Shown: positions 1 through 64,000 of the stretch, one piece after another
How positions within the stretch are numbered: position 1 is the stretch's first letter
Layout: each line of letters starts with the position of its first letter
DNA from: Chloroherpeton thalassium ATCC 35110
Lineage (GTDB): Bacteria; Bacteroidota; Chlorobiia; Chlorobiales; Chloroherpetonaceae
NCBI RefSeq assembly: GCF_000020525.1
Contig: NC_011026.1
Location: 974,001-1,038,000, forward strand
Reading direction: 5' to 3'
DNA length: 64,000 nt
Made by a program: the position numbers and the translations under genes
The notes under the pieces: model-generated
Told to the model about the DNA's origin: nothing
Seen by the model: the letters and a program-made list of their open reading frames with translations, nothing else
The model's database searches: none

Positions 1-223
1 TCATTTGACCTGTGACTACATCCCAAAGCTTAACGGTTTCATCGTAGCTTGCACAGGCAACTTTCGTTCCGTCGGGGCTAAACGCTGCACTTCGCACCGA
101 GTCAAGATGTTTCAGCGTGTGCATAATTGCCTCATCTTCCTGTACTGGTGGAATGGCTGGTTTTTCCGGTTCTTTTTTTAGCCCAAGTCCATTTAATACC
201 TTCGAAAATAGCCCTTCTTTCAT
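1..223 (-). CDS. WD40 repeat protein, partial (C-terminus outside window)
   Basis: Reading leftward from an ATG at 223, the first 74 codons are open and run off the window edge. After a charged, proline-rich N-terminal stretch of about 33 residues comes a WD40 blade: HTLKHLDSVRSAAFSPDG, then ASYDETVKLWDVVTG. The S-P-D-G and K-L-W-D signatures are standard for WD40 repeats, which fold as beta-propellers and act as protein-interaction platforms. No signal peptide is visible in this part. Partner and role cannot be told from one blade. The start is the only ATG before the repeat in this frame. Confidence 0.75.
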   Translation of the reverse strand, partial: MKEGLFSKVLNGLGLKKEPEKPAIPPVQEDEAIMHTLKHLDSVRSAAFSPDGTKVACASYDETVKLWDVVTGQM

Positions 224-781
224 GGTCGTTTTTGAATTAAAAATTATCTAAGCAATCTATCTATTTCGTAGCAAACCGATATAAAACAAGGATATGTGTT
301 CGCTACCACCGAAGTCCACAGAACATTTTTTCCTCCAGCATTTTTCAACCAAAGGATTCGTACACTGCTGGCGCTGAAAAACAAAATAAGCCTTCAGCAA
401 GGCTAAACTAACAATGCAAATCGTTTGAATCAAGGAGGGAGAAAAGACTAAGCCGGCTGCCCGCTTTACTTTTTTTGCAAGAAAAGGGCATCGACATTTC
501 TAACGCAAAAATTTCCCTCTGTTTAGCAGGCGTAAATAAAAGAAAAATCACGTTTGAAGCAAAATCGAAAACGAGCGTAGCCGCCGAATATTTATTCTCG
601 ACAAACCCCATGAGCCTTCCATAAAAACTTCGCAACGCCGGTTTGCTTTCAAGAAAAAGCTGGTTAGGGAATCCCTCACCAAAAATCATAAAAAACCCTA
701 CACGGAAACTTGGCTTCGGGTTTTCTATATCGTAACTTCTATGCTTATATAATTTTTCCCACTCACGAAAATTTAGGAACG
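224..781. other. Intergenic region, no supported gene
   Basis: About 560 bases between divergent genes. A 93-codon leftward reading frame (408-689) exists, but its product has no recognisable domain, signal peptide or usual composition, so I do not call it. The space probably holds the promoters of both flanking genes; I see no convincing promoter pair. Confidence 0.5.
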
Positions 782-1597
782 ATGTCGAAAACGGTGAATG
801 TATTTTTTATGGCTGATATCGTTGGTCAGCCAGGTGTGGATATCGTCACAAAAATGCTTAAAGGCTATATTCAAAAATACCAAATTCATTTTGTGATTTG
901 CAATGGCGAAAACGCCTATCGCGGCAAAGGCATGAGCAACGAGATCCTTAAGCAGCTTCGTGGCGTGGGCGTTGATGTGATTACCGGCGGAAATCATATC
1001 TGGGATAACTACAAATTTCATGACACACTGAAAAAAGATCCCGCCATTCTTCGACCGATGAATTACCCCAAAGGCACTTATGGCACAGGCTACGGCATTT
1101 TTGATTTGCCCAACGGACTTGGAAAAATTGGCGTGCTAAATCTGCAAGGCCGCACGTTTATGTATGCGATTGATTGCCCATTCCGAACGGCTGATTGGGT
1201 GATTGAAAAAATGAGCCAAGAGACAAAATATATTATCGTTGATATTCACGCTGAAGCAACTGCCGAAAAAATCGCGTTGGCCATGCACTTAGATGGACGC
1301 GCTTCGGCGGTGATGGGCTCGCACTCGCATGTGCAAACTTCAGATGAGCGCATCCTTAAAAACGGCACCGGCTACTGCACCGACGTGGGCATGACAGGCC
1401 CTTACGACTCCGTAATTGGGATGGTCGCCAAACCGGCCATCGAGCGCTTTGTTTATCAAACACCTCGAAAATATGAATGCGCAACTGACGATGTGCACCT
1501 CTGCGCAATGGTGATTAAACTTGACGCGGAGACAGGCAAAACGGTTTTTCTGGAGCGGATTTTTTTCCCTGAGTTTGAGAAATCTACAATGGGCTGA
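782..1597 (+). CDS. YmdB-family metallophosphoesterase (cyclic nucleotide phosphodiesterase)
   Basis: A 271-residue cytoplasmic protein of the YmdB/TIGR00282 family. Members studied elsewhere are di-metal phosphodiesterases acting on 2',3'-cyclic nucleotides. Visible metal-binding motifs: FMADIVGQPG near residue 8-17, CNGENAYRGKGM (N-G-E-N), GGNHIWDN, IIVDIHAEATAEK and GSHSHVQTSDE, all in family order. Length is typical (about 260-270). I chose the ATG at 782 because family members begin with a short V-x-F-x-x-D-I-V-G segment; the open frame extends upstream to 710 without conserved sequence. It stands alone and converges with the gene at 1629. Confidence 0.87.
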   Translation: MSKTVNVFFMADIVGQPGVDIVTKMLKGYIQKYQIHFVICNGENAYRGKGMSNEILKQLRGVGVDVITGGNHIWDNYKFHDTLKKDPAILRPMNYPKGTYGTGYGIFDLPNGLGKIGVLNLQGRTFMYAIDCPFRTADWVIEKMSQETKYIIVDIHAEATAEKIALAMHLDGRASAVMGSHSHVQTSDERILKNGTGYCTDVGMTGPYDSVIGMVAKPAIERFVYQTPRKYECATDDVHLCAMVIKLDAETGKTVFLERIFFPEFEKSTMG

Positions 1598-1628
1598 GCG
1601 TTGGGGGATTTGAACAAACGCGGCTTCT

Positions 1629-2159
1629 CTATGAATGTTTAAACTCGGGATAAAGTTCTTTGGCACATTCAGGGCAAATTGTATGACTAAACATCGCTTT
1701 TGATTTTTGGGACACGTAAGCTTCAACTTGCGTCCATGAGTTTTCTTCCGTGTGGATTTTCTTGCAGTTCGCACAAATTCGCACATAACCGCTGATAACT
1801 TTCGTTAACGCGTCTTCCAATTTGATGTGCAGCTGTTGATTGGCTTCTTCGGCTTCGGCACATTTTGCAAATTCTTCAAGCAGTTGCTTATGCAATATCT
1901 GATATTTTTTCAGCGCCATGTACGATGCGAAAACGGCAATCGTCGTGGTGAAAAAAATCGTCATCATGTGAGACTCCCAAATGCCAATATCGGGAAAGAT
2001 GAACTGCTTGAAGACTTCAAAAAGTGTCATCCCGATAAACGTGATCGCACTCACACGAATGACACCCGGGATGAGCTTGTCTTCTTTGAGCTCCGGTTTA
2101 CTTGGAAGCGTGCATTTTGACGCATGTGTATTATCCACAGGAATTGAAACCCCTACCAT
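1629..2159 (-). CDS. Small membrane protein with coiled coil and C-terminal four-Cys motif
   Basis: 176 residues. Two hydrophobic segments (about 32-55 and 62-85) are followed by a predicted coiled coil (about 85-120). A C-terminal module then has C-x2-C (ICANCKKIH) and C-x2-C (ICPECAKELYPEF), with the sequence SWTQVEAYVSQ between. This C-terminal module is common at the ends of bacterial PAS, GGDEF and response-regulator proteins. Here it is joined to a membrane anchor without any catalytic or sensor domain, which suggests a signalling adaptor or truncated sensor. The four cysteines could bind zinc. Function is unknown. Confidence 0.65.
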   Translation of the reverse strand: MVGVSIPVDNTHASKCTLPSKPELKEDKLIPGVIRVSAITFIGMTLFEVFKQFIFPDIGIWESHMMTIFFTTTIAVFASYMALKKYQILHKQLLEEFAKCAEAEEANQQLHIKLEDALTKVISGYVRICANCKKIHTEENSWTQVEAYVSQKSKAMFSHTICPECAKELYPEFKHS

Positions 2160-2559
2160 ATAAAATTTATTAAGTTCTGAAATTTATAAACAAAGAAACA
2201 TTTTCGCTTTGTTCATAAATTTTTGTTTGGCATTCTTTGTCTAAAGTAAACTGGATTTTTATACGCGTCAGGAGCGAGAGAAATAGCAGTGCCAGATAAG
2301 ATGAACCATCAAAAAAAATCCCTCATGTAAGCGTTCCGCGCCCTTTTTCGCACAACGATAACCTTAAATATACAACTGCCTTGACATCCAAAATGTAACG
2401 AAACTGTTAAACTTTAGGGAATTCTTCCACCAAATTTTGCAGCGGCACGTTCATTCACTTAAACGAAAAGCATTTCTTGATGAAGTTGTTTAACATTCCC
2501 CAATAGATTCTTACCTTACCGGCAAATCATCAATTTTAGATCTTTACCATCTTCTCATC
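2160..2559 (+). promoter_or_regulatory. Upstream region of bchZ with a possible promoter
   Basis: 400 bases without a supported gene. A TTGACA at 2381-2386 is followed 18 bases later by TGTTAA (2405-2410), a weak sigma-70-like pair about 150 bases before the bchZ start. No operator for oxygen or light control could be recognised. The promoter call is tentative. Confidence 0.3.
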
Positions 2560-3969
2560 ATGTCAGAATTTATTAGAGACGAATCAACCACAAGCGGCTT
2601 TTGGGCAGCTGTGAATACATTTTGCGCGCTCTCGGATGTGCATGTCATCGCCGACGCGCCCATCGGCTGCTATAATCTTTCCGGCGTAGCCGTAATTGAT
2701 TACACCGACGCCATCCCGTATCTTAGAAATTTAACGCCTACCGATTTAACCGAACGAGCCATTTCTACCACCGGCTCGACCGACATCACGAAAGAAACCA
2801 TCGACAAATTGATTGGCAATGGCAAAAAACTTATCGTGATCTCTTCAGCCGAAAGCGAAATGATCGCCGCCGAGCACACCAACTTTTTGAAAACAAACTA
2901 TCCTGAAACCAAATTTTTCCCCTCTAAATCTTTATCTGAAAATGAGTGGGAAGCTCGTGATCGCGCGCTTTTGTGGTGCTATGAAAATTATGACGACAAA
3001 CGGCCTGTGGCGGTTGAGCCCGGAACGGTTAGCATTATCGGCCCCACTTATGGCTGTTTCAATTCACCCGCGGATTTGGCCGAAGTCAAGCGACTGGTGC
3101 GCGGCGCGGGCGGAACGATCAAAACGGTTTTTCCATATGAAGCTTCGCTTGAGCAAATTTCAGAGCTCAAAAATGCTGAAGTCATTGTGGTCATGTATGA
3201 GGAATTTGGCAAAGCGCTGGCTGAAGCGTTAGGGCGACCTGTTTTGTATGCGCCGTTTGGTTTGTACAACACCGAAAAGTTCATTCTCGATTTGGGCAAT
3301 TTGTTAGGCAATCCAACGCGTGCGGAAGCTTTTCTTGCGGAGGAAAAGAAAACCACACTAAGCCTGATCTGGGATTTATGGCGCGGACCGCAATCGGAGT
3401 GGTTTCCAACGGTGATGTTTGGCGTGGTGGCGGCAAAATCCTATGCCAATGGCCTGAAAAAGCTGCTGCATGAAGATTTGGGCATGACTTGCCATTTTGC
3501 CGTCGATTCAGCCACCGCCGACAACAACGCCATCCGCAACACGCTTCAAAGCACGCCGCCGCAAATCGTTTTTGGGCGCATCTCCGAAAAAATCTACCTA
3601 ACAGAAGTCGGCGCACGCGCACGATTTATTCCAGCTGGATTTCCCGGCCCAATTGTCAGGCGTGCGCTTGGCACACCGTTTATGGGATTTAGCGGCGCGG
3701 TTTATGTGGTGCAGGAAATTGTAAATATTTTATACGACACGCTTTTCCAATTTTTGCCCGGCCACAATCCACGAGCCATCGCACAACTCGCTGAAGCTGA
3801 GCTGAAATGGACAGAAACGGCCAACGCCTTGCTAAAAGAACGCACGAGCAAAGCGCCATTTATTAGCCAAATTTCGTTCAGCCGCGAACTTAAAGCAAAA
3901 GCTGAAGCGCTTGCGCGGCAGCGCGGCTTGCAAGAAGTGACGCCTGAAATTTTAAACGGCGTACAATAA
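2560..3969 (+). CDS. bchZ: Chlorophyllide reductase subunit Z (BchZ)
   Basis: 469 residues of the nitrogenase-like subunit family (BchB/BchZ/NifK fold). BchXYZ reduces the C7-C8 bond of chlorophyllide a in bacteriochlorophyll synthesis. The N-terminus (SGFWAAVNTFCALSDVHV, then DAPIGCYNL and DYTDAIPYL) matches BchZ better than BchB. The Cys in PIGC is the expected Fe-S ligand position. The C-terminus (about 415-469: KWTETANALL, PFISQISFSREL, KAEALARQRG, VTPEIL) is the PCP_red-type tail of BchB and BchZ. The neighbours are not bchX or bchY, so the complex is encoded at separate loci or partly elsewhere. A terminator hairpin follows directly. BchB is the main alternative. Confidence 0.85.
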   Translation: MSEFIRDESTTSGFWAAVNTFCALSDVHVIADAPIGCYNLSGVAVIDYTDAIPYLRNLTPTDLTERAISTTGSTDITKETIDKLIGNGKKLIVISSAESEMIAAEHTNFLKTNYPETKFFPSKSLSENEWEARDRALLWCYENYDDKRPVAVEPGTVSIIGPTYGCFNSPADLAEVKRLVRGAGGTIKTVFPYEASLEQISELKNAEVIVVMYEEFGKALAEALGRPVLYAPFGLYNTEKFILDLGNLLGNPTRAEAFLAEEKKTTLSLIWDLWRGPQSEWFPTVMFGVVAAKSYANGLKKLLHEDLGMTCHFAVDSATADNNAIRNTLQSTPPQIVFGRISEKIYLTEVGARARFIPAGFPGPIVRRALGTPFMGFSGAVYVVQEIVNILYDTLFQFLPGHNPRAIAQLAEAELKWTETANALLKERTSKAPFISQISFSRELKAKAEALARQRGLQEVTPEILNGVQ

Positions 3970-4012
3970 ACCCCAATTCTCGCATCGTAAATAAAGCTTA
4001 CTATTTATGGAA

Positions 4013-4045
4013 AAGGGCAGCTCTAAAAAGGCTGCCCTTGCTTTT
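4013..4045. terminator. Terminator hairpin after bchZ
   Basis: Perfect 9-bp stem AAGGGCAGC (4013-4021) / GCTGCCCTT (4031-4039), 9-base loop, then a T-rich stretch. It is flanked by A-runs on the other side, so it can serve both bchZ and the convergent gene at 4077-4333. Confidence 0.8.
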
Positions 4046-4076
4046 CGAATAAATTTATCAACGCGCTGGATCACAC

Positions 4077-4333
4077 TTACGCTTCTTTTTCGCTATAAGT
4101 GCGAACGCTCGCAATCTGGCTCATGCTGTAATAAGTATTAATGACTTCCTTTCCTGAGCCGTCTTCCGTAATTCGCACAAAAAAATCGCTGATAAAAATG
4201 ACGGCGTTCTCATACACTTTGCCCTCATTAATTTGCAGACGCCTTTTCTGATTCGGCGCGACATGGTGCCATGCAGCGGCACGGACGCATATTCAAGCAC
4301 TTTTTCCCAAGCCTGCATTGTTTTTTCTTCCAT
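4077..4333 (-). pseudogene. Small conserved-looking gene interrupted by a -1 frameshift
   Basis: Reading leftward from ATG 4333, the frame gives MEEKTMQAWEKVLEYASVPL, then an Arg/Lys-rich stretch. That frame continues to about 4121 with unlikely composition. In the -1 frame, from about 4250 down to a stop at 4077, there is a much more protein-like sequence: RRLQINEGKVYENAVIF, SDFFVRITEDGSG, then YYSMSQIASVRTYSEKEA. Joining the two near the A-run around 4245-4250 gives one product of about 85 residues. Either the gene is broken, the base sequence has an error there, or the ribosome shifts. I do not recognise the family. Confidence 0.5.
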
Positions 4334-4539
4334 GAATTTTCTCCTGTTTTTAATGTTGAATGAGGATAAAAATGAGCTGCTAAACTCAAAAAAAAACGCA
4401 TCACCAAAAACAGTTATAATTATGTAAAAATTCTTATAAAAAAATAAGGCTGGATTTTAGTTTTGCTTAAATTCCCATATCATAATCATAGAAATGACAA
4501 AAATGTTGCTTTAACGAACAAACAGAAACGGGGCTACAA

Positions 4540-4857
4540 ATGGAAGTGCAAAATCGCCCGCTGGGCTTAGTTATGCAAATGGTTGAAGAAATGGGGAGCG
4601 AAGTCACCTATGCCTACGACGATTTGGTTTTCATCAATCACAACGCATTTATTATTCAGTTTACCGAAACGCCAATCCTCTTGAAAGTCTACTTCAATAA
4701 AGATTACCAAGAAGCGCAAGTCGCTTTGCTCACTAAAGGCTTGATAGAACAGGCGGGAAAAAACGGGCTGGAAGTTCAGGTGAAAGGCACTTACGAGTTG
4801 GAGCAAAAGGAAGACGAAAATATCGAAATCAAATTCTTTGATAAAGAGAGCGAATAA
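4540..4857 (+). CDS. Hypothetical protein, 105 residues
   Basis: A small, acidic, soluble protein with alternating hydrophobic strands (for example NHNAFIIQF, PILLKVYFN) and no membrane segment or signal peptide. I do not recognise a family. It is preceded by about 200 bases of AT-rich spacer and followed by a terminator hairpin, which fits a single-gene unit. Codon use resembles that of neighbouring genes, supporting a real gene. Confidence 0.55.
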   Translation: MEVQNRPLGLVMQMVEEMGSEVTYAYDDLVFINHNAFIIQFTETPILLKVYFNKDYQEAQVALLTKGLIEQAGKNGLEVQVKGTYELEQKEDENIEIKFFDKESE

Positions 4858-4904
4858 GTTTTTTGCCGCTTTCAGCTGAATGGCTGCTTGAAAAGTTTAT
4901 TTCA

Positions 4905-4940
4905 AAAAAGGCGTGGCGTGGCACGCCTTTTTGCTTTTTT
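4905..4940. terminator. Bidirectional terminator between convergent genes
   Basis: An 11-bp stem, AAAAAGGCGTG (4905-4915) / CACGCCTTTTT (4922-4932), with a 6-base loop and further T residues. A-runs and T-runs flank both sides. It lies between the rightward gene ending at 4857 and the leftward ABC gene ending at 4955. Confidence 0.85.
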
Positions 4941-4954
4941 CACTTTTGGAAAAC

Positions 4955-5872
4955 TCAGCTAATGGGCTTATGTCTCGCGCCCTCAACCTGCATGATGAAA
5001 ATATCTTTGAGCGATGGCAAGGCAAGTTCGGCGCGGCGAAGCTCGGTTCGTTCATTGATGAAAGGCAAAAGAGTTTTCAATGTTGTGGAACCCAGCAAAC
5101 GCAGTTCCACCGATTTCGGATGGCGCTCCGAAACAGCGACCGAACCAGACAAAACCAGTTCATCGATAAAGCTGTCGTTGCCTTCAAAATCCACTTGGAG
5201 CGTATTTTTTCCATAGGCCGCTTTCACTTCCAAGACTTTTCCACCTAATACTTTTTTGCCATTGTGAATGAGCACAATGTTGTCGCAAATTTTTTCAACC
5301 TGTTCCATACGATGGGTGGAAAACAACAATGTTTTGCCTGCGGCTTTCAGTTCAAGAATGGCATCTAAAATGAGCTCTGAATTAATCGGGTCGAGTCCGC
5401 TGAATGGTTCGTCCAAAATCAGCAAATCAGGCTCGTGGAGCACCACAGAAATGAATTGGACTTTTTGCTGCATTCCTTTCGAGAGCTCCTCAATTTTCTT
5501 CTCGCGCCAATCCTGGATATCAAATCGCTTGAGCCAATATGAGATTTTCTCTTTCGCTACGGAAGCCTCTTGCCCTTTGAGCCGCGCGAAGTAAAGCAAA
5601 ATTTCGGCGACCTTCATTTTCTTATATAGCCCGCGCTCTTCGGGCAAATAGCCAATGCGAGCTTGCAGTTCGGAAGAAATGTGTTGATTTAAAAAGAAAA
5701 TCTCTCCTTCATCAGGATGCAAAATTCCGCAAATCATGCGAATGGTGGTGGTTTTTCCGGCGCCATTTGGACCCAGCAACCCAAAGATTTGCCCCGATTG
5801 AACCTCAAACGACAGCTTTTCTACGGCAGTATGATTGTTATAAAACTTTGAGACTTGATTGAGTTGAAGCAT
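4955..5872 (-). CDS. ABC transporter ATP-binding protein (NatA-like)
   Basis: 305 residues. The nucleotide-binding domain is complete: Walker A GPNAGAGKTTT near 35-45, signature ELSKGMQQKVQF near 134-145, Walker B DLLILDEPFSGLDP and the switch His in FSTHRMEQ. After about residue 215 comes the C-terminal extension typical of the NatA/YhaQ export class. It would power a membrane permease in exporting small molecules or ions, but no permease gene lies next to it, so the partner must be encoded elsewhere. It is the last gene of a leftward run, 17 bases after mltG. Confidence 0.9.
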   Translation of the reverse strand: MLQLNQVSKFYNNHTAVEKLSFEVQSGQIFGLLGPNGAGKTTTIRMICGILHPDEGEIFFLNQHISSELQARIGYLPEERGLYKKMKVAEILLYFARLKGQEASVAKEKISYWLKRFDIQDWREKKIEELSKGMQQKVQFISVVLHEPDLLILDEPFSGLDPINSELILDAILELKAAGKTLLFSTHRMEQVEKICDNIVLIHNGKKVLGGKVLEVKAAYGKNTLQVDFEGNDSFIDELVLSGSVAVSERHPKSVELRLLGSTTLKTLLPFINERTELRRAELALPSLKDIFIMQVEGARHKPIS

Positions 5873-5889
5873 AAAAAAGCAGGTGAAAA

Positions 5890-6966
5890 TTACTTTGTCG
5901 CTTGGTTTTGTTTAGCAAGGCGTTTGGCGAGACGCTCGGCAGCGCGTTTTTGACGCATGATGACGCGGTATTTTTCAACATTTCGATGATGCTCGGCGGC
6001 TGTTCTTGAAAAATTGTGCCCGCCATTTCCAGTAGCCACAAAATAGAGGTAATTGGTTTTGGCCGGCTTGATAACCGCTTCGATGGCAGAACGACTTGGA
6101 TTGCCAATTGGCCCGGGTGGCAAGCCTGCATGAAGATACGTGTTGTATGGCGAATCGACCTCAAGATCGCGATACAGCAATCGGCGCGGTTTGCCGCCCA
6201 GCGCAAACTGAACCGTGGGATCGGCTTGCAATCGCATTCCACGCTTGAGACGATTCAAATAAACACTGGCCACCACGGGACGCTCATTCACAATCGGCGT
6301 TTCAGCTTCCACGATCGATGCAAGCGTCAAAACTTCATGCTTTGAAAGACCGGCCTGAGTAGCAAGCTGGCTCAGCTCACCACGATAAAACTTATTGAGC
6401 TTGCCAACAAGAAACCGAATCACATCTTCGGCGGTAAATTCCCAGGGCATGTTGTACGTATCGGGCAAAAGATAACCTTCAAAAGAAGGCGCGTGCACCT
6501 GAAGCGATTGAAGCAACGTCGTATCGGAAAAAGCCGTCATAAAATCTTGCGCAGCGAATTCAAGGCTATCGGAAACGATTTTTGCCACCATTTCTCCGCG
6601 AGAGCCTTCCGGCACTCTCAAACGAACCTCATCTTGCTCGTGCCTGTAAAGGAAATCGATCAGCTCTGCACTGGAAAGGCCGGACGGAATATCGTACCGG
6701 CCAGGCTTGATATTTTGCTTCTCCGGCATCAAATAACCGACAAGACGCATGGGAAGCACTTCCTTAATCACACCTTTTTCCTGCAATTGCTGAATAATAT
6801 GCACGTATGGCGTGCCGCGTCGAATAATCATTCGCTTTGGCTTATCATAAGAAACGGCGTTATACGACGATTTAAATAGATAGAAAAACCCAAGCGCGCC
6901 GGCAAGCATGACAGCTATCACGCCCATCAGGATTAGCTTTCCAAGCGCTTGCAGCAGTCGTTTCAT
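5890..6966 (-). CDS. mltG: Endolytic peptidoglycan transglycosylase MltG
   Basis: 358 residues. One N-terminal membrane helix (about 10-33) anchors a periplasmic YceG domain. The catalytic Glu lies in LTLASIVEAET, followed by the family motif RPVVASVYLNRL, KRGMRLQADPT and PYNTYLHAGLPPGPIGNPS. MltG cleaves nascent glycan strands and is thought to end their growth. The length is usual. It sits 42 bases after the chorismate mutase gene and shares the strand with its neighbours, probably one transcript. Its proximity to the dcw cluster is suggestive but the direction is opposite. Confidence 0.93.
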   Translation of the reverse strand: MKRLLQALGKLILMGVIAVMLAGALGFFYLFKSSYNAVSYDKPKRMIIRRGTPYVHIIQQLQEKGVIKEVLPMRLVGYLMPEKQNIKPGRYDIPSGLSSAELIDFLYRHEQDEVRLRVPEGSRGEMVAKIVSDSLEFAAQDFMTAFSDTTLLQSLQVHAPSFEGYLLPDTYNMPWEFTAEDVIRFLVGKLNKFYRGELSQLATQAGLSKHEVLTLASIVEAETPIVNERPVVASVYLNRLKRGMRLQADPTVQFALGGKPRRLLYRDLEVDSPYNTYLHAGLPPGPIGNPSRSAIEAVIKPAKTNYLYFVATGNGGHNFSRTAAEHHRNVEKYRVIMRQKRAAERLAKRLAKQNQATK

Positions 6967-7008
6967 TTTCTTAGCCGTTTTCTTTGAAATTCAAAAGCGA
7001 TCTGTGGC

Positions 7009-7362
7009 TCAGTTAGACGAGGCTTCTTCTTGCTCCTGTTGCGCCTGTTTTTCTTGCTCCTGCTTAATCCATTTTTCCTGCAGCGCGCGAATTTCTTCGA
7101 TTATCGCCTTATAAATTTTTTCAAGTGATTCGGTTGGAAGTGGGGCGTGCTTGACTTTTGAGACATGAGCCAAAACTTCTTTTTCACGATCAGGCTGAAT
7201 AATATCCAGCCCCGCTTTTTGCTTGAGCTTATTAATTTCCAACGCGTAGCTGGCGCGTTTTGCAAGTAGGTCAGTCATTTCGGCATCCAGAAGATCAACT
7301 TTTCTTCGCCACCATTCCAAAGTTTCTTCAAGGGTGAATGATTTGTCTGGTTGTTCAATCAT
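7009..7362 (-). CDS. Chorismate mutase, AroQ type
   Basis: 117 residues. An all-helical AroQ domain covers about residues 12-95: WWRRKVDLLDAEMTDLLAKR, then EINKLKQKAGLDIIQPDREK. The conserved Arg and Lys that bind the substrate are present. It converts chorismate to prephenate for phenylalanine and tyrosine synthesis. It stands alone, not fused to prephenate dehydratase or DAHP synthase. The last 20 residues are a Gln/Glu-rich tail (KQEQEKQAQQEQEE), unusual for the family and probably disordered. It lies upstream of mltG in the leftward run. Confidence 0.88.
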   Translation of the reverse strand: MIEQPDKSFTLEETLEWWRRKVDLLDAEMTDLLAKRASYALEINKLKQKAGLDIIQPDREKEVLAHVSKVKHAPLPTESLEKIYKAIIEEIRALQEKWIKQEQEKQAQQEQEEASSN

Positions 7363-7459
7363 ATCTAAACAAAAGGTAATTGTGATTATTAATACTGATA
7401 ATTACGAAACATTCTTATTTAAGCAGTCTCCAGAATTGAAAAGAATTCAATCCGAAAGG

Positions 7460-8179
7460 CTAAACAATATTTCTCAATTCCTGGATGGAAGAAATCGATT
7501 GCACGCCTTTTAAGGTTTTCGAAAGCTTTTTTCGGCTGTTAAAATACACTTTTTGGGTATTAATGTGACGAAGCGGCATTAAATCGCGCTCAAGATTTGA
7601 GCTGACAATTAGCACATCTTTTTCGCGGCAATCCAACGATTCGATCGCCATTTTGAAAATCTTTTCATCGGGCTTCAACATGCCGCAGTCACTTGAAAGA
7701 ATAATCGTTTCAAAATAACGCAACACACCGGCAGCTTCCAATTTTTCGGAAATGGCAATGAGCGGCAAGGGCAAATTGCCAACCATTCCCATGATGAAAC
7801 CACTGCGATGAAGCACATGAAGAAAGGTTAAGACCTCTTTGGAAAACTCGATTCGAAATGGCGCTGCAACATTTTTAACAACTTCTTGAATTTCTTCCGG
7901 CATTGCAGGGCGCATCATCATTTGCGAGACGGCCAATTCAGCAATGCCAAGCAACGGTGGCGCTGGAAACTGGCGATAGGTGGCAAGCTCAATGCACGCA
8001 TTATAAACGCGCACCACATTGTTCAGCAGAGTGACAATTTGGTCAGGAAGCAAGCACTTGCTTAAATACGTGCTCACGTTTTCTGGAATTTCAGAAAAAA
8101 CGGTGTCAATGCGTACGCCTTCAACTTTGGTTTCGGTCAGGCTGTCCAGACTGAATAAGATTGCGCGATAACTTCGCAT
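7460..8179 (-). CDS. HAD-fold protein with lost catalytic residues
   Basis: 239 residues with the overall layout of a HAD-superfamily phosphatase (cap-1 type). Motif I is normally F-D-x-D-G-T-L; here residues 9-15 read FSLDSLT, so the nucleophilic Asp is Ser10. Motif II lacks its Ser/Thr (GMVGNLP). The motif III Lys remains (CGMLKPDEKIF). In motif IV the Gly-Asp pair is replaced (LIVSSNLERD). Loss of the nucleophile and the metal-binding Asp predicts no classical phosphatase activity. A binding or regulatory role is possible. It starts 22 bases after the NYN gene, so the two are probably co-expressed. Confidence 0.7.
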   Translation of the reverse strand: MRSYRAILFSLDSLTETKVEGVRIDTVFSEIPENVSTYLSKCLLPDQIVTLLNNVVRVYNACIELATYRQFPAPPLLGIAELAVSQMMMRPAMPEEIQEVVKNVAAPFRIEFSKEVLTFLHVLHRSGFIMGMVGNLPLPLIAISEKLEAAGVLRYFETIILSSDCGMLKPDEKIFKMAIESLDCREKDVLIVSSNLERDLMPLRHINTQKVYFNSRKKLSKTLKGVQSISSIQELRNIV

Positions 8180-8201
8180 AATTTCTTGTTTTATAAAAAG
8201 T

Positions 8202-8711
8202 TTATTTGCCGAATAGCTTCAACCAAGCATCCAGTTCATCCTCCGAAATGGATTGAGGCTTTTCAGATGTTGAGTTGCCTTTTTTGTGTTTCGCATTGCC
8301 TTTGATAGCGCGCGCCTTTTTGCCCGCCTGCCCAACTGCCATTTCGCGCAAAAAATCCTCCGATGCAATGCTTTTTACGCCTGAAACTTTTGCGTAGTGG
8401 CGAATACTATGATCTGAACTGACCACCAGTAAACGTGACTTGGCTCGCGTGTCATCAATCATGGCTTTGATCCGACTATCTGCGGTTGTGCCCGATGGCG
8501 TAAATTCTATTTCCAACCCGCTGATTTTCTCCACACTACCAAGTGTTCCAAGCCCATCATACACGATCGTCGCTTGCCGCCTTCCCGCAGCACAATAAGC
8601 GATCACCAACGCTTCGACTTGCTGCCGGATGGCATGAAGCTTTTCAGATGAGACTTTCACCCCAAGCTTGTGCGCAAGGTTGTACCCATCAACAAGCAGC
8701 AATGTTTTCAT
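8202..8711 (-). CDS. YacP-like NYN domain ribonuclease
   Basis: 169 residues. The PIN-like NYN fold shows LLLVDGYNLAH at the N-terminus (catalytic Asp8 and Asn), IVYDG near 49-53, and LLVVSSDHSIRHYA near 94-107, the usual acidic-site order. In B. subtilis the relative YacP/Rae1 cuts mRNA on the ribosome. The C-terminal 40 residues are Lys-rich then acidic (SEDELDAWLKLFGK), resembling the C-terminal peptide of YacP relatives. It is the first gene of the leftward run. The specific substrate is not shown by the sequence. Confidence 0.78.
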   Translation of the reverse strand: MKTLLLVDGYNLAHKLGVKVSSEKLHAIRQQVEALVIAYCAAGRRQATIVYDGLGTLGSVEKISGLEIEFTPSGTTADSRIKAMIDDTRAKSRLLVVSSDHSIRHYAKVSGVKSIASEDFLREMAVGQAGKKARAIKGNAKHKKGNSTSEKPQSISEDELDAWLKLFGK

Positions 8712-9198
8712 GTCAATTCATCTCTTGTACTTGACAGAACTAAAAAGAATATACAAAAGCTATAAACACACGCCAACCCAAAGTCTGGCTTCAATTGAAG
8801 AATCCAGAGAGCACCTGTTTAGCATTGATAGAAATGTAAAAGAAATATGTTATTTTTGAACCAAAATTGAGAAAATGCTTCTTTTTTGAGGGAAGGGCTT
8901 GCTTCTTGAACAATTTGCTTTTTTATTGTGGAATGGTGAGGCAAACTAAAAAAGTAAAGTTGGAAGCTCTTTCTGATGGTTGCCCGCTGCAGCGTTTGAT
9001 AAAAAAATCTCGCATGAAAGTTTTGATAGGCTAATGCTTCGCCAGTTTGGCAGGGTTGCAACATAAAACCCTTCGTTTCGCACGCTGAGAAAATTAAGGG
9101 GTGGGGGAATACATTCGGCTTTGAAAGCCTGCAACGCACAGAGAGCCTTGATTTCAAAGACACCGATTTTCCTATACGCCCCAATGAATCATTCATAG
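8712..9198. other. Divergent intergenic region before the dcw cluster
   Basis: 487 bases with no supported gene. Long reading frames on the minus strand here overlap the start of rsmH and have the composition of shadows. mraZ, which precedes rsmH in many dcw clusters, is absent. The region must hold the promoters of the NYN gene and of the dcw cluster; I could not single out either. Confidence 0.5.
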
Positions 9199-10164
9199 AT
9201 GTCAGATTTTTACCATAAGCCGGTTTTGCTTGAAGAATCGGTTCACTGGCTTGTTTCTGAAAGCGGCATGTATATCGACGCGACGCTCGGCGGCGCGGGA
9301 CATTCGAAAGAAATTCTGCACCGTTTGGAAACGCAGCATCTTTTAAGCAATTCTCTGCTGATTGGAATTGATAGGGATGCCAATGCGATTCGAGCGGCAA
9401 CAACACGCCTTGCAACCTACGCTGCGCATGCTCATATTTTAAGGGGGCGATTTGCCGATTTGAAATTGCTGTTAGAAACAAACGGGCTGTTAGATTCTGG
9501 TAATCATCCCATTCGTGGCATTTTGCTCGATTTGGGCATTTCTTCCCACCAGATCGATGCGCCGGCGCGCGGCTTCAGTTTTCAACAATCAGGCCCGCTG
9601 GATATGCGCATGTCCGACACGGCGCAGCTGACGGCGGCGGAAGTCGTCAATCACTACGACGAACGCTCGCTTTCAAAGATTTTTTTCGATTATGGTGAAG
9701 AACGCGAAGCAAAGTGGATTGCTCGCAAAATTGTGGAAGCTCGCAAGCAAACTCCGCTGGAAACAACGGCAGCACTTGCGCTACTGATTCGGCAAAATTT
9801 AAACCGAAAAAGCCCGGTCGAACAGACCAAAACGCTTGCCAGAATTTTTCAGGCGATCCGTATCGAAGTAAATGGCGAATTAGATGAACTAAAAGCCGTG
9901 CTTCAAGCCGCTCACGAAGTGCTTAGCGAAAAAGGGCGGTTGGTTGTCATTAGCTATCACTCGCTTGAAGATCGAATCGTTAAGCAATTTTTCAATGAAT
10001 GTGCATCAGAAGATTGGGGACCAAAAGGCGTTGTTTTAGATGTACCGATTAAAACGGCCACGATGAAAATTTTGACCAAAAAACCTGTCTTGGCCTCAGA
10101 AGAGGAAATTCAGGAAAATTCACGCGCTCGCAGCGCCAAGTTGCGAGTTGCTGAAAAAATTTAA
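9199..10164 (+). CDS. rsmH: 16S rRNA (cytosine1402-N4)-methyltransferase RsmH
   Basis: 321 residues. It starts HKPVLLEESVHWL and shows the SAM-binding motif DATLGGAGHS, GIDRDANAIRAA, ILLDLGISSHQID and SGPLDMRMS, and ends with SYHSLEDRIVKQFF plus RSAKLRVAE. All are hallmarks of RsmH (MraW). It methylates C1402 in the ribosomal P-site region of 16S rRNA. It is the first gene of the dcw cluster, as is usual, and is followed after 17 bases by the ftsL-like gene. The length is normal. Confidence 0.95.
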   Translation: MSDFYHKPVLLEESVHWLVSESGMYIDATLGGAGHSKEILHRLETQHLLSNSLLIGIDRDANAIRAATTRLATYAAHAHILRGRFADLKLLLETNGLLDSGNHPIRGILLDLGISSHQIDAPARGFSFQQSGPLDMRMSDTAQLTAAEVVNHYDERSLSKIFFDYGEEREAKWIARKIVEARKQTPLETTAALALLIRQNLNRKSPVEQTKTLARIFQAIRIEVNGELDELKAVLQAAHEVLSEKGRLVVISYHSLEDRIVKQFFNECASEDWGPKGVVLDVPIKTATMKILTKKPVLASEEEIQENSRARSAKLRVAEKI

Positions 10165-10181
10165 CCGGTTTGGAGGTTACC

Positions 10182-10688
10182 ATGAAAAGACCGATCGATA
10201 AGCTCGGGTATGATACGCAGTCACAATCGAGCTACATTGCCGGAACATTGGACGACATGCTTCAAAATGCTTATGCGCGCTCGTATGATGATAGCTTTGT
10301 TGAAATTCCTACCCCAAAAAAAACGCCCGACTCTTCCCTTGACGGCGAACCGCAGAAACTTTCTGGAAAGATGAGTTTTTCAAAAAAACAGCTTACGCAG
10401 CGGGCTCAGAAAAAAATCGAGTCCATTTTGAACCTACGGACCTTCTTTTTAGTTGGCGGGGTTACCGTTGTGCTGGTTTTCTATATTTATAATGTCATTT
10501 CTATTAATAAATTATCCGCTCAGTCGGAAAAGGTTCGCAAAAAGCTGGAAGAAGTCAGAAGCTTAAACACCGTTTTGGAAAGCCATCTGCAAAGTTCATG
10601 GCGATTTGAGGAACTTAGCGAAACGGCTGATGCAAAACTTGGACTCAAGATCAGTCCAAAACTTCCGGTGGTTTTGGAAAAAGAATAA
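10182..10688 (+). CDS. FtsL-like bitopic division protein
   Basis: 168 residues. About 85 cytoplasmic residues, rich in charge, precede one membrane helix (TFFLVGGVTVVLVFYIY). A short periplasmic coiled coil follows (QSEKVRKKLEEVRSLNTVL). Position between rsmH and ftsI, topology and coiled coil all fit FtsL, which links FtsB/FtsQ to FtsWI; FtsL diverges too quickly for a sequence match to be expected. The start is the ATG at 10182 because GGAGG lies at 10172-10176. The long N-terminal extension is unusual for FtsL (about 100-120 residues normally). Confidence 0.72.
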   Translation: MKRPIDKLGYDTQSQSSYIAGTLDDMLQNAYARSYDDSFVEIPTPKKTPDSSLDGEPQKLSGKMSFSKKQLTQRAQKKIESILNLRTFFLVGGVTVVLVFYIYNVISINKLSAQSEKVRKKLEEVRSLNTVLESHLQSSWRFEELSETADAKLGLKISPKLPVVLEKE

Positions 10689-10690
10689 CC

Positions 10691-12841
10691 ATGCCGAAGC
10701 AACAGATAAAACGCAAGCAGAGCGAACAAAAACGAGAGACTCAGGCTAACCGAGAAAATGAACAAAACCTGCGAATGTATTTGGTGCTTGCGGGGATGCT
10801 TATATTTGTTGCTACGATCATTTCTAAATTGGCTTTTGTGCAAATTATCAACGCCTCCGAATACCGCGAAAAAGCCAAACGCCAATACGAAACCATCATG
10901 CCGCTCAAAGCCAAACGCGGCATTATCTACGACCGCAACCTGCGCCGACTGGCAACCAGCCTCACGGTTGTATCGTTCGCTGCCGACCCAAAGCTCATTG
11001 AAAACAAACAAGCCATTGCAGATTCGCTTTCTCTGGTTTTTAATAAATCGGCGAAATACTATTTCCAACGGCTTAATGAAAAAAAACGCTTTGTTTGGCT
11101 CGAACGAAATGTATCCATTGATGTCGCTTGGAAGCTGATTAGCATGGATCTGACCGGCATTATTGTCCGAAAAGAGCAAAACCGATACTATGAAAATTTA
11201 GCATCTCAAGTTATTGGATTTACCAATACCGACAACCAAGGAATTAGCGGGATTGAGCTCAACTACGACAGCGTGCTTTGCGGCAAAGATGGCTCTATTT
11301 TTATGCAGCGTACCGGCGATGGCATGGTTTTTCCAGCAGTCGACAAGCCGCTTATCGATCCCATCGATGGCAATAGCCTTCAGCTGACGCTCGACATGAA
11401 CATTCAGGCCATCGTGGAAAGCGAGCTGAAAAACGGGATAAGAAAAGCGGGCGCTCAAGCCGCCATTGCCATTGTTATGGACGTGAAAACCGGTGAAATT
11501 TTAGCCATGGCAAATGAGCCGGATTTCGACATGAACGCAAAATCGACTTACGAAAGCACTCGTGTTCGAAATCGTGCGATCACAGATGCGTATGAGCCCG
11601 GCTCAACCTTCAAGATTGTGATGCTCAGCGCAGCAACCGAGCTGGGATTGTATAACCCAAACGACATCGTTTTTGGCGAAAATGGCCAGTATCGCATTCA
11701 AGGCCGCACAATTTATGACCACGAAAAGCTTGGAAAAATCACCTTCGCAGAAGCCATTACCCATTCGAGCAACATTGTTGCAGCCAAAGTAGCACTTCAA
11801 ATTGGAGAAGAAGCGTTTTATAAATATGCTCGCGATTTTGGATTTGGCGAAAAAACCGGTATCGATCTGCTGGGTGAAATTCCCGGCCAGTTAAAACCGC
11901 GCGAAGAATGGTCAAAAATTTCACTGCCATGGATGGCTCACGGCTATGAAGTTCTGGTCACGCCGCTGCAAATTATTTCAGCTTATGCGGCAGTTGCAAA
12001 CGATGGAATTTTGATGAGGCCATTTGTTATCAAGCGCGAGATTTCGCAGGATGGCGAGGTTGTCAATGAAACCGAGCCCATTAAGATTCGCCGGGTCATG
12101 CAGGCAGAAACCGCGCAAAAAGTTCGGCGCTATTTTAGAGGCGTTGTGGATAGTGGCACGGGCGTTCCAGCACAAATTAACGGGCTGGAAGTTGGCGGAA
12201 AAACCGGCACCGCGCAGCGCTATGTAGACGGTTCATACCGGCGCGGCAGCTATGTGGCTACTTTTGTAGGGTTTTTTCCCGTTGAAAAGCCGGAAATTGC
12301 CATGCTGGTGATGATGATTAACCCAACAAATGGCTATTATGGCAGTACGGTTGCCGCGCCCGTTTTTTCAAATATTGGTCGCCGCGTGGTGGCGACATCG
12401 GAGGACATTCGATCGCGAATGCTGGCTTCTGGGGAAAGCATTTCGGACGAACGCCATTTCCTCGATAGTGTCCAAAGCGTTGTGGTGCCAAATGTTTGCG
12501 GCCTTACGCCTGAAGAAGCCAAAGAACTTTTGCGCGTTCATAAGCTTGACTTTTCCCGAGAAAATGAGCAGGAAGGCCTTGTGGTTTGGCAAGGCGTGGC
12601 GCCAGGCGCGCGCGCCAGTGTTTGGTCAAAAGTGCCGCTTCGGTATTCTGCAGACAGCGAGCATGAGTACACCATGCCAAAATTAATCGGTCTTCGTGCC
12701 GACCGAGCCATTGCGCTGGCAGGGCAAATGGGCATGAGAATTAAAATTCGTGGCAAAGGCAGCCGCGTGGTTGCACAATATCCAAATTCGGGCGCGACTG
12801 TGGATAAAAGCACGGAGTGCATCCTTAGAATGAGCAATTAA
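10691..12841 (+). CDS. ftsI: Division transpeptidase (FtsI/PBP2x type) with two PASTA domains
   Basis: 716 residues. One N-terminal membrane helix (about 28-48), a dimerisation domain, then a penicillin-binding transpeptidase domain with the active-site motifs STFK (EPGSTFKIV), SSN (THSSNIVAAK) and KTGTAQ. Two PASTA domains follow at about 593-645 and 655-712 (VPNVCGLTPEEAKELL; YTMPKLIGLRADRA). It cross-links septal peptidoglycan in partnership with FtsW. PASTA domains are best known from Gram-positive PBP2x and are also found in this branch. It begins two bases after the ftsL-like stop codon, so translation is probably coupled. Confidence 0.93.
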   Translation: MPKQQIKRKQSEQKRETQANRENEQNLRMYLVLAGMLIFVATIISKLAFVQIINASEYREKAKRQYETIMPLKAKRGIIYDRNLRRLATSLTVVSFAADPKLIENKQAIADSLSLVFNKSAKYYFQRLNEKKRFVWLERNVSIDVAWKLISMDLTGIIVRKEQNRYYENLASQVIGFTNTDNQGISGIELNYDSVLCGKDGSIFMQRTGDGMVFPAVDKPLIDPIDGNSLQLTLDMNIQAIVESELKNGIRKAGAQAAIAIVMDVKTGEILAMANEPDFDMNAKSTYESTRVRNRAITDAYEPGSTFKIVMLSAATELGLYNPNDIVFGENGQYRIQGRTIYDHEKLGKITFAEAITHSSNIVAAKVALQIGEEAFYKYARDFGFGEKTGIDLLGEIPGQLKPREEWSKISLPWMAHGYEVLVTPLQIISAYAAVANDGILMRPFVIKREISQDGEVVNETEPIKIRRVMQAETAQKVRRYFRGVVDSGTGVPAQINGLEVGGKTGTAQRYVDGSYRRGSYVATFVGFFPVEKPEIAMLVMMINPTNGYYGSTVAAPVFSNIGRRVVATSEDIRSRMLASGESISDERHFLDSVQSVVVPNVCGLTPEEAKELLRVHKLDFSRENEQEGLVVWQGVAPGARASVWSKVPLRYSADSEHEYTMPKLIGLRADRAIALAGQMGMRIKIRGKGSRVVAQYPNSGATVDKSTECILRMSN

Positions 12842-12864
12842 ACGCAATAAAACACAAGAAGAGC

Positions 12865-14370
12865 ATGCGGCTCAAAGATTTGATAAACAGCATTGAATTG
12901 GTAGAAATAGCCGGCGAACTTCATGAAGACACTCCTGTGGGTTCAATCTGTTTCGACTCAAGAAAAGTAGGGCCGAATGCTGTATTTGTCGCCATTCGCG
13001 GGTTCAACACAGACGGGCATCAATATATCAACCAAGCGGTCGAGGCTGACGCCATGGCTATTGTTTGTGAAGAAATTCCAAAATCCTGGTCGTCTCATCA
13101 GCTCTTTTTGAAAGTCTGGGATTCGCGCGAAGCTTTGGCCAAAATCGCAAAGCGCTTCTACGAAAACGCCTCCGATGAGCTTAAAGTGATTGGCGTGACC
13201 GGCACAAACGGCAAGACCACAACCACAGGAATGATCAAGTGTATTTTGGATGCTAATGAAATCAAAACGGGCTTGATCGGCACAACGGGCTACATTATTG
13301 GAAATCAGCTTTACGAACTCGATCGAACCACGCCCGATGCGCTCGAGCTGCATCAACTATTTCACAAAATGCTTGAGGCTGGCTGCCGCGCGGTGGTCAT
13401 GGAAGTTTCATCACATGCACTCGCGCTGAAGCGAACCGCCGGCATTCGTTTCGATATTGCCGTTTTTACCAATCTCACACATGATCATTTGGATTTTCAC
13501 GGCTCCATGACGGCCTACGCAGATGCCAAAAAATTGCTTTTTGATAATTTAAGCGAAAGTGCTTTTGCCGTCATCAATGCCGATGATGATTATGCAGAAA
13601 AAATGGTGAAAGACTGCAAGGCCAACATTGTCCGTTGCGGCGTGATTAATGCGCGGGAAAAAGAACTCGAAAACCCAATCATTGATGTGATGGCGAAAGT
13701 CTTTAGCTACACCATCAATGGCACATCGGCCATCATTGCCGATGACAAAAACAGCATGATGCACCAGTTCCGCACGCTCGGCAAGTTCAACATGTACAAC
13801 ACCGTGGAGGCTTACGCCGCCGGCTTAGCATTCGGATTTGATCGAATCCACATCATTCGCGGCTTAATGAAATGCCCACCTGTTCGTGGCAGAATGCAGC
13901 AGGTTTGGTCGAAGGATCATCGCTGCGCCATTGTGGATTATTCGCACACACCGGATGCGTTGGAAAACGCGCTGCAAACCATCTGCCTTGTGAAACCGGA
14001 AAACGGAAGAATTATTACCCTATTTGGCTGCGGCGGCGATCGCGACAAAGAAAAACGTCCCCTTATGGGAAAAATTGCGGAAGACAATTCGGACATCATC
14101 ATCATCACATCCGACAATCCTCGTTCCGAAGATCCTGAAAAAATTTTGGACGACATTCAAGCCGGCATTCACAAACAGAACAACTTTTACCGAATCGTCG
14201 ATCGCGAAACGGCCATTCGCAAAGCCATTACGCTTTTAACGCGCGGCGATGTTGCCCTGATTGCAGGCAAAGGACACGAAACCTATCAGGAAATTGCAGG
14301 AAAGAAATTTCATTTTGACGATAAAGAAATCATAGAATCTGTTTTTAGAGAACAAGAAGGGTTGATTTAG
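12865..14370 (+). CDS. murE: UDP-MurNAc-tripeptide synthetase MurE (meso-DAP type)
   Basis: 501 residues. Three Mur ligase domains: N-terminal UDP-binding domain, ATP-binding domain with TGTNGKTTTTGM, and C-terminal domain. The substrate motif is DNPRSED, and D-N-P-R is the signature of enzymes adding meso-diaminopimelate rather than lysine. It acts in the cytoplasm on UDP-MurNAc-L-Ala-D-Glu. Start ATG at 12865 follows the ftsI stop by 23 bases. This predicts a DAP-type cell wall for the organism. Confidence 0.95.
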   Translation: MRLKDLINSIELVEIAGELHEDTPVGSICFDSRKVGPNAVFVAIRGFNTDGHQYINQAVEADAMAIVCEEIPKSWSSHQLFLKVWDSREALAKIAKRFYENASDELKVIGVTGTNGKTTTTGMIKCILDANEIKTGLIGTTGYIIGNQLYELDRTTPDALELHQLFHKMLEAGCRAVVMEVSSHALALKRTAGIRFDIAVFTNLTHDHLDFHGSMTAYADAKKLLFDNLSESAFAVINADDDYAEKMVKDCKANIVRCGVINAREKELENPIIDVMAKVFSYTINGTSAIIADDKNSMMHQFRTLGKFNMYNTVEAYAAGLAFGFDRIHIIRGLMKCPPVRGRMQQVWSKDHRCAIVDYSHTPDALENALQTICLVKPENGRIITLFGCGGDRDKEKRPLMGKIAEDNSDIIIITSDNPRSEDPEKILDDIQAGIHKQNNFYRIVDRETAIRKAITLLTRGDVALIAGKGHETYQEIAGKKFHFDDKEIIESVFREQEGLI

Positions 14371-14423
14371 CATCGATTCAACATTGTGGCGAAGTCATAA
14401 AAAACCCTGACAATAACATATAA

Positions 14424-15845
14424 ATGGCACAGTTAAGCCTAAACGACCTCGAAGAAATCGGGACGCTTTTTGGCCAAAAAGAGCGCGTTGCCAACGGCGT
14501 GCATCATCCCGTTGCGGCAATTGACTCAAGAAAAATTTCAGGCGGCGAAATATTTTTTGCCCTTAAAGGCGAGCATACCGATGGACACGCTTTTGTCCAA
14601 ACTGCTTTTGAAAATGGCGCCGCACTTGCCGTTGTCAGCACCGAATGGTTTGAAAATACCCGTCAGGCGCAGCCAAACGCGCATTTTTTCACCGAAAATC
14701 TCTTTCTCTCCGTTCAAGATCCGCTGGTTGCCTTGCAAAAATTAGCCAATCGCTACCGAAAAAAATTTCCAATTCCAATTGTGACGATTGCCGGCAGCAA
14801 CGGCAAAACCACCACAAAGGAAATGACGGCTGCCGTTTTGGGCACAACCTTTCGTGTGGTTGCGACGGAAGGAAATTTTAACAACCACATTGGCGTGCCG
14901 CTCACGCTGTTTCGCCTGCGCGACGATACCGAAATTGCCGTTGTGGAAATGGGCATCAACCATCACGGCGAAATGAACGAGCTCTGCCAAATTGCCGAAC
15001 CGACGCATGGCCTGATTACAAACATCGGACATGAGCACTGCGAATTTCTTGGGACGCCAGAAGAAATTGCTATGGCAGAAGGCGAATTGTATCGCTATTT
15101 GAGCCGGACGGGCGGCAGCGGCTTTGTGAATGCCGACGACGGCTTGGCGTCGCAAACTGCAGGCGAATTAAATTTGCAAACACTCTATGGCATTGAACAG
15201 CCCAATCTTGGGTTGAATATTTGGGCAAAAGAAGTTCAGCTCAACCAGCAAGGTTGCGCTTCATTTAAAATTTGCACGCCCAAGCAAGCGCTAACACTCA
15301 ACCTTCAGATTAGTGGTCGCCACAATGTTTATAACGCGCTGGCGGCAGCGGCGATTGGCTTGAACTTTGGCGCAAAACTGGAGTCCGTTAAATTGGCATT
15401 AGAGCATTTTGTTCCAAAAAGCGGCTCAAAACGCATGGAACGAATTTGCGCGGCTGGATTGACCATTCTAAATGACTCATATAACGCCAATCCCGAATCG
15501 ATGCGCTCGGCGCTTGGCACGCTAGCCAGCCTCATTTGCGACGGCAAGAAAATCGTGCTGCTTGGCGATATGCTTGAGCTTGGCTCCGTTTCGGAAACCG
15601 AGCATCGCAAGCTGGGCGAATTTATCGAGGCGGCTGGAATTGATCTCTTTTTCGGATTTGGCAACGCCATGAAATGGACTTGCCAGGAAGCGCCCAACAA
15701 GTGCAAAGGCCATTTTAACACGAAATCGGAAATGGTTCAGGCGCTCAAAGAAGTTGCAGCGCCTGGTGATGCGCTGCTTTTTAAAGGCTCACGCGGCATG
15801 AAAATGGAAGAAGTTCTTGAAGCACTTTTGGCCTCAATTCAATAA
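14424..15845 (+). CDS. murF: UDP-MurNAc-tripeptide:D-Ala-D-Ala ligase MurF
   Basis: 473 residues. Mur ligase layout with ATP loop AGSNGKTTTKEM, VVEMGINHHGEM, TNIGHEHCEFLG and the C-terminal NDSYNANPESM motif typical of MurF. It adds D-Ala-D-Ala to the UDP-linked tripeptide. It follows murE after 53 bases. A ddl gene for making D-Ala-D-Ala is not in this cluster and must be elsewhere. Confidence 0.95.
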   Translation: MAQLSLNDLEEIGTLFGQKERVANGVHHPVAAIDSRKISGGEIFFALKGEHTDGHAFVQTAFENGAALAVVSTEWFENTRQAQPNAHFFTENLFLSVQDPLVALQKLANRYRKKFPIPIVTIAGSNGKTTTKEMTAAVLGTTFRVVATEGNFNNHIGVPLTLFRLRDDTEIAVVEMGINHHGEMNELCQIAEPTHGLITNIGHEHCEFLGTPEEIAMAEGELYRYLSRTGGSGFVNADDGLASQTAGELNLQTLYGIEQPNLGLNIWAKEVQLNQQGCASFKICTPKQALTLNLQISGRHNVYNALAAAAIGLNFGAKLESVKLALEHFVPKSGSKRMERICAAGLTILNDSYNANPESMRSALGTLASLICDGKKIVLLGDMLELGSVSETEHRKLGEFIEAAGIDLFFGFGNAMKWTCQEAPNKCKGHFNTKSEMVQALKEVAAPGDALLFKGSRGMKMEEVLEALLASIQ

Positions 15846-15964
15846 ATTAGCGGTTTGGCTTGCTCAGCGCAATCGCAGTTCTTCGCAACAAGCAACCAGA
15901 AAAATTAATAGAAACACACCTTACACATTAGAAAAAGAAAATCGGAAAGGAAGTCATTCTTTAC

Positions 15965-17071
15965 ATGCTTTATTACCTGCTCAGCTATGTTCGTGAAATT
16001 TATGATCCACCGGGGTTGGGTGTCATTAACTACATTACCTTTCGGGCAGGCGCAGCGGCAGTCACCGCATTGATCATTATTTTAGTTTTTGGACCAAAAA
16101 TCATCCGTTTTTTGCGCGATAAGGTCATCGAGCCGATTAAAGAGGAAGCGCCGGAAGAACATCGCAAAAAGGTAAACATTCCCACGATGGGCGGCTTGAT
16201 GATTATTCTGGCCATTGAAGTTTCTGGATTGCTCTGGGCAAAAATCGCCGAACCGTTTGTCTGGATGGTGCTTTTGGCGATTATTTGGATGGGCGCTGTT
16301 GGTTTTGTAGATGACTATCGGAAAGTGGTTTTGAAAATCAAAGGTGGCCTTTCTGGACGCTACAAAATCGTGGGACAAGTCGCGCTCGGCTTGATTATCG
16401 GCGGCTACACCTTTTTTGACCCAACGCTCTCTGTGCTGCTTTCAAAAACCACTGTTCCATTCATCAAAGAGATCACGGTCGATTATGGAATTTGGTACAT
16501 TCCGCTCGCCATTTTTATCGTCACTGCCGTGTCAAATGCTGTGAACTTAACCGATGGCTTGGATGGCCTTGCCGCAGGAAGCACCGCCATTTCGGTTTTT
16601 TCACTCGCCGGCTTCGCCTACCTGACGGGAAACGTCAAATTCGCTGAATACTTAAACATTACTTACATCCCAGGCGCGGGAGAAGTCACGATTCTTAGCA
16701 TGGCAATTGTTGCCGCCTGCATTGGGTTTTTGTGGTTCAACTCCAATCCGGCGGAAGTTTTCATGGGCGATACGGGCTCGTTGGCACTTGGAAGTGCCGT
16801 TGCTGTGATTGCGTTGCTCATCAAAAAAGAATTGCTGTTGCCGTTAATCGCAGGCATTTTTTTCATTGAAACACTCTCGGTCATTATCCAGCGCGGTTAC
16901 TTCAAATACACCAAACGGCGCGATGGCGAAGGAAAACGCATTTTTCGAATGGCGCCGCTTCATCATCATTTTCAGAAAAAAGGATGGGCTGAGCAAAAAA
17001 TTGTGATTCGCTTTTGGATTATCGAAGTGCTGCTGGTTTTGACCAGTTTACTAACCCTGAAACTGCGCTAA
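15965..17071 (+). CDS. mraY: Phospho-MurNAc-pentapeptide transferase MraY
   Basis: 368 residues, about ten membrane helices. Conserved cytoplasmic motifs include [18 protein letters not shown] (catalytic Asp pair), [26 protein letters not shown] and the His-rich [13 protein letters not shown]. It transfers phospho-MurNAc-pentapeptide to undecaprenyl phosphate, making lipid I. The 119 bases before it hold no gene. Its stop codon is five bases before the murD start. Confidence 0.96.
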
Positions 17072-17076
17072 AAAGT

Positions 17077-18483
17077 ATGACTCACGAGGAAATTAAAGGC
17101 AAGCGCTGTGCCATTATTGGGGGAAAGCGTAGCGGCATAGCAGCGGCCAAACTGCTTAGCAGAGCTGGCGCGTATGTTTTTTTGAGCGAAAAAAGCGTGC
17201 CCGAAAACCAAGCAACACTTGAGAGCGATTTGCGCGCGCATGGAATCGAGTGCGAATTTGGCCAACATAGCGAGGAAGTCTTCGATGCGGATTTTGCCAT
17301 CATTAGTCCGGGCGTGCCGTCAAGCGCACCGGTCATTAAACAGCTCGAACGAGCGCAAGTTCCCGTTTATAGCGAAATTGAATTGGCCAGTTGGTTTTGC
17401 AAAGCCAAAATCATCGCGATTACCGGAACAGATGGAAAAACAACCGTGACCACACTCACAAAGAAAATCTTTGAAGCTGATGGAAATGAAAATGGCTACC
17501 ACGCCTATGCGCTTGGCAATATCGGGCAGCCGTTTTCAGATACAGTCGAATCGCTTTCGGAAAACGATGTGGCTGTGATTGAAATTAGCAGTTTTCAACT
17601 TGAGCATTGCACAAGTTTCCGGCCAAATGTGACGGTGATTACCAACATCACGCCGGATCATCTTGATCGCTACGACGGCAATATTCAGAAATACGCCGCT
17701 GCCAAATATAGAATTTATCAAAATCAAACGGCTTCGGATTGGCTCATCTACAACGATGATAATGAGATTTTACATCAGCATTTCACAGATCCTGAGCGTA
17801 GAGCGTCGTTGCCGATGAAACTTGTTGCGCTTAGCTTAGAGAAAAATCTCGGCGACGAATACGAGCACTGCGCTTACAAAGAAAACGGTAGGCTTGTTCT
17901 GAAACTCACTAACGAAAAAGAATGGCTCATAGAAGAGAATCAGATTTCAACCAAGCAATTTCGTGGCCAACACAATATCTATAATGCGCTCACAGCGGCA
18001 GCGGCGGCCAGTGCGCTCGGCATCGATAAAAAATTTATTGAAAAAAGCATTCTTTCATTTGAAGGAGTTGAGCATCGATTAGAATTTGTGAGAGCAGTCA
18101 ATCAAGTAGATTATATCAACGATTCCAAGGCGACCACAGTAAACGCTCTCTGGTATGCGCTGGATACGGTTACGCCAAAAATTGTTTTGATTGCAGGTGG
18201 AAGAGATAAGGGAAATGATTACACAAAAGTGTTTTCATTCGTAAAGGAAAAAGTGCGTGCGGTGGTGGCCATTGGCGAATCCCAAGAAAAAGTTGTCCAA
18301 GCTTTTGGCAACCTAACAAAGGTGATGAAAGCGTTTTCGCTTGACGAAGCTGTAAGGTTAGCCAGTCAAGAAGCGGAAGCGGGCGATACGGTTCTGCTTT
18401 CTCCAGCCTGCGCCAGCTTCGACATGTTCTCAAATTTTGAGACGCGCGGCAAATTGTTCAAAGAGGCTGTTATGAATTTGTAA
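17077..18483 (+). CDS. murD: UDP-MurNAc-L-alanine:D-glutamate ligase MurD
   Basis: 468 residues. N-terminal Rossmann-like domain (AIIGGKRSGIAAAKLL), ATP loop TGTDGKTTVTTL, then ISSFQLEHC, TNITPDHLDRY and the C-terminal NDSKATTVNA and AGGRDKG motifs characteristic of MurD. It adds D-glutamate to UDP-MurNAc-L-Ala. I chose ATG 17077 because it lies just after the mraY stop; an in-frame upstream start at 17014 would overlap mraY by 58 bases and add no conserved residues. Confidence 0.94.
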   Translation: MTHEEIKGKRCAIIGGKRSGIAAAKLLSRAGAYVFLSEKSVPENQATLESDLRAHGIECEFGQHSEEVFDADFAIISPGVPSSAPVIKQLERAQVPVYSEIELASWFCKAKIIAITGTDGKTTVTTLTKKIFEADGNENGYHAYALGNIGQPFSDTVESLSENDVAVIEISSFQLEHCTSFRPNVTVITNITPDHLDRYDGNIQKYAAAKYRIYQNQTASDWLIYNDDNEILHQHFTDPERRASLPMKLVALSLEKNLGDEYEHCAYKENGRLVLKLTNEKEWLIEENQISTKQFRGQHNIYNALTAAAAASALGIDKKFIEKSILSFEGVEHRLEFVRAVNQVDYINDSKATTVNALWYALDTVTPKIVLIAGGRDKGNDYTKVFSFVKEKVRAVVAIGESQEKVVQAFGNLTKVMKAFSLDEAVRLASQEAEAGDTVLLSPACASFDMFSNFETRGKLFKEAVMNL

Positions 18484-18801
18484 AACTTTTTGACCGCAGT
18501 CCCCCAAATTATTTCAGATATTGTTTGTTCTTTATATTCTTATAGAAAGTCATTCAATCTTGCACTTTCCCCCCAAACCAAACACTCAACTTAAGGCTTA
18601 TTTGGCCCAAAAATGGATTCATCTCGTGAAAGAAATGTTTGATTTTGTTTTTTTATTAGAATATGAGAGTCATGATGCCCAATGCTTATTCCCTGATAAT
18701 TCTATAAATTTGCCGCGCGCATCTTTTTGCGTGATGTAGACAACAGTTCTATAGCAAATGTTTTTTTATGTTAATTCTGGAAAATTAGGAAAAAAGGATA
18801 T
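18484..18801 (+). other. Gap inside the dcw cluster
   Basis: 318 bases, AT-rich, between murD and ftsW. A 72-codon frame at 18521-18739 has no recognisable content. This is the largest gap in the cluster and may carry an internal promoter for ftsW onward; I see no clear promoter pair. Confidence 0.4.
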
Positions 18802-20073
18802 ATGGACAATGCCTCACCATATATAGCACCTGACGATAGCTATCAAAGGCGCTTTCAAGGGAGAAGTGTTCAGGAACAAGAACCACCTGAGCTCATCCCA
18901 AAGAACACGTTCGAGCCGCTGGCAGGAAAGCTTCTTTTGTTTTTAGTGATTCTCTTGATGTGCTTAGGCGTGTTGGCTGTGTATAGCAGCGGAGCCGGCT
19001 GGGGTGTACAAAAATTTTCAAACTCCGAGTATTTCCTTTGGCGCCAAGCGTTTTACACTTTTTTAGGAATTACGGTCATCTTTCTTGTCGGTGGGCTTAA
19101 CTACAAAATTCTGAAGCGATTTAGCAAAATTATTTTAATTGCTGCTGTCGGGCTGCTGGGATTATTGCTGGTGCTAAAAGCTGTCGGATTGGTCGATGGT
19201 GCGGCTCGCTGGATTGGGTTTGGAAAATTCCGATTTCAAGCGTCTGATATGGCCAAATACGCCATTATTATATATATGTCGCATTTGATCAGCGAAAAGC
19301 AAAGCTACATTAAAGATTTGCATCGCGCTTACTACCCGATGATTAGCATCCTGATGGCTGTGGTTACACTGGTTGCACTTGAGCCAAATTTCAGTACAGC
19401 CAGTGTTTTGGCATTAATTGGCTTTATTATGATGTTTGCGGGTCGAGTCAGCTTGCTACATTTAATTGTCACCCTGCTTGCTGTTTTACCATTTGGAGCC
19501 ATTTTTGCTATTGCCGCGCCGTATCGCATGGCTCGTTTGCTCACTTTTATTGGGCAAGGGGACGCCGCGATGAGTTATCAGATTCGGCAAGCGCTTATTG
19601 GGTTTGGCAATGGCGGGCTTTTTGGTTTGGGCCCGGGCGAAAGCAAGCAGCGAGAGCTTTTTCTTCCTGCACCTTACAACGATTTTATTTTTGCTGTTGT
19701 CGGTGAAGAGTATGGATTTTTAGGTGCGGTTTTAATTTTACTCATTTTTGTCGGAATTGTGATTTGCGGTGTTTCTATCGCAAAAAATGCGATGGATGAA
19801 TTTGGCCGTCATTTAGCTTTTGGCATAACAATTGCTATTGGGCTATATGCTTTTATTAATGCGGGTGTGGCTTGCCATGTGCTGCCAACAACCGGTTTAC
19901 CGATGCCGTTCATCAGTTTTGGTGGAAGCGCGGCGCTTTTTAATTCGTTTGGCGTTGGCATTCTAATTAGCATTTCGCGCGAGAAAAAACGCCTGAAGAA
20001 ATCGCAAGCAAAAACAGAGAAAAAAGCTGAGCCGAAAACCGGCTTCGGCGGTTATGCGGAGGCGCAACGATAA
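18802..20073 (+). CDS. ftsW: SEDS peptidoglycan glycosyltransferase FtsW
   Basis: 423 residues with about ten membrane helices of the SEDS family. Motifs include YSSGAGWG in the first periplasmic segment, GAARWIGFGKFRFQASDMAKYA, and the late loop NAGVACHVLPTTGLPMPFISFGGSA, where P-T-T-G-L-P-x-P-F-x-S-x-G-G is the SEDS signature. It polymerises septal glycan from lipid II with FtsI. The first 45 residues are an unusually long cytoplasmic tail, and the C-terminus is Lys-rich. It ends three bases before murG. Confidence 0.95.
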   Translation: MDNASPYIAPDDSYQRRFQGRSVQEQEPPELIPKNTFEPLAGKLLLFLVILLMCLGVLAVYSSGAGWGVQKFSNSEYFLWRQAFYTFLGITVIFLVGGLNYKILKRFSKIILIAAVGLLGLLLVLKAVGLVDGAARWIGFGKFRFQASDMAKYAIIIYMSHLISEKQSYIKDLHRAYYPMISILMAVVTLVALEPNFSTASVLALIGFIMMFAGRVSLLHLIVTLLAVLPFGAIFAIAAPYRMARLLTFIGQGDAAMSYQIRQALIGFGNGGLFGLGPGESKQRELFLPAPYNDFIFAVVGEEYGFLGAVLILLIFVGIVICGVSIAKNAMDEFGRHLAFGITIAIGLYAFINAGVACHVLPTTGLPMPFISFGGSAALFNSFGVGILISISREKKRLKKSQAKTEKKAEPKTGFGGYAEAQR

Positions 20074-20076
20074 ACC

Positions 20077-21174
20077 ATGAAATTGATCTTTGCTGGTGGC
20101 GGAACAGGTGGCCATGTATTTCCGGCCATTGCCATTGCCCAAGAAATTTTGAGAACGCAGCAGAATGCGGAAATTCAGTTCGTTGGAACGGAGCGCGGAA
20201 TTGAAGCGACTGCGGTGCCAAAGCAAGGATTTCCGATGCACTTGATTCCTGTGGCGGGTGTGAAACGAGGATTTTCGCCAAAAGAGCTTTTTGAAAATTT
20301 GAAAGTACCCATGCGACTTCAGCGCAGCCTTTCGGCTTGCCACGACATTTTGCAACGAGAAAAGCCAAATGTTGTGATTGGCACGGGCGGCTTTGTCAGT
20401 GGCCCGATTGTTTGGGAAGCTCAGTCCAAAAAAATTCCTACGCTCATTCAGGAGCAAAATTCCATGCCTGGCGTAACGACAAGACTACTTTCTCTGCGAG
20501 CAAGCGAAGTTCATCTCTCATTTGAAGAATCAAAAACGTATATTCGACGCACAAATGGGGTTTTCGTAACAGGAAATCCGACACGGCAATTTCAATCGCA
20601 TCGTCCGGCACAAGCTAAAGCGTTTTTTTCGCTTGATAGCACCAGAAAAACGCTGCTCGTTTTTGGCGGAAGTCTTGGCGCACGTTCGATCAACCAAGCC
20701 ATTGAGTCAAATTTAGAGGAATGGCTTGAAAAATTCAACTTGATCTGGCAAACAGGAAAGCTTGACTTTGCGGACATTGCCACGCGAATCGGTTCACGCA
20801 AAAATTTGTGGTACAACGCATTCATTGACCAAATGGACATGGCTTACGCTGCCGCCGACTTGGCTGTTTGCCGGGCGGGTGCATCTACTTTGGCTGAAAT
20901 TACCCATTTGGGAAAACCGTCGGTGCTTGTGCCTTATCCATATGCAGCGGCAAATCACCAATTTTATAATGCAAAATCGCTGGCCGATAACCACGCAGCC
21001 TTGCTGATAGAAAACAAAGATATTGGTCTTGAGACGTCCAAAACAGAGATTATGTCGCTTTTGCAGAATGAGTCGCGCTTAAAACAGATGTCGGAGAATA
21101 GTTTAAAATTAGGAAAACCCCATGCAACACGCATCATCGCCGAGCACGTTATTCGGCTTGCCGAGTTGGGCTGA
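20077..21174 (+). CDS. murG: UDP-GlcNAc:lipid I GlcNAc transferase MurG
   Basis: 365 residues, GT28 family, GT-B fold. The N-terminal glycine loop reads [14 protein letters not shown]; later motifs are [30 protein letters not shown], and the UDP-GlcNAc site [11 protein letters not shown]. It makes lipid II on the inner face of the membrane. It starts right after ftsW, and its 3' end runs close to murC; the two are likely co-translated. Confidence 0.96.
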
Positions 21175-21208
21175 GGCGGAATTGAACATTAAGGAAAAAG
21201 AAACTGTG

Positions 21209-22621
21209 ATGTACAGTGCATTAGGAAAAATACGCCATGTGCACCTGATAGGCATTGGGGGCGCAGGCATGAGCGCGATTGCTGAGGTATTGCTCAATCA
21301 AGGGTTTATTGTTACCGGCTCTGATTTGGTTGAAAGTGAGGTAACTCGCCGCTTAAGACATTGTGGTGCAACGATTTTCATCGGCCACGACCGTGACAAC
21401 ATTTCCGGCGCGGATGTCATCGTGCATTCATCCGCGGTTAAGCCAGAAATGAATGAAGAAGTTCAGGAAGCATTTGCGCGGCAAATTCCGGTCATCAAGC
21501 GCGATGAAATGCTGGGAGAATTGATGCGACGCAAAGCTGGCATTTGCATTGCAGGCACTCACGGCAAAACCACCACCACCACGATGGTTGGCACGATGCT
21601 CAAGGAATGTCACGAAGATCCAACGGTGATTATTGGCGGCATTTCGGATTATTTCAACGGTAGCGCGGTTGTTGGAAATGGAAATTACATGGTGATCGAA
21701 GCCGATGAATACGATCGGACTTTTTTAAAACTCACGCCGACAATTGGCGTGATTACAACACTTGAAGCCGAACATCTCGATATTTATAAAGATTTAGATG
21801 ATCTTAAGCAGGCTTTTGTACAATTTGCCAACACCGTGCCATTTTACGGCGCAGTGATTTGTTGCATCGATGAGCCTGCCATTGCAGCTATTTTGCCTTG
21901 CTTAAATCGCCGCGTGATTACCTATGGCCTGACGCCGGAAGCTGAGCTTCAGGCTAAAGAGGTTGTTTTTCATGGAAAGACGGCACATTTCACTGTGACG
22001 CATTTAGGCAAGCCGCTTGGCAAGCTGGAATTGAAGGCACCTGGCTTGCATAATGTAAAAAACGCCTTGGCAACGGTAGCCGTCGGTTTGGAGCTCGGGC
22101 TGGAATTTGATTCAATATGCAGAGCCTTAGCATCGTTCCAAGCCGTTCGTCGTCGTTTTCATGTAAAATATAGTGACGGCGAACCAAATGGTTTAATGGT
22201 TATCGATGATTATGCGCATCATCCAACAGAAGTTCGGGCAACGCTTGAAGCCGCTCGGTTGGGTTGGCCAAAGCATCATTTAATTGCAGTGTTTCAGCCA
22301 CATTTATTTTCTCGTACGCAAACTTTTGCCGATGAATTTGGCAAAGCCTTGGCACTGGCTGATGAAATCATTGTAACGGATGTTTATGCTTCCCGTGAAA
22401 AAGCGGAGGATTTTATCGGGGTTTCAGGTGATTTGGTAGTCAGAGCTGTTCAAAAAGCTGGTGGAAAAGCAAGTTACATCGAGCAAAAATCGGATATTAT
22501 CCAGCAACTTTTGAATCGTGCTTCTGCTGGCCAGATGATTATCACAATGGGCGCAGGAGATATTACCAAAATTGCCGGTGAGTTGGTAGAAAAGTTCAAT
22601 GGGGCAAGCAAGAGCCAATGA
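21209..22621 (+). CDS. murC: UDP-MurNAc:L-alanine ligase MurC
   Basis: 470 residues. Starts HVHLIGIGGAGMSAIAEVL, ATP loop AGTHGKTTTTTM, then EADEYDRTFL, TLEAEHLDIY, VRRRFHVK and DDYAHHPTEVRAT, all typical of MurC. It adds the first amino acid to UDP-MurNAc. The start at 21209 is preceded by AAGGAAAAAG, a good ribosome site; the frame is open upstream to 21122 inside murG, but without family sequence. Its stop overlaps the next start as ATGA. Confidence 0.95.
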   Translation: MYSALGKIRHVHLIGIGGAGMSAIAEVLLNQGFIVTGSDLVESEVTRRLRHCGATIFIGHDRDNISGADVIVHSSAVKPEMNEEVQEAFARQIPVIKRDEMLGELMRRKAGICIAGTHGKTTTTTMVGTMLKECHEDPTVIIGGISDYFNGSAVVGNGNYMVIEADEYDRTFLKLTPTIGVITTLEAEHLDIYKDLDDLKQAFVQFANTVPFYGAVICCIDEPAIAAILPCLNRRVITYGLTPEAELQAKEVVFHGKTAHFTVTHLGKPLGKLELKAPGLHNVKNALATVAVGLELGLEFDSICRALASFQAVRRRFHVKYSDGEPNGLMVIDDYAHHPTEVRATLEAARLGWPKHHLIAVFQPHLFSRTQTFADEFGKALALADEIIVTDVYASREKAEDFIGVSGDLVVRAVQKAGGKASYIEQKSDIIQQLLNRASAGQMIITMGAGDITKIAGELVEKFNGASKSQ

Positions 22622-23064
22622 GCATAAAATTTCAACTTGCTTCCAAAGATTTGCCATTAGTGCTTGTTCAGGTTAAAGTTACCGGATGTTCTTTGACAAA
22701 AAAAGTCATCGCAATTATTGATACCGGCGCAACCGGCTGCGTGATCAGCACCCAGCTTGCGGAGTCATTGGAAGCCCTGCCGATTGATGTGCCGAAAGAC
22801 GAAAAAGACGTACATGGAATTGGGGGGAAATTGCGTGTGGAATTTGTAAAGCTCAAAGAAATACGTTTAGATAGCCTTGCCTTAAAAAATATGAAAACGG
22901 CTGTCATGGATTTGTCGCAGATTAAAGCGCAATTCAGTTTGGCAAACGTCCCTGAAAAGCGACATGCGGATATGATTTTAGGGTTTCCTTTTTTTAAGGG
23001 ACGTGTGCTCAATATAGATTATAAGCTCAAAAAATTATCGATTTATCAAGAGGAGAGGAAATAA
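22618..23064 (+). CDS. Retropepsin-like aspartic protease in the dcw cluster
   Basis: 148 residues. The single catalytic motif is IAIIDTGATGCVIS near residues 36-49 (D-T-G-A). A second conserved block, ADMILGFPFFKG, ends with a strand NIDYKLKKLSIY. This is the pattern of single-domain, dimerising retropepsin-like aspartyl proteases (gag-asp/PF13650-like). No signal peptide or membrane helix is visible, so it should act in the cytoplasm. It overlaps murC by four bases (ATGA) and precedes murB by 13 bases, so it is built into the operon. No substrate is known from sequence. Confidence 0.8.
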   Translation: MSIKFQLASKDLPLVLVQVKVTGCSLTKKVIAIIDTGATGCVISTQLAESLEALPIDVPKDEKDVHGIGGKLRVEFVKLKEIRLDSLALKNMKTAVMDLSQIKAQFSLANVPEKRHADMILGFPFFKGRVLNIDYKLKKLSIYQEERK

Positions 23065-23077
23065 GAAAAGGGAAAAC

Positions 23078-24013
23078 ATGATCTCTATTGCAGACCTTCG
23101 CGAGGTGTTTCGGGGTGATGTCAAAATCAGCGCTTCGTTGGCGGAACATTCCGCATTCAAAATCGGTGGAAAAGCGGACATCGTGCTCAAGCCATTAGAC
23201 AAGGCCGATGCCATCAATGTCATCAAATTTTTTCACGAGAAGCAAAAGCCCCATATTGTGCTTGGGCGAGGAAGCAATGTCTTGATAAGCGATGATGGCG
23301 TGCGCGAAGCGGTTATTTTGCTAAGCGGCTGTTTAGAAAAGGTTGATATCAATGGCGAGCTGGTTTATGCGGAAGCGGGCGTGGATTTGCAAAAACTTGC
23401 GGTTCAAAGCTTGAACCACCGCCTGGGCGGCCTTGAAGCTTTTTCAGGTGTGCCGGGCAGTGTTGGTGGCGCGATTGTGATGAACGCTGGTGCGCATGGT
23501 CACGAGATTTTTGAGCTTATTGATTGGGTTGAAGTGGTGCGCGACGGCTCTCTTAAAAAATTGAGAAAAAATGAGATCAAAGCGCGGTATCGTGAGACCG
23601 ATTTGGCTCAAGATACGGTACTTTCAGCTCGTTTAAAGTTGAAACCAATTTCTGAAAAAGAGCAAGCCGAATGCTTTGAACGGCGCCGGGAGCTGATGGA
23701 AAAACGCCGCAATTCACAGCCGCTTTCGCTGCCAAACGTCGGAAGTATTTTTAAAAATCCTCCGCCTTATAATGGAGAATCGCGGCAATTTGCCGGCCAG
23801 CTTATTGAAGCGTGCGGCTTGAAAGGGGTTCGAGAAGGCGGCGCTATGATATCCGATAAGCATGCCAATTTTATTGTCAATTTGGGAAATGCAACAGCCA
23901 GCGATGTGCTGGCTTTGATCGAACTGGCGAAAACAAAAGTTCGCCTGCGTTTTGGCATCGATTTAGAACTTGAAATTAAGTTGATCGGATTTACGGAGCA
24001 TGTCGAAAAATAA
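23078..24013 (+). CDS. murB: UDP-N-acetylenolpyruvylglucosamine reductase MurB
   Basis: 311 residues. FAD-binding motifs LGRGSNVLISD and GVPGSVGGAIVMNAGAHG, followed by the shorter type II MurB catalytic segment NVGSIFKNPP and AGQLIEACGLKG, with a conserved Ser in G-S-I-F-K. It reduces UDP-GlcNAc-enolpyruvate to UDP-MurNAc using NADPH. It sits between the protease and ftsQ in one strand. Confidence 0.94.
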   Translation: MISIADLREVFRGDVKISASLAEHSAFKIGGKADIVLKPLDKADAINVIKFFHEKQKPHIVLGRGSNVLISDDGVREAVILLSGCLEKVDINGELVYAEAGVDLQKLAVQSLNHRLGGLEAFSGVPGSVGGAIVMNAGAHGHEIFELIDWVEVVRDGSLKKLRKNEIKARYRETDLAQDTVLSARLKLKPISEKEQAECFERRRELMEKRRNSQPLSLPNVGSIFKNPPPYNGESRQFAGQLIEACGLKGVREGGAMISDKHANFIVNLGNATASDVLALIELAKTKVRLRFGIDLELEIKLIGFTEHVEK

Positions 24014-24028
24014 AAAACGGAGCTAACT

Positions 24029-24925
24029 ATGAGTTCATTCGTCGAGTTTCCAGATGAAGAACCAGCGCGACCTAAAAAAGCTTCTTACGACAGTTATGTA
24101 GAACAACACGAACAGGTGCTTTCCGATTCAGGTACAATACCAGAAGCGCCTGAATCGCCAGTCGTTGAAAAAAAGCTGGCGGGGAAAAGCAAGTGGAAAA
24201 ATAATCGCATTTGGCCAGCCGTTTTTTCCATCGTAGGCCTTTTTACTTTTTTTGTATTGGCTCAACTTTGGATGAAAGATGCAACCCTCAGAGGATTTGT
24301 GGTAACAGGAAATAACATCATAAAAACCTCTGAAGTGACCGACAAGCTTAAAAATTTGTTAGGAAAACGGTTGGAAGACATTAAGCTGAGCGATGTTGAA
24401 AAAGAAATTAGCAAGCTAAACTATGCGGGTAAAGTGGTAGCGACCAAAGAAATGCCAGGAAATATCCGTATCAAAATCTACGAGCGTCGCCCGATTGCCC
24501 TTGTTGAAATTAACGGGGAAATCAAGTTTCTTTCAGAAGATAGAATGTTGTTAAATTATGAACCAAAAGTTTTAGATCGGCAGCGGCTGCCAATGCTAAC
24601 AGGCTTCAAAGCGGTTCATACCAAAAAAAATGGCATGAGCTACTTAGACAGCACGGAAGTTAGCGGGGCGATTTCTCTTTTAGCAGCAACGGAGCGCAGC
24701 GAGTTTGCGCACTTCATTTTAGGAGAAATCAATGTTTCTGACCCGAAAAAACTTTATGCTCGAACAAGCGATGCCGATGCCAAGTTTATTTTTGGAGATA
24801 ACGGAAATTTTGACCAAAAGCTTGATAACATGGAAGTATTTTGGAAACAAGTTATAACCAAACGAGGGGTGGGGGTTTTTGATTACGTTGATTTGCGGTT
24901 TGACGGAAAAATTTTCGCCCGATAA
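24029..24925 (+). CDS. ftsQ: Cell division protein FtsQ
   Basis: 298 residues: about 65 cytoplasmic residues with many charges, one membrane helix (about 67-86, WPAVFSIVGLFTFFVLAQLW), then a POTRA domain (TLRGFVVTGNNIIKTSEV) and a beta domain (MPGNIRIKIYERRPIALVEI). FtsQ recruits FtsL/FtsB and regulates FtsWI. Position just before ftsA and ftsZ supports the call; the distal part is weakly conserved in all FtsQ proteins. Confidence 0.9.
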   Translation: MSSFVEFPDEEPARPKKASYDSYVEQHEQVLSDSGTIPEAPESPVVEKKLAGKSKWKNNRIWPAVFSIVGLFTFFVLAQLWMKDATLRGFVVTGNNIIKTSEVTDKLKNLLGKRLEDIKLSDVEKEISKLNYAGKVVATKEMPGNIRIKIYERRPIALVEINGEIKFLSEDRMLLNYEPKVLDRQRLPMLTGFKAVHTKKNGMSYLDSTEVSGAISLLAATERSEFAHFILGEINVSDPKKLYARTSDADAKFIFGDNGNFDQKLDNMEVFWKQVITKRGVGVFDYVDLRFDGKIFAR

Positions 24926-25024
24926 ATTGATTATGTCTGTTTTCGAACATTTTATAGTAGATGACGCAGTGAAGAAACAGTTACGGAAACTCACAAAATT
25001 AGCGCTTAAAAAGCGAGGTAATTT

Positions 25025-26365
25025 ATGTCTCGAGGTAAAATAGTCGTCGGCCTTGACATAGGAACCACAAAAGTGTGTGCTGTGGTGGCCGAAAAGGATG
25101 AATTTGGCAAAATGAATATCCTTGGAATGGGGCGATCAAACTCCGAGGGACTTCAACGTGCGACCGTCATCAACATTAACAAAACAGTTGATGCTATTAA
25201 AGAAGCTGTTTCAGAAGCAGAGCACACTTCATCTATAAAAATTAAGGGCGTAAATGTCGGGATTTCAGGTGAGCATGTTCAGTTCGTTAGAGGAAATGCG
25301 GAAGTGAGCATCAATCCGTTGGGGATTGTCAATCATGCCGACGTTTTACGGTTTGTTGAAAAAGCCAAAAAAAACCTGAAATATATCGATATTGATAGAG
25401 AAATTATCCATGCGATTCCTCAAGAATTTATTGTAGACGATCAAGAAGGCGTTCTCGACCCGATTGGAATGGCCGGTATTTCCATGAAAGGCTCGGTTTA
25501 TGTGGTCGTTGGAATGAAAATGAGAATCCGCAATATCGAGCATTGCATCGCACACGCAGGCCTTGAAATTAAGGCCATGACATTTGAGCCCATTGCATCC
25601 GGGCTTGCGGTCATAAAAGAAAGCGAGCGAAAAAGCGGCGTGGTGGTTATTGATATTGGTGGCGGAACCACCGATATTGCGATTTACTCTCGCGGCGTGA
25701 TTCGTCATTCAGGTGTGATCAAAGTAGCCGCTGTTGATGTCACAAACGATGTGGCAATTGGCTTGAAAACACTGCATGAAATTGCCGAAGACCTCAAAGT
25801 CAAGCACGGCTGTGCCTACATGCGCGAGTTGATGAATGATGAAGAAATTCAAGTGCAAGGAATTGAAGGCCGTCCGCCTAAAAATTTTATGCGAAGCGCC
25901 TTAACAAATATCATCGAAGCACGAATGATAGAGATTTTTGAGTTGGTTCGTGCTGAGCTCAAAAAATCAGGATTTTATGATTATCTCAATGCGGGCGCCA
26001 TCATCACCGGCGGCGGCAGCTTGATTCCTGGAACACAAGGTCTTGCTCAAGAAATTTTAGGTTTGGACGTTCGGATCGGCTATCCTGAAGGCATTTCTGG
26101 CGGAATTAAAAAAGATATTAATAACCCGATGTATGCAACCGTGATGGGACTCGTTGCCCATGCGTTTGACGATATGGAGCAACATCAAGAGCAAATGGAA
26201 GCGCTGCGGGAAAATGAGCGCCAACAAAAAGAAATTGCAGCTCAAATAGATGCGCCGGCATCGGACTCTACGGATGAGCCACCAGAATCGGATATGCCTC
26301 AAAATGCAAAGAAACCAGACAAATCGTTTTTATTGAAAATAAAAAACTGGTTAGACCAAATATGA
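25025..26365 (+). CDS. ftsA: Cell division protein FtsA
   Basis: 446 residues, actin fold. VGLDIGTTKVCAVVAE (phosphate 1), the inserted 1C SHS2 domain around 85-165, VVIDIGGGTTDIAIYS (phosphate 2) and GAIITGGGSLIPG (adenosine). The acidic and proline-containing linker ends in an amphipathic helix FLLKIKNWLDQI, the membrane-targeting sequence that tethers FtsZ filaments. It lies 99 bases after ftsQ and about 150 before ftsZ. Confidence 0.95.
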   Translation: MSRGKIVVGLDIGTTKVCAVVAEKDEFGKMNILGMGRSNSEGLQRATVININKTVDAIKEAVSEAEHTSSIKIKGVNVGISGEHVQFVRGNAEVSINPLGIVNHADVLRFVEKAKKNLKYIDIDREIIHAIPQEFIVDDQEGVLDPIGMAGISMKGSVYVVVGMKMRIRNIEHCIAHAGLEIKAMTFEPIASGLAVIKESERKSGVVVIDIGGGTTDIAIYSRGVIRHSGVIKVAAVDVTNDVAIGLKTLHEIAEDLKVKHGCAYMRELMNDEEIQVQGIEGRPPKNFMRSALTNIIEARMIEIFELVRAELKKSGFYDYLNAGAIITGGGSLIPGTQGLAQEILGLDVRIGYPEGISGGIKKDINNPMYATVMGLVAHAFDDMEQHQEQMEALRENERQQKEIAAQIDAPASDSTDEPPESDMPQNAKKPDKSFLLKIKNWLDQI

Positions 26366-26517
26366 TAGGTCTTACACTTTATGGATAAATCGTAGCGCCT
26401 TCATTCATGATGATTTTATAAAACAGTAATAGATCGTGTGGAAAAAAAGCATCTCAAAACAAGTTTATTTACCAAATAACCTGCAAAGCGCAGTGATTAC
26501 AGTGGAGGGAAAAATCT

Positions 26518-27804
26518 ATGGGCTTTGAAATAGACAAGACCGACAAAGGATTAGGCGCGAAAATAAAGCTAATTGGTGTCGGAGGTTGTGGAGGCAATGC
26601 TGTCAATAACATGATTGAGCGCCGCATTGAAGGCGTTGAATTCATTGTATGCAATACCGACGTGCAGGCACTCGAAAACTCCAAGGCACCGGTTCGAGTT
26701 CAAATAGGAAAATCAACGACCTCAGGTCTCGGCGCCGGCGCAGAACCATCTCGCGGGAGACAAGCAGCTGAGGAAGATCGTGAAGAAATTTCCGAACTGA
26801 TTCGCGGATGCGACATGGTGTTTATCACTGCCGGCATGGGCAAAGGCACGGGCACAGGCGCAGCACCTGTACTTGCCAGCATTGCCAAAAACCTTGGTGT
26901 ATTAACCATTGGCATTGTTACCATGCCATTCAAGTTTGAGGGACGCAAAAAATGGGAAATTGCCGAAAATGGCATTGCAGAACTTCGCAAGCATGTCGAT
27001 ACACTCATTGTCGTCCAAAATGAAAAGATCCTAAACATCGCAAGCGATGATGCAGACGTCAAAGAAGCTTACGATATTGCCAACGATGTGCTTTATCGTG
27101 CAGCAAAAGGAATCTCTGACATTATCACAAAGCACGGACATGTTAATGTCGATTTTGCCGACGTCAAAGGCATCATGACCGATGCTGGCGACGCGGTTAT
27201 GGGCTCTTCGACCGCAGCAGGTGAAAACCGTGCAATGAAAGCAGCGATGGAAGCGATTTCAAGTCCGCTTCTCGATGGCGTTTCTATCAAAGGCGCAACG
27301 GGCGTTTTGGTCAACATTACGGGCGATGTCAAAATGCGCGATATGGCCGAAGCCATGAGCTACATTGAAGAAGAAGCTGGCTCTGAAGCGAAAATCATTA
27401 ACGGATACGTTCAAGACAACTCCGTTCCTGGAGAAATTAGTATCACGGTTATTGCAACGGGTTTTAACAAAATGGCTGGCAAACCACAACATGCCACAGG
27501 AAAGCCGATTCGGGTTGTTCGCCAGGAAGACCAAACCCCGCCGCCGCGAAAACCGGAGGAAAATCGGGGAAATATCAACACATTGGCTGATGATCTGCAT
27601 TCAGGAGATGAAGCACCGGCTTTTATTAAGCAAGGAAGAAAGACCTACCAGCCATCACCCGAAAATGCCGATGCTAATTTGCAGCAAGACGAAAATCCTC
27701 AGCCGGAGCAACCGCGTCCATATCAGAATCCGTCGCCCGGGCAAGATCGTATTAGAAAGTCAAATACGGATACGCCGGCATTTCTCAGAAAAATCATGGA
27801 CTAA
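26518..27804 (+). CDS. ftsZ: Cell division GTPase FtsZ
   Basis: 428 residues. GTP-binding tubulin fold with [13 protein letters not shown], the signature [12 protein letters not shown] near residues 105-116, and synergy loop around [12 protein letters not shown] long disordered linker (about 325-415, rich in Pro, Gln and Asn) leads to the C-terminal peptide [10 protein letters not shown], which binds FtsA. GGAGGG-like sequence (GTGGAGGG) precedes the start. It ends the dcw cluster and is followed by a terminator. Confidence 0.97.
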
Positions 27805-27861
27805 AAAGCAGAGGAACTCGCCAGTAAAAAATTCGTATGAAGCGTTGTTGCTTCAAATAGT

Positions 27862-27890
27862 AAGGCCGCCCATGAGTGGCCTTTTTGTTT
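27862..27890 (+). terminator. Terminator of the dcw cluster
   Basis: Stem AAGGCC (27862-27867) / GGCCTT (27878-27883) with a 10-base loop and a T-rich tail, 58 bases after the ftsZ stop codon. Confidence 0.75.
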
Positions 27891-28014
27891 TTGCCATATG
27901 TTTCTCTGTCCGAAAAACAACGCTTCACTATTTTGGTCATCGCTAAGAAAGAAGCCAAACGAAAGTATGTATATTTTGCAAGCGTTGATACGATGATAAC
28001 CTAATATTTTTTGC

Positions 28015-29361
28015 ATGAGCATTGAACAGCCTTATTCAGTAGAAGAAAATAAGCAGCTCGGCAGCGAGCCTGATAAAATCTCCTTAACCAGTCCTGATAC
28101 GCTTTCCTCACCAAATTCAAGTTCTGGAGAAAAAGAAAAAAAACTCACCCATACAACCTTTTCCGCTTTTCAACATCGTAGCTACCGCTTGATGTGGATC
28201 GGCTCATTCATTTCCAACATGGGCACATGGTCGCAGCGCGTAGCTGAGCCATGGTTAGTTTTCAACCTTTCCGGCTCGGCTTTTTTACTTGGTTTAAACG
28301 GGTTTGCCGCAGAATCGCCATTGCTCGCATTTCTTTTGCTTGGCGGAGTTTTGGCCGATAGAACAGACCGAAAAAAAGCCCTTATCATCGCCCAACTGGT
28401 TCAAATGCTCAGCGCACTGGCCATTATGTCTCTTGCCTTAACCGATAGCTTAACGGTTTGGCTCATCATAGCCCTTTCGTTTGTTGTAGGCTGTGCACAA
28501 TCCGTTTCGACGCCAGCTTATCTTTCGATTTTACCATCGCTTGTGAGTCGCGAGAATTTAACCAATGCCATTGCGCTAAATTCTACACAGTTTAATCTTT
28601 CCCGCTTGATTGGACCTGTGATCGGAGGAATTCTTTTAACTTCGATTGGTGCGGCTTGGTGCTTCGGTGTGAATGCACTCTCTTATGCGGCGGTCATTTT
28701 TGTGCTGGCCATTATTGCTGTGCCAAAAGCGGACACGCAAAATGCCGGAGAAGATGTTTGGAAAAGCATGCGCGAAGGCCTTTTGGAGGTCGCCTCTAAA
28801 AAAGAGCTTGTCACCTTGATCATCATTATTTGCTCGGTGAGCTTTTTTGCAGGTCCATTGCTAACCTTCCTGCCTGTGCTGGCAAAAGAAGTGCTTCATG
28901 TAGATGCACAAGGGTTTAGTATTGCGTTGGCGTGTTTTGGTGGAGGCGCTGTGGTTGGAGCGTTAATTATCGCTAGCGCCGGCCACATAGAAAATCGTTT
29001 TCGCATTGTTATTGGAGCAACAGCGCTGCTGGGAGCTTCGCTTATCGCCATCTCTTTTTCAAACAGTTATCTGCTCAGTCTTGTTTTTATGGCTATTGCA
29101 GGTATCGCATTTGTTGGTTGCGGCTCGCTTGCCAACACGATTATGCAAACCTCTGTCTCAGATAGAATTCGCGGTCGGGCTGTCAGCATCTACGCATTGG
29201 CCTTTCGCGGTGGATTACCTCTGGGGAATTTAGTGGCCGGAGCGCTGATTCATAGTTTTAATGTACAACTCGTATTGGGCTTAAATGGCTTGGCGCTTCT
29301 TATCATTTTGTTTTTTACTTATCAATTCGGCTACCGAAAATATGTGGTTTCCGCAGTTTAG
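28015..29361 (+). CDS. Major facilitator superfamily exporter (EntS/MFS_3-like)
   Basis: 448 residues. About 45 polar N-terminal residues are followed by about 12 membrane helices. The conserved opening FSAFQHRSYRLMWIGSFISNMGTWSQRVAEPWLV is that of the MFS_3 (enterobactin exporter-like) family; GGVLADRTDRKK is the loop 2-3 motif A. Many members export drugs, siderophores or unknown metabolites. No biosynthetic gene lies beside it, so the substrate is unknown. The MFS family call is secure. Confidence 0.88.
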   Translation: MSIEQPYSVEENKQLGSEPDKISLTSPDTLSSPNSSSGEKEKKLTHTTFSAFQHRSYRLMWIGSFISNMGTWSQRVAEPWLVFNLSGSAFLLGLNGFAAESPLLAFLLLGGVLADRTDRKKALIIAQLVQMLSALAIMSLALTDSLTVWLIIALSFVVGCAQSVSTPAYLSILPSLVSRENLTNAIALNSTQFNLSRLIGPVIGGILLTSIGAAWCFGVNALSYAAVIFVLAIIAVPKADTQNAGEDVWKSMREGLLEVASKKELVTLIIIICSVSFFAGPLLTFLPVLAKEVLHVDAQGFSIALACFGGGAVVGALIIASAGHIENRFRIVIGATALLGASLIAISFSNSYLLSLVFMAIAGIAFVGCGSLANTIMQTSVSDRIRGRAVSIYALAFRGGLPLGNLVAGALIHSFNVQLVLGLNGLALLIILFFTYQFGYRKYVVSAV

Positions 29362-29376
29362 TAAAACATGCAAAAT

Positions 29377-29424
29377 GCGTTTCAAGCAAGTTTTAGTTTT
29401 TGGCGAAAACTTGCTTGAAAACGC
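29377..29424. terminator. Bidirectional terminator between convergent genes
   Basis: Long inverted repeat: a left arm from 29377 to 29394 (GCGTTTCAAGCAAGTTTT) pairs with 29406-29424 (AAAACTTGCTTGAAAACGC), one base bulged. It lies between the MFS gene and the convergent Crp/Fnr gene and can end both transcripts. Confidence 0.8.
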
Positions 29425-29445
29425 CTCTCTGTTGGCAAAAACGCT

Positions 29446-30165
29446 TTAGCTTTTGGTCACATTCATGGCACATCGCTTTAACTCTCGGGTTAATGCCAGC
29501 GGAGACTCGATGATAATTTTAGCTCGTTCGATTTTCAAGACGCTTTCCGCCGCCAGTTTGCGAATAACACGAATGGCCGTTTCGGTAGTCAGTCCGGCCA
29601 TTTCAGCAATTTCGCGACGGCGCAATGTGATCACAATCGGGTACGCCTTTTGACCAGACTTTTCAACAATTCGCTCTAACGTAACCAAAATGCGATGGCG
29701 TGGCGAACTTGTTGCCAATTCCCGAATGACCTTATTTTTTTCCCGCAGCAGCTTCGAGAGCTCTCTGATAATCGCAAAGGAAAAATCAGGATTTGTTTTG
29801 AGTAATTCTAAAAAGCGCTCCCGCTCAAGTTCTACCATTCGCGTGCGTTCCATTGCAATGGCCGTAGCTGGATAAGAAAGGTTATCGACAAGCGGCGGAA
29901 TGACAAACGCATCCCCATCGGTAAAAATGTTAATAATCGTTTCTTTTCCCTCATCAAGAAATTTGACAACCTTCACTCGCCCTGAGAGAATGATCGGTAA
30001 AAACTTCGGCGGCGCGCCTTCCTGAAATAGTGTGTCATCCGTATCGTACTGTTTTTCCCGCCCAAACAACGAGAGCTCAGCCTGAAGCGATTTAGGCAAA
30101 CATTCTAAAAAATTTGGCATGTTCTCAAAGTTCCATGTGGACTTGTTTGTGAATTGAAAGTTCAA
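29446..30165 (-). CDS. Crp/Fnr-family transcription regulator
   Basis: 239 residues (or 224 if the in-frame ATG at 30120 is used). A cyclic-nucleotide-binding-like jelly roll covers about 30-140 (ILSGRVKVVKFLDEGKETII, FTDGDAFVIPPLV), followed by a dimer helix and a Crp-type HTH (TLRRREIAEMAGLTTETAIRVIRKL). There is no Cys cluster for an Fe-S centre, so it is unlikely to sense oxygen as Fnr does. Its promoter region lies inside the replication origin; a DnaA-like box (30170-30178) sits right before the upstream start. Target genes are unknown. Confidence 0.87.
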   Translation of the reverse strand: MNFQFTNKSTWNFENMPNFLECLPKSLQAELSLFGREKQYDTDDTLFQEGAPPKFLPIILSGRVKVVKFLDEGKETIINIFTDGDAFVIPPLVDNLSYPATAIAMERTRMVELERERFLELLKTNPDFSFAIIRELSKLLREKNKVIRELATSSPRHRILVTLERIVEKSGQKAYPIVITLRRREIAEMAGLTTETAIRVIRKLAAESVLKIERAKIIIESPLALTRELKRCAMNVTKS

Positions 30166-30412
30166 AATCTGTTGATAACTACTTCAAAAATCAACATAAA
30201 CCTTTATATAATAATAATTAAACAAAGTTATCAACATTGTTGAAAACGTGTGGATAACTTTAATTTTAACCCCAATCATTCATAACAAAAAAAATTATAC
30301 CTCGATTTACATGAATGATTTGCTAAAAACATTGCTATTTTGTTGGTTTTCGTTTCTTGAATTGACGGCGTTCATCGGTTCATTCGAGATGAATTTAAGC
30401 CGGTAAAAAACG

Positions 30413-30445
30413 AAAATGCTGAAAATAGAGCATTTTCAGCATTTT
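30413..30445. repeat. 14-bp perfect inverted repeat inside oriC
   Basis: AAAATGCTGAAAAT (30413-30426) pairs perfectly with ATTTTCAGCATTTT (30432-30445) around a 5-base loop. No gene ends nearby on either side, so it is not an ordinary terminator. It lies just left of the DnaA box array. Confidence 0.75.
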
Positions 30446-30499
30446 GGCGATTCGAAAAGAAATCCACGTGTTATCAACAGGTTATCCACGTGGATTTCA

Positions 30500-30564
30500 C
30501 GTGGATAAAGGGCACTTTCGACGTGGATAAAGGGTACTTTCGACGTGGATAAAAACGTGGATAA
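30500..30564 (-). repeat. Helically phased DnaA box array
   Basis: Four minus-strand boxes CGTGGATAA start at 30500, 30522, 30544 and 30556. The first three are embedded in a near-perfect 22-bp direct repeat (GTGGATAAAGGG, C or T, ACTTTCGAC), so successive boxes fall on the same DNA face two turns apart. The fourth follows after 12 bases. Such an array would favour an ordered DnaA filament. Confidence 0.88.
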
Positions 30565-30787
30565 AAAAAGCACGATGGATGATTCACCAAATGATTGTAA
30601 TTTTACGTGGATAACTTGGGAGTTATCCACAAGTTTTACACATAGTGAATTCGAAAATAATTTCCTATAAAGCTTTATAAAATAATAATTTACAGAAACA
30701 AAGAAAGAAGTTATCCAGATATCCACGTCCCCAACGTCAACAATTGTATTTCGAAAATAAACAACACAAAAACATCGTTACGTTAGA

Positions 30788-31921
30788 ATGAAATTTTCGT
30801 CGTCCATAAAACATCTTTCGGAAGCCGTTAATAATACGGTACTTGCTTTGCCCGCGAAAGCCACCGATGCTCGTTATGAGAGTATTAATCTCAAACTTGA
30901 GCAGAATAAGTTGTCGCTTTTTGCAACCGATGGAGATATTTCCTTAACCCTGCAAACTAATGTAGAATCTTCAGACTCGGGGGCAGCATCGCTCAACGCG
31001 AAGAAATTTCAGGATGTCCTACGCAACATGTACGATGCGATCGCTGAATTTAGCGTGACTGAAAAGGAATCGGCTGAGCAGCTCAGTTTTTTGATCAAAA
31101 CAGACAGAGGCTCTTATGTTATTTCTGCACAGGCGGGTTTTGAGGAAGAAAGCGCAGGCTCGCTTCAGTTCGATTTAAACTTTCCCATTTCTCGAGAGCA
31201 CTTAGCGGGATTAATTGATAAAACGATTTTTGCGGCCAGCACCGACGGGATGCGTCCGGCCATGATGGGTGTGCTGTTTGAAATCGAGGCCGAAACCATT
31301 CGTGCGGTTTCAACCGACGGCCACAGGCTTGTGAAAATCACTCGCAATCACAACACCGGCGCGGAAGGAAAGTTGAAAATTATTGTTCCATCGCGTGTGT
31401 TGGGTATTGTCCGCAAGCTTTTTTCGGAAGATGGGGATGTGGAAATTTCAATTGATGCAAATAGCCAGCGCATTCGTTTTCGCATGGGCGAGACCATTTT
31501 GCTTTGCAGCTTGGTTTCGGAAAATTATCCAAATTACGAAGCCGTCATTCCGCTTGAAAATGATAAAACGATGCTGCTAAATCGCTCAAACTTATTAGGC
31601 TCGGTAAAGCGTGTCGGGCGGTTTTCGTCACGCGGCGATGTGCGTTTTCATGTGCAAGAAAACTCGCTCGCGGTTTCGGCAGAAAATGCTGACGAAGGCG
31701 CATCCGCCGACGAAAGCGTCCCATGCGAGTATAAAGACGAGGCAATTTTAATCGGCTTTAATTCCAAGTTTATCGAAGACGCGCTGCAGCACTTGAACGC
31801 AGAGGAAGTCATTTTCCAGTTTAGCTCGCCGACACGCGCCGCCATTATTCTTCCGAAGCAAGAAGAAGATGCAAATGAAGACGTCCTGATGCTGGTTATG
31901 CCAGTTCGGATTAATGTATAA
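30788..31921 (+). CDS. dnaN: DNA polymerase III beta sliding clamp
   Basis: 377 residues. Three beta-clamp domains: MKFSSSIKHLSEAVNNTV at the N-terminus, PISREHLAGLIDKTIFAAS with VSTDGHRLVKI in domain 2, and VGFNSKFIEDAL-like IGFNSKFIEDALQHL with LVMPVRI at the C-terminus (M-P-x-R is the family's typical end). It holds polymerase III on DNA. It begins directly right of the origin and precedes recF by 97 bases. Confidence 0.96.
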   Translation: MKFSSSIKHLSEAVNNTVLALPAKATDARYESINLKLEQNKLSLFATDGDISLTLQTNVESSDSGAASLNAKKFQDVLRNMYDAIAEFSVTEKESAEQLSFLIKTDRGSYVISAQAGFEEESAGSLQFDLNFPISREHLAGLIDKTIFAASTDGMRPAMMGVLFEIEAETIRAVSTDGHRLVKITRNHNTGAEGKLKIIVPSRVLGIVRKLFSEDGDVEISIDANSQRIRFRMGETILLCSLVSENYPNYEAVIPLENDKTMLLNRSNLLGSVKRVGRFSSRGDVRFHVQENSLAVSAENADEGASADESVPCEYKDEAILIGFNSKFIEDALQHLNAEEVIFQFSSPTRAAIILPKQEEDANEDVLMLVMPVRINV

Positions 31922-32018
31922 AAAGCTGTTTATAACGATTTTTGCGGAGAGAAGAGCCAGTGATGCTGCGCTTTTTCTCTTCGCTTCGTACAGCAAAAAA
32001 ATTTCATAGCGGGGTTAA

Positions 32019-33125
32019 TTGAAGTTATTCAAACTTAGCATTCACGGATTTCGCTCGCATCAGGATGCCGTATTTTTGCCTCACGATGGCATCAACTTGA
32101 TTTATGGGAAAAATGGTACTGGAAAAACCAACTTGCTTGAAGCGATTCACTACACGTGTTTAACAAAAAGCTTTCTTTCCACATCAGATAGCGATGCGCT
32201 GCATTTTCAGGCTGGCCATTTCGAACTGGAGGCGGTTTTGCAAAGCGATTCTGAAAATGAATCCAAAGTCAGGGTTTATTATTCTCCCGCCGAAGGCAAG
32301 CATGTTTTCATTAACAAAACGCCGCTTGAATCCTTTTCAAAAATTGTTGGTGAATTTCCTTGCGTGGCGCTTTCGCCTTACGACATTGCCCTAACTCAAG
32401 GTTCACCGCAGGAGCGCCGGCGTTTTTTGGACGCCTCCATTTCTCAGACCAATAAAGCATACCTCGCCGATTTGCTCAGCTATCGGCGCGTGCTTGCCCA
32501 GCGCAATAAACTCCTCGCTGATATGAAACACCGCACTTTTTCATCTCCAGAGCTTGATGTTTGGACGGCGAGTTTATCCGCACTGGCGGCGTCTATTATT
32601 TTTCGTCGGATTCATTTCGTGCGCGATTTTGCGCAGTATCTTGAAAACGCCTATGCTGATTTTCAATCCATCGATGAAACGCCTGGCTTGACTTACAAAA
32701 CAGAGCTTTCATTAAATGAAAATTCTTTTTCCGAAGCAGAACTCGCCAAGCAAATTTCAGAGAAGTTTGAGGAAATGAAGTTCGATGAGCTGCGTCGTGG
32801 CCTCACACTTTTCGGGCCTCATCGCGACGATTTGGCGTTTTCCATCAACAATCTTTCCCTCCGAAAATATGCCTCGCAAGGTCAGCACAAGACCTTTGTC
32901 ATCTGTTTAAAACTCGCGCAGTATTTCTATATTTGCGAATTGCTTTCCGAGAAGCCGATTTTTTTGCTCGATGATGTTTTCAGTGAACTGGATAGCCAGC
33001 GCGCCGAAGAGCTTGTGAGAATTCTTTCATCCAAGCGCTCAGGCCAGAGTTTTATTACGACAACCGAGCGAAAAGACTTTGCAGAAGTGAAGCAGCACAC
33101 AATTGGGGGAATCATTTCCGGCTAA
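32019..33125 (+). CDS. recF: DNA replication and repair protein RecF
   Basis: 368 residues of the SMC-like ATPase family. Walker A YGKNGTGKTNLLEAI, signature-like YASQGQHKTFVICLK, and Walker B PIFLLDDVFSELD. RecF loads RecA onto gapped DNA together with RecO and RecR. The start codon is TTG at 32019: the product then begins MKLFKLSIHGFRSH, matching the family's N-terminus, and there is no ATG in place. The unusual start may lower translation. It follows dnaN, the usual partner. Confidence 0.95.
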   Translation: MKLFKLSIHGFRSHQDAVFLPHDGINLIYGKNGTGKTNLLEAIHYTCLTKSFLSTSDSDALHFQAGHFELEAVLQSDSENESKVRVYYSPAEGKHVFINKTPLESFSKIVGEFPCVALSPYDIALTQGSPQERRRFLDASISQTNKAYLADLLSYRRVLAQRNKLLADMKHRTFSSPELDVWTASLSALAASIIFRRIHFVRDFAQYLENAYADFQSIDETPGLTYKTELSLNENSFSEAELAKQISEKFEEMKFDELRRGLTLFGPHRDDLAFSINNLSLRKYASQGQHKTFVICLKLAQYFYICELLSEKPIFLLDDVFSELDSQRAEELVRILSSKRSGQSFITTTERKDFAEVKQHTIGGIISG

Positions 33126-33143
33126 AAATAAATCTATTCGCTT

Positions 33144-33437
33144 ATGCCATACACGGATGAACCGCGCTCTTTTGGGAGCGTGCTTGAGGTGCTTTATAAA
33201 AAACTTGGCCTTGAAGGATACGCGAAAGAGTTTAAAGCTGTGAGCGTTTGGGGAACTGTTGTTGGGCCTCACATTGCACGAGTCTCCGAAGTTGAAAAAA
33301 TTGTGAATGGCGTTTTATATGTGAAAGTGAAAAATTCGGCTTGGCGAAATGAACTGAACTTCAAGAAAGTGACCATCATCCACCAACTCAATAAACACAT
33401 TGGTCAGGAGCTTGTCATTGACATTGTGTTTCGATAA
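33144..33437 (+). CDS. DciA-like protein (DUF721), probable replicative helicase loader
   Basis: 97 residues. The DUF721 domain fills the protein: SVLEVLYKKLGLE, VWGTVVGPHIARVSEV, VLYVKVKNSAWRNELNFKK. The W-x-x-V-V-G and the V-x-N-S-x-W-x-x-E-L motif are the core of DciA, the ancestral bacterial loader or helper of DnaB in lineages without DnaC or DnaI. It is placed just after recF by the origin. The short form has only the KH-like domain. Confidence 0.82.
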   Translation: MPYTDEPRSFGSVLEVLYKKLGLEGYAKEFKAVSVWGTVVGPHIARVSEVEKIVNGVLYVKVKNSAWRNELNFKKVTIIHQLNKHIGQELVIDIVFR

Positions 33438-33666
33438 GTCTAACCGTTCTGAATCCAAGACGGCATTTTTATCTTGAATTAACCCTAACATTGTTATATA
33501 TTTATAATTACATTTATTTAGATAAAGCCCCTCACGGTCTCGGTTATTATATGTTTGCACTAACGCTGAATAGATAGTATGGTTTGCTTGTAAAAGTGAC
33601 GGAAGCATGAAAGAATTTTTCTGCATGAATAATTTTTACAAAAGCATCCAATTAAATTCAAAAAAC

Positions 33667-35475
33667 ATGAAAACCTTATTCTATTCGTTAGTTATTCTGC
33701 TCATTTTAATGGCTTCGTCGGTTAATGCGCAGACGGTGAAATCAACCGAAGGGCAAAAAACAGAATCGAAAGAAGACAAAACTTCAAGTTTGGCTTCTAA
33801 GCCAACTGATGGGAAAACTCTTCCTACGGCGAAATCTTCAGAATATTTCACAGAGCAATTTACAGGTGAAAATCTTGACATTTTTGATTTGGGCTGCCGC
33901 TCATTAACATTTTCCCCGGATGGCAGTGGGAGCTATACATATAGCACTTCGTCAATTACGAATTTGCCAACTACCGACTATGGAACATCAATCTCCTTAG
34001 GCAACGACGACTCTCAGCCTTGCGCTTTGGAAGATGGAAAAAGCATTTGGCTCTATGGTGTTGAATACACCGAATGCTTCATTGGCAGCAATGGATACAT
34101 CACTTTCAATATTGGGGAGACCACAAGCAAGAGCACTTTGGAAAAGCATTTCAAAAAGCCTCGCATATCCATGCTTTTTAATGACTTAAGTCCAAATAAC
34201 GGTGGGGAAGTGTATTACAATCAGCTTTCTGATCGATTAGTCATTACTTTTGTGAACGTGCCTGAATATGGCTCATACGAACTGAACACCTTTCAATCGG
34301 AGCTGTATTTTGATGGTAAAATTGTCTTGTCTTATCTGAATATTTGTTCCTTGAATAGCTTCATTGTTGGCTTATCGGATGGAAATGGCCTTCCCAGTGA
34401 TTTCTTAGAAACCGATTTTGTCGTTACCGATGTGGCAAGCGGCGTGTTGGAATTTTCTGCAGGAAATACTGATTCACATAGTCACGAGGCCGTAGGCATT
34501 ACGGTTCAATTTACCACGCCAAATTCATCTTCTCTTATTTTGAGCATTTCCAGGATTGACGCTATCCCAAGCATTGTAAATGCTTTACCTTCCGGCATTC
34601 AAGGTCTTTATTCTCGTTACTGGGCGGTTGAGGCTTCTGAAACATTGGATGGCAAATACGACATCACACTCGATTTAACAGGCTTATCTGGTATGAGTTG
34701 TAGCTCGCTTTACATGCTAAAACGGGAAGTAACTTTAATGGAAGGGACGCCATTCCCGCTCGAATGGATAAAAGTTGAAGATTTAGGTGGCACGATCGAT
34801 CAATCAAATTGTCCTACGTCCATCACGATAAGTGGATTAGATGCATTCTCAGAGTTTGTGGTTGCGAGAGCTGAGGATAGTGAGCTCCCTGTTGAATTGA
34901 CAAGTTTCAGAGGCAGTTCCACCAGCGACGGCGTGCGATTGCAATGGCAAACGGCTTCTGAACAAGACAACGCCGGTTTTATCCTTTATCGCAACGGCCT
35001 GGAAATTGCTTCTTATGAAAATACCAACGCGCTCGTGGGACAAGGCACTACAAGCAGCGCAACAAACTACGCGATGACAGATGAGGAGGTGACTGTCGGG
35101 GAAACATATACCTATAAAATCCAAAGTGTGGATCTTAGCGGTACGCAGCACGATTGTGAAACGCCGGTAACCGTTACGGTTCAAGCGATCGAAAATACGG
35201 AATCTCAGCCCACAACATACGCGCTGAAACAAAACTATCCGAACCCGTTCAACCCGACCACAAACATTGAATTTAGCTTGAAACAAGCAGGCAAAGTCAC
35301 CTTCCAAGTGTTTGACATTCTCGGGCGTGTGGTTTATAAATCTGTTCTGCAAGGCAAAGCGGGCGAAAACACGCCGATTCAATTCAGCGGTGATGGGTTG
35401 AACAGCGGCGTTTATTTCTACCAAGTGAGCGCAAACGGATTTTCTTCCACGAAAAAAATGATGCTCTTGAAGTAA
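33667..35475 (+). CDS. Secreted protein with type IX secretion sorting domain
   Basis: 602 residues. Signal peptide MKTLFYSLVILLILMASSVNA ends at a likely A-Q-A-type site; I chose ATG 33667 for this reason although the frame is open from 33607. A low-complexity Lys/Ser/Thr segment follows, then a beta-rich region without recognised family, a fibronectin-like segment (PVELTSFRGSSTSDGVRLQW, about 415-500), and the C-terminal T9SS type A sorting domain with QNYPNPFNPTT, VFDILGRVVY and GVYFYQVSA. It should be exported by Sec, cross the outer membrane by T9SS and stay on the surface or be released. A terminator follows. Confidence 0.87.
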   Translation: MKTLFYSLVILLILMASSVNAQTVKSTEGQKTESKEDKTSSLASKPTDGKTLPTAKSSEYFTEQFTGENLDIFDLGCRSLTFSPDGSGSYTYSTSSITNLPTTDYGTSISLGNDDSQPCALEDGKSIWLYGVEYTECFIGSNGYITFNIGETTSKSTLEKHFKKPRISMLFNDLSPNNGGEVYYNQLSDRLVITFVNVPEYGSYELNTFQSELYFDGKIVLSYLNICSLNSFIVGLSDGNGLPSDFLETDFVVTDVASGVLEFSAGNTDSHSHEAVGITVQFTTPNSSSLILSISRIDAIPSIVNALPSGIQGLYSRYWAVEASETLDGKYDITLDLTGLSGMSCSSLYMLKREVTLMEGTPFPLEWIKVEDLGGTIDQSNCPTSITISGLDAFSEFVVARAEDSELPVELTSFRGSSTSDGVRLQWQTASEQDNAGFILYRNGLEIASYENTNALVGQGTTSSATNYAMTDEEVTVGETYTYKIQSVDLSGTQHDCETPVTVTVQAIENTESQPTTYALKQNYPNPFNPTTNIEFSLKQAGKVTFQVFDILGRVVYKSVLQGKAGENTPIQFSGDGLNSGVYFYQVSANGFSSTKKMMLLK

Positions 35476-35510
35476 AACCGGTTAGATAATTGGCAGATGT
35501 TGTAAAAAAG

Positions 35511-35538
35511 AAAAAGAGGCATTCAAAGCCTCTTTTTT
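35511..35538 (+). terminator. Terminator after the T9SS cargo gene
   Basis: A 10-bp stem AAAAAGAGGC (35511-35520) / GCCTCTTTTT (35528-35537) with a 7-base loop and T-run, 36 bases after the stop codon. Confidence 0.88.
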
Positions 35539-35608
35539 CTTTCTCAGAAAGTCATGTCTTACTGATTTATTCTTTTTCAAATAATTTTGAAGAGTCGCAA
35601 ATAATTTT

Positions 35609-35715
35609 CGCCTCCACAATCCAAATTTCCCGTCAATCTTCTTGGATGCTCTGAATCAAAATCCGCGGAATTTCTGCGCGGCGACGGAATGGCCATTTCC
35701 GGGCCGAAAACGCCC
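35609..35715 (-). repeat. Decayed second copy of the methylmalonyl-CoA mutase 3' end
   Basis: This stretch resembles 38591-38698, which spans the stop codon and last codons of the mutase large-subunit gene. On the minus strand it still reads [13 protein letters not shown] and stop, against [13 protein letters not shown] and stop in the intact gene. Several substitutions and at least one indel have accumulated. The similar bases extend beyond the stop codon on the left side (CGCCTC, C or T, ACAATCCAAA). The two copies bracket the accessory island in direct orientation. Confidence 0.85.
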
Positions 35716-35746
35716 ATGGATCGGCTGTTGCGTTTTGTTGTGCGAA

Positions 35747-36052
35747 TTACATTAAAGCCTCTAAGCCTTTTCTTTCCATGATATCCAACAATTTTCTTGA
35801 AGCGCCTGTAGGCTTTTTATTCCCCTGTTCCCACTTCTGTACAGTAGAGGTACTAATATTGAAAACGCTTGCCAACGCAGCTTGGCTTAAATTAAATCTT
35901 TTTCGGATTTCGGTTATTTTTTTGGGAGAGTAGTCTTTAACTTCCGGAAGACATAATTTTTCAATATTTCTTAGAGTAATGTCATCCACAAGCCCACTTT
36001 TATTTAAGTCCCTTACGGTTTTCGTTATTGAATCCGAAATTGATTTTCTCAT
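35747..36052 (-). CDS. NadS-like HTH antitoxin
   Basis: 101 residues. N-terminal helical part, then an XRE-type HTH in about residues 45-90 (RKRFNLSQAALASVFNISTSTVQKWEQGNKKPTGAS). It overlaps the toxin gene by four bases and is transcribed after it, the toxin-first order common for HigBA-type pairs. It should bind the toxin and repress the pair's promoter. The family name NadS is inferred from pattern. Confidence 0.82.
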   Translation of the reverse strand: MRKSISDSITKTVRDLNKSGLVDDITLRNIEKLCLPEVKDYSPKKITEIRKRFNLSQAALASVFNISTSTVQKWEQGNKKPTGASRKLLDIMERKGLEALM

Positions 36053-36417
36053 GTTGCCACCTCTTTTAAATCACCATTTTGGACCGCTATATCAATTTCA
36101 CTTTCAGAAAACGAAAGTAAAATTTTAGCAAGTTCCTTGAAGACAAATAGCTCTTTGGGTGAAAGGTTTGATTTTTCATTTTTTGAGAAACCATGGATGA
36201 AAATAATTCTGCTCCCTTTTTTATAGCAAACAATCGTTCTTCCACTACCGCTTTTGCCTTGACCAGCGAAACGAATTCTTTTTTTGTAAATGTGCCCACC
36301 CAAATTTGCTTCGTAAATTCCACTACCGACTTCTTCCAATGCTGTTTCCAAATCATCAATCGGTATTTTTTGCTTTGAATCCCATTTCACAAAGTGCTTT
36401 GTCATTAATTTTCGCAT
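36049..36417 (-). CDS. RelE/HigB-like toxin (PF06296-type)
   Basis: 122 residues. The core GGHIYKKRIRFAGQGKSGSGRTIVCYKKGSRIIFIHGFSKNEKSNL is typical of the RelE-like HigB group (COG4737/PF06296), whose members cut mRNA at the ribosome or inhibit growth otherwise. The final Glu-rich helix (LSPKELFVFKELAKILL) is also family-like. It is the first gene of the pair; the start codon lies next to an AT-rich, probably promoter-bearing stretch. It is intact. It lies on the accessory island. Confidence 0.85.
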   Translation of the reverse strand: MRKLMTKHFVKWDSKQKIPIDDLETALEEVGSGIYEANLGGHIYKKRIRFAGQGKSGSGRTIVCYKKGSRIIFIHGFSKNEKSNLSPKELFVFKELAKILLSFSESEIDIAVQNGDLKEVAT

Positions 36418-36481
36418 AACAATAATATAGCACTTGGTGATACGATTTTCAATATGCCTTTTTCTGTATTCCGTTTGTTTT

Positions 36482-36535
36482 TAACGTTGCTAATCAGCCG
36501 CGCTGCTTTTTGCGTCGGCTGAATTAGCAACGTTA
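36482..36535. repeat. attC-like imperfect palindrome
   Basis: Left arm TAACGTTGCTAATCAGCCG (36482-36500) pairs with the right arm at 36516-36535, which carries one extra A (GGCTGAATTAGC against GCTAATCAGCC). Inner CGC/GCG pairs are separated by a single unpaired T, leaving an 8-base loop. The right arm ends in GTTAGC. Unpaired extra bases in one arm are typical of integron cassette attC sites. The outer boxes do not fully match the attC core, so a terminator of the 480-residue gene is the alternative. Confidence 0.4.
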
Positions 36536-36638
36536 GCGATTTATTCCTTTGATTTAGTTGTAACTTCTTGAGGAAGTTTTTCCCAAGTGGGCGTTCTTTT
36601 TTCTGTTGCTCCTGGAAATGTTCTAAGTTTCGGCTGAT

Positions 36639-38081
36639 CTATAATCCACAAGCTGTTTTAATAGCTGCAGTGGCTACGCCAATGCCAATTTTTTCAGCAA
36701 CACTTAACGCCCACTTTCCTGCCTTTGCTAAAGCTGATAAAACTTGAGGGCCATCACCTTTTTTCGCTTCAATCTCAGCGTTTGCAATTGCCCCGATCTC
36801 AGCAAATTCCTCTGCGTTTTTTGCTGTTTTTTGAAGCTCTTCACGTAATATTGTTAACTCATTCGATAAAGCCTGCAAATCAATATTCCCTTTCGTTTGA
36901 TTCCATATTTGGTTGAAAGTCATGTCATGCGCATGAGCGTTAGGGCCTAATGCGCCTACTTGGCCCGCTTCGTATCTATCCCCCATTGTGACCTCCTCAA
37001 TGTTTATTGTTAAGTCCCCCCACTTGTTAATATAATCTTCAACCTTTCTCAGTATATTCGGTCGAAAATCGATACTTTTCAGGACATTGACAAGAGCATC
37101 TTTTTTGCCAGGGCTTATGATATTCATTGATTCTCTAGCTATCTTACATATTTCATCTTCAAATTGCTTAGAAGATTGTGAGTCAAGAATACCAATTCGA
37201 CGAGTTGCTTCATTAATATAATATTGCAAGTTGTCTGACATTGGTGATCTTGGTTGCACATCGATAGCTTTTGACATGATACCTCTTAATACCAACCGGA
37301 GACTTTCATGCTCTGCATGAAGTCTGAGAAGATATATTCTAAGACGACGAGCCGCATCTGTATCAGAGTAATCGTATGAGTAGTTATCAAGAAGCCATAG
37401 TTGGATATTTTTCCCATGGAATGGAACAACGCAATTGTACAAATCAAAGTCACGATCACTAATTTTAACGTTACGTGACCAATAAGGAACTGGAACGTCT
37501 TCATTGCTTTGACAGTCTAAGAATAACAATGGCCTTCCAGGACGCACTGCCAAATCACTTGGAGTGATTATTTGTTTATCGGTATGCTTTGTCGTAGCAT
37601 GATAATATAGACTTGCCACGGATTGGGCTGAATGTCCTAATAGGACCTCTCTGTAATTACCTCCAGATTCACGTACACGAGTAGGCAGATTAAGGAAGTT
37701 GTCTACTATCTCTTTAACCGTTTGTTTGGTAAGCACTACTTTTCTACGGGTTTTAGTTGCAATTCCTAACTCAAATTTACCAACCGCAAGACCATCGAAA
37801 TACAGGCGCCTAAAAGCTATCCGGGTTGTAAATTGTCTCCCAGAGTGATCATCCTTTATTTTTGGGCAATAACTAAGACGTATTAAACGATTAGCCTCAC
37901 ATACTTCATTTTCACCAAGCCAGCCACAAATGCCTCCTCGTTTCCTGACTCTTACAGCACCTGAAAAACGAACGAACTCATCATCTGGAGTAGGTATTGG
38001 CCAACCTGGTTTAGCTAGACGACCAGTTGCTTCAGAAAAACCTCTCAAATCAACAAAAGGAAATTGAATTGTTAACAGCAT
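36639..38081 (-). CDS. Unrecognised 480-residue island protein, possible effector
   Basis: I do not recognise a catalytic family. The N-terminal 300 residues are mixed alpha/beta, beginning MLLTIQFPFVDLRGFSEATG, with FVRFSGAVRVRKRGG and GWLGENEVCEANRLIRLSY. A helical segment with NLQYYINEATRRIG follows. A short Gly/Ala/His linker (GQVGALGPNAHAHDMTFNQIW, given in part) comes next; similar linkers occur in bacterial conflict proteins. The end is a coiled coil and then a hydrophobic, glycine-rich helix (about 450-480: GIGVATAAIKTA). I start it at 38081 because the frame further upstream (to 38357) translates a structured RNA and its terminator. Base composition is AT-rich compared with neighbours. 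Confidence 0.7.
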   Translation of the reverse strand: MLLTIQFPFVDLRGFSEATGRLAKPGWPIPTPDDEFVRFSGAVRVRKRGGICGWLGENEVCEANRLIRLSYCPKIKDDHSGRQFTTRIAFRRLYFDGLAVGKFELGIATKTRRKVVLTKQTVKEIVDNFLNLPTRVRESGGNYREVLLGHSAQSVASLYYHATTKHTDKQIITPSDLAVRPGRPLLFLDCQSNEDVPVPYWSRNVKISDRDFDLYNCVVPFHGKNIQLWLLDNYSYDYSDTDAARRLRIYLLRLHAEHESLRLVLRGIMSKAIDVQPRSPMSDNLQYYINEATRRIGILDSQSSKQFEDEICKIARESMNIISPGKKDALVNVLKSIDFRPNILRKVEDYINKWGDLTINIEEVTMGDRYEAGQVGALGPNAHAHDMTFNQIWNQTKGNIDLQALSNELTILREELQKTAKNAEEFAEIGAIANAEIEAKKGDGPQVLSALAKAGKWALSVAEKIGIGVATAAIKTACGL

Positions 38082-38098
38082 GGCATCCCTCAAATTGC

Positions 38099-38135
38099 AA
38101 AAAAAAAAGCTCCTCACCGACAAACGGTGAGGAGC
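38099..38135 (-). terminator. Strong terminator between the RNA and the 480-residue gene
   Basis: Perfect 11-bp stem GCTCCTCACCG / CGGTGAGGAGC (38109-38119 with 38125-38135), 5-base loop, then ten T residues on the minus strand (38108-38099). It lies only 18 bases before the protein start codon, so it ends the short RNA or acts as an attenuator. Confidence 0.9.
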
Positions 38136-38256
38136 AGCAGAAATCGCTTTGCATCCGCTTTCACGTGCATAGCGCCCCCCCTTACGACAGGGGCGAATCT
38201 CTGTTTCCAGAGATCCTGCGACCCACAAGCAATCCATAGTTGCTTGAAGATTAGCT
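38099..38256 (-). ncRNA. Structured small RNA upstream of the 480-residue gene
   Basis: About 150 nucleotides. In order on the minus strand: a 7-bp hairpin CAAGCAA/TTGCTTG; ATCTCTG-GAAA-CAGAGAT with a GNRA tetraloop; a GC hairpin CGCCCC/GGGGCG with loop around TGTCGTAA; an asymmetrical region TATGCACGTGAAAGCGGATGC with possible long-range GCA/TGC and CGCT/AGCG pairs; and the terminator. The hairpins are stacked nearly end to end, far beyond chance for AT-rich DNA. It could be an independent RNA partner of the protein or a cis-regulatory leader. I know no named family that it matches. Confidence 0.65.
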
Positions 38257-38261
38257 ATCTT

Positions 38262-38288
38262 TTTATAATAACAGATTATGGTTGTCAA
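38262..38288 (-). promoter_or_regulatory. Promoter of the structured RNA
   Basis: On the minus strand, TTGACA (38288-38283) and TATAAA (38267-38262) are separated by 15 bases. The spacing is two shorter than ideal. Predicted start is near 38255, just at the first hairpin, which supports the call. Confidence 0.5.
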
Positions 38289-38495
38289 TACTTTGTGCAT
38301 TCCCTTAACAGTAAGATAAAATTTATGTTCCTCGCGACATTGTTGGTTCGCTAACATTGATTAGATAGTTTCTTTATAATATGCCTTATTCGCATTTTTG
38401 CAATATAACAACCCAACAAAAAAACATCATAAATCATTTTATTTCAATAACTTAATCTATTAATCGCACTTAAAATGGGGTGATATATAGTTTCT

Positions 38496-38578
38496 GTATA
38501 AGACACCTGCGAATAGCCATGTTAAAATTGTATGACGTTAATTTTAAGGTGTCTTATACGAGTCCGTATAAGACACCT
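38496..38578. repeat. MITE-like cluster of 13-bp inverted repeats
   Basis: GTATAAGACACCT occurs at 38496-38508 and again at 38566-38578, with its complement AGGTGTCTTATAC at 38547-38559. The first and second enclose a 64-bp hairpin-like unit with inner TTAAAATT/AATTTTAA pairing. The second and third form another stem around a 6-base loop. The cluster lies between the island RNA and the mutase stop codon. It resembles ends of a small non-autonomous transposable or REP-like element; no transposase is present. Confidence 0.65.
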
Positions 38579-38613
38579 GACACGGCCATGCGCCTCTACA
38601 ATCCAAACCCTCC

Positions 38614-40797
38614 TCAATCTTCTTGGATGCTCTGAATCAGAATGCGCAGAATTTCCTGCGCGGCGATGGAAATCACCGTTCCCGGGCCGAAGACGCCTGT
38701 GACGCCTGCGTTGTACAGAAATTCGTAGTCCTGCGCGGGAATGACGCCGCCGGCGATGACCATGATGTCCTCGCGTCCGAGCGCTTTGAGCCGCTCGATC
38801 ACTTCCGGGATGAGCGTCTTGTGTCCGGCGGCGAGGCTGGAGACGCCGAGAATATGCACATCGTTTTCCACCGCTTGCCTGACAACCTCTTCCGGCGTCT
38901 GGAAAAGTGCGCCGATGTCGACATCAAACCCAAGGTCGGCGAAGCTCGTGGCAATGACCTTCGCGCCGCGGTCGTGCCCGTCCTGACCGATTTTTGCGAC
39001 CAAAATTCGCGGACGACGGCCTTCAAGCTCGGCGAACTCGTCCGCCAATTTTCGCGCTTTGGCAAAATTCTCGTCTTCGGAAATTTCCGAAGCATAAACG
39101 CCTGAAATCGAACGAATCACGGCTTTGTACCTCCCGAAAACTTTTTCACACGCCATTGAAATTTCCCCGAGCGTGGCGCGTTTGCGAGCGGCCTGAACCG
39201 CATGTTCCAGCAAATTGCCCTCGCCCGACGCCGCGCACTTCTCAAGCGCCGCCAGCGACGCTTCAACTTCCGATTGATTGCGTTCGGCCTTGAGCTTTGC
39301 AAGCCTTGCAAGCTGCGCCTCGCGCACGGCGGTGTTGTCGACTTCCAAAATTTCAATCGGGTCTTCTTTTTCCAAACGATATTTATTGCTGCCCACAATC
39401 ACATCCTTGCCCGCATCAATCCGCGCCTGTCGCCGCGCCGCCGCTTCCTCGATGCGCATTTTCGGCACGCCGGTTTCAATCGCTTTGGCCATGCCGCCGA
39501 GCTTTTCAACCTCCTGAATCAGCGACCACGCCCGATGCGCCAGCGAATCGGTCAGATGCTCGACATAGTGCGAACCGCCCCAAGGGTCGACCGTGCGGCA
39601 AATGTCGGTTTCTTCCTGCAAATAAATCTGCGTGTTTCGCGCAATTCGCGCGGAAAAATCCGTCGGCAGCGCAATGGCCTCGTCCAAAGCGTTCGTGTGA
39701 AGCGATTGCGTGTGGCCGAGCGCCGCCGCGAGCGCTTCGACGCAAGTGCGCCCGACATTGTTAAACGGGTCTTGCTCGGTCAAGCTCCAGCCCGATGTTT
39801 GCGAATGCGTTCTGAGCGCCAACGATTTCGGATTTTTCGGGTTAAACTCGCCGACGATTTTTGCCCAAAGCAACCGCGCCGCTCGCATTTTCGCAATTTC
39901 CATGAAATGGTTCATGCCGATTGCCCAGAAAAACGAAAGTCGCGGGGCGAAATTGTCGATATCGAGGCCGGCTTTCAGGCCGGTGCGAATGTATTCCAAG
40001 CCGTCGGCGAGCGTGTAGGCCAGCTCGATGTCCGCTGTCGCGCCGGCTTCCTGCATGTGATAGCCGCTGATGCTGATGGAATTGAACTTTGGCATCAAGC
40101 GCGATGTGTAACCGAAAATATCGGCGATGATGCGCATCGAAGCGTCCGGCGGGTAGATATAGGTGTTGCGCACCATGAATTCCTTCAAAATGTCGTTTTG
40201 AATCGTCCCGCTGAGTTTTTCCGGCGCGACGCCCTGCTCTTCGGCGGCGACGATGTAGAAGGCCATGACGGGCAAAACCGCGCCGTTCATGGTCATCGAG
40301 ACGGACATTTTGTCTAAGGGAATTTGGTCAAAAAGGATTTTCATGTCCAAAACCGAGTCGATGGCGACGCCCGCCTTGCCGACATCGCCTGTCACGCGCT
40401 CGTGGTCGGAATCGTAGCCGCGATGCGTGGCGAGGTCAAAGGCGACGGAAAGCCCCTTTTGCCCGGCGGCCAAATTTCGCCGATAAAACGCATTGGACTC
40501 TTCGGCGGTGGAAAAACCGGCATACTGGCGAATCGTCCAAGGTCGCGTGACATACATCGTGGAATACGGCCCGCGCAAATACGGCGGAATGCCCGCCGCA
40601 AACGAAAGATGCTCCATGTCCGCAAGGTCGCTTTTGCCGTAGGCCGGTCGGATGGGAATTTGTTCCGGCGTCATCCAGCCGAGCGCGTCAAACGAGTCGG
40701 CGCCCGCCTGCTCGGCAAGCGATTTTTTCCACGCCTCAAACGAGGTCTCCGATTCGGCTGCGGGTTTATAATCTATTTTTGAAAAATCCGGTCGCAT
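38614..40797 (-). CDS. Methylmalonyl-CoA mutase, large (catalytic) subunit
   Basis: 727 residues. The N-terminal TIM barrel includes [33 protein letters not shown], and [13 protein letters not shown]. The C-terminal cobalamin domain has [13 protein letters not shown], where D-x-H-x-x-G provides the cobalt-binding His, and [19 protein letters not shown]. It interconverts methylmalonyl-CoA and succinyl-CoA using adenosylcobalamin. In green sulfur bacteria this may feed propionyl-CoA metabolism; that is inference. It follows the small-subunit gene after a 369-base gap of repeats. GC-rich codon use is stronger here than in the dcw cluster. Confidence 0.96.
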
Positions 40798-41166
40798 ATT
40801 CGGTCGTGTTTAGATTGAAATTTTGCTAAAAACTGTCCGTCAAAGTCGCATTCATCTCCGCTATCAATGACAAAAATTTCTCGGTCGCACTGAGTTTCCT
40901 TTGTCGCACTGAGCGTAGACGAAGTGCGGCTTCTTTAAAGGCAAGCGGTCTTCGTCTACGCTACGGATGACTTAACCGAAACTAAAGCGAAGGCCTCAAT
41001 ATTGTCGCATTTCGTCTACGCTCAATGCGACACGGAAAAGTTATCAGTCAACTGTTTATCGCTTTCCGCATCGGAAAAATTATCGGCTCAGACCGACACG
41101 GGTTTATGCTTCTACTGTCTTTTGATTGTTTGTTCAAGAAAATCAAGGTTCAGACAACCAAAACGC
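40798..41166. other. Intergenic gap filled with dispersed repeats
   Basis: 369 bases without a gene, between the two mutase genes. It contains repeated motifs such as GTCGCACTGAG and GTCTACGCT with inverted copies (TCGTCTACGCT). Its 41045-41100 section resembles 54657-54710 at roughly four bases in five (shared GTTTATC, TTTCCGCA, GGAAAAAT, GGCTCAG). This marks a dispersed intergenic repeat family. Confidence 0.65.
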
Positions 41167-43062
41167 TCACCCCACGCCCAGCATTCGCTGATATTTACGA
41201 AGCGTCTCGAGCACATTGCTGCGCACGTGGATGAAATCGGAAATGCCGGCTTGCACCAGCGCGTCGATGTGTTCCTTCGGATTTCCGGCGATAATCACGG
41301 GCGCGGTGAATTTTTGCTCCTGCAATTTTTCGCAAATCGGTTTGGCCAATTCCGCGTATTCGTCGTCGGAACTGCATAGCACCACCAAATCCGCCCCGCT
41401 TGCAACCGCAGCCGCCGCGCCTTCTTCGGGCGTCTTAAAACCGTTGTTGCTTAAAATTTCAAATCCGGCGCAACCGAAAAAGTTGTAGGAAAAAGTCGCT
41501 CGTGCGATTCGCATTGCCAAATCGCCGATCGGCAATAAAAAGACTTTCGGTCTATGGCCGTGTTTTTCGGCATGAAATTCCGTCGCCAAGCGGCAGGCTT
41601 CAAACGCCTTCGCGCCGCGCACGGGCTTCAAGGGGGCGATTTCCGCGCCGTCCGTTTCCGGCTCTACATCCAAACGCTTGAGCGAGTCCGAAACGCGCTC
41701 CGCCGGATTCGGATATTGCGTCACCCCGATGAACACTTGCCGGCGATGCTCAATCCGTTTATTGCGCTCGGCCTGCACCGCCGCGATGTCCTTTTGGATT
41801 GTTCCGGCGCGAAGCGAGGCCGAAAGCCCGCCCTCTTTTTCAATTTCTTGAAAACGCTTCCATGCTGCGCTTGCAAGGCTGTCCGTTAGGGATTCGATAT
41901 AATATGACCCCGAAGCAGGATCGATAATTTTATCCAAATAAGATTCACATTTCAAAAGATGCTGCAAATTGCGGGCAATACGGTTTGAAAAGCCGTCCGG
42001 CGTTTTATAGATGCTATCAAACGGCCTAACCGTTAAGCTGTCGCATCCGCCGATGGCCGCCGACATGGCTTCGGTGGTTGCACGAAGCATATTGACATGC
42101 GGGTCGTAAATCGTCATATTCCACGCCGAAGTCACCGCGTGAATTTTCATTTTGGCGCTCTCCTTTGCGGCAGGCGCGTAGGCTTCGGCAAGTTGCGCCC
42201 AAAGCAGGCGGGCAGCGCGAAGCTTCGCAATTTCTTTGAAATAACTTGAGCCGATAGCAAAGGTAAATTGAATGTGGCTGAGCACTTCGTCCGCGCTGAG
42301 GCCGAGTTCGGTGAGCTTGGCCAAATATTCATTTCCCGCCGCAAGCGTGAACGCAAGCTCTTGAACCGTCGTCGCGCCGCTTTCGTGATAAACTTCGCCG
42401 GAAACCGTAATCGCCTTGAAATTCGGATTTTCCTTGAGCGCACCGATCAGCTTTGCTGCCGTGAGCATCGCGGATTTTTCATCCTGCGCAAATCGTCCGG
42501 TTAGGGCAAAACTGCCAAGCGGATCGTAGCCGAGCGAGCCTTTGAGCGACTGGAACGACGCGCTGCGCGAAGCAGCTTCAGCCGTTAAAAGCTCAAAAAG
42601 AAGGGGAGAATCCTTTTCGGCGAGCAAATGAATGTTATGTTTCTCAAAATCCACTGCTTCGATGAGGCGCGAAAAATCGCTTTGCGTGAGCGCCATCGGT
42701 TGTTTGAACAAAAGGCCGACGGCGGCGGCATCTTTTGCAAGGGCTTCGGCGATTTGCCGGGCGGCGTCCCCAATGTCCGAGATTTCCACATCCTCACGGA
42801 TTTGCCAATCGTTGCCTTGCTGTTTGGCGCTGCGCACATACGGAAACTCGCCAGGTGGCGTTTGCAGATAGTCCAGCCCGTTGGTGTCCTCCGCCGTGTA
42901 AAACGGTTGGATGTTGAAGCCTTCAAGGGTTTGCCAGACCGTTTTTTTCTCGTAGTCGGCGCCCTTGAGGTCTTTTATAATTTTGTCTTTCCATTCCGCA
43001 GCGGAGACGGGTGGAAAGTTCGCGAAAAGCCGTTCTTCGGCTGAGTGGTTTGCTTGAGCCAT
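41167..43062 (-). CDS. Methylmalonyl-CoA mutase, small subunit
   Basis: 631 residues. Same two-domain layout as the large subunit, but the cobalamin domain is degenerate: the D-x-H-x-x-G motif is absent (FFGCAGFEILSNNG in its place), as known for the non-catalytic subunit of heterodimeric mutases. The barrel keeps YDPHVNMLRATTEAMSAAIGG and DPASGSYYIESLTD. It stabilises the catalytic subunit. It lies upstream of the large-subunit gene on the same strand. Confidence 0.94.
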   Translation of the reverse strand: MAQANHSAEERLFANFPPVSAAEWKDKIIKDLKGADYEKKTVWQTLEGFNIQPFYTAEDTNGLDYLQTPPGEFPYVRSAKQQGNDWQIREDVEISDIGDAARQIAEALAKDAAAVGLLFKQPMALTQSDFSRLIEAVDFEKHNIHLLAEKDSPLLFELLTAEAASRSASFQSLKGSLGYDPLGSFALTGRFAQDEKSAMLTAAKLIGALKENPNFKAITVSGEVYHESGATTVQELAFTLAAGNEYLAKLTELGLSADEVLSHIQFTFAIGSSYFKEIAKLRAARLLWAQLAEAYAPAAKESAKMKIHAVTSAWNMTIYDPHVNMLRATTEAMSAAIGGCDSLTVRPFDSIYKTPDGFSNRIARNLQHLLKCESYLDKIIDPASGSYYIESLTDSLASAAWKRFQEIEKEGGLSASLRAGTIQKDIAAVQAERNKRIEHRRQVFIGVTQYPNPAERVSDSLKRLDVEPETDGAEIAPLKPVRGAKAFEACRLATEFHAEKHGHRPKVFLLPIGDLAMRIARATFSYNFFGCAGFEILSNNGFKTPEEGAAAAVASGADLVVLCSSDDEYAELAKPICEKLQEQKFTAPVIIAGNPKEHIDALVQAGISDFIHVRSNVLETLRKYQRMLGVG

Positions 43063-43204
43063 GTCAGTTAGGAATAGTGAAGTCGGAAAAACGCTTTTAC
43101 AGCCTAAACGTACAAAATTTTGCAGGGGAAAAATAGGACTTTACAAGGAGGTAATATTTCAGGGCAGAATTGCTTTTTTGAAAAAATAAATGATAGAAAG
43201 CACG

Positions 43205-43672
43205 CTATTGGGATGAAAGCTGCCCCAAAAGAAAATAAATAGCGTGGCAAAAAAGATTGGCGTAAATGCCGGCCATGACGTCGTCCATCATCACGCCCCA
43301 GCCTCTTGGCAGTTTTTGCAATTGATTGGCCGGTTCAATTTTGGTGATGTCGAAAAATCGAAACGCAGCGAAGGCCAGCGAAATGCTTAGAAGGGTTTTC
43401 GGTAAAAAGAGCAAGGCAATCCATTGGCCAACAAGTTCATCGATGGTGGCTTCAGACGGGTCTTGACCGTAAGGCTCTTCAAGCAATGAGCTTGCCCAAA
43501 CGCCTGCGAAAAAGAAAATAAGTGCGGCAAGAAGTAGAAATGTTGTTTCAGAGAAGCCAGGAATAAACCAATACATAGCAACGGCCAGTGCACTGCCAAG
43601 CGTCCCTGAAGCAAACGGAAAATAGCCTGTTCCAAATCCCGTTCCCAGAATTTTTGCCAAAAGCATTTTCAT
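43205..43672 (-). CDS. pgpA: Phosphatidylglycerophosphatase A
   Basis: 155 residues, three or four membrane helices. Motifs: GTGYFPFASGTLGS near 12-25, EATIDELVGQWIAL and the end PRGWGVMMDDVMAGIYANL, where the acidic residues form the PgpA site. It removes phosphate from phosphatidylglycerophosphate to give phosphatidylglycerol. It starts 15 bases after pgsA, which makes its substrate, so the two are functionally and transcriptionally linked. Confidence 0.93.
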   Translation of the reverse strand: MKMLLAKILGTGFGTGYFPFASGTLGSALAVAMYWFIPGFSETTFLLLAALIFFFAGVWASSLLEEPYGQDPSEATIDELVGQWIALLFLPKTLLSISLAFAAFRFFDITKIEPANQLQKLPRGWGVMMDDVMAGIYANLFCHAIYFLLGQLSSQ

Positions 43673-43687
43673 GGCGCTTGCAATTGG

Positions 43688-44311
43688 TTAAATGATGGCT
43701 TTTAAGCTTGAACGAATCCCGAGATACGCATCACGAAGCGACGGCCAATTTTCAATCAAGTAGGAAATACCGGTGTAAATCGTAAAAATCGTTAGCGCCA
43801 GCATGGAATGGTTAATCCAAGGAGATTTTAAAACGGCGGTCATGGTTGAGGCCGTTTCCGATCCGAAGAAAACCTCTTCTTTCAGAAACATAAAAAGCAG
43901 CATGACGTAGGCAAAAACATTTTGGAAAAATGTCTTCAGCTTGGCCGATTTGCTGGTAATGACGGGCTTGTCTTTTACTTCGGCGTAGATTCTGAGCAGC
44001 GTGACCACAATGTCGCGAAATGCAATCACCAGCACCATCCAAAGCTCAACATAGCCTTCGAACACATAAACCAGAAATGCAGAAGTAATGAGGATTTTAT
44101 CGGCCAAGGGATCCATGAACGCGCCCCAGCGCGTAACGACGCCGTATTTTCGCGCGTGATAGCCGTCGTAAAGGTCGGTTAAAGACGCAACGACAAATAC
44201 AACTACGCCCCAAAGCCGAAGATGCGGATCGTCAGAAATGGTTAACCAGATAAACAGCGGTGTCAGCAAAATTCGCAGCGTAGTTAACTGGTTTGGTAAT
44301 GTCATCTGCAT
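43688..44311 (-). CDS. pgsA: CDP-diacylglycerol:glycerol-3-phosphate phosphatidyltransferase
   Basis: 207 residues with several membrane helices. The CDP-alcohol phosphotransferase motif D-G-x2-A-R-x8-G-x3-D-x3-D is complete: DGYHARKYGVVTRWGAFMDPLAD. The N-terminus NQLTTLRILLTPLF is that of PgsA. It makes phosphatidylglycerophosphate, the substrate of the next gene's product. Other members of the superfamily are possible, but pairing with pgpA supports PgsA. Confidence 0.91.
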   Translation of the reverse strand: MQMTLPNQLTTLRILLTPLFIWLTISDDPHLRLWGVVVFVVASLTDLYDGYHARKYGVVTRWGAFMDPLADKILITSAFLVYVFEGYVELWMVLVIAFRDIVVTLLRIYAEVKDKPVITSKSAKLKTFFQNVFAYVMLLFMFLKEEVFFGSETASTMTAVLKSPWINHSMLALTIFTIYTGISYLIENWPSLRDAYLGIRSSLKAII

Positions 44312-44379
44312 TTTAAAAATCCCTCTTTCTTTTTAAAGAAATTAAACTTCTTTTCTTTAAAAAAAAACCTGTGCTGAAA

Positions 44380-46758
44380 TTAGTCTACCACATCCACAAC
44401 GGTAACGCCCGCGCCGCCTTCGTCCCAATTGCCGAGCCGGAACGACTTGACGCGCTTGTCGCCTTTCAAATAATCCATCACGCGCTTGCGAAGCGCACCT
44501 GTGCCTTTGCCGTGAATGATATCTACGCGATGCAGCTTGTTGGCGATGGTGGCATCGATAAATTTGTCGATGCGCAAAATAGCCTCGTCGCCGAGCAAGC
44601 CCCTTAAATCGAGGCGCGTGGAAAGCATTTCGGTGTCGTAGTTTGTCGAGACGGAAATTTTTTGTTGCTCGCCTTGACGCTCCATTTTTCGCGCTTCCTT
44701 GTTCGAGACTTTTTCCAACTTGCGCAAACTGGTTTTCATGCGAAAGCTGCCGAACGCGACCGTGACATCGTCGTCCGTGATGTCAATTACTTCGCCGACG
44801 GTGTGCGTGTCTTGAAGTTTAACCTTATCGCCAATGTCGATGCTCATATTGACCGGCGCGGATTTTTGTTCGGCAAAAATTTCCGCCTCGTTTACGGCCA
44901 GTTCTCGGCGCTTTTTTTCGATGTCGCGGCGAGCCTGTTTCACGGCGTCCTTGTCGGCTTGGCTTTCGCGCACATCGGCCACCGCTTTTTCAATCAATTG
45001 ATTGGCGTCGGCCAAAACGCGCTTCGCGTCTTGCAGGCTTTTTTGGCGCAGCGATTTTCGTTCTTCCTCAAGCTCCGTCAGCTTTTGTTGATATTCGGCC
45101 TTGAGGCGTTCGTATTCCTTTCGCTCGTTTTCAAACTTATATTTTTCAAGCGATTGCACCTGAATCTCGCGGCTTAAGTCGGTGATAAGCGACTCGAGCC
45201 GGTGGCGCGTTTCGCCCATGAATTTGGCCGCATTTTCCATCACATGCGGTGGGAATTTCATGCGTCGCGCCATTTCAAGCGCGAAGCTGTTGCCGGGCAA
45301 ATTCGGTTGGAAGACATACGTGGGCAAAAGATTTTCGGTGTCGTATTGCATCGAGCCGTTGGTGATGCCGTCGCGATTGTGCGCGTAAGCCTTCAGCGTG
45401 CCTTGATGCGTGGTGACGATGCCGAGCGCCTTTCGCGAAAGCAGGCTTTCCAACACCGCCGTCGCAAGGGCGCTGCCCTCGTCGGGGTCAGTGCCGGAGC
45501 AAATTTCGTCGATCAACACGAGGCTTTCGTTCGTGGCGTTGTCCAAAATTTCCTTCAGATTTCTCAGATGCGAGCTAAAAGTGGAAAGGTCGTTTTCAAT
45601 CGATTGCTCGTCGCCGATTTCCACGAACAGGCGATCGAAAATCGGAAAAACGGAATCCTCGCGGCAGGGAAGCAAAAATCCGTGTTGAAGCATCAAGCAG
45701 AGCAGCCCGACGGTTTTCATCGCCACGGATTTTCCGCCGGCGTTCGGGCCGGAAATGACGAGTACGCGGTTTTCCGTGCCAAGCTCCAGCGAAATCGGTA
45801 CGGTGCGCTTCTCCTGTTTTCGGTTGGAAATCAAAAGCCAAGGATGAAACGCCTCGTTGAGCCGGACGGATTTTTCTTCGCCGAGCATCGGCATCGCGGC
45901 GCCGGTTGCAAGCGCAAGTTTGGCTTTGGCGTAAATCGCATCGAACTCGGCAAGCACTTCTTGATTCAAAAATAAATTTTCACGTTCCTCGCCAAGCCGC
46001 TCGCTCATTTCGCGCAAGATGCGCACAATTTCGCGCGACTCCTGAATTTCCAAGTCGCGAATTTCATTATTGACGGTCAGCGTGGCCGACGGCTCGATGA
46101 ACACCGTTTGCCCCGACTGCGAAATGTCGTGAATAAACCCTTGAATTTGATATTTATGTTCGATGCGAAAGCCTAAAACGAGCCGCCCGTTGCGAATCGT
46201 GACGCTGTCGTCCATGAGCATGCTTTGCTCGGCGTATCGGCGCAAAAGCGAATCCATTTTGCGGCGCAACAGTTCGCGCTTTTCAATCAACGAGCTGCGA
46301 ATGAAGGCCAGTGCGTCGCTTGCGGTGTTGCGCACTTCGCCGGATTCATCGACAATTCTGCCGATTTCATATTGAAGCGTTTTTTCGATCCAAAGATTTT
46401 CGGTGAGCGCGTTCAGATGCGGATAGGTTTCGCGCCGATTGAAAATAAATTTCTTCAATTGTGAGGCCACACGAAGCGACATGGCCAGGCTCAAAAGCTC
46501 TTTCGGCTCAAGAAAATGCGCCACAACGCCGAGTTTTTTAAGCAGGTCGCGCGTATCGGGAAAGGCGGGAATCGGCAATTCTTCGCCGGACTCAAAAAGC
46601 AGTTTCAATTCATGTACCTTGCGAAGTTCCGAATCCAATTTTGTGAGGCTTTGTGCAGGGGTTTGCTCGTCAAGTTTTTCGCGTCCCATGTTGGAAAGCG
46701 CAAAGCGTTTTGTATGTTCTAAAACCTTATCAAATTCTAATTTTTTTTTTAAGTCCAT
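44380..46758 (-). CDS. mutS2: MutS2 ATPase with Smr endonuclease domain
   Basis: 792 residues. MutS core: helical lever region, then ATPase with SGPNAGGKSVAMKTVGL (Walker A), LVLIDEICSGTDPDEGSAL (Walker B) and VTTHQGTLKAYA. A long coiled coil (about 515-625, Glu/Lys/Arg-rich), a small KOW-like segment and a C-terminal Smr domain (LDLRGLLGDEAI, IIHGKGTGALRKRV) complete it. It lacks the mismatch-binding domain of MutS1. Known roles in other bacteria are suppression of recombination and rescue of collided ribosomes. Confidence 0.96.
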   Translation of the reverse strand: MDLKKKLEFDKVLEHTKRFALSNMGREKLDEQTPAQSLTKLDSELRKVHELKLLFESGEELPIPAFPDTRDLLKKLGVVAHFLEPKELLSLAMSLRVASQLKKFIFNRRETYPHLNALTENLWIEKTLQYEIGRIVDESGEVRNTASDALAFIRSSLIEKRELLRRKMDSLLRRYAEQSMLMDDSVTIRNGRLVLGFRIEHKYQIQGFIHDISQSGQTVFIEPSATLTVNNEIRDLEIQESREIVRILREMSERLGEERENLFLNQEVLAEFDAIYAKAKLALATGAAMPMLGEEKSVRLNEAFHPWLLISNRKQEKRTVPISLELGTENRVLVISGPNAGGKSVAMKTVGLLCLMLQHGFLLPCREDSVFPIFDRLFVEIGDEQSIENDLSTFSSHLRNLKEILDNATNESLVLIDEICSGTDPDEGSALATAVLESLLSRKALGIVTTHQGTLKAYAHNRDGITNGSMQYDTENLLPTYVFQPNLPGNSFALEMARRMKFPPHVMENAAKFMGETRHRLESLITDLSREIQVQSLEKYKFENERKEYERLKAEYQQKLTELEEERKSLRQKSLQDAKRVLADANQLIEKAVADVRESQADKDAVKQARRDIEKKRRELAVNEAEIFAEQKSAPVNMSIDIGDKVKLQDTHTVGEVIDITDDDVTVAFGSFRMKTSLRKLEKVSNKEARKMERQGEQQKISVSTNYDTEMLSTRLDLRGLLGDEAILRIDKFIDATIANKLHRVDIIHGKGTGALRKRVMDYLKGDKRVKSFRLGNWDEGGAGVTVVDVVD

Positions 46759-47158
46759 GCCTAACTAAATTATTATCGTGCGGTGAAAAATTTCCTATCC
46801 ACCATTTGTGCTGCGCGCCACAGCAAAAAGGGTTAAAAAATTATAAATCCATTAAAGATTTACAATAGTTTCAAAACAATAAAGTTACACCATTTTCGAA
46901 GAGATTTTGTTAAAATTTTTGTGCATGCGTCGGTAAGGCATAAAAATTCGTTGCATCTTAAAACGATTTTCGCCTAAAGAAGCTTTTTGAATAGTTGAAA
47001 GGAAGAGCCATAACAAATGGCTTTGGAAATGTTTATAAAATTTTAGAATATAAACCCCTTGCAGTTTTTACTCATTAGCCTTTTTCGTATGGAAATGAAT
47101 GACTTTTTGTGAGGATTAAAGCCACGTAAGGGAAAAACAAGATTATTTATATACGAAT
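46759..47158. other. Divergent intergenic region
   Basis: 400 AT-rich bases between divergent mutS2 and usp genes. No gene or clear hairpin found; promoters for both presumably lie here. Confidence 0.5.
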
Positions 47159-48040
47159 ATGTTTTCTCAAAATATTGTTAGGAACATTCTTTGTCCGGTA
47201 GATTTTTCCGAACAGTCGCTTCAGGTGTTGGAACACGCCGCTCGCGTGAGTGATCTTTACGCCGGCGCAAGCATCACGGTGCTAAATGTTGTGGACGATA
47301 TGGCGCCAGAATACGCCCCTTATCGAACAACTGAATCGAAGCTCAAAACTCTTCATCGCACGCTTGAGCAAGATTCGCAAAATAGATTGAAAATTCATGC
47401 GCAACCATGGCTGCGTGGATTTGAAAAAGTCAAGTTCCTAACTGTTTTTGGGAAACCACCTCAGATGATTACGCGCGTGGCAAAAGAGGAGCGCTGTGAC
47501 ATGATCATGATGGCAACTCGAAGCATGGGTTTAACGACGCAATTTATTTTGGGTAGCACAACCTATCGAATTGTGAGAACGGCGCCGTGTCCGTTGATGG
47601 TTTTCTCTCATCCTGATCAAAAATTTCGCGCGCTGCGTGTCTTATTTCCAACGGACTTTTCTGAGCTATCGCTGCTCTCGCTTCCTTATGTTTATCATAT
47701 CACGCGTGAATATGATGCCGATTTGCATTTGGTGCATTTTCGCCAAACGCACACCGCCACTCCGATTGTGAAAGATTCTACACGCGAACTCGAAGCGTTG
47801 CGGCGCAATGCGAAAGCAAATGGTGTAAGCCGCATTACGGTTCAAGACGATATTCCAGGCCGATCGCCCGGCACCGCAATTTTAGATTATGCCAAACAGC
47901 AGAATGTGGATTTAACGGTTCTTTCTGCGCATGGTTCGTCGGGCTACAAGCAGTTTTTTCTGGGAACGACGGCTGTGGAAGTTTCAAGCAAAAGCCCAAA
48001 TCCGGTGTTGCTCGTTCGCCGCACCGATTGGACATTGTAA
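47159..48040 (+). CDS. Universal stress protein with two Usp domains
   Basis: 293 residues formed from two tandem UspA folds, about 1-148 and 155-293. Domain 1 begins NILCPVDFSEQSLQVLEHA and has the ATP-site-like MMATRSMGLTTQFILGST. Domain 2 begins RVLFPTDFSELSLLSL and has LSAHGSSGYKQFFLGTTAVEVSSKSPNPVLLV, with G-x2-G-x9-G-S/T (here the last position is T). Role in stress survival is inferred from the family. A terminator follows. Confidence 0.9.
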   Translation: MFSQNIVRNILCPVDFSEQSLQVLEHAARVSDLYAGASITVLNVVDDMAPEYAPYRTTESKLKTLHRTLEQDSQNRLKIHAQPWLRGFEKVKFLTVFGKPPQMITRVAKEERCDMIMMATRSMGLTTQFILGSTTYRIVRTAPCPLMVFSHPDQKFRALRVLFPTDFSELSLLSLPYVYHITREYDADLHLVHFRQTHTATPIVKDSTRELEALRRNAKANGVSRITVQDDIPGRSPGTAILDYAKQQNVDLTVLSAHGSSGYKQFFLGTTAVEVSSKSPNPVLLVRRTDWTL

Positions 48041-48071
48041 TATTGAATGAAAGACGGACACGATCAATGAA

Positions 48072-48098
48072 AAGCAATCTTCCGAGATTGCTTTTTTG
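48072..48098. terminator. Terminator between usp and recQ
   Basis: Stem AAGCAATCT (48072-48080) / AGATTGCTT (48085-48093) with TCCG loop and T-run. It lies between convergent genes. Confidence 0.87.
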
Positions 48099-48102
48099 TT
48101 TT

Positions 48103-49887
48103 TCACCGAGCGTGGCGTCCGGTGCAGTTGTCGCAAATCCCACAGGTTTCCGTGTAGCGCGTCTCGCCGAAATAATCTAAAATGAAATTGCGTCGGCATT
48201 TTTCGTATTGCACATATTGGAGCATCTGTGCTAATTTTCGCTCGGCAATTTTGCGGCGTTTTTCCATGACTTTCCAATCGATGGGCAAATTTTCCGGTTT
48301 GCCGTCTGTGCAAAGCAATTTAATGAGCAGCGTGTTTTTGGTTTGAAAATCAATCAGTCGGGCTGCCTGCCATCCGCGAAATACGCGAAGCACTTCTTTT
48401 TCGTCCAGCATCCCTTTTTCGCAAAATCGCGCCAGTTGAAACGGCATTTTTCGCCGGAAGCAAGTTTCGCCAAAAGTTCGCAAAATTTGTTCAAACACCA
48501 GCACTTCTAACTCATCGTCCTGACGAAAAACCCATTGCTGCATGTCGTGGCGGTCGAGAAATACTTCCAGCGACTCGTTTTCCTCGTCGCTTTTCAAATG
48601 CGACAAAATTTGATGCCGCTCCAAAACGCCCAAAATCGTCCCGAGCTTATAGAGCAAAATCTTTTCGCCTGTTCTTTTTGAAATCTCGCCACAAAGCGAT
48701 TCCTGCTCGAAACGCACCACCTCGCGCCCGGTTTTGAAGCACTTTTGAAAAATTGCCTCGTAGCAAGCGGCGACTTCTTTTTTGTCAGGGTGTGCATTTT
48801 CAAAAAGGTAGCGGCGGCGTTCGATGTCGGCGGGGGAGTAGAGCAGCGTGGCGTAGCTTCGGCGGCCATCGCGTCCGGCACGCCCGGCTTCCTGAAAATA
48901 CGCTTCGAGCGTTTCGGGAATGTTAAGGTGAATCACGGCGCGCACGTCGGCTTTGTTGATGCCCATGCCAAAAGCGTTCGTCGCGCAAATCACACGGCAG
49001 CGATTTCGGAAAAAATCGTCCTGAATGCGGCTGCGAACGGCGTCGCCAAGTCCGGCATGGTAACAAAGCGCGGAAATGCCGCTTCGTTTCAAAAAAACGG
49101 AAAGCTCTTCGGCAAGCTTGCGCGACATGGTGTAGATAATCGCAGCACCCGGCACGGCCTTCAAAATTTGAAGTACTTTTTCGCGTTTGTTTTCAAGCTG
49201 AAAAACCGAAAGGCTGAGCGACGCTCGCTCGAATCCGCCGATATAAATAAAGGGATTTTTCAGCGCGAGCGATTTTGCGATGTCTTTCAGGATTTCTTCC
49301 GTCGCTGTGGCCGTGAGCGCAAGCATCACTGGTCGCGTCTTTGGATAGATTAATTTTAACTGCGACGCAATTTGTTGATAGCTCGGCCTGAAATCGTATC
49401 CCCACTCGGAAATGCAATGCGCTTCGTCGACGGCTACGAGGCTAATTTTGGCTTGGCGCATGTCGGAAAGAAATCCCTCGTTTTGGAGTCGCTCCGGCGC
49501 AATGAACAGCAGCTTCAGCCGATTTTGATAAATCCCTGAAAAAATCGCTTGGATTTCAGCCTGAGGTGTTTGGCTATTGAGCGCCCGCGCCGGATAATTT
49601 CGCGCGCGAAGTGAATCCGTTTGGTCTTTCATCAGCGCAATCAAGGGCGAAACCACGAGCGTGAGTCCCTCTTGCATGAGCGCAGGAATTTGATAGCAAA
49701 GCGATTTTCCCTGACCCGTCGGCATCACGACAAGCGAGTCTTGACCTTTTAGCAAACTTAAAATCACTCGATCTTGGCCTTCGCGAAAATGCGGATAGCC
49801 GAACGTTTTTTGCAAAATGGCTTCCGCTTTTCCGAGCAGCAATTCATCGGATTTCTCTAACTTATCAACTTTTGGGCGAACTGACAT
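48103..49887 (-). CDS. recQ: ATP-dependent DNA helicase RecQ
   Basis: 594 residues. Motif 0 FGYPHFREGQDRVI, Walker A MPTGQGKSLCYQIPA, DEAH box VDEAHCISEWGYDFRPSY, motif VI QEAGRAGRDGRRS. The C-terminus keeps the zinc-type cysteines (YEKCRRNFILDYFGE, then CGICDNC), but these lie at the very end of the protein, unlike E. coli RecQ where they precede the winged helix. No HRDC domain is seen. The order resembles the alternative RecQ class of Bacteroidota. It unwinds recombination intermediates. Confidence 0.92.
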   Translation of the reverse strand: MSVRPKVDKLEKSDELLLGKAEAILQKTFGYPHFREGQDRVILSLLKGQDSLVVMPTGQGKSLCYQIPALMQEGLTLVVSPLIALMKDQTDSLRARNYPARALNSQTPQAEIQAIFSGIYQNRLKLLFIAPERLQNEGFLSDMRQAKISLVAVDEAHCISEWGYDFRPSYQQIASQLKLIYPKTRPVMLALTATATEEILKDIAKSLALKNPFIYIGGFERASLSLSVFQLENKREKVLQILKAVPGAAIIYTMSRKLAEELSVFLKRSGISALCYHAGLGDAVRSRIQDDFFRNRCRVICATNAFGMGINKADVRAVIHLNIPETLEAYFQEAGRAGRDGRRSYATLLYSPADIERRRYLFENAHPDKKEVAACYEAIFQKCFKTGREVVRFEQESLCGEISKRTGEKILLYKLGTILGVLERHQILSHLKSDEENESLEVFLDRHDMQQWVFRQDDELEVLVFEQILRTFGETCFRRKMPFQLARFCEKGMLDEKEVLRVFRGWQAARLIDFQTKNTLLIKLLCTDGKPENLPIDWKVMEKRRKIAERKLAQMLQYVQYEKCRRNFILDYFGETRYTETCGICDNCTGRHAR

Positions 49888-50264
49888 GTTGAACGAAAAT
49901 CATTGAAGTGATACAGGCATTGGGCAAAGATAACGAGATTTTTTGCCGCTATGAAAAAGTAGGGAAGCGACGAAGAATTTCGAACATAGCGTGTTTTTCT
50001 GAGCGAAGACGAATGCAACTTTGTAACAAGCCGAATTCCGTCTGCGCTGAGGAAAACACAAGAAAGTTTGTCATTCCGCGCTTCTTAGCGAAGAAAGTTA
50101 CTTTGTCATTCTGAGCTTCTTAGCGAAGAATCCACAGGAAGTCAAGAATCGCTCAACATGAGAGTCGCTTTGTCATTCTGAGCTTCTTAGCGAAGAATCC
50201 ACATGGCCTAAAAATGCGAGTCATTCAACAATGGCATGCTTTCAAAAAAAAAAGAATGGGATTT
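49888..50264. repeat. Intergenic dispersed repeats, three head-to-tail copies
   Basis: Copies of TTTGTCATTCTGAGCTTCT followed by TAGCGAAGAATCCACA at about 50067-50095 (degenerate), 50102-50135 and 50168-50203. Each includes the small stem TTCTT-AGCG-AAGAA. A reversed copy occurs at 54618-54644 and a variant with a longer stem at 54563-54604. These REP-like sequences are non-coding; the rest of this gap holds no gene. Confidence 0.8.
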
Positions 50265-50933
50265 ATGTTAGAAAAAGTTGTGCCTTGGGGGCGCTCTTTT
50301 GAGGAATATTGCGCGATGTTTGCGCTTACGCAAAACGATTTAGCAAAACGAATTTTGGGTGTTGGCGACGGCCCTGCAAGTTTCAATGCCGAGCTAACCC
50401 GACGCGGCGGAAAAGTCGTTTCCGCCGACCCGCTCTACCAATTTTCCGCTGAGGAAATCAAGCGCCGGATAGAGGACACTTACGACAAAGTCATTTCCGA
50501 AGTCGAGAAAAATCAAGAGGCGTTTGTTTGGAAAAATATCAAATCGGTGGAAGATTTGGGAAATATTAGAATGGCGGCGATGGAAAAATTCCTTGCCGAT
50601 TATCCGAACGAAAATGAACGGTATCAAAACGCGAAGTTGCCAAACTTACCGTTTGCAGATAAATCGTTCGAACTTGCACTTTGCTCTCATTTTTTATTCC
50701 TGTATAGCCCGCACCATGATTTCGAATTTCACCTTGAATCGGTCGCAGAACTTTGTCGGGTTGCGCATGAGGTGAGAATTTTCCCGCTGGTTGCGTTCAG
50801 CAACGCGCGCTCGCACCATCTCGATGGCGTGCTTCATGCGTTGCAAGAAAGCAGTTTTCATTGCAAAATTGAACCAGTTGCCTACGAATTTCAAAAGGGC
50901 GGAAATGAAATGCTGCGAATTCAAACAGTTTAA
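50265..50933 (+). CDS. SAM-dependent methyltransferase-like protein
   Basis: 222 residues. The region ILGVGDGPASFNAELTRRGGKVVSADPLYQFSAEEI looks like SAM motif I (G-x-G-D-G-x-A) followed by the acidic residue of motif II. LPNLPFADKSFELALCSHFLFLY resembles motif IV of class I methyltransferases. The substrate is unknown. I prefer ATG 50265, which begins MLEKVVPWGRSFEEY; another in-frame ATG is at 50256 and the frame is open from 50214. Confidence 0.72.
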   Translation: MLEKVVPWGRSFEEYCAMFALTQNDLAKRILGVGDGPASFNAELTRRGGKVVSADPLYQFSAEEIKRRIEDTYDKVISEVEKNQEAFVWKNIKSVEDLGNIRMAAMEKFLADYPNENERYQNAKLPNLPFADKSFELALCSHFLFLYSPHHDFEFHLESVAELCRVAHEVRIFPLVAFSNARSHHLDGVLHALQESSFHCKIEPVAYEFQKGGNEMLRIQTV

Positions 50934-51028
50934 AAAATGAAGTTAAGCCCGTCTCTTTTTCAGCAGGTTAACTCACATTTCCGACGTAACTTGTTTTTTC
51001 GCCTTAAACAAGATTTAGAGGATAACAA

Positions 51029-51044
51029 TGTTTCACGTGAAACA
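51029..51044. promoter_or_regulatory. parS site (ParB/Spo0J binding)
   Basis: A perfect 16-bp palindrome, TGTTTCACGTGAAACA, identical to the canonical bacterial parS. It lies 25 bases before mnmG and about 20 kb from the origin. parS sites cluster near origins and nucleate ParB for chromosome segregation. Confidence 0.93.
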
Positions 51045-51068
51045 CGAAATTTATTTTCAATTTGAAGT

Positions 51069-52937
51069 ATGTTGTATGACGTAATTGTAGTCGGTGCGGG
51101 ACATGCGGGGACGGAAGCCGCGTTTGCGCCGGCTCGTATGGGACTCAAAGTTTTGCTGATTACGCACGACCTGACCGCAATGGCTCGCATGTCCTGCAAT
51201 CCGGCTATCGGCGGCGTGGCCAAGGGACAAATCACCCGCGAAATAGACGCGCTCGGCGGCGAAATGGCCAAAGTCATCGACGCTACCGGCATCCAATTCC
51301 GAATGCTCAACCGCAGCAAAGGCGCGGCCATGCACTCGCCGCGTGCGCAAGCCGACCGCACGCTTTATTCCTTAGACATGCGCCGCCGCATCGAAGCCGA
51401 ATCGAACATTGATCTTCGTGAAGACGATGTGACGGGCATCCGTACCGAGAACGGCGCATTCAAAGCAGTGGTGCTTCGTTCCGGCCTTGAGATAGAAGGG
51501 AAGTCCGCCATTTTGACCAACGGCACATTTTTGAACGGCCTCATCCATATCGGCCTGAAACATTACGACGCCGGTCGGACGCTCGCCGAACCGGCCTCGC
51601 GCGGCCTTACCGAATGTCTCGTCAATTTGGGCTTCAGCGCCGGACGACTCAAAACCGGCACGCCGCCGCGCATCGACGCCCGCTCGGTGGATTACTCGAA
51701 AGTCGAAACCCAAACGCCGGACGAAAATCCCGAGCCGTTTTCCTTTGAGACCGAAACGCTCAAGGGCAGGCCGCAGGTGAGCTGCTATATTACGTATACA
51801 TCTCTCGAAACGCACAAGGTGTTGGAAACCGGCTTTGACGAGTCGCCCATGTTTACGGGGCGCGTTCAGGGCATCGGGCCGCGATATTGCCCGTCGATCG
51901 AGGACAAGGTCAATCGCTTTCGCGACAAAGACCGCCATCAGATTTTTCTTGAGCCGGAAGGATTTTATACAAACGAAATGTATGTGAACGGCTTTTCAAC
52001 CTCGCTGCCGGAATCGGTGCAGCTTCGCGGCCTGAAAACCATTTCCGGGTTGGAAAATGTGAAGATGATTCGACCGGGTTATGCCATCGAGTACGACTTT
52101 TTCCATCCGCATCAATTGAAGTCGACGCTGGAAACGAAGCTTGTAGAGCATCTTTATTTTGCGGGGCAAATCAACGCGACATCCGGCTATGAAGAGGCCG
52201 CCGCGCAAGGTCTGATGGCCGGCATCAACGCGGCGCTGAAAATTCAGGCCAAAGAGCCGTTTATTTTGAATCGCTCGGAGGCTTACATCGGCGTGCTGAT
52301 TGACGACCTCATCACGAAAAGCATCGACGAGCCGTACCGGATGTTTACTTCCCGCGCCGAGCATCGAATTATTTTAAGGCAAGACAACGCCGACCGCCGC
52401 TTGCGCGAAAAAGGCTACGCCGTCGGACTCGTCGGGGAAGAGGTCTATCAAGCGTTTTTGAAAAAGAAATCCGAGATTGAACGGCTACATAAATTTTTTG
52501 AGGAAAAAAATTTATCGCCGGACGATTTGAGCGGCTATTACGACACGACCGGACTTGAGCCGGTTTTGCGAACCCTAAAACTCAAAGATTGGATTCGCAG
52601 GCCGAATCAGGATTTTCATCGCTTGTTAGAACAGTGCGAAACGCTTCGCGGCGAGGTGGAACAAATTTCCCAAAATCCGAAGGTCTATGAGCAGGTAATT
52701 ATAGATATTAAATACGAAGGCTACATCCGGCGCGAAATGCAGCTTGCCGAAAAGATGATGCGGCTTGAAAATGTGGAAATTCCCCAAAAGTTCAACTATG
52801 ATTTAATCAAAGGTCTGTCGACGGAAGGGCGCGAAAAGCTGAAAAAATTCTCGCCGATTTCGCTCGGCCAAGCGTCGCGGATTTCGGGCGTCAGTCCCGC
52901 CGATGTCTCGATTTTGCTCGTGCGTTTGGGGCGATGA
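51069..52937 (+). CDS. mnmG: tRNA uridine 5-carboxymethylaminomethyl modification enzyme MnmG
   Basis: 622 residues. FAD loop [20 protein letters not shown], then [36 protein letters not shown] with the catalytic-Cys region FSCYITYT-like [14 protein letters not shown], and [13 protein letters not shown]. The C-terminal helical domain ends [17 protein letters not shown]. With MnmE it modifies the wobble uridine of several tRNAs. In many bacteria mnmG lies near oriC beside parAB; here parAB are not adjacent, but the parS site is. Confidence 0.96.
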
Positions 52938-52981
52938 GATTTTCTATCGCCCAAACATAATGTCATGATTAAGGATGAACA

Positions 52982-53012
52982 GGATAAGCAAAAAGCTTTT
53001 TTTTGCTTATCC
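52982..53012 (+). terminator. Terminator after mnmG
   Basis: GGATAAGCAAAAA (52982-52994) pairs with TTTTTGCTTATCC (53000-53012) around a short loop. Long stem with a T-rich downstream arm, 45 bases after the stop codon. Confidence 0.75.
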
Positions 53013-53222
53013 GCTCATCTGCTAAGTCCAGTGTGTCTTCGCTTCGGGCGCAGGCTAAAAACCCTTTTCTCTTTTCCTCTTGAATCAAGAAGCAACATTC
53101 ACCATCCGCATTTTACCCCTTACAAATTTCCTTTTGTTAATATATTGTCATGTAATTAAATCAATGTTTTTATTAAATTAAATTGATATTTAGGATATCT
53201 AAAAAACTAAAAAAACCCACGT

Positions 53223-54167
53223 ATGAGCCTTTCAGAAAGTTATAATTTCTCGAATCTTGTCATTAAGATAATAGGCTTAGTTTTTATATGTCCGTTATTT
53301 TGGCGGTCTTGGTTGATCTCCAAAAAAGAATATCGTCAGAATTATAAAGCTGCCTTAAAGTCTGTATATCCGTTCGAATTATTTCAAAACTGGTACAAAA
53401 AGAAGCTTTTCACCATATTGAACTGGTTGGATGAACGATTAAAAAATGCGCCAAGCTCAGCCACATACTCGTTTCATTTTGGGCTGATGCTTTTCTATGC
53501 CATCGGTTTATTTGCGATTTTTTGGGCAATGGGTGGAAACGGTAACATTGGCGCATTTGAGTTTTTTTCTAATACACTTCCCATTTGGCAACGTTGGTTA
53601 TCTTTTTTACTTCTTGCTTTTTTTGTTTTAGGCATTTTCAAGCATCAAGTCGTTGATCGTTTTATCCAAAAAAAACTATTAAAAAAACTTCCTGAAAACG
53701 ACTCATATTGGGGATATCGCCTCTTGATGGCCGTTTCAATAGCTGCTTATGTTGTTTGGGCGCAATCATATTCAGCCTTGCCATTTTCGTTGGTTGCGCT
53801 ATATTCGCCAGTAGTCACAGTTGCCTTTGGCGCTGTCGCTTTTATCTCCTTTGAAATTGCTATTGCTTTTGTGGTTGCGGTCGCATTTGCCGTTATAGTC
53901 GCGGTTGTATTTCCTGGCAGTCGCGCCCCAAGGCGCCGCGGTCAAATTCAAAAACTCGCGCATAGACTGATTCGCAAGCTTATTAGTAGATTCGACGGCA
54001 ATCAGAATTTTAGCCGTAGCCAAAATGTTCATCAAGAATTGATTCGAAGATTTTACCAAAAGTTCAATAGAAAACTGAATCGTAGAGTGAGCCGTATTCG
54101 AAGGTTGAATCAAGAGCTGAGTCGGAAACTTAGTGATAGGCTCAGTCGTTATTTTAGCGTCAGATAA
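53223..54167 (+). CDS. Membrane protein with Arg-rich repetitive C-terminal tail
   Basis: 314 residues; no family recognised. Five or six hydrophobic segments lie at about 10-30, 82-105, 118-138, 156-175 and 180-220. The last 80 residues are strongly basic with a recurring pattern of Arg, Leu, Asn, Ser and Phe (RRFYQKFNRKLNRRVSR, then LNQELSRKLSDRLSRYF), with near-heptad spacing, probably an amphipathic helix that binds nucleic acid or lipid headgroups. Base composition is AT-rich relative to mnmG and polB, suggesting separate origin. It is preceded by 160 AT-rich bases. Whether the tail is ancient or recently expanded cannot be told here. Confidence 0.6.
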   Translation: MSLSESYNFSNLVIKIIGLVFICPLFWRSWLISKKEYRQNYKAALKSVYPFELFQNWYKKKLFTILNWLDERLKNAPSSATYSFHFGLMLFYAIGLFAIFWAMGGNGNIGAFEFFSNTLPIWQRWLSFLLLAFFVLGIFKHQVVDRFIQKKLLKKLPENDSYWGYRLLMAVSIAAYVVWAQSYSALPFSLVALYSPVVTVAFGAVAFISFEIAIAFVVAVAFAVIVAVVFPGSRAPRRRGQIQKLAHRLIRKLISRFDGNQNFSRSQNVHQELIRRFYQKFNRKLNRRVSRIRRLNQELSRKLSDRLSRYFSVR

Positions 54168-54883
54168 AGCGTGTCTTGCTAAACTATGCTGCAGCCACAT
54201 ATACTTAAGCATTGTCGCGCCTTTTTTCCTTTTATGGCTTCTGATTCCAGGCTTTAATGAAGTGTTTCCCACCTTTCCCTCGCACCTTTTCGGCCTTGCC
54301 GAAACAGGGATAACTTCGGCGCAATGGATAGCGGGGGAGTCGGTCTCTTTTTTGTCTTGAACCTTGATTTTCAGGATTTGCTTGATGAAAGGCAGGATAA
54401 AGGCAGATAAGATTTCTTCTTTGGATCTATAGTAAAAGCCGGAATTTATGATAGAAACTTGTCCCTGATTTAGCATACTTATTCAATCCGTGTCAATCTC
54501 CGGCGGAGACGAAGATCACCTTTTGGCGCCATTCGCCTTCGCTACCGATGACAAAAAAGAATCGTGTCATTCTGAGGATTCTTATCCGAAGAATCCAACG
54601 TCACAGGGAGGGCATGGATCTTCGCTAAGAAGCTCAGCATGACAAGTTGCCGTTTGTCATTCAACCGTTTATCTTTTTCCGCACTGGAAAAATCACAGGC
54701 TCAGGACGAATTTAGACTCGCATCTATAAGAAAACTTAAAAAACTCATTTTTGCCCGTTCACGCATTTATCGCTACTTTTCCCATTATTTAATTATAGCG
54801 GTTCATCAAACCGAAATTTGCTCGAATGGGCATTTTTTCGCGTTTCGTGGCGCTTTCAATTTTTCAGAGAATGAAAAAACGAA
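54168..54883. other. Intergenic region with dispersed repeats
   Basis: 716 bases without a supported gene. It contains the hairpin-forming repeat variant at 54563-54604 (GGATTCTT/AAGAATCC stem), a reversed copy of the CTTCTTAGCGAAGA repeat at 54618-54644, and a segment 54657-54710 that resembles 41045-41100. A minus-strand frame of 225 codons spans 53799-54476 but overlaps the membrane protein gene and has unlikely composition. Confidence 0.6.
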
Positions 54884-54899
54884 TGTTTCACGTGAAACA
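54884..54899. promoter_or_regulatory. Second parS site, touching the polB start
   Basis: Another perfect TGTTTCACGTGAAACA, 3.86 kb from the first. Its last base is the A of the likely polB start codon (54899), so ParB binding could affect polB expression. Confidence 0.93.
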
Positions 54900-57352
54900 T
54901 GGCAAATTCAACTATGACCGAACAGCAACCTAAAAAGGAAAGGGAAAATCTTGCCGAGAGCTTTTTGAAAAACGAATTGCTCTATGGAAAAAATCCTGAG
55001 GAAAATATCGTCGGCGTTCATCAGGTTTCGGATACGCATGTCAGGGTTTATAAACGCGCCGACGGGAAAGTCTCGCATCGCGACGAGCCGTTTTATCCGT
55101 TCTTTTTTATCGCCAACACCGGATTTTTGAAAGGCTACGAGGCGCGAGAAGGGAAGGGCTATTGGCTCACGCCGCTTAGCGGCAAAAACTATTACAACCA
55201 CCTCGCGATTTTTCGCAGCATGAAGGACTATCGCGCTGCGATGGATTTTGCGTCGAATATCAAGCGAAAAATGAGCGGCAGCAACGGCGAGGTTTATACC
55301 AAAATGGAAGACTCCGGCAGTGGGCGCATCGACGAGATTTATACCAAAGGCGATGCCGGTGCTCAGTTTTTGTTCCAAACCGGCAAGACGCTTTTCAAAG
55401 GCATGGCCTTCGAAGACCTCCACCGAATGCAGCTTGACATAGAAACTTACTTCAGCGAGGAATCGCAGAAGCGTCCGAACAAAGGCATCGGACAAGATAG
55501 AATTATCATGGTGTCGCTTTCCGATAATACTGGCTGGGAAATGGTGCTGCACACGAAGGAGCAATCCGAAAAGGAAATGCTTGCGGAGCTTGTGCGCATC
55601 ATCATGGAACGCGACCCCGACGTGATTGAAGGCCATAATATTTTTGGCTTCGATTTGCCCTACATTCAGCGGCGTTGCGAGCTGAACAATGTGCGCTTTA
55701 AAATCGGGCGCGACGGGAACGAACCGCGAACCTACCAAGCCAGCATTCGTTTTGCCGAGCGCAGCATCGATTATCCGTATTGCGAAATCCCCGGTCGGCA
55801 TGTTGTCGACACGCTTTTTCTCGTGCAAAGCTTCGATATGGCCAAACGCGCCATGCCGAGCTACGGGCTGAAAGCGGCGGCAAAATATTTCGGCTTTGCG
55901 TCGGAAGATAGAACTTACATCGACCACCGCGACATTGCGCATGTGTGGGACACCGACCCGGACAGGCTCATCGCATACGCGCTGGACGATGTGCGCGAAA
56001 CGCGCCAGCTTGCCGAAATGCTGTCAGGCAGCAATTTCTACATGACGCAGATGGTGCCGTTTACTTACGCGCAGGTTTCGCGAATGGGGCCGGCGGCAAA
56101 AATCGAGGCGCTTTTCGTTCGGGAATATCTTCGCGAAAAAGTCTCGCTGCCGAGACCGCAAATCGGGCAGCAGCAGGCCGGCGGCTTCACGGAAGTATTT
56201 CTCAAAGGCATTCTCGGGCCGATTGTTTATGCGGACGTCGAGTCGCTATATCCCTCGATTATGCTGAGTTATAATATTTGCCCGCAAGCGGACGATAAAA
56301 AATTGTTCCCGAAGATTCTTACCGATTTGCGCTCGCTCCGATTTGCTGCAAAAGCACGCGCGAAGGAAGAAAAGAAATCGGGCAACAAACAGGCCGCCGA
56401 CAACTACGACGCGATGCAAAATTCCTTCAAGATTTTGATTAACTCCATGTACGGCTATCTCGGCTTCAGCGCGGGGATTTTTAACGATTACGAAGAAGCC
56501 GACCGCGTTACGACCACCGGACAGGAAATTGCCAAAAAGATGATTGTGGAATTTGAGCGGCGCGGCTGCCGCATTGTGGAAGTCGACACCGACGGTATTT
56601 TCCTGATTCCGCCGGACGAGATTCAAGGCGAAGAGGCCGAAATCAATTTGGTGAAGGACGTTTCAAAAACGATGCCGGAAGGCATTACCATCGGCTTCGA
56701 CGGGCGCTTCAAGAAGATGATTTCTTACATGAAAAAAAATTACATGCTGGTCGACTACGACGGCAAGGTAAAAATCAAAGGATCGTCGCTCGTCAGCCGG
56801 AGCGGGGAACGCTTCGGGCGCGAATTTGTTCGGCGCGGGTTTGAATATTTGCTTGAAGAAGACATCATCGGCTTGCACAATCTTTACATCGAGTATCGCG
56901 AGAAAATCATCAATCGCGAGATGGACATCGACGACTTGAGCCGGACCGAAACCATGAAAACCTCGCTGGAAGATTATAAAAAAGACGTGCGCGGAGGAAG
57001 TAGGCCGAAAGCCGTGACCTACGAACTCGCTATTCGCAGCAACATGACCGTGACAAAAGGCGACCGAATCACCTACTACATTTCGGGAACGGGTTTGGGC
57101 AGCGGAACATTTTCGGACAAAGGAAAACTCGTCGCCGAGTGGGACGCGAAAAATCCCGACCAAAACGTGGATTTTTACCTCAAGCGCCTGGATGAGTTCG
57201 CTCAAAAATTTAGGCCATTTTTTAAGGATTCCGACTTTAGCAAAATTTTTACCGCCGACGAGCTTTTCGGCTTTTCGCCCGAAGGCATCGAATTGCTAAA
57301 GGAAGTGCAACATCGCGACACCGCCGAATTGGACGAGGACGTGCCGTTTTAA
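54899..57352 (+). CDS. Family B DNA polymerase
   Basis: 817 residues. The 3'-5' exonuclease domain has Exo [10 protein letters not shown], Exo [15 protein letters not shown] and Exo [12 protein letters not shown]. The polymerase domain has motif [14 protein letters not shown], motif [17 protein letters not shown] and motif [10 protein letters not shown]. All catalytic acidic residues are present, so both activities are expected. Family B enzymes in bacteria act mostly in damage tolerance (for example E. coli Pol II). The likely start is the ATG at 54899, or the in-frame ATG at 54914. Codon use is GC-rich as in mnmG. Confidence 0.92.
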
Positions 57353-57369
57353 GAAAAAAGTTAGGCGAC

Positions 57370-57398
57370 AATCCCTCTCCAATCATCAGAGAGGGATT
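57370..57398 (+). terminator. Hairpin after polB
   Basis: Perfect 10-bp stem AATCCCTCTC (57370-57379) / GAGAGGGATT (57389-57398), 18 bases after the polB stop. There is no T-run, so it may be a transcript-end stabiliser rather than a factor-independent terminator. Confidence 0.55.
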
Positions 57399-57528
57399 CC
57401 GGCAAATGCGAAAGAAAGATATTTTTCATTTGCGCGCGCTTGCGTTGAAAGCCTTCTTGCATTCGCGAGAAAGCAATGCTAACTTAGTCAATCTTGACTG
57501 GCAAATTAAAACGCTTTCATTTTTCAAA

Positions 57529-57903
57529 ATGCGCTTGAACATGCAACAACAAATCTTTGGATACGTGCTGCTGTTATTGTTTTCGTTGCAGCTTTTTATC
57601 TGCCACGATTCCGGTTGCACGAAAACGGATTGCATCGCTATTTTTTGCATGTCAAGTGAACAAGCGCTTTGTCATCAGTCAAGCGACGCGTGTCAGAAAA
57701 GCTCCCATGTGAAAAAGCAATCGCACTGTTTGGGCTTGCATCATCTGGTAAAAAAAGTTTTATGTAACCAGATCGGTGCGTTATCTCTGGTTTTCTCCAT
57801 TTCTCAGGCTTCTTACATATCGCTTCAGTGTTCTCCAATTTATCATCTGATCTATCCAAAATCGCCGCCACCAAAAAATCATCGCACAGCATTTTTCATT
57901 TGA
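57529..57903 (+). CDS. Small Cys-rich exported or membrane protein
   Basis: 124 residues; no family recognised. An N-terminal hydrophobic segment (GYVLLLLFSLQLFICH) looks like a signal peptide or anchor. The following 60 residues hold many Cys and His (DSGCTKTDCIAIFC, then HQSSDACQKSSH, HCLGLHH), which could bind metal or form disulfides. A second hydrophobic segment and a Pro/Lys/His tail end the protein. The start could be 57529 or 57541; the frame is open from 57406 but upstream codons carry no signal-peptide-like start. Confidence 0.45.
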   Translation: MRLNMQQQIFGYVLLLLFSLQLFICHDSGCTKTDCIAIFCMSSEQALCHQSSDACQKSSHVKKQSHCLGLHHLVKKVLCNQIGALSLVFSISQASYISLQCSPIYHLIYPKSPPPKNHRTAFFI

Positions 57904-58006
57904 GTTAAACTCGGCAACGGCTTCTTCTAATGTCGGGTGCTTATGGGTTTGATTTTCGAATTTTAATCAACGGTGGCCGTATTTCGGCTGAAAAACACAT
58001 CTAAAA

Positions 58007-58498
58007 ATGGATAACATCAAAAGTTTGATGCTTGCTGTGCTGTTTTCGTTGGCAAGCTGCGTGGGGTTTGCTCAAACTGAATCTCAAGAAGAACAGGCAG
58101 CGAACGAAATTACTTTTTTCTTTGGCGGAGAAACCGGCTTGGAAGATGGTGAAACGAATCCAGCTCTCTCGATGAGCTATCTGCGAGACTTGCGATATTG
58201 GGATGCAAATTTTCGTGTGGGCGTGGAAGGCGAGATGATTCTTGCGGATGAGAACGAATACATTTTGGCATTGCTCACTGCATTTCGCCCAACCGAGCAA
58301 ATAAGCTTGATTCTTTCTCCGGCTGCGCTTTTTGAAAAAGCAGAGAATGGCGAAAACGAATCGCATTTTGTGATGCGCTTTGGGACAGAATATGCAATTG
58401 ACGCAGGCGGTTTTTGCATTTCACCCGGATTAACTTTGGCACTTTTGGAAGGAAATCTCAACCTGATGTATGGCATTGCCATCGGAAAAGAGTTCTAA
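58007..58498 (+). CDS. Exported protein, probable small outer-membrane beta barrel
   Basis: 163 residues. Signal peptide LMLAVLFSLASCVGFAQ is followed by an acidic linker (TESQEEQAANE) and alternating beta strands (ITFFFGGETGLED, LRYWDANFRVGVEGEMIL, FVMRFGTEYAI, LNLMYGIAIGKEF) ending in an aromatic residue, the usual sign for the outer-membrane assembly machinery. About eight strands fit the length. The family is not recognised and the function is unknown. Confidence 0.6.
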   Translation: MDNIKSLMLAVLFSLASCVGFAQTESQEEQAANEITFFFGGETGLEDGETNPALSMSYLRDLRYWDANFRVGVEGEMILADENEYILALLTAFRPTEQISLILSPAALFEKAENGENESHFVMRFGTEYAIDAGGFCISPGLTLALLEGNLNLMYGIAIGKEF

Positions 58499-58741
58499 CC
58501 GAAGAATTGCTTGATTCGTAAGCTTTTGGCTATTCCGGCGCAACGCTAAAAGTTGCGTCGGGTGGCTAAGCGTTGAAAAAGAATGATGAAAAAAAGAGTT
58601 ATCCCTTGCTAAAAAAATCGTAACGTGACTAAAAAATAGCGAAGATGACCAAGTTATTTTTTTGAAATTACTTAGCAATTTTTATAAACGTAAACGCCAG
58701 CTTGGCTCTTTGTCAATGTCTAAAGTAAGTGTATTGACTAT

Positions 58742-58860
58742 GCGAATTCCGGGAGATTTAAAGCATAGAAAAGAGCGACCGGTGCCGGATTGGGATAGTC
58801 CGGCGTGATTTTGTGCGTAAGCACAGACTTAAACATCGAACCGCACGGTTCTCAGGAGTT
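58742..58860 (+). promoter_or_regulatory. Structured leader before the first moaC copy
   Basis: The region folds into several hairpins: GCCGGA/TCCGGC (around 58794), GTGC-GTAA-GCAC with a GNRA tetraloop (around 58813), and GAACC-GCAC-GGTTC (58838-58851). An outer TATGC/GCATA pair encloses 58740-58770. It does not show the known moco riboswitch sequence. Only the last hairpin is kept in front of the intact moaC at 59399. Confidence 0.45.
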
Positions 58861-58932
58861 AAAAAAGCATGAACGATTTTTCCCATTTGGATGAAACGGG
58901 CAAGGTGAGCATGGTGGATGTCACCGATAAAA
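58834..58932 (+). repeat. First copy of the moaC 5' end (truncated moaC)
   Basis: 99 bases nearly identical (one mismatch seen, at the GGAG/GAAG position) to 59364-59462. It includes the GAACC/GGTTC hairpin, the ribosome site and the first 21 moaC codons from ATG 58869 (NDFSHLDETGKVSMVDVTDK). After 58932 the sequence is unrelated, so the reading frame yields a nonsense tail to 59057. It is a pseudogene fragment. Confidence 0.9.
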
Positions 58933-58939
58933 CACATGT

Positions 58940-59218
58940 TTACTGCGCAAGGCGATTGCTCAAAGCGCTTTCTTTCTTCCGGTGCGGCGCGTGGCGAATG
59001 CCGAGCAACCCGTCTATGGAAATATCTTCATCCAACACCGGCCAATGGATGCCATAGCCCGAAGGGGAGATGTCAAATATATTTCTTGCTGCCGTCGGCG
59101 CGTTCAGAAGTATGGGAGAAATTTCTTTTAACGCATAACGTTTCGTTTCCCCGTCAATCGTTACGATGAGGAAATCATTTTCGAATTTCAAATCACTTAC
59201 ATGATGATGTGGTTTCAT
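58940..59218 (-). CDS. DUF2442 protein
   Basis: 92 residues. The domain covers most of the protein: VSDLKFENDFLIVTIDGETKRYALKEISPIL, with AARNIFDISPSGYGIHWPVLDEDISIDGLL, where W-P-x-L-D-E-D-I-S-x-x-G-L is typical of DUF2442. Such genes often pair with DUF4160 toxin-like genes; none is found here. The last dozen codons run close to the duplicated moaC segment, so the original C-terminus may be altered. It lies between the two moaC copies in opposite direction. Confidence 0.78.
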   Translation of the reverse strand: MKPHHHVSDLKFENDFLIVTIDGETKRYALKEISPILLNAPTAARNIFDISPSGYGIHWPVLDEDISIDGLLGIRHAPHRKKESALSNRLAQ

Positions 59219-59363
59219 AATCCCCGCCTTTGTTGTTAAAACTATTCGATTCCCTTTTGGTTAAAATAAGCACAGGAACTTTTCCGATTTCACTTTCCTA
59301 ATTTTTCTTTGCAAAGTAAAGGAAAATGAAAAAATCCTTATGTTCCTTTAACAATTTAAGCAG

Positions 59364-59462
59364 CATCGAACCGCACGGTTCTCAGAAGTTAAAAAAGCAT
59401 GAACGATTTTTCCCATTTGGATGAAACGGGCAAGGTGAGCATGGTGGATGTCACCGATAAAA
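59364..59462 (+). repeat. Second copy of the moaC 5' end (intact gene)
   Basis: Matches 58834-58932 with an offset of 530 bases. This copy leads into the complete moaC-mogA gene. The pair of direct repeats encloses the DUF2442 gene. Confidence 0.9.
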
Positions 59463-60355
59463 TGCCCACTTGCCGCGAGGCGCTGGCCGAAGGCGCGGTA
59501 TTTCTCGCGCCCGAAACGCTTGCCGCCATTCAAGACGCCGCGCTGCCCAAAGGCGATGTGCTGACCACCGCGAAAATTGCGGGCGTTATGGCCGCCAAGC
59601 GCACCGCCGAACTTATTCCGATGTGCCATCCGCTGAACATTTCCTTTGTTGATGTCCGATTTTCCTTACAAAACGACCGCATTTTGATTTCCGCAACTGC
59701 CAAAACCCGTGAGGCAACCGGCGTGGAAATGGAAGCGCTCACGGCGGTCTCCGTCGCGGCGCTTACGATTTACGACATGTGCAAATCTGCCGATAAGACC
59801 ATGCGGATTTCGGACATCCGGCTTGTTAGGAAAACCGGCGGGAAAAGCAGCCACAAGACAACCTATCGTCCGAGAACCGGTGTGCTGGTGCTTTCGGATT
59901 CGATTTCGGCGGGAGAAGGCGAAGACAAATCCGGCAAGATTTTGAAAGCGGCATTTGAGCGCGAAGGCTGCGAAATTTCGCATTACGAAATCATCCCGGA
60001 TGACGTCGCTTTGCTTTCCGAAAAAGTCGGCGAATGGATAAACGGCGGCACGGAACTCGTGATGACTTCCGGCGGCACGGGCATGGGGCCGCGCGACATC
60101 ACCGTCGAGACGCTTGCGCCGAAATTTTCCCGGCGCTTGCCCGGCGTGGAGCAAGCCTTGCACGCTTACGGCGTCGGGAAAACCAAAACCGCCATGCTCT
60201 CGCGCCTGACCGCAGGCGTTATAAAAAATAGCATCGTCGTCTGTTTGCCCGGAAGCACGGGCGCGGCGAAGGACGCTTTGGCCGTCTTGATTCCGACCGT
60301 TTTTCACGCTTTTCACATGATGCAAGGCGAAAAACATTCGGCAACCGAAAAATAA
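59399..60355 (+). CDS. Bifunctional molybdenum cofactor protein MoaC-MogA/MoaB
   Basis: 318 residues. MoaC domain about 1-155: GKVSMVDVTDK, ELIPMCHPLNI (conserved Cys-His) and KTREATGVEMEALTAVSVAALTIYDM. MogA/MoaB domain about 160-310: GVLVLSDSISAGEGEDKSG, TSGGTGMGPRDITVE, GSTGAAKDALAVLIP. MoaC makes cyclic pyranopterin monophosphate; the MogA/MoaB domain adenylylates molybdopterin. Such fusions are known in several phyla. It precedes moeA by 17 bases and both act in the same pathway. Confidence 0.95.
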   Translation: MNDFSHLDETGKVSMVDVTDKMPTCREALAEGAVFLAPETLAAIQDAALPKGDVLTTAKIAGVMAAKRTAELIPMCHPLNISFVDVRFSLQNDRILISATAKTREATGVEMEALTAVSVAALTIYDMCKSADKTMRISDIRLVRKTGGKSSHKTTYRPRTGVLVLSDSISAGEGEDKSGKILKAAFEREGCEISHYEIIPDDVALLSEKVGEWINGGTELVMTSGGTGMGPRDITVETLAPKFSRRLPGVEQALHAYGVGKTKTAMLSRLTAGVIKNSIVVCLPGSTGAAKDALAVLIPTVFHAFHMMQGEKHSATEK

Positions 60356-60371
60356 AAATGTATCAAAACCT

Positions 60372-61592
60372 ATGATTTCAGTTGAAGAAGCCCATAAAAT
60401 TATAAACGCATATAGCCTTCTTTCCGAGCCGGAAGATATTCCCATCGCAAATTTGCTCGGGCGACGGCTCGCCGAAGACATCGTTGCCCCGTTTCCGCAA
60501 CCGCGATTCCATAACGCCGCAATGGACGGTTTTGCCGTTCGTTACGACGATGTGGCAACGGCGACGAAGGAACATCCGATTTCCTTGCAGGCTTCCGGCG
60601 AACTCCCCGCCGGAAGCGCCGAGCAGCTTTCGCTCGCCGCCGGCAAGTGCATCCCGATTATGACCGGCGCGAAAATGCCCGACGGCGCGGACACGGTCGT
60701 TAAAGTCGAAGAGACAAGCGGGTTCGGCGCGAGCGAGATTTCATTTTACAGCGCGGGAAAAAAAGGCCGAAATATTCGGCTCGCGGGTGAGGAAATTCAA
60801 AGCGGCGATTGCCTGATTCGCAAAGGCACGTTGGTAACGCCCGCCGAAATCGGTACGCTTGCGACTTTCGGGATTCATCAAGCCAAAGCGTTTCGCAAAC
60901 CGAAACTCGCAATTATTGCCTCGGGCAGCGAGCTTCGTGAGCCGGGCGAAACGCTCGGGGACGGTGAAATTTATAATTCAAATCTTCCGCTTTTAAGCTC
61001 TGCCGCACGGTTTTCCGGCGCGGAAGTCGTGATGACGAAAACGCTGCGCGACGCCGAACATGAGATGACCGACGCGCTCGGCTCGGCGATTTTGCAGGCC
61101 GACATTGTGGTCACGACGGGCGGCGTTTCCGAAGGCGCTTACGATTTTGTCAGAACCGCGATGGAAAAGCGCGGCGTGGAGGCGCATTTTGCGAAGGTCG
61201 CCCAAAAGCCCGGTATGCCGTTTTATTTCGGCACGAAATCTCGGCGGCTGCTTTTCGGTTTGCCCGGAAATCCGGTCTCCGCGTTTATGAATTTTATGGA
61301 ATATGTTTATCCCGAGCTGCTGAAATTTGCGGGCGGTGAGGCGCCGATAAAATCGCAAGGCGTGCTTCAAGCGCCGTTTAAGTGCGAAAAGAAAAAGCAT
61401 CGGTTTCTTTTCGGAACGGTTCGGTTTGAGGCGGGCGAACTTCGCTGCACGCCGACTGGTAAAACCGGCTCGCACATGCTGACCGCCATGCTCGGCGCAA
61501 ACGCCATTCTCGAAGCGCCCGCAAACGATGCACCGCTTCCTGCCGGTGAAAAAATTATTTTCTCGCTTTTGCCGTGGGCACAAATTTTCTAA
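60372..61592 (+). CDS. moeA: Molybdopterin molybdenumtransferase MoeA
   Basis: 406 residues. Motifs VAPFPQPRFHNAAMDGFAV, PIMTGAKMPDGADTVVKVEE, IIASGSELREPGE, VTTGGVSEGAYDFV and LFGLPGNPVSAFMNF, in MoeA order, followed by the C-terminal beta barrel. It inserts molybdate into adenylylated molybdopterin made by the previous gene's product. The start at 60372 follows GATT-rich spacer with weak ribosome site. It is ended by a terminator. Confidence 0.95.
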   Translation: MISVEEAHKIINAYSLLSEPEDIPIANLLGRRLAEDIVAPFPQPRFHNAAMDGFAVRYDDVATATKEHPISLQASGELPAGSAEQLSLAAGKCIPIMTGAKMPDGADTVVKVEETSGFGASEISFYSAGKKGRNIRLAGEEIQSGDCLIRKGTLVTPAEIGTLATFGIHQAKAFRKPKLAIIASGSELREPGETLGDGEIYNSNLPLLSSAARFSGAEVVMTKTLRDAEHEMTDALGSAILQADIVVTTGGVSEGAYDFVRTAMEKRGVEAHFAKVAQKPGMPFYFGTKSRRLLFGLPGNPVSAFMNFMEYVYPELLKFAGGEAPIKSQGVLQAPFKCEKKKHRFLFGTVRFEAGELRCTPTGKTGSHMLTAMLGANAILEAPANDAPLPAGEKIIFSLLPWAQIF

Positions 61593-61598
61593 ACCGTA

Positions 61599-61623
61599 AG
61601 GGCGACCGATTTAGGTCGCCCCT
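61599..61623. terminator. Bidirectional terminator after moeA
   Basis: Stem AGGGCGACC (61599-61607) / GGTCGCCCCT (61614-61623), GC-rich, between convergent moeA and mscS. It has no long T-run. A degenerate dispersed repeat (TGTCATGCTG...) lies just after it at about 61638. Confidence 0.6.
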
Positions 61624-61712
61624 ATCAACGGTAACTTGTCATGCTGTGGCCTGAGCCGAGCCGAAGGGCGCAAAAATTTTCCGTTTCGGAAGCCCTTATT
61701 TAAGAAGCGGCT

Positions 61713-62978
61713 TTAGCTTTTTTGCGATGCGCTATTGGATAAAAAGCTTTTGAAATCATTGCCGCTTGGGACTTGGAAAACGCTCAGATCGAATTCGGGA
61801 AGAATGGCCAAAATATGATCGAAAATGTCGGCTTGAATGCCTTCGTAGTTTGCCCAAACCGTATCGTTCGTGAATACGTAAATTTCAAGTGGCAAGCCGT
61901 GTTCGTTAGGTTCGAGCTGGCGGACGAGAAACGTCATATCTTGGCGAATGCTCGGATGATTTTTCAAATAGCCTGCCACATACGCGCGAAATGTTCCAAC
62001 ATTGGTTAGCCGGCGGCGATTGGCCAGCATTTCGTTATCCACATAATACAGCGAGTTAAATTCAGCCAATTCTTGCTTTTTCTGTTCGATGTAATTTGAA
62101 ATGAATCGGATTTTTGCAAAACGCGCCAGCATTTCCTCATCGCAAAACTTGATGGTATGAATATCGATCAAAAGAGAGCGTTTGATTCGCCTGCCGCCAG
62201 CGTCTTTCATGCCGCGCCAGTTTTTAAATGAATCGCTGATAAGCGCGTAAGTCGGGATGGTGGTGATGGTTTTATCCCAATTTCGAACTTTGACGGTGGT
62301 TAGCGCAATTTCCATGACCTCGCCGTCGGCGCCGTATTTTGGCATTTCGATCCAATCGCCTTCAACCAGCATTTTATTGGCGGCAAGCTGAATGCCCGCG
62401 ACAAATCCCAAAATGACATCTTTGAACACCAACAAAAGCACGGCGGTTAGCGCACCCAAACCGCTGATGAGGAAGAACGGCGATTTGTCTAAAACAAGCG
62501 AAATGATGAAGATGCCGCCAATTAGATAGGCGATAATTTTTAGAACTTGAACGATCCCTTTGATTGGCACTTCGCGCGATACGTCAAAGTGCATATAAAT
62601 GTCGTGCACGGCATTTAGAAACGCATCGATGGATAAAACACTGACAACAACAATGTAGATGTAGATGCCATGTGTTAAGCTTGTCACCAGCGTTGGCGAT
62701 TCGGAAAAAATAATGGGGACGGCCAAATAAACGCCAACCGCCGGCACCAAATGCGCCAGCTGACTAAAGAATTTTCGCTCAACGAAATAATCATCCCACT
62801 TGGCTTCGGTGCGTGCCACCGCATAATGCACCACCGAAAGCAAAAATCGCCTGGCCAGAAAATTGATGACAAGGCTTAGCAGCACAAGCGCCGCCAGAGA
62901 AAACACATTAGACAAAATTACCGAACCCGCTTCATTAAGTCCGTGGCTTAAAAGCCATGATTGCAATTCGTTGACCAT
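61713..62978 (-). CDS. MscS-family mechanosensitive channel (YbdG-like)
   Basis: 421 residues. Five membrane helices, then the MscS pore and beta domain: TAVLLLVFKDVILGFVAGIQLAANKM, GDWIEMPKYGADGEVMEIALTTVKVRNWDKTITTIPTYALI and SFKNWRGM. The W-D-x-T-x-x-x-I-P-x-Y segment fits the YbdG/MscM-like group. It releases solutes under membrane tension. I choose ATG 62978; a GTG at 63023 would add 15 residues. Confidence 0.9.
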   Translation of the reverse strand: MVNELQSWLLSHGLNEAGSVILSNVFSLAALVLLSLVINFLARRFLLSVVHYAVARTEAKWDDYFVERKFFSQLAHLVPAVGVYLAVPIIFSESPTLVTSLTHGIYIYIVVVSVLSIDAFLNAVHDIYMHFDVSREVPIKGIVQVLKIIAYLIGGIFIISLVLDKSPFFLISGLGALTAVLLLVFKDVILGFVAGIQLAANKMLVEGDWIEMPKYGADGEVMEIALTTVKVRNWDKTITTIPTYALISDSFKNWRGMKDAGGRRIKRSLLIDIHTIKFCDEEMLARFAKIRFISNYIEQKKQELAEFNSLYYVDNEMLANRRRLTNVGTFRAYVAGYLKNHPSIRQDMTFLVRQLEPNEHGLPLEIYVFTNDTVWANYEGIQADIFDHILAILPEFDLSVFQVPSGNDFKSFLSNSASQKS

Positions 62979-63309
62979 AAAAGAAATAAAAGAGCTGAAT
63001 TGATTTTTTTTAATAAAAGTCACTCGATCTAAAATCTTAATAAAGTTGACAATTCAATTTAAGCTTTTTGCTTTTGCCAGGTTGTAGCGGCGTCATTTTC
63101 CAAGGCGAAAAGTAAAAAGAAAATGCGCTCAGCTTTTGGTAAAGCGGCGCAAAATTATATCATTTTCTGAGAAATGATGTATAGGCGCACTAAAATTTGA
63201 AGGAAGGATAACATGCGTCGGCGCATTTCTTTTTTACCGAGTTCACTGTTTATTTTCGTAACACCAAAAAGGTCATCTTTACTTGAAATCATTAGCTTTA
63301 TAACACAGA

Positions 63310-63834
63310 ATGAAAGACGAAGAAACCGATCAATATGCAACAGGAAATCAGGCAGAAGAAAACCCAATGGGTTCTGCCAGTTTTAAGCGCGCCAAGAAAA
63401 AGGCAGAAAATTACGCCAAAAACCCAAAGAAAGCGCAAAAGCTTTTGGACGACGCGCTAAACAAAATCGAAAGCTTCAAGGCAGACGGAAAATTGGGCGA
63501 AGTGTTGCAATACCTCCAAGCATTTATTCGAATGATTCGAGCGTATAGTAATAAATCCTACACCACTTTGCCGTTGCACTCGGTGGTAATGGCGATTGCC
63601 GCGCTGATTTACTTTGTTTCGCCCATAGACGCCATTTTTGATTTCATTCCCATTTTCGGCTTAGTCGATGACGCAGCCGTCATTACCGCGATTTTCGGCG
63701 CGCTAAAAAACGACATTTCACGCTTCTTGGAATGGGAAGCGGCAAACGCGAGCGCAACACAGGAAACGCCTTATATAGAGCTGGAAAGTCACATAAAAAA
63801 GCAGCCGTTAGAAAGAGATTTTAAAGATATTTAA
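63310..63834 (+). CDS. DUF1232 (YkvA-like) membrane protein
   Basis: 174 residues. Charged N-terminal half (Lys/Ala-rich, KRAKKKAENYAKNPKKAQKL), then the DUF1232 core: VVMAIAALIYFVSPIDAIFDFIPIFGLVDDAAVITAIF, with Y-F-x-S-P-I-D-x-I-x-D-x-I-P and G-x-x-D-D-x-x-V. The core forms two membrane segments. Family function is unknown. Confidence 0.87.
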   Translation: MKDEETDQYATGNQAEENPMGSASFKRAKKKAENYAKNPKKAQKLLDDALNKIESFKADGKLGEVLQYLQAFIRMIRAYSNKSYTTLPLHSVVMAIAALIYFVSPIDAIFDFIPIFGLVDDAAVITAIFGALKNDISRFLEWEAANASATQETPYIELESHIKKQPLERDFKDI

Positions 63835-63880
63835 AATTTGAAATCTTCATAAAAACGAGCTAATTTGCTTTTCGAAAAGT

Positions 63881-63936
63881 GTTAGGTTTTCAAAAAGCCC
63901 GGGGTGAGTATCGGGAGCGCGCTAAGTCAACCTAAC
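63881..63936 (+). promoter_or_regulatory. Possible structured leader of the last gene
   Basis: GTTAGGTT (63881-63888) pairs with AACCTAAC (63929-63936), closing about 40 bases that include CCCG/CGGG pairing. It lies 25 bases before a start codon. The arrangement resembles a compact cis-acting RNA, but no class is recognised. Confidence 0.35.
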
Positions 63937-63960
63937 TCGCCATCAAAAGGCAACTTCCTA

Positions 63961-64000
63961 CATGAAAAAGTCCGTCCCATATTTCAATACATTTCAAAAA
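63961..64000 (+). CDS. Start of an unidentified gene, cut by window end
   Basis: ATG at 63961 opens MKKSVPYFNTFQK, then the window ends. Too short to identify. The start is supported only by position after a possible structured leader. Confidence 0.3.

Follow-up and report, generated by a model that had tools for sequence, protein, structure and literature searches.

The intergenic region at positions 30166-30787 of the window (the whole 64-kb stretch of DNA analysed here, C1:974001-1038000 of a single 3,293,456-bp contig, 99.9% complete) very probably harbours the replication origin of the Chloroherpeton thalassium chromosome, as three independent signals, namely a switch in GC skew, the genome's densest DnaA-box cluster and nearby parS sites, all point to this place. 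Initiation within the region is predicted from these sequence signals. Taken as a whole, the locus is likely to represent a DnaA-dependent chromosomal origin that has been split from dnaA and that carries a variant DnaA-trio element. The named relatives identified with DnaN belong to the Chlorobiales/Chlorobiaceae (42-47% identity). An earlier sequence-only reading had proposed an oriC here, and the second box cluster at dnaA, the unwinding-type element on the dnaN side and the parS sites are additional to it. The bare location of the origin may already be recorded in origin databases such as DoriC, and our literature search found no paper joining Chloroherpeton with oriC, or DnaA-trio with Chlorobium.

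Signals for an origin beside dnaN

GC skew was sampled from 20-kb stretches, amounting to ~0.9 Mb in total. The sampled skew was positive at ~0.98-2.6 Mb and negative on the arc running from 2.65 Mb past base 1 to ~0.97 Mb, and a two-arm skew switched near 0.98-1.03 Mb and 2.6 Mb, with none of 500 shuffles fitting as well. Within the window, raw skew was distorted by co-oriented cell-division genes at 10-28 kb, and it was rejected as an origin locator because gene orientation makes it misleading. These genes form a murein/division cluster (murG, murB, ftsA, ftsZ and neighbours; 10000-28000) whose end is ~2.4 kb left of oriC; its transcription runs toward the origin and so meets the leftward fork head-on. 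Since gene orientation biases raw skew, we fitted third-codon-position skew in a strand-corrected model of 646 ORFs with transcription and replication terms apart. The best grid origin in this model was 1.02 Mb (fine minimum, 1.014 Mb; bootstrap 95% range, 0.955-1.086 Mb) and the terminus was at ~2.6 Mb; position 1,004,500 differed from the grid best by no more than 1.0 log-ratio unit, whereas dnaA was worse by 86. The cumulative third-position and intergenic skews had their minima at 0.995-1.025 Mb, skew having a precision of tens of kb. The sequence-only reading had named a skew switch elsewhere as evidence against an origin here, and the switch was found at the window, not at dnaA. An origin at the window implies roughly equal arms of ~1.6 and ~1.7 Mb, and no more than 51-53% of long ORFs run in the direction of replication.

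The features of the locus are listed in Table 1. Eight exact TTATCCACA/G boxes lie in the 622-bp interval, as the sequence-only reading had counted at the least, and the number rises to 13 when up to one mismatch is allowed. Shuffles of the interval (order-1 Markov, n = 500) contained on average 0.03 exact and 0.39 near boxes, with maxima of 1 and 4, and none of the other 622-bp stretches of the window had more than two. The dense box cluster expected of a DnaA-dependent oriC is therefore present. Of the 33 copies of TTATCCACG in the genome, six sit here inside 133 bp, making this the genome's densest cluster of that sequence, and two further copies sit just upstream of dnaA. Three boxes had been described as lying inside a 22-bp tandem repeat; the 22-bp spacing is real, but the repeat is short, consisting of two full units (95% identical) and the first 12 bp of a third, which gives three boxes at 22-bp spacing and a fourth 12 bp further on. 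Note that the 22-bp array is known from one genome of the genus. Likewise, the reported 14-bp palindrome has perfect symmetry but is actually an inverted repeat with a 5-nt loop; lying inside oriC, it is no obvious terminator for an adjacent gene. The AT-rich flanks were borne out (68% AT in the interval vs 54% in the window). Two copies of an AT-rich 24-mer flank the DnaA-box array, each followed by AAACAAAG and then a DnaA-box-like site. Their alignment score of 21 was reached by none of 500 shuffles (shuffle maximum, 20), and the far-left copy could be either a remnant or an additional site of opening.

Table 1. Coordinates of features in the window
Feature	Position	Strand	Remarks
MFS gene	28015-29361		left of Crp/Fnr-type gene
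Crp/Fnr-type regulator	29446..30165	-	left flank; Pfam cNMP_binding and HTH_Crp_2; ortholog in G087 on a different contig
Predicted oriC	30166..30787	.	intergenic between Crp/Fnr-type gene and dnaN; box cluster far above chance, skew switch, parS proximity
AT-rich 24-mer, second copy	30196..30219	+	22/24 identical to the copy at 30667..30690
DnaA box TTATCCACA	30249..30257	-	left AT-rich side
Inverted repeat, perfect	30413..30445		14-bp arms, 5-nt loop
Core DnaA-box array (TTATCCACG)	30482..30564		boxes 30482(+), 30500(-), 30522(-), 30544(-), 30556(-)
Convergent DnaA-box pair	30606..30631		30606(-) TTATCCACG and 30623(+) TTATCCACA
AT-rich 24-mer ATAAAGCTTTATAAAATAATAATT	30667..30690	+	candidate unwinding/AT region or dnaN promoter
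Tandem DnaA boxes TTATCCAGATATCCACG	30711..30727	+	directly before dnaN, conserved in the order
4-nt spacer TCCC and triplets CAA CGT CAA CAA TTG	30728..30746	+	same phase as (CAA)5 of Chlorobiaceae
dnaN (sliding clamp)	30788..31921	+	Pfam DNA_pol3_beta domains
recF	32019..33125	+	Pfam SMC_N; position kept in relatives
dciA	33144..33437	+	Pfam DciA, 2.8e-19
parS TGTTTCACGTGAAACA, perfect	51029..51044		just before mnmG
parS TGTTTCACGTGAAACA, perfect	54884..54899		just before family-B DNA polymerase gene

Origin-proximal genes and parS sites are also where they are expected. The dnaN-recF-dciA succession proposed earlier is confirmed by coordinates and Pfam matches, and perfect parS sites occur just twice in the genome, 20 and 24 kb rightward of oriC; in most relatives tested, parS is 5-35 kb from dnaN. 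Further right of dciA, the minus strand carries a small two-gene module resembling a toxin-antitoxin pair (35747-36417; one product is an HTH protein matching the MqsA type, the other has 122 aa), followed by a 572-aa ORF without any Pfam match (36639-38357).

Separation of dnaA from the probable origin

No dnaA gene was found within the 64-kb window. It is located on the same contig at C1:1-1491, that is, at base 1 and 1.0 Mb from dnaN, beside rnpA/yidC (sequence reading and synteny). The usual dnaA-oriC-dnaN order is thus broken, with Crp/Fnr-type and MFS genes at the left, in agreement with the sequence-only reading. Across about 80 related genomes we observed the ancestral order rpmH-boxes-dnaA-boxes-dnaN-recF; dnaA-dnaN-recF was present in nearly all of ~70 Chlorobiaceae loci, with boxes before dnaA and often also between dnaA and dnaN. 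In the same-family genome G087, dnaA-dnaN-recF is intact and mnmG and polB are near recF, and the order is intact in G088, G089 and G091-G094 as well. In the present genome, dnaN-recF...mnmG-polB-parS remains together, and dnaA remains with rnpA/yidC. This comparison puts the break exactly between dnaA and dnaN, indicating that the origin core stayed with dnaN and that the left flank was replaced. Both explanations offered earlier are hence supported: that the origin stayed while dnaA moved, by gene order together with the skew switch, and that the left flank was replaced, by the retained dnaN-side block and the distant dnaA. As an inversion test, the neighbours of the Crp gene in G087 were compared, and their gene order was scrambled.

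The order is also broken, in different ways, in G090 and G095-G097, whose dnaA, dnaN and recF genes are dispersed (loci L175-L177 and L170-L174, respectively), indicating that the dnaA-dnaN linkage was lost at least twice in the order; judging from these arrangements, it has probably been lost three times in the Chlorobiales. G090, which was split independently, has a weak skew whose switch may lie nearer dnaA, so that this genome does not clearly back a general association of the origin with the dnaN element. The family-B DNA polymerase gene (54899-57352), which adjoins parS and mnmG here, lies near recF in G087 and directly after dnaA in G090, which makes it an old origin neighbour in the order.

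We propose that dnaA lay within the ancestral origin, flanked by DnaA boxes to either side. A rearrangement would then have parted dnaA from dnaN, leaving origin function with the half next to dnaN and placing dnaA and its promoter-side boxes 1.0 Mb away. The dnaA side still has about seven near-boxes, including an 11-bp-spaced doublet that is also found in relatives, and these probably serve dnaA autoregulation only. One could instead suppose that the true origin lies at dnaA, the boxes beside dnaN serving only for DnaA titration or dnaN regulation. The retained rnpA/yidC neighbourhood and dnaA's own cluster of near-boxes would suit such an arrangement; however, skew does not change sign across dnaA, the third-position fit is far poorer there, no perfect parS occurs within 1 Mb of dnaA, and the dnaN-type element described below is absent upstream of dnaA (profile best score, -33), making this reading hardly credible. 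It is also very improbable that both halves are active, with the split origin initiating at dnaN and at dnaA: an extra skew switch would then be expected, and none was seen near dnaA in the sampled skew. Although both loci have box clusters and conservation of the dnaA-side doublet extends throughout the order, autoregulation fits the dnaA-side boxes.

Conserved element upstream of dnaN and residue 187 of DnaA

A conserved element with the layout TTATCCAGATATCCACR, 4 nt and triplets is found in the order. In the Chlorobiaceae, a TTGTCCAGATATCCACA-type tandem box pair, a 4-nt spacer and (CAA)5 stand immediately upstream of dnaN, and 52-63 bp separate the end of the tandem boxes from the dnaN ATG. 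The 4-nt spacer and in-phase triplets were present in 72/72 Chlorobiaceae, with CAA in 61-69 of the 72 at each position, and 50 of 54 non-redundant Chlorobiaceae genomes had exactly five triplets. Mean information was 1.45 bits for the boxes, 0.34 for the spacer, 1.71 for the triplets and 0.49 upstream. In the present genome, the sole exact match to TTRTCMAGATWTYMACR is at the tandem boxes at 30711. The profile match there scored 12.8 as against 3.5 for the next best (0.99 Mb searched), a score well below those of Chlorobiaceae members (minimum, 37.5), and the triplets are imperfect. Read by eye, sequences from outside the Chlorobiaceae suggest conservation of no more than the first one or two triplets. 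In G095-G097, a related element is upstream of recF rather than dnaN, which argues that it is not simply a dnaN leader.

The element is close to the basal unwinding system (BUS; DnaA-boxes 6/7 plus DnaA-trios; PMC6669920, PMC8287927, PMC10721633) in having tandem boxes 8 bp apart and a fixed 4-nt spacer (30711-30731 here; 4 nt in all 72 Chlorobiaceae), then five or so in-phase triplets and AT-rich DNA. The control origins from Bacillota, Priestia (TTATCCACATTTCCACA GCCC CTA TTA CTA CTA), Latilactobacillus (TTATCCACAGGTTCCACA GGCC CTA CTA CTA TTA) and Acetoanaerobium (TTATCCACAAATCAACA CTCC CTA TTA CTA TTA), have nearly the same geometry, but the middle base of the triplets differs. On the captured strand this base is T here and A in the BUS; whereas the BUS has 3'-NAN-5' (5'-YTN on the box strand), only one of the five in-phase triplets here is YTN. 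Asn187 of B. subtilis DnaA makes contact with the trio's middle adenine, and changing this adenine to T or G impairs opening, C being tolerated (PMC10721633). In a survey, 15% of genomes yielded no trios, and its authors suspected 'deviant' ones that lack the middle adenine (PMC8287927).

The contact residue differs as well. When B. subtilis DnaA (8BTG) was aligned with 80 Chlorobiales DnaA sequences, residue 187, Asn in B. subtilis, was Ile, including in this genome's DnaA, with Leu or Val in one genome each. Residue 202, the guanine-contacting Arg202 of B. subtilis, was Ser (Ala in one genome), although the first triplet base is kept, and Glu183 and Glu228 are retained. Residue 187 is N or Q in most Bacillota, Actinomycetota and Gammaproteobacteria, N in Thermotoga and Q in Aquifex (alignments read by eye). 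Tyr/Trp in Alphaproteobacteria, Tyr in Monoglobus and Val in two Bacteroidota show that a change at 187 is not unique to the Chlorobiales.

These comparisons lead us to favour, with some reservation, the reading that the CAA triplets act as a variant DnaA-trio, and they seem matched to the change in Chlorobiales DnaA. DnaA would nucleate on the 22-bp-spaced array, where boxes two helical turns apart share the same face, and load at 30482-30631. It would then join the tandem boxes at 30711-30727, and the filament would cross the 4-nt spacer into the triplets at 30732-30746 and extend toward dnaN, opening the flanking AT-rich DNA. With CAA-type triplets instead of CTA/TTA on the box strand, the captured strand would read 3'-GTT-5', not 3'-GAT-5'. 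Both the unwinding site and the reading of the triplets by DnaA are predictions from comparison. We see an evenly balanced case for the wider proposal that the Chlorobiales have an altered trio code, in which Ile/Leu/Val187 DnaA captures 3'-GTT-5', initiator and signal having changed together, and in which the dnaN-side half of the split origin suffices. The triplets may conversely be an unstructured leader or translation element of dnaN beside ordinary boxes, as CAA repeats are unstructured and the Chlorobiaceae boxes end so close to the dnaN ATG. We consider this unlikely, given that the triplets stand at a constant 4 nt from the boxes although the spacer itself varies in sequence, that the same layout occurs with classical trios in Bacillota, and that the related element of G095-G097 precedes recF.

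Knowledge of DnaA-trio recognition rests largely on B. subtilis. If the variant-trio reading is true, the whole order would be a 'deviant' trio case, with a fixed in-phase change of the middle base and a matching change of the contact residue, and the altered triplet code could be tested with short oligonucleotides. The natural separation of dnaA and oriC would in turn test the need for the dnaA-side half of a bipartite origin and the effect of late dnaA replication on initiation control.

Comparison with other separated and bipartite origins

A close known case is the oriC of Synechococcus elongatus, which is at dnaN (PMC7198777); phylum and element differ here. Unlike in S. elongatus, close relatives keep the intact order and thereby pin the break down to the point between dnaA and dnaN. 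In bipartite origins flanking dnaA, such as incAB/incC of B. subtilis and oriC1/oriC2 of H. pylori and other Epsilonproteobacteria, box clusters lie on both sides of the gene, as they likewise do in Chlorobiales relatives, and unwinding in the known bipartite origins is on the downstream, dnaN side (PMC5043019, PMC8235120). The relatives have their two clusters within looping distance; in contrast, the halves are 1.0 Mb apart in C. thalassium, where a complex looping out dnaA would be impossible in the usual way.
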